IMG/VR virus record: IMGVR_UViG_3300030328_003713 | Location: 1-32,497 of that record | From: a virus | Length of the DNA stretch: 32,497 nt | Strand: one strand, 5' to 3' | In this document: piece after piece, positions 1-32,497 of the stretch | How the letters are laid out: every line of letters begins with the position of its first letter | Numbering within the stretch: the stretch's first letter is position 1 | Translations under genes and position numbers: made by a program | The notes under the pieces: model-generated | Database searches by the model: none | Seen by the model: only the letters and a program-made list of their open reading frames with translations | Told to the model about the DNA's origin: nothing

Positions 1-59
1 GCTATTAAAGTTTTTATACTAACTTGAAAACCACTATCTTCGTTTAATTCTTTTGCCAT
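1..59 (-). CDS. partial small protein, N-terminus only
   Basis: An ATG at 59 begins one base after the nuclease gene's stop codon and stays open to the window edge, giving 19 codons (MAKELNEDSGFQVSIKTLI). The tight TAA-A-ATG junction matches the rest of the operon, so I take it as a real gene whose remainder lies outside. A short polar start followed by what looks like the beginning of a hydrophobic stretch is compatible with a small membrane protein such as a holin or spanin, which would fit the place after the structural genes, but too little is visible to say so. Confidence 0.6.
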   Translation of the reverse strand, partial: MAKELNEDSGFQVSIKTLI

Positions 60-60
60 T

Positions 61-429
61 TTAACGTTTACCGCCATGATATTCTACAGCATGGCCTTCT
101 TTAATTAATAATTCATTTACATTTAACATAGTCGGAGACTCTACATTATCAACGTGATCAACATGTAAATTTCCTAGTACCCTACCGTATTTCCCAACAC
201 CATGGGAGTCAAGGTGTATTTCATTAGCACCCTCTAATATTTCTTTAAGTCTAGCTTTAGCAGCTAAACCTCTTTTTTTCTCTTCAAGATCTCTTGTTCT
301 AGATTCTGGAGTGTTAATCCCCATAAATCTAATACGCTTTTTAGTGTTGATGTCAAAACCTAAATCTATATAACAATCTATAGTGTCTCCATCAATAACT
401 CTATCGAGTTTTATTTTGTATTGATACAT
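61..429 (-). CDS. staphylococcal nuclease-like (SNase/thermonuclease) protein
   Basis: This 122-residue protein is a compact SNase-fold enzyme. Members cut DNA and RNA using calcium. Visible motifs are RVIDGDT (residues 10-16), RIRFMGINTPE (32-42) and GKYGRVLG (79-86). By comparison with staphylococcal nuclease, R34, E42 and R83 match the catalytic R35, E43 and R87, and D15 lies at the metal-binding strand, so the active site looks intact. There is no signal peptide, so it should act in the host cytoplasm or travel with the virion. It starts at 429, two bases after the lipoprotein gene's stop. Possible jobs are host DNA breakdown for nucleotide recycling or attack on competing DNA; the sequence does not decide between them. 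Family call is firm, role is inference. Confidence 0.9.
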   Translation of the reverse strand: MYQYKIKLDRVIDGDTIDCYIDLGFDINTKKRIRFMGINTPESRTRDLEEKKRGLAAKARLKEILEGANEIHLDSHGVGKYGRVLGNLHVDHVDNVESPTMLNVNELLIKEGHAVEYHGGKR

Positions 430-431
430 AG

Positions 432-1484
432 TTAGAAGATTACGTAATTTACTCCAAATTTAAAGTCATACCACTCTCTATTCCAGTATTTATTATACTT
501 ACCTTCAACAAAAGTTCCTAACGACTTATTTAATTTGTAGCCAAGTATAACACCGCCAGAGTAATCTAACCATTGGCCACCGTTGTAAGCATGGTAAGAA
601 AAATCTCCTTTGTCATCATAATGATATGGCATTAAGTTCGCCCACGTGTGTGCCCAAAAAGTTTTAGTATAATGGTAATAATCAAAACCTAAAACAACCG
701 AATGTTGTATTGTTTGATCTAATTCATTACGCTTTCTTTCTGTGTAATCAGCCAAAACTCCTGGTATTACAACCTCTTCCCAAACCTCCCTGCTTGTTGC
801 AACGAGTTCTCCATCAGGAGAAAAATACTCACTAGCAGCTACGTCGACATTATAGCCTTCTTGTAGTGCTAGGTAAGTGTAATGTATATTGCCATTGCTT
901 AGCATCCATTCTGCCAAAGGATCATATCCGTACGGTTCGGATAATCTTTGAGCAAGCCCAGCGTTGAAGGACAATTTGTCATTAACTTTATATCTATATC
1001 TTTCCGATGTTTCAAAGTATTTAATGTCTGCAAACCCATCCTCTAAATACTCACCCTTAAGAATATATTTATTGTCAACAAATCTTATAAAATGATGCTG
1101 ATCTAAATATTCATTACCTTGTTGTCTTTTATAATCTACTTCAAATAAAAATTCTAATCCACGAGCTTTCCCAACATTAGCACCATCTGACCAAGATTCT
1201 TCAGTACCATCGTAAAATGTTTGCGCTCTGTTTTCATATCCAAATCTAGCTATTTTACGTATACCTAAGGCTAAGTTATAATCATATGGCGTTTTAACTG
1301 TAGTTGTTTCTAAACCATTAGTTACAGAGAATACATCTACATCTGATATAGAAGTACCACCATTAGCGGCAGCGTAAAATGTGGCAAATTTAAAATACTT
1401 TTTTAAATTAACTTGCGAGCAACATTTTTTTGGTGCCGCGCAAGCAGTTAATATTATACATGCTATAATTATTAGTTTTTTCAT
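432..1484 (-). CDS. predicted outer-membrane lipoprotein / beta-barrel-like protein
   Basis: I place the start at the ATG at 1484, one base after the giant gene's stop. The in-frame ATG at 1514 would overlap that gene by 29 bases and push the signal peptide inward. From 1484 the protein has 350 residues and begins with a classic lipoprotein signal: MKK, a hydrophobic run, and the lipobox LTAC with the lipidated cysteine at residue 15, followed by a CC pair. The mature part is rich in aromatic residues with alternating polar/apolar stretches, clearest over the last 100 residues, and the final residue is phenylalanine (NYVIF), the usual signature of an outer-membrane barrel recognised by the BAM machinery. 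This would place it in the host outer membrane late in infection or in carried cells. No enzyme motif is seen. Superinfection exclusion or surface change is a hypothesis; a virion protein is an alternative. Confidence 0.65.
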   Translation of the reverse strand: MKKLIIIACIILTACAAPKKCCSQVNLKKYFKFATFYAAANGGTSISDVDVFSVTNGLETTTVKTPYDYNLALGIRKIARFGYENRAQTFYDGTEESWSDGANVGKARGLEFLFEVDYKRQQGNEYLDQHHFIRFVDNKYILKGEYLEDGFADIKYFETSERYRYKVNDKLSFNAGLAQRLSEPYGYDPLAEWMLSNGNIHYTYLALQEGYNVDVAASEYFSPDGELVATSREVWEEVVIPGVLADYTERKRNELDQTIQHSVVLGFDYYHYTKTFWAHTWANLMPYHYDDKGDFSYHAYNGGQWLDYSGGVILGYKLNKSLGTFVEGKYNKYWNREWYDFKFGVNYVIF

Positions 1485-1485
1485 A

Positions 1486-4400
1486 TTAAAAGTCGTGTAC
1501 GTTAGTGTCTTCAAATTTTTTCTTTTTTAGCGATTTAGTTTTCTTTTCTGTTTCAATACCAACACTGTAAGGATCAAAACCTAAAAACATATGAAATCTT
1601 TGCCAGGTTTCGTAATCACTATTTAAACCATGTTTAATATTGTTTGCGTTTTGATATGGAGAATAAACAGCTGCGTTAGTTAAACTTTGTGTTGTCATTA
1701 AAGCAGCTTCTAATTTTGGATTACCTAGCTCAAATTTAAAAGGAGTGTTTCTTCCGTATTTCATTCTATCACCAGCCTTATCTAAAGTGCTGTATTTAGG
1801 GCCAACTAAAGGTGAAATGTTTAACAGGTCTTCAGCAACTTCAGCGTAATCAGCTTTAAAAGGTGGTTTAGCATTTTGTTTAAAAAATTCTAAAGTTGCA
1901 TTTTTAAATTGAGCAGCAATTCTACCTTGAATACCAAAGCCACTAAGGAATGAGTCTGTAACAGTACCTAAAGTAAAACCTTTGGCTCTAGCTATTTGGT
2001 CTTCAGTAACGTCTTCATCGTTAAATAACATTGCGTAAAAAGCAGACTGTAAGCCAGCAAACAACGCTACTTGAGCACCCATGTAATAGGTTATTCTACC
2101 CATTTTTTCAGCAGCTTCTACGTTATTTTTAAACCTACCTTTTGACAAGTCAAGTATGTCTTTCATACCTCTTCTATTCATCTGCATTGGTGTGTTAGCA
2201 AAGGGTAATATAACTCTACCAATTAATGTGGTTTGTTGTCTAGATAATAGATCTGGTCTAGAAGACTGCTGTGTTCTTTCAGATAAAGACTGAAAATCTA
2301 ACCAAGCTTGTTTTTCAGCAGCTTTAGTTTCCATACCTTGTTTTTTATACATCTTAATTCTATTTCTATAAAACGTAGCACCACCAAATGATATTGCAAA
2401 ACTATCAGCAAGTTTTGTTGGCGTATAACCTACCTTAAGAACTTTAGCTATCATGGAGTGTATAGGGTTTTTTGAATTACGAGCAGCAGATGCAAGCTCG
2501 GCTTCACTAACGTTTATTTCTAAACCACCACGCCTTTGTTTTAGCATGTCAGAGTTCATTATATATAAAAAGTCTTTAGCAAACTGCGGTACGTTACCCA
2601 TAGCTCTAGCAGCTGCTATAGGATTATTTTCTTTCATATTAAGAAAGTTAATAGTAGATATAGTTTGAAGCATTGCTGATCTAGTGTTAAAATTCATAAT
2701 TGTACCAACAGATCCATTTAAATAATCCATCATCAAATTGCTTCCTCTATCTAAGTTCACAGATCTAGTTCTACCAGTTTCCATACGGTTAAATATATCT
2801 TCAAGATTTTCTCTCCAGTTAGAACCTAATTTAGACTCCATTTTGTTTAAATTAAGTTCAGAAAATATTTCGTTTTTTATATCTATATATTCTTGTAAAT
2901 ATTGTTTTCTATTAACACCTCTATCAACGTTTGTAATTTCACCAGCCATTGTTTCTCCCCACCAATTCGCGCTTGGCTCTTTTAAACCTGTTTTTTGTCT
3001 AGTTATTTTAGCAAATGTTTCAGCGTAAGACTGTAGTGCTGGGTTATTTTTAACGTGATTAACAAGTTTTGTTTCTGTAGTTTTAGCTAGATCTGGTATT
3101 TTAAAACCTGCCTTGTTCCATAGATAAACTCTCATTGCCATATCGTTGGTAAAGCTAGTACCTTCAACTTCTTTTGAAATGATTTTTACTACGTCTTTGT
3201 TTTGCTTACGAAGAGCCATGTAATCATTTTGAGCAGATTGCCTAGCGGTGTTGTAATCTCTAATACCTCTTTCAAAAGGAGCTATAAATTCTTTTTTAAA
3301 CCACTCTTTATTTTCTATACCTTTTTTACCTTTACCATATAACGGTTCAATTAACAGCTCTAAATCTGAAGCGCTGTCTGACATAAAAAATCTTCTTCGC
3401 GTAATACCTTTGCCTCTAATTTTTGCTTCTGCTTTGGTAAAATTTTTCTTAGCATCAATGCCTAAAGAGTGTTCTAGTATTTCGTTTGTAATTTTGTTTA
3501 TTTCTGTTGAAGCTAAAACTTGTTGAACTTTTGATTTAATATCAAGTTGATCTAAAACGTTTTTAACCGCTTTAACGTTTGATATCGCATCATCAACAAA
3601 ATACATGTCGTTATATCCTTCAGAAAACTTCTCCAACATCCAAAGAGCTTTTGCTTCCCCAGTACTATTACCTAAACCAGTAATATTTTTTAATGGTATA
3701 TCAACTCCCTGACTTTTTAACCAAGCGTGTATTGCGGGTGCACTTTCCTGCATACGAGCTGTTAAAACAAATACATTTTCAGGACCATATTTTGCTATTT
3801 GATTTTTTATTTTTGGTATTAATGGTCCTTTAACACCACCCTTTACATTAACAAAATCTTTAAAGTCAAACTTATATCCTTCTTTCTCTAATTTAGGACC
3901 TTTTAAAGGAAATTTTTCAGAACTAATTTTTATAGATTTATCACCTTTAGTTGCTGTAACAAATTCTTTACCTTTCCCTCTCAGCGTTTCGTCAAAATCA
4001 AAGGTTGACATACCTCTTGATACTTTGTTTCTTTTTCTACCGTTTTCTAATGCTTTGTTAACATTTTTTATGGCTTCATTAATATCTTTTGACGCAAGCT
4101 CTTTAGTCATTTTTTTACCTAAAGCATTTTCTAATGTGTTTATTTTTTGTTGTTTAGCGCTTTTTTCGTTTTTAACTTTATTGTTTAATTGGTACTCAAG
4201 TATGCTCCATTTATTTTTCGGAACAGTTTGTATAATTTTTTTAGCAATTTTGAGATCAATACTTTCTAATTGTACTTCTAAAAGACTTCTTCCCTTGTTA
4301 GGACCGCTTACTATAAACTGGTTTTCTAATCTTGCGTATTTGTTTGCAAAAACATTAAGCAGTGGATTGTCAATACCTTTTTTTAGCATTTGTTTATACG

Positions 4401-7400
4401 CCTCAGTAAATGTCGTAGGTCCTTTTGCATCGTTAAATAATTGACCACGCTTAGGTATTAAATGTTGATTTGATACATCAAGAATATCACTCAAACCTTT
4501 TTTCCACGCAGAAGTTACTCCCTTGTGTTTTTTCATAAGATCCATAATTCTGTTTGTCTGATTTAACAGTTGTAAATCATGCTCCCAATGATTACTTGAA
4601 TCTACTTTTTTTGTTTTAGTTACTCCTTTTGCACTTGTCGTTTCCATTGTACCTAACTCGCTTCCTTTTGCATTTATGGATTTTACACCATAACCAAAAG
4701 ATTTTGAAGCGCCTTTACCATGATTTGTTTGCATAGCTCTTGATTGAAGCAAGTACTCAAGTCCAAAATTACTTTTATTTTGATATGCTATTTCAGCTTT
4801 AGCTGTTAAAAAATCTTCAAAAAACTCTCTATTAGCTTTTTCTGTGGCCTCATAATCTTTTGATTTACCACTGTAAGAACCAGCTTTTCTATATGCCTCA
4901 ACTTTAGCTTTACCAATTTCATCTATACTTTTGTCCTTAAGCTCTAACTCAAGCTTGTCTTGATTTTTCTTTTCAGTTGACCAATCAGGTCTATAAACTT
5001 TATCATATTTTTTATTACCTTCAATAGCCTTTAAATTTTCAAAGCTTTGCCCGTAAAAATCTTTTAAATGTTGGCTAATTGTTTTGTTTCCTTTGTTTAC
5101 ATAAGCCTTTTTACCATCTATAGTAATGTACTTTCTACTTTGGCTAGAAGCTAATCCAAGCTCAATAACAATAGACTCTATACCTTTGTGGCTTTTTTGT
5201 CTGGAGCGTCTAAATTCTTTTCCTAAAACTACTGGCATTAAAGCGTCTAAACTTTCAATAGTATGACCAGAGTTTTCTAAAAACCTTTGAATAACTTGAG
5301 CGTCCATATCGTTTCTCCAAGCATCTACAGTAGTTTCAACTTTTTTACCGTTTTTGGTTATTGTTATTTTTGCTCCAGGGTTTTCAGATAGATATGTTGG
5401 GCTTGATAAATTTTCATTAAGCTTAAGTTCTTTTGCAATTTGTTTTGCTCTATTAACAGACTCTTGGAAATCTAATTCTTTTGATGTACCAGAAGCTTCA
5501 GCTTCTAATCTTTCGTTTAGCTTAACAACATCAACGTCTTTAGACCAGCCTTGTCTTTCCATAAAAATTTGCTCAAGCACAATAAACTCTTCTTTTCTAC
5601 TAGGAACTTTGGCAGCAAGTTGTCTTATATCTGACAAGTCTAACATATTTTTTTGAAGCAACTTATTTAAAGCGTTTATTTCTGTTTTGGCTAAGCTTGG
5701 AGACTGACCAGCAGAAACCTGGTTAAGCATGTTAGCTATTACATGTTTGGCTGTTAAGTTAGGTGTGTTTGGTATTGCTTGTTTTACGCTTTGTAAATAA
5801 ACAGCCTTACCTGTTTGTGTCATTATAGCTTTGTATATACCACTAAGTTGTGCCCTGTTAAAAGTAGTCTCACCCATACCCCAAGAATCTAAAACTTTTT
5901 GCTCAAATTGTTTTTTAAATACTTTGTCTATTGAGTTGTGATATTCTTTTAGTTCTGTTGTCCACTCATATTTAGAACCTTTAGTACCAGTCTGTGGTAT
6001 TTCATTAAATAACAATTTGTTTTTAAGTAACACAGTTGTAATACCAGTTGCTTTTGTTTCAGACTTAACACCAGAAACAGTTTTCATAGATATACTTTCA
6101 CCAGTTATTGGATCAACAGAAACTTGACCCCACTTAGGTATTAGCTTTATATGTGTCTCTATGTTAGGTTTTATTTTTGATTGAATAGCTTCGAAGTCAG
6201 GATTGTTTAATTGCTCAGCAGCACTTTTTTTCATTTTGCTATACACAACCTCGCTAACACCGTAATAATCTACAACAATATCTTTTTCTATTGTTTCTTT
6301 GTAATTTTTACCTATATTTTTATAGCTAGCTTTTTCTTTTGCACCAGCGTCTGTTTCAAAGTTTAAGTTTTTAGTATCACCCGCGGCTCTTTTTACAGTA
6401 ATAGGATTTATATTTAGTTTTTCTGCAACTATAATGCCTCTAGCTTCAACTGGAGAACCAGTGTGAGTATCAAGCGTAGAATAACCGTTTTGCTCAACCA
6501 TGTTTTCAAAAGCATTATAACCACCTTCAAAAGCATCAGAAGAAATAGTTTTTGGTTGTTTACCCATTCTTTTAGCAACGTCACCAATAGCTCTGTATAT
6601 AATAGATTCACCTTTCCTTTGCCCTGTGGTTAAATATTCAAACGGAGTAAGGGCTCTTCCGTAATCTTTGTTTATTTTACCTGGATCGTAGTTTTTATTA
6701 AATCTTTTTATTATTTCAAATAAAACATTTTCCATAAACTCACCTTCTACTTTGTCTGTTATGTCTAAAGATCTTTGTCCTTGTCTGATCATGTTTTTTA
6801 AACCAGAGCTTTCCATTATATTTTTTTGTGTTCTACTGTTTTCAGTACTTGCTTGAAACTCTGCTTGAGTTTTATGAGTGCCAGTGTAGTCTTTATCAAT
6901 TTGTTTTTCCCAACCAGTTTCTTCAACTTCTTTTATTTCAATCCTGTTTTCTAGTTTTTTCTGATTAGAATTTAACTCGGCAAAAAGCTCATAATTTTTA
7001 TCTATTTGTTTTTGAAATTTACTTGTTTTTCCTTGAGCTATTCTTAAGTCTTTTATTTCTTGTTGTACTTCGGTTTTTTTACTTTTTATTTTATCAATAG
7101 TTTTGTTTATATCTGCCTTAGAAGCAAGTTCAAGTTGTTTTTGTCCAGCTTCACCAGTAGGATCATACTCTATTATTTCATTTAATCTTTCTAGCTTTTT
7201 AAAATCACCAGTTCTACCATAGCTACCTAAAATATCTATCACATCTTGCTTAGTAGTTAAATCAGCGTTTTTATTATAAGTGCTTTTAGTAAAATTATTC
7301 CAAAACTTTTTCATTTTAATAAAAGCTTCACTATTAACCATACTAGTGTAATATTCGGCTTTACTTAAGTATTCTGCAGAATAAGCCATCATTTCTTCTA

Positions 7401-10400
7401 GCTTAAGTTCTTTTTGTATATCTTTAGTTTTTAGTATATCTTCATACAAATTACTACCTGGAGTTTTAATACTTTTCATAGCAGCTTTAAACGAACTTTC
7501 AAACCTTTGTTGCAGTTTAATATTTCCATCAAACATCATGTCTAAGTAAGCATGCACACCTTCGTGGTTTATAACATCTTTGCCTTTTGATTTTTTAGTA
7601 TTAATCTGTATTGTGCCAACTTTACCACCACCCATTCTAGTGTACAAAGCGCTAACCTCTTGTTTGACCATTTCGCCGTTGTCTAGCATAATCTCTTGAT
7701 ATATAGGTTTATCTGTAATAACTACTTTTAACTCTTTACCTTTTGATTCAAACATCTTTTTTAAAGGCTCGTATTGCTTGTTATAGTTTTCTTTAGCCCT
7801 AGCAGGATCTACCCATTCAGCAGTGTTATTAATAAGGTTTAAACGCTCCATCGACAAGTTAAAGTCTTCCCAATATTTTTCAAGTTTTTGTACTTCTTTG
7901 CTGTTAGGGTTTTGTTCTATCCATTTTTCATACCTTGAATTTGGATCTTTTATATTTATTTTTTTACCTTTTAACCCTTTGTTAATTCTTCCTTTAGTTG
8001 TTTTATCACTATAAAATTGAGTTGCATCTGCTTTCTTTTGAATTACATCCATTTGCTGACCAATAAGTTCAGTAGCTCTTCGGTTAAATCTACCAACACC
8101 AGCTGTTGTTTTGTAATCAAGATGATTAAAGTGCATCATTCCTAATGCTTTACCAGTAAACATATTCAATCCTATACGTCTTAAATTAGCGTCGTAATCA
8201 CCCCAATGCTTATCCTTCCAAGTGCTAACCTCTTGTTTACCTTCTAAGTCTTTTACAACAGCGCCTAACGCATCGCCACCTTCAACAGCTAAAGCAAAAG
8301 CAGGTGCATTAATAAATGTTGATTGCATAAACGTATTCATTTGATTACGCTTAAAACTATAACCAAACTTTTTGCCTCTTCCAAATCTACCAAAACCAAA
8401 TGGTATAAACTTAGGCGCTACAAAAAAACCAAAACCAACACCTCTTTCAAACTGCATGTTTGGATTTACAGCACCTAAAAATTCTCGCATTTTAATATCT
8501 TCCCATATACCACCTAAAACTGTCCCATACCCTTTTTGCAGACTAGTTGCTTGTTTTACAGTGTGGCCAGTTGCTAAAGCCCAATCGTCTAAACTTTGTC
8601 CTTTCTTTGCAGATAATTTAAGAGCTCTACTTTGCGTTATAACTTTACCATTTTTTATATATCTTGGCGCCGCAAAACTTGCTAAAAGCTTGTTTATACC
8701 CATAACTTTTTGCACTTTATTTACTGGCGATAATGCTATAAGCATGGCCCCAAGACCACCTGCTGTTTCAAAAGCTTCATCAGTTAAAGTTCTTTCAAAA
8801 TAAGCTTCTTGCTGTAATGAAACATCCATACCGGATTCTGGCACAATCTGGCTAGCAATAATGTCAAGATTTCTTTGGTTAGTAATAGGTATAGGAAAAG
8901 CAAAGTCTGATGATGATTGTTCTACCGTTATATTTTCACCAAACATTGAGTACATAAAAGAACCACCCATTTGACCTAATCTATTTTTGCTTATAGTCTC
9001 CATGTCTCTGTTCATATACCACGTGTCCCATAATGCACTTTTTTTAGAAATTATCTCTACATTTTGTTTTCTTTTTTGTATTAAAAAGTCAACAAACTCT
9101 TCTTCATTTGTATATGGTTTTCCTTCAAAATTTTGAGGTACTATTTCTCCCTCTGCGAAAGCGCTTGTACGTGCCATAAAATCATTTGCGCCCGGAAGCC
9201 AAGACAATGGTATTAAATCACCTAATTTAACATTTTTATATATCCATTTTGATTTAATTTTTCCTTGTCCAGAAACCCATGTTGGCTTATAACCTAATCT
9301 ACGTAATTGGCCACTTACGGCTTGATTACCAATATAATAATCGCCAACCTCTTCTTTTTCTATGTTATAACCTGCTTCTTCTAAAAGTACTCTTTGGTTG
9401 TATTTTTTTAAATCATCTTGAGACGTGTTTTTAAAACTTGCTAAATAAGTTTGATAAGAATCTGTATAGTCAATTAAAGTAGTTCCATCACTTGTTGGTG
9501 GTGGTCTATCTGTATCAACTTGAATATTTCTTCCACTTACAGGATCGTGTAGCCACTTAAAGTTTTTAAATTCTTTTTTTCGTATACGCTTACCGCTAAG
9601 AACTTTTTTTCCAGTTGGTAACCCAGTGAAACTGTCAAACTCGTCTACCATCTCGTCTTCGTTAAACAGCTTGTCCGCTAAAGAACCTCTAATATTTGGA
9701 TCTAAATCAAGCTTATGAAATTCTTCTCCGTTTCTATATTTTTTTAATTTTTGAGCATAAAGAGCTTGAAGTTTGTCTGGGTGAGAATTTATAGTTGCAT
9801 TATCTAGATTGTCTATACCTTCAGCTAGAGCCTCTGCGTCAGTATCATCTTTTTCTTTTTTTGAAAGAATATCGTTTATTTTAATATACTCGTTTTTAGT
9901 ACTCTCTTCTTTCTTTTTCAACCTAACTTGCTGGTCAACTATTTTTGTAAAAATTACATCTAAATCAGCATCTGTTAAATTTTCGTACCCGTCCCTGGTC
10001 ACGCCAAGTTCACCAACTATATCTTTAAAATGTTTTTGTAAATCGCTATAATCATTATCATTTTCTGAATAAGCGACAATGTTTCCACGTGTAATTTCAT
10101 CAGCTATACCTTTATCAAAATATTCACCGTTTAACCACGCCTCTAAAATTTCCTTGTCTTTTTTATAACCTGGTTGATCTATACGTTTTGCTTCAGCACT
10201 ACCATATATAGGTTTTGCTTGAGAATCGTAGTCTTCACCATCATACCCAAACATTACCTCCTCTGATTCAGTTAATAAACGAGGTTTTACAGGTGTAATA
10301 AGTTTTTCTCTTTCTTCTTTTTCTCTTTGTTTTTTCTCTAACTCTTCTTGCTCTTTTTCTTGTTGTAAAAAATAAAAATCACTAGAGTTTAAAGGAGCGT

Positions 10401-10575
10401 TTTCGTCTATTGTTATTTCTGGTACTACAATATTTCCTTGTGTAAAAGTATTATCTTGTATTGAAACACTATTATTTACGGTGCTAGCGGTTGGGTTTTT
10501 AGCCAACCACGCCTCTAATTCTTCTTGCGTGTCAAAAGCATATGCTTTACCATCTAAATAATAAGTTTCAGTCAT
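1486..10575 (-). CDS. giant multidomain virion/ejection protein (3029 aa) with HExxH and HAD-like motifs
   Basis: The ATG at 10575 directly follows the previous stop (TAA-ATG). The N-terminal part is charged and helical. Hydrophobic segments appear near residues 596-625 and in a Gly/Phe-rich stretch near 712-776. HEGVH at 1004-1008 is an HExxH zinc-peptidase motif. A basic helical block near 1280-1335 contains NYDPGK. A HAD-type phosphatase domain spans about 2185-2365: DFDET (2193-2197, motif I), VFVLTAR with T2272 (motif II), a following GEAK lysine (motif III) and FVDDAISN with D2328/D2329 (motif IV). The C-terminal region resembles the end domain of large phage polyvalent and internal-virion proteins, with a conserved-looking stretch at about 2766-2805 (LPFANTPMQ) and a likely membrane helix near 2829-2851. 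Size, location after the tail genes and membrane segments suggest a protein packaged in the capsid and ejected to cross the envelope, carrying enzyme domains into the cell. It is not an obvious virion RNA polymerase. Exact roles are inference. Confidence 0.8.
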   Translation of the reverse strand: MTETYYLDGKAYAFDTQEELEAWLAKNPTASTVNNSVSIQDNTFTQGNIVVPEITIDENAPLNSSDFYFLQQEKEQEELEKKQREKEEREKLITPVKPRLLTESEEVMFGYDGEDYDSQAKPIYGSAEAKRIDQPGYKKDKEILEAWLNGEYFDKGIADEITRGNIVAYSENDNDYSDLQKHFKDIVGELGVTRDGYENLTDADLDVIFTKIVDQQVRLKKKEESTKNEYIKINDILSKKEKDDTDAEALAEGIDNLDNATINSHPDKLQALYAQKLKKYRNGEEFHKLDLDPNIRGSLADKLFNEDEMVDEFDSFTGLPTGKKVLSGKRIRKKEFKNFKWLHDPVSGRNIQVDTDRPPPTSDGTTLIDYTDSYQTYLASFKNTSQDDLKKYNQRVLLEEAGYNIEKEEVGDYYIGNQAVSGQLRRLGYKPTWVSGQGKIKSKWIYKNVKLGDLIPLSWLPGANDFMARTSAFAEGEIVPQNFEGKPYTNEEEFVDFLIQKRKQNVEIISKKSALWDTWYMNRDMETISKNRLGQMGGSFMYSMFGENITVEQSSSDFAFPIPITNQRNLDIIASQIVPESGMDVSLQQEAYFERTLTDEAFETAGGLGAMLIALSPVNKVQKVMGINKLLASFAAPRYIKNGKVITQSRALKLSAKKGQSLDDWALATGHTVKQATSLQKGYGTVLGGIWEDIKMREFLGAVNPNMQFERGVGFGFFVAPKFIPFGFGRFGRGKKFGYSFKRNQMNTFMQSTFINAPAFALAVEGGDALGAVVKDLEGKQEVSTWKDKHWGDYDANLRRIGLNMFTGKALGMMHFNHLDYKTTAGVGRFNRRATELIGQQMDVIQKKADATQFYSDKTTKGRINKGLKGKKINIKDPNSRYEKWIEQNPNSKEVQKLEKYWEDFNLSMERLNLINNTAEWVDPARAKENYNKQYEPLKKMFESKGKELKVVITDKPIYQEIMLDNGEMVKQEVSALYTRMGGGKVGTIQINTKKSKGKDVINHEGVHAYLDMMFDGNIKLQQRFESSFKAAMKSIKTPGSNLYEDILKTKDIQKELKLEEMMAYSAEYLSKAEYYTSMVNSEAFIKMKKFWNNFTKSTYNKNADLTTKQDVIDILGSYGRTGDFKKLERLNEIIEYDPTGEAGQKQLELASKADINKTIDKIKSKKTEVQQEIKDLRIAQGKTSKFQKQIDKNYELFAELNSNQKKLENRIEIKEVEETGWEKQIDKDYTGTHKTQAEFQASTENSRTQKNIMESSGLKNMIRQGQRSLDITDKVEGEFMENVLFEIIKRFNKNYDPGKINKDYGRALTPFEYLTTGQRKGESIIYRAIGDVAKRMGKQPKTISSDAFEGGYNAFENMVEQNGYSTLDTHTGSPVEARGIIVAEKLNINPITVKRAAGDTKNLNFETDAGAKEKASYKNIGKNYKETIEKDIVVDYYGVSEVVYSKMKKSAAEQLNNPDFEAIQSKIKPNIETHIKLIPKWGQVSVDPITGESISMKTVSGVKSETKATGITTVLLKNKLLFNEIPQTGTKGSKYEWTTELKEYHNSIDKVFKKQFEQKVLDSWGMGETTFNRAQLSGIYKAIMTQTGKAVYLQSVKQAIPNTPNLTAKHVIANMLNQVSAGQSPSLAKTEINALNKLLQKNMLDLSDIRQLAAKVPSRKEEFIVLEQIFMERQGWSKDVDVVKLNERLEAEASGTSKELDFQESVNRAKQIAKELKLNENLSSPTYLSENPGAKITITKNGKKVETTVDAWRNDMDAQVIQRFLENSGHTIESLDALMPVVLGKEFRRSRQKSHKGIESIVIELGLASSQSRKYITIDGKKAYVNKGNKTISQHLKDFYGQSFENLKAIEGNKKYDKVYRPDWSTEKKNQDKLELELKDKSIDEIGKAKVEAYRKAGSYSGKSKDYEATEKANREFFEDFLTAKAEIAYQNKSNFGLEYLLQSRAMQTNHGKGASKSFGYGVKSINAKGSELGTMETTSAKGVTKTKKVDSSNHWEHDLQLLNQTNRIMDLMKKHKGVTSAWKKGLSDILDVSNQHLIPKRGQLFNDAKGPTTFTEAYKQMLKKGIDNPLLNVFANKYARLENQFIVSGPNKGRSLLEVQLESIDLKIAKKIIQTVPKNKWSILEYQLNNKVKNEKSAKQQKINTLENALGKKMTKELASKDINEAIKNVNKALENGRKRNKVSRGMSTFDFDETLRGKGKEFVTATKGDKSIKISSEKFPLKGPKLEKEGYKFDFKDFVNVKGGVKGPLIPKIKNQIAKYGPENVFVLTARMQESAPAIHAWLKSQGVDIPLKNITGLGNSTGEAKALWMLEKFSEGYNDMYFVDDAISNVKAVKNVLDQLDIKSKVQQVLASTEINKITNEILEHSLGIDAKKNFTKAEAKIRGKGITRRRFFMSDSASDLELLIEPLYGKGKKGIENKEWFKKEFIAPFERGIRDYNTARQSAQNDYMALRKQNKDVVKIISKEVEGTSFTNDMAMRVYLWNKAGFKIPDLAKTTETKLVNHVKNNPALQSYAETFAKITRQKTGLKEPSANWWGETMAGEITNVDRGVNRKQYLQEYIDIKNEIFSELNLNKMESKLGSNWRENLEDIFNRMETGRTRSVNLDRGSNLMMDYLNGSVGTIMNFNTRSAMLQTISTINFLNMKENNPIAAARAMGNVPQFAKDFLYIMNSDMLKQRRGGLEINVSEAELASAARNSKNPIHSMIAKVLKVGYTPTKLADSFAISFGGATFYRNRIKMYKKQGMETKAAEKQAWLDFQSLSERTQQSSRPDLLSRQQTTLIGRVILPFANTPMQMNRRGMKDILDLSKGRFKNNVEAAEKMGRITYYMGAQVALFAGLQSAFYAMLFNDEDVTEDQIARAKGFTLGTVTDSFLSGFGIQGRIAAQFKNATLEFFKQNAKPPFKADYAEVAEDLLNISPLVGPKYSTLDKAGDRMKYGRNTPFKFELGNPKLEAALMTTQSLTNAAVYSPYQNANNIKHGLNSDYETWQRFHMFLGFDPYSVGIETEKKTKSLKKKKFEDTNVHDF

Positions 10576-12060
10576 TTATTTTACGTTGTAATATTTAAAA
10601 TAATCTTCATAAATAGTTTCACCAGGTCTTATACCATATTGAGCTAATATTGTAGGCATGATATTTCTAACTTGCTTCTTGTTTGTAATATCAAAAGTAG
10701 GTGACAAACGTTTTTCAATTTCAGCTCCATTAGCGTCTGTGGCACCAAACATGTTTTCTCTAAAATAATATACATTGTCTGTTCCCTCTTTTTTAACTAT
10801 TTGAAGTTTTAATCCAGCACCTATAGTTGTGCTAATTTTGTTTTGTAGTTTTATTAGTTCGGCTTCGCCTAGGTCTTGCCCAGCCTCCATACCGCTAATC
10901 ATTTCTTCAATGTCTTTTATCACCTCGTAATCTCTCTTGTCTTCTTTTGTAAGTTTGTTTATATTAAGGGCTGGGTTTTTAGCGCCGGGTTTATAGCCAG
11001 TTAAAGGAAGATTTGTATAATTATATTCTTCTATGTTTTCAGGTTTTAAAGGTTCCATAGAATTAGTAACCATTTGTAAATAATCGTTCTTATCATTTTC
11101 TAAGTCTGGATCACTAAGCATTATTTCTCTAACAAGCAAGCCTTTTACTTTATCACTAACAGCCTCTACAGCTATTGGAGGATCTTGATTAAGGGCGTAA
11201 TCTTCAACTAACGCGTTAAGCGCTTCTTCTTCAGCACCATCTAAAAAGTTGTTTAAATATTCTTGCGAAAAACTTGTTCTTACGCCATTAATAGTGTGTT
11301 TTCTATCAAGAGCAAAAGATACAAAAGAATTTGGATCATTTTCCCACTCATTTCTCATTTCGTCCATATACGTGGTGCTTATTGTCTTCCATTTTTTTGT
11401 TCCTTCACCATCTGCCGACCATTTTAAATCCGTTCTTTTTAAATAATTAGTTGTTAAATCGTATGCTTCTTTACTATCGCTAACTCTTACCATACCAGTC
11501 AACTGTTTAAGTAAAACAGCTGGATCTACATAATTACCATCTAGACCAACAACTACCACACCGTCTTTATTTGCGTTAGGTATCATCCAAGTAGGAACTT
11601 CTTGTTCATCTCCAGTTTCTTTATCTTTTACTGTTACGGTACCATCTAATCGACCAGTTAAAAAAGCGTCTATATAATTTGCGGCTAAAGGATCTACACC
11701 ATTTGAAAATTTTTCTTTTTGCATTTTAAACATAAACTCCTTTATTTTAGGGAGACTTTCTTTAGCGTGCAATTGTAGTAATTTTAAATCTTTTATACCT
11801 TTGTTTATGTCTGGAAGAGAAGAGTTTGCAAGGGCTTGCTGTTTTTCTATAAACATTTCTTTAAGAGGTTCCATGTCAGTATCAATTGTCATGCCATCAA
11901 TTATTTCCAACCCTTTAGTAATTTTTGCATCTCTTGTAGCCATGCCTTTACCAATAGACGTTACCGCTTGCAACATGCCAATAATATTTCCTTGCCCTTC
12001 TCCTTTGGCGGGGGTGTATGCTTGACCTGCTGACTTTACTATTATTTGATTTGCTGCCAT
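10576..12060 (-). CDS. uncharacterised phage structural/internal protein (494 aa)
   Basis: I do not recognise a named family. The protein is soluble, lacks signal peptide and membrane segments, and is mostly predicted-helical with acidic and lysine-rich patches. The start at 12060 lies two bases after the upstream stop, and its own stop abuts the giant gene's ATG, so the three consecutive genes (12063-12947, this one, and the giant) are probably co-translated. By position between an internal-virion-like protein and the giant protein, it is likely a component of the internal core or ejection complex, comparable in place only to the T7 gp14-gp15-gp16 series. No catalytic motif is seen. Confidence 0.7.
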   Translation of the reverse strand: MAANQIIVKSAGQAYTPAKGEGQGNIIGMLQAVTSIGKGMATRDAKITKGLEIIDGMTIDTDMEPLKEMFIEKQQALANSSLPDINKGIKDLKLLQLHAKESLPKIKEFMFKMQKEKFSNGVDPLAANYIDAFLTGRLDGTVTVKDKETGDEQEVPTWMIPNANKDGVVVVGLDGNYVDPAVLLKQLTGMVRVSDSKEAYDLTTNYLKRTDLKWSADGEGTKKWKTISTTYMDEMRNEWENDPNSFVSFALDRKHTINGVRTSFSQEYLNNFLDGAEEEALNALVEDYALNQDPPIAVEAVSDKVKGLLVREIMLSDPDLENDKNDYLQMVTNSMEPLKPENIEEYNYTNLPLTGYKPGAKNPALNINKLTKEDKRDYEVIKDIEEMISGMEAGQDLGEAELIKLQNKISTTIGAGLKLQIVKKEGTDNVYYFRENMFGATDANGAEIEKRLSPTFDITNKKQVRNIMPTILAQYGIRPGETIYEDYFKYYNVK

Positions 12061-12062
12061 AT

Positions 12063-12947
12063 TTATATTTGTTTAAATTCTACGTCTAACACATCATAAT
12101 TTACACGATCATAGCCGTTTATATTACTAACTGCCTCTTGTGGTATTTCGTCAGACATTACACCTTGGAATAATCCTTTTCCATGTAAAGGATCTTTATA
12201 TTCGAAACTATATATATTTAGACCACTTGGTGATTTACCAATTAAGTTTATATTTTTCTTAAGTCTTCTGTCAGAGTTTATATCAATTCCAAGACCTTTT
12301 AATGTACCACCAGCACCAAAGTAAGAGCCAGCCATAGAACCTACTGAGCTCATATATTGACCAGTTGCTGCTTGAGCACTAGCTAACCCTTGTCTAGCAC
12401 CTGCTACTTTTTGACCTTCTACACCTAACAACGTTGCTAATTGATCTAACTCAAATTGTCTAGCGCCTTCAGCGTTTGCAAGTTCTATATTAGTCATTGC
12501 TTGATTTATTCTACTTTGTTCTTGTAATTTTAATTCTCTATTTCTAACCATCATTTGACCAATACCCGCTGCCATTCGCTCAGAAGACGCTTCAGCTTGA
12601 CTGCTTAAAGCAGTTGCTAAACCAGCCGCTCCAGAACTACCAGAAACACCTTTTAACCCTTGCAGTATATTTGCTTGTTGTTGCGCAAAAGCTTTACGCT
12701 GCATTTCAAAAGCAGCAGTATCTACCTCCATGTCTTCAAATACGTTTTCTTGGTTTGCTATTTCAGGATCAATAGGTTTAAACTCCAGCTCTTCATATTT
12801 CTTTAATCTTTTTTCATATTCTGCTTGAGTTGCTCTCATCTCTTTTCTTGCTCTTCTCTCTTGTTTTTTCTGACTCATATATCCAAGAGCAGCAATAGCA
12901 ACTTGCCACCATCTAGCAGGACTTTTTTTCTTTAATTTGTTATTCAT
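12063..12947 (-). CDS. helical internal-virion-like protein with short C-terminal S74-like chaperone domain
   Basis: The first 100 residues are basic, then coiled-coil (RRARKEMRATQAEYEKRLKK), followed by an Ala/Gln/Gly-rich helical middle and a Gly/Ser segment near 205-220. This resembles T7 gp14-type internal proteins. From S225 it changes to SDRRLKKNI (225-233), then a GLNIYSFEYKD strand and GVMSDEIP, the hallmark sequence order of the Peptidase S74 intramolecular chaperone domain. In that family cleavage occurs before the Ser of the S-D-x-R-L-K motif, using a lysine of the following K-K/K-E-N segment. Here only about 70 residues follow, shorter than the usual domain, so it may be a reduced form. 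S74 domains normally sit on tail spikes and fibres, so its presence on a helical protein is odd. Start at 12947 follows a 27-base gap. Confidence 0.75.
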   Translation of the reverse strand: MNNKLKKKSPARWWQVAIAALGYMSQKKQERRARKEMRATQAEYEKRLKKYEELEFKPIDPEIANQENVFEDMEVDTAAFEMQRKAFAQQQANILQGLKGVSGSSGAAGLATALSSQAEASSERMAAGIGQMMVRNRELKLQEQSRINQAMTNIELANAEGARQFELDQLATLLGVEGQKVAGARQGLASAQAATGQYMSSVGSMAGSYFGAGGTLKGLGIDINSDRRLKKNINLIGKSPSGLNIYSFEYKDPLHGKGLFQGVMSDEIPQEAVSNINGYDRVNYDVLDVEFKQI

Positions 12948-12974
12948 ATCTATTATAGTTACATTTTTTGCGTA

Positions 12975-13304
12975 TTATTTACTACTTTCTATCACTTCAG
13001 AGCTTAATGCGAATAACTCTGCCTTACTAGTTGAATCATTTGTTAATTTTATTTCAGCATAATAACCAAGTAAACTGCTATTATTTGCTTTTTTGTTTTT
13101 AGAAAACATTATAAAGTCATCTATCTTTAAATCACTATCACCATTATCTACCTTGATATAATCATTACCAATTTCAGTTACTTTTCCAAGTGATTTATAA
13201 TCATTGCTATAACCATTTGTCCCTAACGTAGTATAATAAACGTCGTCTCCAATTTGTAAAGAATTATTTTGTAAATTATTTTTTAATGTTATTTTTTGAT
13301 TCAT
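12975..13304 (-). CDS. small conserved phage protein (109 aa), probably virion-associated
   Basis: This acidic, beta-rich protein has no signal peptide or membrane segment. Its middle part (QIGDDVYYTT, GKVTEIGNDYIKVD) looks like a small SH3-like or OB-like barrel, and its end (LGYYAEIKLTNDSTSKAELFALSSEVIESSK region) is a sequence type I associate with small structural proteins of marine phages. It sits between the beta-rich 422-residue protein and the S74-tailed protein with only a 6-base gap upstream, so it belongs to the same late transcript. A possible role is a decoration or tail accessory protein; there is no direct evidence for function. Confidence 0.7.
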   Translation of the reverse strand: MNQKITLKNNLQNNSLQIGDDVYYTTLGTNGYSNDYKSLGKVTEIGNDYIKVDNGDSDLKIDDFIMFSKNKKANNSSLLGYYAEIKLTNDSTSKAELFALSSEVIESSK

Positions 13305-13310
13305 AATATT

Positions 13311-14579
13311 TTATGCTGTGGCAGCGCCATGTGTTATAAATTTAGTTAGATCTAGGGCTAGTTTAGCATTACTAGCTGGATATTTATTTATAGTAACGGT
13401 GCCTTCTATTTTTATTTCTTGATGAGAACCATTTATATAAACTGTAGTTCCAATAGGCACTATAGAAGAAACAACATCGTCTGCAGATCCTGCAAAAGTA
13501 ACATTAACACTACCAGCTGATGAGCTAGCACTAACACTTGTAATTAAATTGTTATTTGCATTTTCATTAATATTATAACCAGATATTCTAACCAAACTAG
13601 CGCCTGCAATACCATACGTGCCATTTAAATTAAGAGTTACAGCCCCGTCAGAAGCAGGGAACGTTGTGTTTGATCTAACTGTTTTAGTCAGTTGAGTTCC
13701 TTTTGCAACAATACCACTAAAGCTTATGTTTAACCCAAATACTTTGCTTATTAATGTTGGTCCGTAAGCTCTAAAATAAAGCGACACGCCATCATTAACC
13801 GATTGTGCAACAGACAAAGTAACCGTATTACCGTCTATGGAGGTTATAATAGGTGATCCAGAAATAGATCCACTAGAAAGAGCAACTAGACTCATACCAA
13901 CAACTAAATTAGTTACACTATCTAAAACTACGGTTGTAGAACTAGAAATAGTTCCGTCACAAACTTGAACTTGCTGTGTAAACCAATATGTATCTGGTAT
14001 TGTAAATTGATTAGATGCTGGTCTATCAGGAAGCATAAACCCAAAGCCATTAGTATCACTAGAAGTGTTTGTTAACGTCCAAGAAATAGGAACTCTTGTA
14101 GAGCCACTTTGAACAGTAGAGCCTATACTTGAAACTGTTGTGTCTGGAGGGTTTGCTGTGTACTTGTCTGTTAAATCAGAATTTATTTCAGTTCCTTCGT
14201 CAAGCTCTAAATAAACTGTTGTTTGGCCTACTTGAGTTATTTTTTTGTTTACAACACTACCACCATTTTTAAACACTGTGTTTTTTGAAGGTATTACAAT
14301 TATGCTATACACCTCACCTGTAGCATCTGCTGGAAAACTTATGGGCAATACAAAAGTATTAGAATTCATAACTACAGTTAAACTATTATCCGCAATAAAT
14401 GCGTTTGTAAAAGCCCTTGTTTTAAAGTTATAGTAACTTTCTTTGCTAGTCCCATTTATTTTAATAACATTAACAATAAACGCGGCTCCAATTTCACCAA
14501 CTACTTTTAACGATCTTGACTGCGCAGAAGCCGACATGCTACTTTGATCTATTTGTACTAAATTAATTAATTTGTTCAT
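13311..14579 (-). CDS. beta-rich virion protein, probable tail/fibre accessory (422 aa)
   Basis: The protein is rich in Ser, Thr, Val, Gly and Asn, with almost no charged helical segments, which suggests repeated beta-sandwich domains. Residues about 213-270 (TTVVLDSVTNLVVGMSL, then SGSPIITSIDGNTVTLS, then SVNDGVSLYF) form a module that recurs in marine phage structural proteins, and residues about 325-385 resemble a second, weaker copy. The ATG at 14579 overlaps the nozzle gene's stop by one base (TAATG), implying translational coupling with that gene and a stoichiometric partner role at the tail. A receptor-binding or tail-surface role is plausible. No enzyme motif is visible. Confidence 0.7.
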   Translation of the reverse strand: MNKLINLVQIDQSSMSASAQSRSLKVVGEIGAAFIVNVIKINGTSKESYYNFKTRAFTNAFIADNSLTVVMNSNTFVLPISFPADATGEVYSIIVIPSKNTVFKNGGSVVNKKITQVGQTTVYLELDEGTEINSDLTDKYTANPPDTTVSSIGSTVQSGSTRVPISWTLTNTSSDTNGFGFMLPDRPASNQFTIPDTYWFTQQVQVCDGTISSSTTVVLDSVTNLVVGMSLVALSSGSISGSPIITSIDGNTVTLSVAQSVNDGVSLYFRAYGPTLISKVFGLNISFSGIVAKGTQLTKTVRSNTTFPASDGAVTLNLNGTYGIAGASLVRISGYNINENANNNLITSVSASSSAGSVNVTFAGSADDVVSSIVPIGTTVYINGSHQEIKIEGTVTINKYPASNAKLALDLTKFITHGAATA

Positions 14580-17500
14580 TATATAGTCTGTTTACTTTTT
14601 ACAACACCTAGGCCTTGAAAGCTTAAATCAGAAGTTTTTATATCTGTAGTTAATCCTTTAATGTAATTAAACCACTTACCTTCTTTTTCAATAAACTCAT
14701 TCAAACTTCCTTCTTGTTTATCTGTTTTTATGTATTCTACACTCCATCCAGTTTTATCATATTGATTATAGGTTTCTAACGTGTTGTAGTAATTACCCTT
14801 ATGTAAAACAGAAGGATTACCAGCTTTTACCTTGGATTGAGTACCCTCGTAGTTTAAAGTATTGAAAGATTTTACTACAGAAGGGCTTTCGTTTAACACA
14901 GCCTTAATAGTAGACGGCTCGTGTATTCCGTAAAAAGTGTTTCTATTAGTATCATTACCCTCTAAATCTAAAATTTCCTTGTTATGCTCAAACAAACCTC
15001 CGTTTTTCATTGTAAAGTACTCGCTAGATATACTAACACCTTGTTCTGGTATAAATGATTTTTTACTAACCCAACCTCTAACGTTTTCATCAAAACTTAA
15101 CGTAGAAGGAAAATCACTTACAGGGATAAACTCTTGTCTTAGCATTATGTTATCTATAGTACCAGTTGTACCCAATGGATCATCGCTATCAACAAAGAAA
15201 ACAAAAGTGTCCTTAAGATGGTCAGCGATATGATCTTCATTTATTGTGTGTAATTCATCATAAGTCCCATCTCCAGTTAAACCTTCAACTTTAAATCCTT
15301 TGTTGTCTTTACTGCTGAAACAATAAAAACCAATACCACCAGTTCCGCTGTTTGATGTAAAATCGTATTCAAATCTTACTCTATACGTATCGTTTTGATA
15401 TAAATCCTTATTTATAACTTGTTCTATTTGAACTTGATCACCACCAGCACCTATTCTTGGGGCAGAATTAAATTGAATTTGCCCATTACTAACATCAAAA
15501 TCTATGTAAGTATAAAGATTTTGATCAAAACCACTAATGTTAAAAGAACCAATAGTTGCGCCTGTATAATAATTTGTTAAATCTTTAAGACTAATATTAT
15601 CTATAGCGCCAACAAATCCATCGCTTCTATTTTTAATTACTATTTTATCTATAATATAGTTATTAGCTACAGTTGTGTCACCAGTAGAAACTCCGTCACG
15701 TTTAATATCGTAACCTCCCATACTATCACTAAAATTAAACTCAACAGAATAAGTTCCATTTTGATTTATCGTACCATCGTCACCAATACAAAGTCCACCG
15801 TGGGGATTACTTAAAGGAATGGCTGTAGCCCCATTACCAATACAAACCTGTAAATCTCCGCTTTCATAACTTTTAATTGTAAACTTAAATTCATAACCAT
15901 CAGGTGTTGGTGTAAGTGAAGTATCTATTGGATTGTTCTTTTGAAATAACCATTGATCAACAATTCTAGTAGTATCAGTATCACTAACTTCAAAATGAAT
16001 CCCATCAACACCACCATATATTTTTGGTCTATCAAAACTATGTTGTGAAGGTGGGTTGTTTGGCGGACCATTAAAAGTCCAATCATTTATTTCACCACCC
16101 GAATACGTATCGTTTATATTTATCAATCTAATTGCGTCAATATGCACTTTAACATCAGATGGTATTGCAATATCAATTCTACCATTACTAGCTTGATCAG
16201 AATCTATTTGAAAAATAGCTCTTAAAACATCTCTATTTGCAAAATTACTATTACTGCCAGAGTAAACATAATAAATATCTGTATTAACAATATTAAAAGG
16301 TGTTCCATCTGCAGAACCACCTGATTTAATAATCATACCGGTACCACTGCCAAGATCTGGAGCGTCGGCTAAAGGATATATTATATCTATAAAATACCAA
16401 TCATCTGTAGTTAAAGACAAACCGTCTTGTCTTAATCTTATACCGTCAACTACATTTTCAAAAACAAACATATCATTTACAGGGGCAATTGTTGCCTTAC
16501 CCCAAGATTGATTTGTACCTCCATAAGTATTAGTACCACCACCAAATGTAGAAGTGTTTGGATACATGCCAGTACCCCCACTACCATCATCATAAAAAAC
16601 TGTGTTATTACTTGTTGTTCCAGTTGTTGGAAACTGATATGTTGCGGTAGAACCGCTGCTTGATTGAGTTAAAGTATGTGTTGTTAAATTCATACCAAAA
16701 ACATAACCATAAGTAAACTTTGCTCTATCACCGCCTACGTCATCAATATATGTATGTGAAAATAACGGTGAACTATTAGCCAAGTTCATTACGGTCCAAT
16801 CTGAAACACTATATTCTACTGTTGCAAAAGCAGGTATTGCTACTGCCGGTTCCGCGTTTCCATCTGGAGTTGATGTTGAAGTTTCTGTATAACATTCTTC
16901 TAATCTAAACACTTTTTCTATATTAACACTACCTAAGTTACCATATGTGAAACCATAAATTCTATCTCCATTACCATCATCACCGTTCATTACTTTAAAC
17001 CCAACTTGCAAATCGTCAACGCAAACACCCTCAAGTTCATCTCCATTTGTAAACTTAAAGTAAGCTACGTGATACTCATTATTAGTGCTACCTATTTCTG
17101 CAAAACTTACAAACCGATTAGTTTGATAGCCAAGTTCATAAGTACTAGTGGTTGGTGTTTGTGAATAATTAGCATAGTCAGAAGATGTAACTCCAGCTGG
17201 AAGATTTGTGGCGTCTAATATTTTATTTGATTGTAAAATAGCACCACCAGAACCTGGAATACCATCATAAAGCGTTATTTGAACAAATCTAGGTGTATCT
17301 CCATTTGGCCCACTATAAGTAGTAGTACCGCTTTCATTTAAGTCTGGATCGTGTTTAAAGTAAAAAGAAATTTTAACTTCTTCCCCATTAAATATAGTAT
17401 TGTTTCTGGCATTAGGATATTCTGTAGATATTTGCCCAAGTAACAAATTATCATTAGCAGTTCCATCAGCATCTCTATTCCCAGGCAATGCTAACGTTGG

Positions 17501-20500
17501 TTGGTTAGTAGAGCCACCTTCAAACATTCCATCCCAAATAAATCCTCTATATCCAGCCGTGACACCAGTTCCCGCGTAAAACCAAGGTTGATCAGCAGAG
17601 GGAGCATTCATTTGCCAACCGTACGAGGAGTTTTGGTAAGTAGTAGAAACACCAGATGGTTCAATAGTAAAACTACCATCTTCGTAATCATCAGCCTCAT
17701 ATTGCCAAAAAATATTTCCACTAGGACCGTGATCAGTAAATCCACTTCCAGTAACACCACTCCAAAAATCATCTCGCTGCGAGCGTTGTGTTGTTGGCGT
17801 CAGCAAACCGTTGTGATAAACTGGGTACATGTGAGAATCCATGTTGTCATCAAAACCACCACTAAGACTTGTCGCTGCTACGCAATTGTCTTGACCGTAA
17901 TTGTTAGAATTAAAAGGATTATCTGAACTATTAATAGAATGACTATAAAATATAGAAGAAGAAGTTGTAGCAAAAGTAGTAAAAGTAGCCGGAGTATAAG
18001 TAATTGTAAAAGTTTCTGGAATTAAACTACCAACTGGTATTTCATTCCAATTTTGAATTGTAACATCTACGTTTATACTTATATTTTCATAAATATTACT
18101 TGCAAAAAACGGTCCAGACGTTGTGTCAGGCACATTTAACTGCGTATAATTGTTTATTTCAGAGTCAGTTACCAACTCTCCAACTGCTGTTATTAGTTGA
18201 GACTGACTACCAGTGTCAAGCGAATCATTAGCTATAAGATTTTTTCCAGGTGTATTTTCTTTTAATGTTAAATTATAATTTTTATTATGAACATCATAAC
18301 TACCAATAATTTCTCCTGATATTTTTAAAGTGTCTCTAAAATAATCATCCATACCGTGATCCGATATAGGTGTTATACCATCCATAGATAATCTAAGTAC
18401 TGCACCTCTTTGTTTGTCTGCAAAATAAGCTCTATAAGATTCTTTTGCAAATGATTCTGGATTTTTAGATATACCAAAATCACCTACAAAAGGATTTGCA
18501 TCACCAAGAACCGCGTCTGTTGATACTAGTTGAACATTACCATCAGCATTATACAATGCGTTTTTATTAGAAGTTATACTTACTACTCTATCCTCACAAA
18601 AAGCAATTAAACTTATTCTTCTTTGAAATAATTTTTGTATACTACCGTATGTAGGGTTTAAATCTTTGGTAATTTTTTCAGCCATTATAAACTGATTTAA
18701 ATCATTTATACCAGAGGTTGAATTATAAATCCCAGAAAATATTAAACCATTTTTTCTATTTTCTTCTTTGTATTCTTGATCTAAAATTAAAGAAGCCTTA
18801 ACACCTTTTGATATATTTGGTGAATTAAAATCATCTTTTATTCTATTTGATTCTATACCATTACCAAAAGAGTAGCAATTAAAATAACTTAAACCATGCT
18901 CCATAGAAGCGTCTAGTGTAGGGTCTAAAGTAAATGTATTTATATAATCACCGTTTGCATCACCTTCCTCAACAATTCTAGTTGTAGTATAACTACCATC
19001 TTCTCTAAAAAATCTTATTTGGGTAGATATTGACGCATTTGGATCAGAGTTGTCAGCATAAATTATTTCTGTACTTTGATCTGTTTCAAACTTGTTAAAA
19101 CCATCTCCACTTAATGTAATTTCTCTACCATCCCAAGACTCTAAATAAATAGGTTCGGTAATATCATGTTTTCCATTTCTAGCTTCTTCTTTTAGTATTT
19201 CCACTCTACAACCTATTGGTGCAAAAAGTTCATTTGTTTCATCGGTTAATTTAAGCGGTATTGCTTGGCCAGCCTCATAATAAAGATCTAAATTTTCACC
19301 CGGCTTAGCTTCTGTTTCCCATATTGCTGGACTTTGACTAATATCTTCTAATAAAACACCAGCATCAGTTGTTATAAATTTTATATCTAATTGAGAATTA
19401 GAATCAAAATCTGTAGTATTATCAACAACACCAGTAACATCTAATGGATTTCTATCTACCTCAAATATATAAACAACTCTTCTATTATTTGCTCTTCCAA
19501 AGGATGTGATTTTATCTTGAAGCGCCTCAAAGTTAGCTTGAATACTTGTGTCATCTAAAAAATCTTCAGCGGCTTCGTCAACACTATTTCCACATAACAC
19601 TAAACCACCATTATTAACTGTTGGGCTGGTTGCCGAACCGTCCCATTTATACTGCGCTATCCAAGACGTGTGATTATATATTCTTTTTTCTTTTACATCA
19701 CTAATTATTTTAAATGGTTCGTTTTCTGCAGATGAAAAGACAAAGTATTGATCTTTTCGAAGGTTATTTATAAAGTTCTGAATTTTATTGTCTGGGTCTT
19801 TAGATGGTGGCCACGCTGGATTCCATTGATTGTCGTGTTTTTCTCTATGTACTGGATTGTTATTATAACCATAACCAACATTAGGCCCTGGGGCGCCAGG
19901 TAAACCAGCTCCTAATTCGTTGTAATTACCCTCCATTTCAAGTATTTTATTTGTAGTGCTATTAGTAAAAATACCACCACCCCATATTGCTTGCATGTGA
20001 TTACCAGGACTATTAACTCCTTTTAAGTTTTCATCCCCAGCCAACCATGGGTTTAATTCCCAATCATTATCATGCAAGTCTTCACCTGGTGCTAAAAAAG
20101 ACAAGTGTATAAAATACCTACCAACCTGATCAACATCTCCTTTAGCAAGTGGAAACATTTGTTGAGTACCATCATCAAGAAAACCATAAGTGTCGTCACC
20201 AAGCCCTTGCAATGGTTTACCTGCTATACGAGATAATCCTTTCCATCTTCTAAAACCTATATTTATATTAGGGCTGCTCGTGTCTCCAACATGCTCAGTT
20301 TTTGTTGTTAAAAAACCCTCTAAACCATTCATTGCTTTTGTTGGATCTTTAGAGATTGAGCCACCTGAGAATGAAAAAGGTCTAGGACTATAAGAACTTG
20401 TTAAAGGTAATTGCAGAAAACTCCCGCCAGAAGCAGAGAGTGTTGACCAGCCATAACTTCCATCATCAAAATGTGCCCATGTTGGAAACCTTTTTGCGCT

Positions 20501-22993
20501 TCCCTCTTTCCAGCCAATCCAAGTTTTTCCGGATTCTCTCACGAGCGTACTTGTAACGTTATCATTAAAAAGTTGGCCAGCAACCATGTATATATTATCA
20601 ATAAAAAACCCTCTATTATCGTTATTACTAACATCACCTAATTGAGCTGCTAAAAGCTCCCATTCACCTTCTTCTTGTGTTGAACCACTACCACCAGTTA
20701 CTTCAGAACTATCTTGTGTTGGTGGAGCTGATATTGGAGTAACATTTATAACACCATCAATATCTTGAGGAACACCAATACTACTACTTCCTGCCCCAGA
20801 AGATATAGCTGGATCATAAAGCCAGTTTAATTTACTTTGATTACTAATTATATTATTACCATTAATATCGAAAGGTAATATTTTTTCTGGTGGATTATAA
20901 ACAATTTGAACAAAAAACTTTCCTGAAAATTCTTCTAAATCTTTTTCGTCTTTTCTTTCAATTGAAATTTGTAAATCATTATCTAACTTTCCAGCTGCAG
21001 CGCTACCTTGTGCTAATGTTGCATCTGCTTCTGTAATTTTCCTGTTTAATTTAAGCTTATAAACCGTGCCGACATATTCTAAAGATATTATTCTATATTT
21101 TTCAGAATTAAGTTTTGTCTCTTTATTTTTCCAAGAAATAAACATATTCATTACATTGTATTGCCCTACTTCTTTCACGCCAAAACCACCACCACCTATA
21201 GTGCCTAACCATTCAGCTATAACAATTTCAACTCTATCAGTTTCTTTACTAATAACATCATCAACATTTGTCATGAAACTATCAGTCAAATAATTACTAC
21301 TAGTTTGAACTGCTTTTCCTAAAGTACGATATTCAAACTTTACAGCGTCAGGCGCTTCGTTTTGTATATCTAATATTTTAAACTTATTTTCAATTCTTAC
21401 TTGCTCGTGATTACCGCTTATTTCTTTTTTTAATATTAAATAGTCATCTACTGTAACTTTGTTTCTATCTGTTGATGGAAAAGAAAGCCAAACGCGATCC
21501 TCATCTTGGTCATATACATTTAAAGTTGATTCTGCATATGCCTTGTGCATTATTAAATTATAATATTCACCAGAAGTTTCTTTTACGTATAGTTTGTAGT
21601 AATCAGCCCAAGTAGGTATAAGCGTGTCTAAATTAGCTTTTAAAATCAAACTTTTACTAGCCAAATGCTGAAAGTCATTGTTATACCAAGGTATATTAAC
21701 ACCCCCGTCTTCAGATGTAAAAACAGGTGTTTCTCTACCATATTTATCACCCCAAACAAAACCAACTTGATAATTTCTTTGCGTTTTTAAAGAAGGTTTA
21801 CCTCCAGTAGTAAAAGTTTGACCATCTTCTCTTAAACCAAAGTCAGCATTAATTTTGTTATTTACTTTGTTTTGACCTTTCAACAAATCATAACCTTGCG
21901 TATAATTTCCATAAACAAGTCTATTACCTGTTATTTCTTGTGCTAAAGCTTTTCTTGGAACATTATCCCAAGGTCTTAATAATTGATTAGAAGGTATTGC
22001 AGAAGATATAGATTCAGATTTCAACACAAAATTATTAGCATCCCATTCCGCGTCATCATGATTAATTGTTTTTATAGAAAAAACTACAGGAGACCCATCT
22101 TCTTTGTAAAGTATTTCAACTTGTTCAACATCTTTTGGAATACTAGAAGAAACAAAGTTAGATATTTCTATAGATTCAATATTATTTAGCATTGCTAAAT
22201 TGTAAGATTCTTTTATTGAGTACGCGTTTTCATCACTAATATCTTCACCTATATATTTAGGGTTAAATATTACTTGGGTAAAAGGACCAAAAGAAGAATA
22301 TTCTCCATCCTTATATCTGTATCTAAAAGAAAATCTTGGGAAAACTTTTTCGAATAGTTTTGATGTATTCTGATCGGTAGGTTCGTTTATACTTATTGAA
22401 GGTGGGTATTTAGGACTTTTTTTAATAACAGTAATGTGTTCTTCTAGCATATCACCCTTATCAACACCATCTATTATTAATCTTGTACTAATAGCGCTAT
22501 CTAGACTTGTAATACCGGTTGGGTTTGCCTCTTCTGTACCCTGTATACAATTATCTATGTTTATTTTTTTAGGCTCAGAATTATTATCAGTCCAAAACAA
22601 TAAATTATCAATTATATTTATACCTGTAATAATATTTTGAGTAAACTTTAAAACACTATTGTTTGTGTCTACTAAAACAAACTTTTTTTCTTCAGTGTTT
22701 AAATCATATTGTAATATTGCAGAAATAGGATCAGGCTCTTGAGTTACGAACCAATATAATTTATTGTTTTTATTATCAGCAATTGTCGCTACGCATTTAT
22801 AGCCAGAATCTGCTGGTATAACATCTTCTACTCTATAATTACCTAATATATTCTGAACAACACCAACACTGGCATCATCCGAAGATGATACCTTAATATT
22901 CATCGCGTCTATGTACTGTCCATTAGGAACAATTCTTTCATCAAGGTCTTGATTCATCTTACCTTGAGTGAAAGTGTTTTTAATTTCTGGCAT
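14579..22993 (-). CDS. giant tail nozzle/stabilization-type protein (2804 aa) with carbohydrate-binding-like insertion
   Basis: The N-terminus (FTQGKMNQDLDERIVPNGQY, residues 8-27, then DAMNI) matches the start pattern of stabilization/nozzle proteins of crAss-like and marine short-tailed phages, functional counterparts of T7 gp12. Further nozzle-type features are ALAQEITGNRLVYGNY, the YQVGFVWGDKYGRETPVF strand and, at about 1480-1579, the YRAYFADKQRGAVLRLS and YDVHNKNYNLTL segments. The nozzle resumes at about 2628 (LSFDENVRGWVSKKSFIPE) and runs to the end. Between them, about residues 1585-2625, lies a Gly/Ser/Thr/Asn-rich insertion made of beta-sandwich-like modules. Each of four closes with a related strand: VDDLQVGF (1992-1999), HIDAIRL (D2286), AIDNISL (D2465) and TIDNIML (D2614). 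These look like carbohydrate-binding or jelly-roll modules. The protein should form the lower tail tube and may carry the adhesin. Nozzle call good, insertion function inferred. Confidence 0.82.
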   Translation of the reverse strand: MPEIKNTFTQGKMNQDLDERIVPNGQYIDAMNIKVSSSDDASVGVVQNILGNYRVEDVIPADSGYKCVATIADNKNNKLYWFVTQEPDPISAILQYDLNTEEKKFVLVDTNNSVLKFTQNIITGINIIDNLLFWTDNNSEPKKINIDNCIQGTEEANPTGITSLDSAISTRLIIDGVDKGDMLEEHITVIKKSPKYPPSISINEPTDQNTSKLFEKVFPRFSFRYRYKDGEYSSFGPFTQVIFNPKYIGEDISDENAYSIKESYNLAMLNNIESIEISNFVSSSIPKDVEQVEILYKEDGSPVVFSIKTINHDDAEWDANNFVLKSESISSAIPSNQLLRPWDNVPRKALAQEITGNRLVYGNYTQGYDLLKGQNKVNNKINADFGLREDGQTFTTGGKPSLKTQRNYQVGFVWGDKYGRETPVFTSEDGGVNIPWYNNDFQHLASKSLILKANLDTLIPTWADYYKLYVKETSGEYYNLIMHKAYAESTLNVYDQDEDRVWLSFPSTDRNKVTVDDYLILKKEISGNHEQVRIENKFKILDIQNEAPDAVKFEYRTLGKAVQTSSNYLTDSFMTNVDDVISKETDRVEIVIAEWLGTIGGGGFGVKEVGQYNVMNMFISWKNKETKLNSEKYRIISLEYVGTVYKLKLNRKITEADATLAQGSAAAGKLDNDLQISIERKDEKDLEEFSGKFFVQIVYNPPEKILPFDINGNNIISNQSKLNWLYDPAISSGAGSSSIGVPQDIDGVINVTPISAPPTQDSSEVTGGSGSTQEEGEWELLAAQLGDVSNNDNRGFFIDNIYMVAGQLFNDNVTSTLVRESGKTWIGWKEGSAKRFPTWAHFDDGSYGWSTLSASGGSFLQLPLTSSYSPRPFSFSGGSISKDPTKAMNGLEGFLTTKTEHVGDTSSPNINIGFRRWKGLSRIAGKPLQGLGDDTYGFLDDGTQQMFPLAKGDVDQVGRYFIHLSFLAPGEDLHDNDWELNPWLAGDENLKGVNSPGNHMQAIWGGGIFTNSTTNKILEMEGNYNELGAGLPGAPGPNVGYGYNNNPVHREKHDNQWNPAWPPSKDPDNKIQNFINNLRKDQYFVFSSAENEPFKIISDVKEKRIYNHTSWIAQYKWDGSATSPTVNNGGLVLCGNSVDEAAEDFLDDTSIQANFEALQDKITSFGRANNRRVVYIFEVDRNPLDVTGVVDNTTDFDSNSQLDIKFITTDAGVLLEDISQSPAIWETEAKPGENLDLYYEAGQAIPLKLTDETNELFAPIGCRVEILKEEARNGKHDITEPIYLESWDGREITLSGDGFNKFETDQSTEIIYADNSDPNASISTQIRFFREDGSYTTTRIVEEGDANGDYINTFTLDPTLDASMEHGLSYFNCYSFGNGIESNRIKDDFNSPNISKGVKASLILDQEYKEENRKNGLIFSGIYNSTSGINDLNQFIMAEKITKDLNPTYGSIQKLFQRRISLIAFCEDRVVSITSNKNALYNADGNVQLVSTDAVLGDANPFVGDFGISKNPESFAKESYRAYFADKQRGAVLRLSMDGITPISDHGMDDYFRDTLKISGEIIGSYDVHNKNYNLTLKENTPGKNLIANDSLDTGSQSQLITAVGELVTDSEINNYTQLNVPDTTSGPFFASNIYENISINVDVTIQNWNEIPVGSLIPETFTITYTPATFTTFATTSSSIFYSHSINSSDNPFNSNNYGQDNCVAATSLSGGFDDNMDSHMYPVYHNGLLTPTTQRSQRDDFWSGVTGSGFTDHGPSGNIFWQYEADDYEDGSFTIEPSGVSTTYQNSSYGWQMNAPSADQPWFYAGTGVTAGYRGFIWDGMFEGGSTNQPTLALPGNRDADGTANDNLLLGQISTEYPNARNNTIFNGEEVKISFYFKHDPDLNESGTTTYSGPNGDTPRFVQITLYDGIPGSGGAILQSNKILDATNLPAGVTSSDYANYSQTPTTSTYELGYQTNRFVSFAEIGSTNNEYHVAYFKFTNGDELEGVCVDDLQVGFKVMNGDDGNGDRIYGFTYGNLGSVNIEKVFRLEECYTETSTSTPDGNAEPAVAIPAFATVEYSVSDWTVMNLANSSPLFSHTYIDDVGGDRAKFTYGYVFGMNLTTHTLTQSSSGSTATYQFPTTGTTSNNTVFYDDGSGGTGMYPNTSTFGGGTNTYGGTNQSWGKATIAPVNDMFVFENVVDGIRLRQDGLSLTTDDWYFIDIIYPLADAPDLGSGTGMIIKSGGSADGTPFNIVNTDIYYVYSGSNSNFANRDVLRAIFQIDSDQASNGRIDIAIPSDVKVHIDAIRLININDTYSGGEINDWTFNGPPNNPPSQHSFDRPKIYGGVDGIHFEVSDTDTTRIVDQWLFQKNNPIDTSLTPTPDGYEFKFTIKSYESGDLQVCIGNGATAIPLSNPHGGLCIGDDGTINQNGTYSVEFNFSDSMGGYDIKRDGVSTGDTTVANNYIIDKIVIKNRSDGFVGAIDNISLKDLTNYYTGATIGSFNISGFDQNLYTYIDFDVSNGQIQFNSAPRIGAGGDQVQIEQVINKDLYQNDTYRVRFEYDFTSNSGTGGIGFYCFSSKDNKGFKVEGLTGDGTYDELHTINEDHIADHLKDTFVFFVDSDDPLGTTGTIDNIMLRQEFIPVSDFPSTLSFDENVRGWVSKKSFIPEQGVSISSEYFTMKNGGLFEHNKEILDLEGNDTNRNTFYGIHEPSTIKAVLNESPSVVKSFNTLNYEGTQSKVKAGNPSVLHKGNYYNTLETYNQYDKTGWSVEYIKTDKQEGSLNEFIEKEGKWFNYIKGLTTDIKTSDLSFQGLGVVKSKQTI

Positions 22994-22996
22994 ATA

Positions 22997-24553
22997 TTAG
23001 TGTTTTATCCACTTAGATTTACCTCTAAGCGTTTGTGTTATTTCTTCTAACTTAATATTTGACAATCTTAATTTAGCTTGTCTAGTTGCGGCAAACTTTT
23101 CCTGTTTGTATCTTCTTACAATATATTCTGGTGTATTTGCTCTTGTAGATAATATAGCGTACATTATGTGTTTGTAAATCGCATCTTGAGCAAGTTTGTG
23201 AACTTGCATCTCGCTATCAGTGCCCAAGCTGTCGCTTATATATTTTAAGATTACAGTTTTTCCAGAAATATTAGAGCTAAAATTTATTAAACCTTTTAAA
23301 CTGTCTATATAGAAAGAACCGTTTGCTTGGCTATGTTGTGGATCAAGACCATATCTTTCGCCAATAATTAAATCGTAATCATCAGTGTCGTACTCACGAT
23401 TATTAGTTTCAGAAGTATTTGAAGATTTATAATTAGTCCAAGTTGTAGAATCACCATCTCTTTGAACATTTGAAAACTCACCTTCAAAAGTTAAATTAAT
23501 ATCATCTAAAGTCAAAGTAACACTAGTATTGTCAACCATATTAACTAGGTTGCCAGGCACAAACATTGTTACTAAAACAAAAACTTCGTTATAACTACTT
23601 ACATCTACACCTTGTAAGTTTTTTGTTGCACTATCTACAGCGCTACTACCAGTCCATTGCATATAAGCTTTTCCAGCTGAATTACCAGTATATGGTATAA
23701 AATTAGGGCCTTTGTTTGCTCTACCAAAAACTTGTCCATTAAGACTAGGATTAAAATCTGAAGTATGTGGGTTTGTTATGCTATCACCTTTTGTTCTACT
23801 AATACCAAGTCTAATAATTGCTCCTGAAGCACCTGTTATATCTGCTGGAGCAACACCCAGACCTGACAAGCTTATTTCATCTATACCAGAAACATTAATA
23901 GCTTGCCAACAACTATAATGTCTACCATACGTGTGAGTTATGTTATTACTATCGGTATAACCTTCTTTGTGTATTGTGGCTGTTAACTTACCACCCACAG
24001 AGTTAAACACGTCTGTTGTGGTTACGCCATTTGGTTGAACTGTTGAGCCGTTTATTGCAAGATCATTTTTTCTTGCCGGCGAAGCGGACCAGTCATTAGT
24101 TGCATCAAATGATGATGAAAAATCTCCATTATTAAAACCTACAAATGCACCACTATTACCACCAAAATCATAATTACCGTCACTATCTTGTTTTATTTTA
24201 AAAGGATTTGAAGTTTTACTTGCAGGGTACAACCTATGCTGTATACCACTCGCGTCTGACCAAGAAATATCTGTATAATTTACGTAATCATGAGGTAAAA
24301 TCATAGTTAATGAAGGTGGTAAAACTATTTCTTGAGATTTTATAGACTTAAAAGTATCAAATGATAATTCTTGTAAAGCTCTTTGTGCATGAAAAGCAAC
24401 GTCAACTTTATTTGCTTTGCTAATAACTTTTTCCTCTCCAACATAAACAACCATAAATTGATTTATAATATCATCTAAAGAAGTAAACTGATAGTCTCCA
24501 TAATTATTTCCTTGATAATAATCTTTTTGATTTCTATTTGAATTTACTGTCAT
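22997..24553 (-). CDS. neck/ring (tail adaptor) protein with inserted beta-sandwich module (518 aa)
   Basis: The flanking parts look like a conserved neck/ring structural protein of marine short-tailed phages. Residues 1-130 include SLDDIINQFMVVYVGE, HAQRALQELSFDTFKS and the LYPASKTSNPFKIKQDSDG segment. Residues about 362-518 include TWTNYKS, ERYGLDPQHSQANGSFYID, GLINFSSNISGKTVILKYIS and a helical tail ending RLSNIKLEEITQTLRGKSK. Between them, residues about 133-359 form a Gly/Ser/Asn-rich beta module that starts GFNNGDFSSSF and ends VTLTLDDINLTFEGE, the same kind of closing strand as in the nozzle insertion. The core is predicted to join portal and nozzle (T7 gp11-like position), and the insertion would protrude from the neck. 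The gene starts three bases after the previous stop, with the A-rich leader AACAATAAAAA. Confidence 0.75.
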   Translation of the reverse strand: MTVNSNRNQKDYYQGNNYGDYQFTSLDDIINQFMVVYVGEEKVISKANKVDVAFHAQRALQELSFDTFKSIKSQEIVLPPSLTMILPHDYVNYTDISWSDASGIQHRLYPASKTSNPFKIKQDSDGNYDFGGNSGAFVGFNNGDFSSSFDATNDWSASPARKNDLAINGSTVQPNGVTTTDVFNSVGGKLTATIHKEGYTDSNNITHTYGRHYSCWQAINVSGIDEISLSGLGVAPADITGASGAIIRLGISRTKGDSITNPHTSDFNPSLNGQVFGRANKGPNFIPYTGNSAGKAYMQWTGSSAVDSATKNLQGVDVSSYNEVFVLVTMFVPGNLVNMVDNTSVTLTLDDINLTFEGEFSNVQRDGDSTTWTNYKSSNTSETNNREYDTDDYDLIIGERYGLDPQHSQANGSFYIDSLKGLINFSSNISGKTVILKYISDSLGTDSEMQVHKLAQDAIYKHIMYAILSTRANTPEYIVRRYKQEKFAATRQAKLRLSNIKLEEITQTLRGKSKWIKH

Positions 24554-24556
24554 TTT

Positions 24557-25252
24557 TTATTGTTTTTGTTGTTGAGACTGTCTTGAAGTTTCAGTAGTAG
24601 AAACTTGATATAAGGCTTGATCTTTTAAAGTTATTCCAGCTAAGGATAAAATTCTTGTAACTAACTCTGTTTGTTCAGACTCATGTAATTCAAAATTCTG
24701 ATGGTCATCTACATTTGGATTATATAATGCTTTTTCATTTATAACAACATATGTCCAATTAGGATTTTTTGGTTTTCTAATATAATTACAAGTTATATCT
24801 GCATTTTTAGTTGTATCACCTATTACAGTTATACCATTTGCAGATCTAAGATATACTAATCTAGTATCTGTTGGTTTAACAAGAGGTACAGATTTCATTT
24901 CTAACCATGTTTTTCTATCAACATACTCTGCAGTATAACGTCTACCCTTAATAGAATTTAACCATTGTACTTGTTGTAGTTTGTACAAATCGATTGGTAA
25001 AATATTAGACACGCTAGTCCCCGCCACTTCAAATAAACTTATTTTTTCTTTTAACAAGTTTACCATATCGGAATAAGAAGTGTCATTTCCGGGTATTCTT
25101 AAAAATTGATTTAAATCATAAAAGTATTGTTCAAAAATACTCATTTGTGCTTGATTGGCAAATAAGTTAAATTCTTGAGGTGTTATATATCCTCTTTGTT
25201 CTTTGTTAGCCAAAGCCAATACTGTTTGATATACCGTGTCTATATTTACCAT
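24557..25252 (-). CDS. neck/ring protein (231 aa), head-tail connector type
   Basis: This all-soluble protein has a helical N-terminus (NKEQRGYITPQEFNLFANQA, residues 17-36, then FEQYFYDLNQF) and a beta-rich middle (LYKLQQVQW, TRLVYLRSANGITVIGD, ITCNYIRKPKNPNW). The pattern is typical of ring/neck proteins in crAss-like and uncultured marine phages, which stack under the portal. It ends in a Gln/Ser-rich tail (TETSRQSQQQKQ). It is preceded by a 55-base gap containing a GC-rich palindrome and an A-rich leader (ACAATAAAAAAAT before ATG), and is followed after four bases by the second ring protein. The exact position in the neck cannot be read from sequence. Confidence 0.7.
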   Translation of the reverse strand: MVNIDTVYQTVLALANKEQRGYITPQEFNLFANQAQMSIFEQYFYDLNQFLRIPGNDTSYSDMVNLLKEKISLFEVAGTSVSNILPIDLYKLQQVQWLNSIKGRRYTAEYVDRKTWLEMKSVPLVKPTDTRLVYLRSANGITVIGDTTKNADITCNYIRKPKNPNWTYVVINEKALYNPNVDDHQNFELHESEQTELVTRILSLAGITLKDQALYQVSTTETSRQSQQQKQ

Positions 25253-25262
25253 ATTTTTTTAT

Positions 25263-25301
25263 TGTAGTTTGCGATCGCCCCGTAGAGCGACCGCTCCTAC
25301 A
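25263..25301. repeat. GC-rich imperfect palindrome, REP-like
   Basis: In the 55-base gap between two structural genes, the plus strand reads TGTAG-TTT-GCGATCGC-CCCGTAGA-GCGACCGC-TC-CTACA. The outer 5-base arms pair perfectly and the inner 8-base arms (25271-25278 and 25287-25294) pair with one G-T mismatch that is a G-U wobble as RNA, around an 8-base loop. An alternative fold uses GTAGGAGC with GCTCTAC on the minus strand. It stands out against the AT-rich surroundings, and the minus-strand head GTAGGAGCGGTCGC resembles repetitive extragenic palindromes of bacterial chromosomes. On the minus strand the hairpin is followed by A-rich, not U-rich, sequence, so a terminator is unlikely. It could be an mRNA stability or processing element, or an acquired mobile palindrome. 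Confidence 0.6.
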
Positions 25302-25307
25302 GTTTGA

Positions 25308-26156
25308 TTATTTTAATTGTTTTTCTATGTTTGCATAGATTTCCATACCTTCATCAGTTTTAAACCAAGCGGCTAAAGCCGAGTATGGATGCTCGTCAAA
25401 AGGAACATTCATTAGTTTTCTATCATTAGAGCCCCACGAAAAAGTTCTTTGATCTGAGGATAATTTTAACAATCCCATTTCTGTTGCTTTAATACCAAAG
25501 TTTCTAAGTTGAACATTATCGTCATTTACTAAATCTAAGAACAACTGTGGGTTTTTCTTAGCGTATAACAATAAATCACGTTTAAGCTCTTTAGAACTCA
25601 TCCCTGACACTTTAGAACCTACCTCTACACGCATAACAGCTTCAGCCATATCTATGTCTAGGTTTTTAGCTGCGTTTAAAGCTTCAATTTCCATTTCTAA
25701 CGTATCTATTTCACTTGCAGCCGTTTTAGCTGGTTCAAATTCGCGATATAACTTATTTTTATGAGGATGGTATAAAGAAAGAAATTTTTGTAAAACAGTT
25801 TTTTCTTTTGGAACATTTAAAACTCCTGCTCTAAAAGTTATATGCTCTAGTCTTTGATCGCCTTTCATTTCATCAACAAAACACGTTCTTTGGTTTGAAC
25901 AATATTTTAATTCTCTTTCGTAGCCCTTTTCTTCATCAAACCAATACACATTAGCTGATTTAATAGTATAAGACAAAGGTTTACCTTGTCCTTGTAATAA
26001 GTATGTTCTAGCTTTAACATCCCAACCGTCAATATTTTTGCTAGTTGGTTCTTTTCTTTTTGGTTTTGGTTGCTCTACAACCGGTGCAGTTTCAACAACC
26101 GCTTCTTCTTGTAATTGAGGTTCTTCTACCTCAACTTTTTTTGTTTTTTTTGCCAT
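25308..26156 (-). CDS. conserved marine-phage structural protein (282 aa)
   Basis: The N-terminal 40 residues are low-complexity and charged (KKTKKVEVEEP then PVVEQPKPKRKEP). The rest is a globular domain with a beta-rich part (ARTYLLQGQGKPLSYTIKSANV, shown here in two halves: ARTYLLQGQG and KPLSYTIKSANV; then YERELKYCSNQRT and HITFRAGVLNVPKEKTVLQ) and a helical second half (SSKELKRDLLLYAKKNPQ, DNVQLRNFGIKATEMGLL, ending PYSALAAWFKTDEGMEIY). I associate this domain with capsid-adjacent proteins of uncultured marine phages but know no assigned function. It is the first gene after the capsid terminator and so is reached by read-through or from an unrecognised promoter in the AT-only stretch at 26157-26187. 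A head-completion, neck or decoration role is inferred from position. Confidence 0.7.
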   Translation of the reverse strand: MAKKTKKVEVEEPQLQEEAVVETAPVVEQPKPKRKEPTSKNIDGWDVKARTYLLQGQGKPLSYTIKSANVYWFDEEKGYERELKYCSNQRTCFVDEMKGDQRLEHITFRAGVLNVPKEKTVLQKFLSLYHPHKNKLYREFEPAKTAASEIDTLEMEIEALNAAKNLDIDMAEAVMRVEVGSKVSGMSSKELKRDLLLYAKKNPQLFLDLVNDDNVQLRNFGIKATEMGLLKLSSDQRTFSWGSNDRKLMNVPFDEHPYSALAAWFKTDEGMEIYANIEKQLK

Positions 26157-26187
26157 AATATAATATATAATAAAATTAATAAAAAAT

Positions 26188-26231
26188 AAAAGGAGGGCAG
26201 AGAGCGTTTACATGCATGCCGCCCTCCTTTT
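26188..26231 (-). terminator. intrinsic terminator after the capsid gene
   Basis: Perfect 11-base inverted arms (AAAAGGAGGGC at 26188-26198 and GCCCTCCTTTT at 26221-26231) flank a 22-base loop. On the minus strand the GC-rich stem core is followed by TTTTATTTTTT, a proper U-tract, and it begins 14 bases after the capsid stop codon. This is the strongest hairpin in the window. Its place matches the T7 Tphi terminator after gene 10, where partial termination keeps capsid mRNA abundant while downstream genes get less. Some termination on the plus strand is also possible because the other arm is followed by TTTTT. Confidence 0.88.
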
Positions 26232-26245
26232 TAATAATAAGTTGC

Positions 26246-27742
26246 TTACTTCATTAACATGAAATTGTTAGCACCTTGTACAACTAAACATCTCTCAGAT
26301 AAATAGTGAACTTGCATTGCATCTAGATCAGATGTAACAGCTCCAACTGAACCAGTAACCCAAGTTTTCATTTTTCTAGATTCTGTTTGAGAAGCTCTAT
26401 ACCTAACATGTAAGAATGGTCTCTTTAAGTTTTTACCTAAAGATTGATCATATACAGTAGATGTTCCAGCAGGAATAATAACCCCTCTAACTGGAGCTAC
26501 AGCATCTCTTGAGTTAATACCACCTCTTGTAGCCTTATCATTTAAGTATCTAAAGTCAGATTTATAGAAGTCATAAGAACCTCTTCTGAAACCAGAAAAA
26601 CCTAAATTAAGTGCCATATCCTCAGAGTTGTTAAATACTCCATAAGAAGTACCACCAGCACCGTAAGAATTCATTGAAGCTAACATGTCATCCATAGCTA
26701 AGCTAGTAGATCTGTTAACAAACATCATGTTTTCTTCAATAGCACCTTGAGAATCAAACTCAGCTAAGATAGCATCAAATTCAGCTAAATCAGTAGCAGC
26801 GTTAACACCAGTTACACCAGTAGTAATATTACCTCTAGTTTCAATAGCAGCAAATAAACCTTCACTACCAAACTCATTAGTAGCACCGTTAATTGAACCA
26901 TCTGCAGTAGAAGCAGAAGCTACACCTTTAACAGCTTCTAACATAGTCATTTCTAAGTAATCAGTAAAACGAGCTCTAGTGTCTCCTTCAGCTTTTAAGT
27001 ACCAAAGATATCCACTTTGTCCAGCTTCACCAGTGATTTCAACCCAACCAATTTGAGAAGCATCAGATCCAGAGATCTCATAGTAATCTTTCATTATGAT
27101 TGGTTTGTTAGTAAATGAAGTATGAGTAGGTCTAACGTTACCATATCCATCAGTTGATGAAGCAGTACCACCTTGACCATTTTTACCTTTACCAAACTCA
27201 GAACCTATAACTAATAAAGTTCCTGCGTTAGATCCACCACCATCAGAAAAAGCAGAAGCAGCATCAGCTGTAGCTCTTTCGTAAGGTAAACACGTAACGT
27301 TGTTGTTAGATACGGCAGATACGAAACATTTGATCGCACCTTCTGCAGTCGCTACAATTACCATGTCATTAATTCTAACACCATGCTCATCAGTACCTAC
27401 TGAATTACCATCAATATCGTTAGTAATAGCAAATACATTTGAGTTTTCATCGTGAGTACCTGTGTAAGATAAATGTAATCTACCTTGTTCTGACCAAATA
27501 ACTTGGTCTGAGGACATTGCCTCTTCTGCACCAACTTGAGCTAAGAAACCTGAAATAGTTCTGTTACCGAACACTTCAGCTTCTTTTTCCATTAAGTCTG
27601 GTACGTATTGTTGACCCCAGTCGTTTCCGTCTGCGGTAAAATCTATATAGTTTGAAGATAGTGTTGCTTTTTTAGAAGCTGGTACACTATTTAAACTACC
27701 TGAGACCCCGGAATGCCCAGGGCCTGGATTTGAAATTGCCAT
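26246..27742 (-). CDS. major capsid protein
   Basis: This 498-residue protein lies directly after the acidic scaffold-like gene and before a strong terminator, the standard position of the major head protein. Its sequence is Gly/Ala/Ser-rich with even composition and no signal peptide or membrane segments. Conserved-looking segments include NDWGQQYVPDLMEKEAEVFG (about residues 40-59), QVIWSEQGRLHLSY, the ARFTDYLEMTMLEAVKGVAS helix and the C-terminal SRKMKTWVTGSVGAV then LDAMQVHYLSERCLVVQGAN. These match the capsid proteins I associate with uncultured marine and crAss-related short-tailed phages; an HK97 fold is expected by family knowledge, not shown here. The leader is strongly A-rich (TTAAAAAAACAAAATT before ATG) with no Shine-Dalgarno sequence. 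Codons appear more uniform than in the neighbouring genes, fitting high expression. Confidence 0.85.
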   Translation of the reverse strand: MAISNPGPGHSGVSGSLNSVPASKKATLSSNYIDFTADGNDWGQQYVPDLMEKEAEVFGNRTISGFLAQVGAEEAMSSDQVIWSEQGRLHLSYTGTHDENSNVFAITNDIDGNSVGTDEHGVRINDMVIVATAEGAIKCFVSAVSNNNVTCLPYERATADAASAFSDGGGSNAGTLLVIGSEFGKGKNGQGGTASSTDGYGNVRPTHTSFTNKPIIMKDYYEISGSDASQIGWVEITGEAGQSGYLWYLKAEGDTRARFTDYLEMTMLEAVKGVASASTADGSINGATNEFGSEGLFAAIETRGNITTGVTGVNAATDLAEFDAILAEFDSQGAIEENMMFVNRSTSLAMDDMLASMNSYGAGGTSYGVFNNSEDMALNLGFSGFRRGSYDFYKSDFRYLNDKATRGGINSRDAVAPVRGVIIPAGTSTVYDQSLGKNLKRPFLHVRYRASQTESRKMKTWVTGSVGAVTSDLDAMQVHYLSERCLVVQGANNFMLMK

Positions 27743-27763
27743 AATTTTGTTTTTTTAAATTTG

Positions 27764-28927
27764 TTATTTATTTTTAATTTTAAACTTAAAATCATTAGAA
27801 GTGTCACCTAATACTTTTACTTTTATCCCACCAGCTTCAACAACGCCGTGTTCTTGCCTTGGATCCATATTTACATTCTTGGCTTTAGCAACGCTTTGTT
27901 TTAAAGCATCAGACTTGCCTTGCTCATAAAAATGTTTTGCAACAGCATCAGGATTCATAGCGGTAAACAAAGACTTGTGGTAACCTTTAGCATCTGACAT
28001 TTCATTATTTTCGTTCAAAAACTTTTTGACAAAATTATTAATATCGCTTTGAGTTTCTTTTACTTTGTTAGCGTTTTTAACATTGAACCTGTAGCTTTTA
28101 TCACCAACGTTAAAATCAAAACCTTTAAAGTTTGAATTAAAAACATTGTTTGTTTTCATTTTAAAAGCATTAGTTTGTTTTTCTATAACCGCCTCGTTTT
28201 CTTTTGACTCCTTGTTATATCTATTAAAAAAATCTATAGCTTTTTGTTGTTCTTTGGTCAACTTTGACCCAGCTTTAATTTCTTCATAGTATTTGGACTT
28301 TTGCCTGTCCAGATGGGCTTTAGCGTCGGCAACTTGCTCTTTTAACGCTATTTTCTTTTTCTTAATATCTCTTTCTTCATCAACTTCTTCATCAAATGAA
28401 AACCTATCTTCGATTAAAAATTCTACTTCGTCTGATGTTAAGTGAGATTTTGTTTGCTTATAATACTCTCTAAGCACTGTCATGTCGTCGTAATTTGTGA
28501 AATCTTGATTAAGACGCACGTAATCTTCTAGTGTACCTCCGGTTTCTTCCATAAAGTCCATTAACTTTTGAACATTTTCAGGTAGAGCTTTTCCAGTTTC
28601 TTTAGCTTCAGCTACAGCTTCTTCAACTTCTTCAACTAATTCTTCTACTTTTTCTTCTTCAGTAATTTCTTCTAGTACTGGACTTTCTTCTTGTGTTTGT
28701 TCTTCCGGTTGTACTTCTTCTTGTTTTTTTGTGGCATCGGCATTTTCATCGACTCCAGCCACTCCCTCGTCGACAGGGTTGTCTTCTTTAACTTCATCTT
28801 CTTTTGGTTTGCTTAAATCAACAACATAATTGCCGTCTTCATTAATATTTGGTTTTTTAGTTTCTTCAACTGTATCTACAGTTTCAGGTGTAGTTTCTTC
28901 AACTACGTTTTCTACGTTTTCTTCCAT
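27764..28927 (-). CDS. acidic scaffold-like head assembly protein (387 aa)
   Basis: Residues 1-120 are extremely Glu/Val/Thr-rich and low in complexity (runs such as VEELVEEVEEAVAEAKE), so this part is probably disordered or coiled. Residues about 165-260 are a long charged helical region (DIKKKKIALKEQVADAKAHL, split by short turns). The C-terminus is basic and compact (GGIKVKVLGDTSNDFKFKIKNK region). Such an acidic, helical protein with a basic end that binds capsid subunits, encoded just before the capsid gene and after the portal, is the usual profile of a phage scaffolding protein. No protease motif is visible, so either a separate protease lies elsewhere or the scaffold exits uncut. It starts 28 bases after the portal stop. 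Confidence 0.72.
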   Translation of the reverse strand: MEENVENVVEETTPETVDTVEETKKPNINEDGNYVVDLSKPKEDEVKEDNPVDEGVAGVDENADATKKQEEVQPEEQTQEESPVLEEITEEEKVEELVEEVEEAVAEAKETGKALPENVQKLMDFMEETGGTLEDYVRLNQDFTNYDDMTVLREYYKQTKSHLTSDEVEFLIEDRFSFDEEVDEERDIKKKKIALKEQVADAKAHLDRQKSKYYEEIKAGSKLTKEQQKAIDFFNRYNKESKENEAVIEKQTNAFKMKTNNVFNSNFKGFDFNVGDKSYRFNVKNANKVKETQSDINNFVKKFLNENNEMSDAKGYHKSLFTAMNPDAVAKHFYEQGKSDALKQSVAKAKNVNMDPRQEHGVVEAGGIKVKVLGDTSNDFKFKIKNK

Positions 28928-28955
28928 AATATAATATAATAATAATTAATAATTT

Positions 28956-31379
28956 TTAACTAGGCTCAAAAGAACCTAAATCAAACCCGCCGCCTAATAT
29001 ATCATTACCTGCGGATTCAAAGTTTTTAGGTGGTTTTTCACCTTTTCTTTGGTCTATAAGAGCACTTTGCTGTGAAGCTTGTATTCTTGTTCTTTCATCT
29101 TTACGATCTTCTTTTTCTGTTTCTTTTTTGCTTGTGGTTTCGTTATCTAGTTTTCTTAACTGCATGTTGTACTCAAACTCTTGTTGCATTAGCTCTTTTT
29201 TCATAGCACCTTCTGCTTGCATTTTTTGCAACTCTAACTGCGCTTCAATTTGTACTAACGAAGTTTTTTGTTGTGTTATAGCCATGTTTTTTTGTACTTC
29301 AGCTTGTGCAGCTACTTGTTGAGCTTGTGCATTTGCATCTGCTTGAGCTTTTATGTTTGCTTGATTAATTTGAAAATCTTTTTCTTCTTTTTGAGATCTA
29401 CGTAGTTTTAAAAGTTGGTTTGCTAACTTTAAGTTTTTAATTTCTCTAATATCAATAGCGTCTTCAAGCATTATTGTTTGTTGAGCTAAAGCAACTTGTA
29501 TATTGTTTTCAAGCAAAGCTTTTTCTTCTTCATCAGGCGCTAACTCTATAAATATACCAAAATCATATAAATGCATGTTTCGCAGTTCTTCAAGTGTAGC
29601 AACGTTGTGAACGCCTATTTGTTGAATAAACGCATCAGCTGTTGGTGAGTATTCTAATATATCAGATATTCTAAGTGATAAACACTCCGCTATTTGAGAA
29701 GTTAAAAATAAACCAGACTGTAGTATGTGCCTTGTCGCCGTGTTACTATTTGCGGCAGCTAGCTTTTGTACACCTACTAAAGCGTTTTTATCTGGCGTAC
29801 TACCGTCTCTAGCCTCGTTAAGTCCGGTAGTATCTCTTATCATTTGTAAATAGTAATTATAATTACCTATAAGTGATTGTAGTTTTTGACCACCAGAGCC
29901 TGATTGTATTTCTTGAATAGGAACTTTACCTGGGTTCATATCGCCTTCACTTGTAAATGATCTACCAATTACCGAACCTGTTTGGAAGAACATGTTTAAA
30001 GCCTCTTGAGGATTATAATTAGTTCCATTGCCTAAGTCTATTTCAGCTAACCCATCAGCATCTAAATAAACACCGTCTGGCACCATACGCGATAACACTT
30101 GTTGTAACTTTAAATGCGTAAGCTGTATCATATCAGCAAAACCAGTTACACGTCTTACTAAACTTTCTATTTTACCTTTGTACATACGCGGAGCAACAAT
30201 AGCATAGTTCATTTTAACTTTAGTAAAATCACTCTTAGGCCTCATCATGTTTTTAGCCATTTCCCACTTAAGCAATTTATTTGTACCTACTATTAAAGCA
30301 CCTTCATACAAACACTCTATTGATCTTGATATTTTTGCAAAACTTCCCTCTTTGTTTTCAGGAGGATTAAACGTATCGTCTTTTTCAACTAACTTTTCAG
30401 CACCGCTACCAGTTTCTTTTACTTTGTATACTTCGTTCATATACGTTTTATAATTAAAATATAAAACTTGAACTTTATTGTTATCTAATTCTTTATAACT
30501 TGTTGAGCCCTGATTATAATTTGTTTGAAGATAATTTTTATTTTTCATTATATCTTCTAAATCTTCCGCTTCTAAATGTGGAAATTGTTTTGCTAGCTCG
30601 TTAACAGGTATACTTTTTATTTCACCCACATAATATAAGTCGTCAAAATAAGGCGACTCAGTATATGAATAAACTAAATCAGCTGGATCAACATAATTAA
30701 TTGTAACTCCTTCTGAAGTATTAAAGTCTGTTTTTACAGCACCAATACCTAACACTGTTAAATCATAATAAAATCTTTTCTTTGTAAGCTCGTACTTGTT
30801 ACCTTCCATTAAAACAGACAATGCTTGTTCTTGTGCGATTTCAACAGCTTGTTTATATGTTAACTGCATGTGTAAAGCTAGTTCTTCTTCACTAGATGGT
30901 AAAGTTTCTTGGTCTGAATTACTAATATCTATATTAAACTCCGCTTGAACAAAATCATTATATGATTTCATTTGTATATCCTCTAACAAAGCATTCATGT
31001 ACTCTGTTCTTTGCGTCACACCGTATGGATCTTGTGAATATGCTTTTATATCGTAAGTTCTATCAGACAAACCATTGACTACAATATCAACAAACTTAGG
31101 TATAATAGGTACTGGCGTCCAGTCTAAATTTAAATAAGATAAATCACCGTTTATAGATAACTCATCTTTATATTTTTGTATTGATTGCTCTCCTCTTGCA
31201 TATAATCTTAGCTTGTGATAATCGTTTTTATTTGTTGCAAATCTAGCGTGGTTATGCTCGTTGTGAAACCACTCTGTTTCTATTGCTTTTGCAACTTTTA
31301 AACCATAATCATAACTTAGCTTTTCAGCATCACTAACAACTTGACTAGGAAAATAACTTTTTATAACAGACTCTGCCAT
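28956..31379 (-). CDS. portal protein
   Basis: The 807-residue protein follows the terminase gene by two bases. Portal proteins form a 12-subunit ring at one capsid vertex through which DNA enters and leaves. Features seen include the N-terminal helical region with KLRLYARGEQ and DLSYLNLDWTPVPIIPKFVDIVVNGL (given here as DWTPVPIIPKFVDIVVNGL), VTINYVDPADLVYSYTESPY as the clip/wing type strand, and QVLSRMVPDGVYLDADGLAE, followed by the GLNEARDGS turn that is typical of crAss-like and marine portals. Residues about 650-770 are a long Gln/Ala/Lys/Glu coiled coil, the likely barrel reaching into the capsid. The end (NDILGGGFDLGSFEPS) is Gly/Phe-rich. Size is at the large end for portals because of this extension. 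The call rests on order and motifs. Confidence 0.85.
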   Translation of the reverse strand: MAESVIKSYFPSQVVSDAEKLSYDYGLKVAKAIETEWFHNEHNHARFATNKNDYHKLRLYARGEQSIQKYKDELSINGDLSYLNLDWTPVPIIPKFVDIVVNGLSDRTYDIKAYSQDPYGVTQRTEYMNALLEDIQMKSYNDFVQAEFNIDISNSDQETLPSSEEELALHMQLTYKQAVEIAQEQALSVLMEGNKYELTKKRFYYDLTVLGIGAVKTDFNTSEGVTINYVDPADLVYSYTESPYFDDLYYVGEIKSIPVNELAKQFPHLEAEDLEDIMKNKNYLQTNYNQGSTSYKELDNNKVQVLYFNYKTYMNEVYKVKETGSGAEKLVEKDDTFNPPENKEGSFAKISRSIECLYEGALIVGTNKLLKWEMAKNMMRPKSDFTKVKMNYAIVAPRMYKGKIESLVRRVTGFADMIQLTHLKLQQVLSRMVPDGVYLDADGLAEIDLGNGTNYNPQEALNMFFQTGSVIGRSFTSEGDMNPGKVPIQEIQSGSGGQKLQSLIGNYNYYLQMIRDTTGLNEARDGSTPDKNALVGVQKLAAANSNTATRHILQSGLFLTSQIAECLSLRISDILEYSPTADAFIQQIGVHNVATLEELRNMHLYDFGIFIELAPDEEEKALLENNIQVALAQQTIMLEDAIDIREIKNLKLANQLLKLRRSQKEEKDFQINQANIKAQADANAQAQQVAAQAEVQKNMAITQQKTSLVQIEAQLELQKMQAEGAMKKELMQQEFEYNMQLRKLDNETTSKKETEKEDRKDERTRIQASQQSALIDQRKGEKPPKNFESAGNDILGGGFDLGSFEPS

Positions 31380-31381
31380 AT

Positions 31382-32497
31382 TTATTTTTTAATTAATTTA
31401 GATGTACTACCTTTGTTTGTATACTTAGCAATACTTATGTTTAGTTTAGGTTTTTCTATTTTAGCATTTGGTGCGTATAAATGTCTATTGTTAGCCATAA
31501 TAGCCAAACCAGAACTTATAGAAGCATCATGCTTTGTTCTTTTGTTTATATCAAATTTTGCCCAATCGTTTAATAACTCGTTAAAATAACAACTACCAAA
31601 TCTGCCTTCATTGTTTATACCTACATGATCTTGTATATACATTTCAATCGCAGCGGCGTGAGCTTGTTTTATATCTTCACTTGAGTTTGGTATACCGCCA
31701 ACCTCTTTTTCAGCAACAGATAATTTGTTCCATATTTTGTCAGGTCTATTCATGCTAAAACCTCTGTAACCACGTCTTCGTAAATAGTATAACAAACGAG
31801 GTTTATTGTTCTCTGCAAGTAAAGGCATACTGTAAAATACTAATGCCATTAAAACGTCTTCAAAAAACATTTCTGCAGTTTGTGGTCTTGACAAATACTC
31901 AAGAAAAAATTGATTTGCCGGAGCGTCTTCCATGCTAAATTTAGTTAAACCGTGCAGCGCTCCTTTAGAACCAGCACCATCAACAGTACCTGATATATCG
32001 TAACTATCACAACCAAAAGCACCCATGTGTTCGTTGCCTGGATATTTAATACCGTTTTTTATTACCACTCTATTTTGCAGATGTTGTGGCGGTGTCCAGC
32101 TTATTTTAAATCTACCTTTTGGATCTGGGTAAAATATTACTTTAGAATCTTTAACGCCATTAACCCACTGAAAATTACCTCTTGTAATGCCTAATGTTCT
32201 AGACATTTCTTCATTGTAGTCTATTTGCTCGTATATTTTTACTAAATTAAATATACTATTTTTTGTTTCATCTCTAAAAGCGTGCTCTGTAGTTCTTGGG
32301 AATTGCCTATAAAATTCGTTTAACGCGTCTTGATCGTTTCTTAAACCGTCAGCCTCGTTCTGCCAACTGTCAATTACACCTATATCTATTAACTCTCCAT
32401 GGGGATCAAAGACTTCATCACTCGGAGTATTGAAGACTGGGCTTCCGTGCTCATCAATAAATCCTTCGTAGTTCCACTCCATTGGGATAAAAAGAGA
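31382..32497 (-). CDS. terL: terminase large subunit, C-terminal nuclease part (cut by window edge)
   Basis: The reading frame stays open through the right window edge (SLFIP precedes the first visible Met at 32482), so the ATPase half lies outside and the Met at 32482 is internal. The visible part fits the RNase H-like nuclease domain that cuts packaged DNA at the portal. Counting from that Met, D159 in GAFGCDSYDIS is the first acidic residue, E224 in PLLAENNKPRLLYYLRRRGY (split: PLLAENN, then LLYYLRRRGY) sits at the position of the second, and D319 in KRTKHDASISSG is the last, giving a D-E-D metal site. The gene ends two bases before the portal start, the usual terminase-portal order. FYRQFPRTTEHAFRD upstream is a linker segment also seen in crAss-like terminases. 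Strong call. Confidence 0.9.
   Translation of the reverse strand, partial: SLFIPMEWNYEGFIDEHGSPVFNTPSDEVFDPHGELIDIGVIDSWQNEADGLRNDQDALNEFYRQFPRTTEHAFRDETKNSIFNLVKIYEQIDYNEEMSRTLGITRGNFQWVNGVKDSKVIFYPDPKGRFKISWTPPQHLQNRVVIKNGIKYPGNEHMGAFGCDSYDISGTVDGAGSKGALHGLTKFSMEDAPANQFFLEYLSRPQTAEMFFEDVLMALVFYSMPLLAENNKPRLLYYLRRRGYRGFSMNRPDKIWNKLSVAEKEVGGIPNSSEDIKQAHAAAIEMYIQDHVGINNEGRFGSCYFNELLNDWAKFDINKRTKHDASISSGLAIMANNRHLYAPNAKIEKPKLNISIAKYTNKGSTSKLIKK

Follow-up and report, generated by a model that had tools for sequence, protein, structure and literature searches.

Comparison of homologues indicates that residues ∼1584–2629 of a tail protein encoded in the window, by which we mean the whole 32,497-base stretch of viral DNA analysed, are a true, discrete and dispensable insertion, and structure prediction supports a cassette of tandem beta-sandwich modules with carbohydrate-binding-module (CBM)-like folds (predicted fold, TM ∼0.5). 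From these models the cassette is probably an exchangeable chain of surface-binding modules, of CBM family 4 (CBM4)-type fold, which the hexameric tail-tip muzzle carries in a B-C hairpin and which would bind host glycans as an accessory adhesin. CBM insertions in structural tail proteins and, in principle, muzzle insertions are already known; the site, size and modularity of this insertion, its presence/absence pattern and the unrelated payloads and chain breaks at the same hairpin are new. The host choice of crAss-like phages is poorly known and contact between muzzle and cell has so far been inferred from one structure; one hairpin gaining, losing and swapping large binding-like modules is a concrete place in which to seek host-range determinants.

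The 2804-aa protein matches PHROG 14478 at its N-terminus (E 2e-122), contains the crassvirus muzzle C-terminal domain (Pfam PF25729, crAss_MUZ_C) with a score of 41.6 bits against a cut-off of 27, and is homologous to known muzzles. An earlier sequence-only reading had taken it for a generic nozzle/stabilization protein; it is nozzle-like, but these family matches identify it as a crAss-type muzzle. Identity to the phi38:1 muzzle is 31% over 33% of the length, and the relatives in phage records, ∼30% identical, come from phages of Cellulophaga, Flavobacterium, Tenacibaculum and Maribacter, where they are structural proteins. The gene order, terminase - portal - structural genes - ring-like protein - muzzle, agrees with the crAss-like pattern, and the source is a marine crAss-like phage. 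The window is an entire virus record, the end of which falls within the terminase gene, and it is far shorter than its 60–70 kb relatives; it is therefore a genome fragment. The locations of the features are collected in Table 1. A 109-aa protein encoded at 12975–13304 (−) matches the second half of PHROG 18548, the first half of which matches the muzzle C-terminus, and in Cellulophaga phage phi13:2 both parts are seemingly present in one protein, gp121 (241 aa, the length of the profile).

Table 1. Features of the muzzle and ring-like protein genes in the window.
Feature	Position	Strand	Length or residues	Remarks
Muzzle protein gene	14579..22993	−	2804 aa	PHROG 14478, crAss_MUZ_C; homologues in phi38:1 and Cellulophaga/Flavobacterium phages
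Conserved propeller segment ahead of site	18263..18673	−	1441–1577	Ends in strands GSYDvhnkn-YNLTL; 85–86% identity to near relatives; alignment A6; matches crAss001 gp44 1057–1200
Inserted cassette	15107..18244	−	∼1584–2629	Absent in 53/82 and 36/79 relatives, present in 25 and 36; all-beta model
Cassette region M1	16976..18244	−	1584–2006	Ends VDDLQV; fold of middle uncertain
Cassette region M2	16106..16975	−	2007–2296	Ends HIDAIRL; partly low confidence
Jelly-roll-like module M3	15560..16105	−	2297–2478	Ends AIDNISL; mostly pLDDT 80–94; homologous to M4
Jelly-roll-like module M4	15128..15559	−	2479–2622	Ends TIDNIML; mostly pLDDT 80–91; most widely kept module
Propeller resumption (LSFDENVRGWVSKKSF) and MUZ_C domain	14582..15106	−	2630–2804	PHROG 18548 match from 2629; PF25729 at 2683–2779
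Adjacent ring-like tail protein	22997..24553	−	518 aa	PHROG 13977; N- and C-terminal parts strongly conserved
Second inserted beta-sandwich domain, in ring-like protein	23480..24157	−	∼133–358	pLDDT mostly 80–96; Foldseek CBM matches

The flanks of the cassette had been said to lie nearly adjacent in related proteins, and this was tested by measuring the spacing between conserved segments A (residues 1441–1582) and B (2623–2730). The first sample, fetched with the window's whole protein, holds 82 muzzles (80 IMG/VR loci, phi38:1 and the window), in which spacing is 902–1354 aa in 25, 87–294 aa in 4 and 0–48 aa in 53. Because the whole protein had served as the query, a second sample was retrieved using the pre-site segment alone; among its 79 measurable loci, some of them on contigs common to both samples, 36 are empty, 7 are intermediate and 36 have 927–1439 aa inserted. 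Thus, near adjacency of the flanks is borne out in both samples. The joined flanks of the empty form read YNLTL ... tvSFxExvkGWvSfksF, and the site is empty in phi38:1 and, by alignment, in crAss001 gp44. As the insert is in frame in many independent contigs, it is not an assembly artefact. The landmarks given earlier hold to within a few residues (YNLTL at 1573–1577 and LSFDENVRGWVS from 2632), as do the four closing strands, which lie at 1992, 2284, 2463 and 2612 and bear D1994, D2286, D2465 and D2614. The composition described then was right for Gly but not for Ser and Asn, which are no more frequent there than elsewhere in the protein; the insert is Gly/Thr-rich, acidic and Lys/Glu-poor.

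A clean insertion, repeatedly present and absent at one site, would also suit a self-splicing or mobile element of the intein type rather than a functional protein domain. This reading was rejected and retains almost no credibility, as no intein or nuclease match is found in the insert, its start is without Cys/Ser, its predicted fold is all-beta and CBM-like and its sub-modules are exchanged in a graded fashion.

Gene layouts indicate that the cassette hairpin is also a gene break point. In phi13:2 (L205:2510-8080), gp120 runs 501 aa beyond the pre-site strand and then stops, and gp121 starts MPKTITYSEKNKGWTSF, which is exactly the strand after the site. In the phi13:2 payload, which has no similarity to the modules of the window's cassette, one domain is Ig/cadherin-like and of bacterial type (PF17963, E 4e-21). 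The same layout is observed in contig ctfjg026 (L207:2501-8521), with a 184-aa gene between the two ORFs, and in an Aquimarina longa genome scaffold (L122) a 504-aa payload homologous to that of phi13:2 precedes a second ORF, in which the closing strands are encoded. Within the window's own lineage, L199 has a stop 42 residues past the first segment and a restart at MAITITYKESAKGWVSF, and in L184 the break lies inside the cassette, which is divided over two ORFs; these two are single metagenomic contigs, for which alone sequencing error is possible, while several records share the phi13:2 layout. The propeller's closing strands are carried by the second ORF in all of these broken muzzles (L205, L207, L122, L184 and L199). 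No description of a gene break at the muzzle hairpin was found in the literature searched. The muzzle of Maribacter phage Panino, annotated as two ORFs, was not counted; its break is upstream of the hairpin and may be a matter of annotation or sequencing. Muzzle genes were also observed on long bacterial scaffolds, L122 (Aquimarina longa SW024, 837 kb) and L124 (Aquimarina algiphila), which suggests crAss-related prophages in Aquimarina.

The position of the site within the muzzle was derived from crAss001 gp44, a member of the same family with a ring-joining domain, a 7-blade propeller and IG1, IG2 and crass domains (PMC10172136). The profile built from the joined site aligns with gp44 at residues 1057–1303 (E 7e-11), with the insertion site near residue ∼1198. 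In gp44, IG2 with the crass domain occupies 318–1021 and the gate loop is in blade 4 (Bayfield et al. 2023, PMC10172136). Since it is outside IG2, the site is in a later propeller blade, and the strand pattern, when counted, points to blade 6, at its B-C hairpin. The B-C hairpin edge of a standard propeller shares a face with the connections between blades. From this topology, the cassette should exit on the distal side, the face of the inter-blade connections where IG1 is inserted. Length variation among muzzles has been attributed to insertions that fall within the crass region and within IG2 and can alter surface properties (PMC10172136), whereas the window's insert occupies a later blade hairpin which is empty in crAss001.

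Structure prediction and fold search of residues 1560–2660, the check proposed with the earlier reading, gave the expected type of fold. The AlphaFold2 model, from 32 sequences, is an all-beta chain with mean pLDDT of 69 and pTM of 0.42; M3–M4 are well predicted, confidence is low in mid-M1 and over part of M2 and the low pTM leaves inter-module geometry uncertain. Foldseek against the PDB matched this model to CBM4 1gui and the hyaluronan-binding CBM 4d0q (both prob 1.00, TMt 0.49–0.50), indicating a jelly-roll beta-sandwich in the predicted model, and to reelin repeats, GH101 entries, Vip3 proteins and the B. thetaiotaomicron surface glycan-binding protein B; against viral models many tail proteins were matched, one of them annotated CenC-like. 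The cassette resembles 1gui in its predicted jelly-roll fold and in a closing strand like xDNIxL, but differs in being without significant sequence membership and in a TM of only ∼0.5. Searches of Pfam, NCBIfam and PDB sequences with the insert or its profiles found no significant domain, and neither a Pfam match nor a significant PDB sequence match assigns it to a CBM family. Among PDB sequences the M3–M4 profile came closest to glycosyl hydrolase family 10, at a level short of significance (E 0.14). A scan with the window's insert alone returned nothing, and the insert has no match in phage records. The jelly-roll fold serves structural and protein-binding roles too.

Four similar closing strands had been described, and a strand of this type does end every module; homology is detectable for the last two modules only, M3 and M4 (hhalign 97%, E 1e-10). 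For M1 and M2, hhalign detected no homology among the modules, and their only common feature is the terminal xDNIxL-type strand. The motif [IV]D[DNA][LI]x[LV], although picked post hoc, occurs four times in the insert and nowhere else in the protein, compared with 0.03 expected in shuffles.

CBM4-like modules are usually joined to glycoside hydrolases. Several fold matches are GH entries and M1, at about 420 aa, has low-confidence stretches, so that part of the cassette might be an enzyme, a capsule or exopolysaccharide hydrolase or lyase to which the CBM-like modules are auxiliary. We regard this as quite improbable, as the Foldseek matches include no catalytic fold, Pfam gave no enzyme match and M1 is not retained in shorter cassettes of ∼580 aa.

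The cassette has diverged far more than its surroundings, identity between the window and L001 being 42% in the cassette and 86% and 74% in the flanks before and after it, with means over 300 pairs of 25% for the insert and 64% for the flanks. On a core tree from which the insert was left out, the distribution of insert-bearing muzzles requires at least three changes on branches with good support, and constraining them to one clade is rejected (AU p 1e-62, for a group named after the data had been seen). Phylogeny thus indicates that the cassette is repeatedly gained or lost. The ∼580-aa cassettes (L170, L182) have a NIIANDSFDDG-type start in common and keep M3 and M4 with a different first part; M4 is present in both and in nearly all full-length cassettes. 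An apparent exception, the L035 insert, looked unrelated by BLAST, yet this classification was abandoned, as its last module is a remote relative by hhalign (87.5%). The best explanation is that M3–M4 form a conserved base while earlier modules diverge or get replaced.

These patterns also bear on a purely structural role for the cassette, as decoration or spacer, in which it would stabilise the tail tip or extend its reach without binding a ligand. Virions are often decorated with jelly-roll and Ig-like domains, and an acidic, Thr/Gly-rich insert would suit such a role. We nevertheless consider it unlikely, since many relatives are without the cassette, which is therefore not needed for assembly, since rapid divergence between well-conserved flanks is unusual for a stabiliser and since the fold matches include many glycan-binding proteins.

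About 20 insert-less muzzles, in addition to L041, L050 and L052, have C-terminal extensions, which were considered as a relocated cassette; this was not supported, as they consist mostly of tandem GCTDPxAxNYDPxATVDDGSC repeats. Extensions with this repeat occur in 23/53 empty-site and 4/4 intermediate muzzles but in only 1/25 that bear the insert. The short inserts at the hairpin of L034 and L020 (intermediate) contain or end in a Cys-containing repeat of this type, and the two payload sites can therefore share a module.

On the predicted folds, receptor binding by the cassette is likely and a role as the host adhesin is plausible. In the accessory-adhesin mechanism, the blade-6 B-C hairpin would be a socket that may stay empty, accept inserts of up to about 1,400 residues or be interrupted by a full break of the chain. 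Six cassette copies would be displayed round the tail tip on the face of the IG domains and act as accessories to separate tail fibres in adsorption, binding glycans of Bacteroidota hosts, whether capsule, LPS or exopolysaccharide; once bound, they may hold the muzzle near the outer membrane ahead of gate opening. The earlier proposal that the tail body replaces separate fibres is contradicted in relatives: G002, a near-complete, insert-bearing genome of 69.7 kb, has a gene for a tail fibre of 824 aa (PHROG 6722, E 4e-67), relatives of which are encoded in insert-bearing G001 and G011. The window, at 32 kb, is too incomplete for its own fibre genes to be judged. Thus, of that interpretation, the discrete CBM-like tandem modules are retained and fibre replacement is not. 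A broader reading, in which crAss-related phages generally would use the hairpin as a payload socket (left empty, occupied by binding cassettes unrelated to one another or made of two chains jointly closing the propeller) and in which, the propeller holding the ejection gate, cassette-host glycan binding could directly help to trigger gate opening, is rather unlikely. For testing the role of the payload, phi38:1 is a natural insert-free control and phi13:2 is cultured and carries a different payload.

The closest precedent for the cassette, by analogy, is the CBM-bearing evolved Dit of skunaviruses, in which CBMs are internal to a structural protein of the tail, a classical form of which is insert-free (PMC10688798), a combination observed for the muzzle in both samples. 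The two differ in the host protein, Dit there and muzzle (PF25729, PHROG 14478) here, in phage type, and in size, the Dit inserts being far smaller (168 aa in group-14 Dits); binding is supported experimentally there, the inserts having been shown to aid adsorption to EPS-positive hosts (PMC10688798), and is predicted from the fold here. The BACON tandem repeats of crAssphage, for which binding to Bacteroides surfaces has been proposed (PMC6949934), resemble the cassette in being tandem beta-sandwich modules that evolve fast and belong to a tail region of a crAss-like phage. They are Ig-like, however, and encoded by a separate tail-associated ORF, and no BACON match was found in the window's cassette. 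To call the design unusual was therefore an overstatement, given the evolved Dit parallel and the muzzle insertions published at other sites, although site, size and modularity are new.

The protein encoded next to the muzzle appears to be a ring protein from its gene position and predicted fold, and has an insertion of its own. All measured homologues of L001–L081 but three (phi38:1, L076 and L048) have a hypervariable middle of 167–302 aa, and the model has a well-folded beta domain within a split sandwich with helices. Foldseek matches this domain to CBM4 1gui (TMt 0.55), CBM61 2xom (TMt 0.60) and alginate- and porphyran-binding modules. Profile comparison found no sequence homology between the muzzle cassette and the ring-like protein, and the two inserted domains may therefore have only the fold in common. 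This further domain would likewise bind host polysaccharides, holding the tail tip at the surface.

Two other proteins of the window were noted. A 294-aa protein (12063–12947, −; PHROG 6121) has a sub-threshold match to an endosialidase chaperone domain near its C-terminus. A 3029-aa protein (1486–10575, −), without a confident family match, holds NHEGVHAYLDMMF and a DFDET...DD stretch resembling HAD phosphatase, and is possibly an ejected cargo protein.
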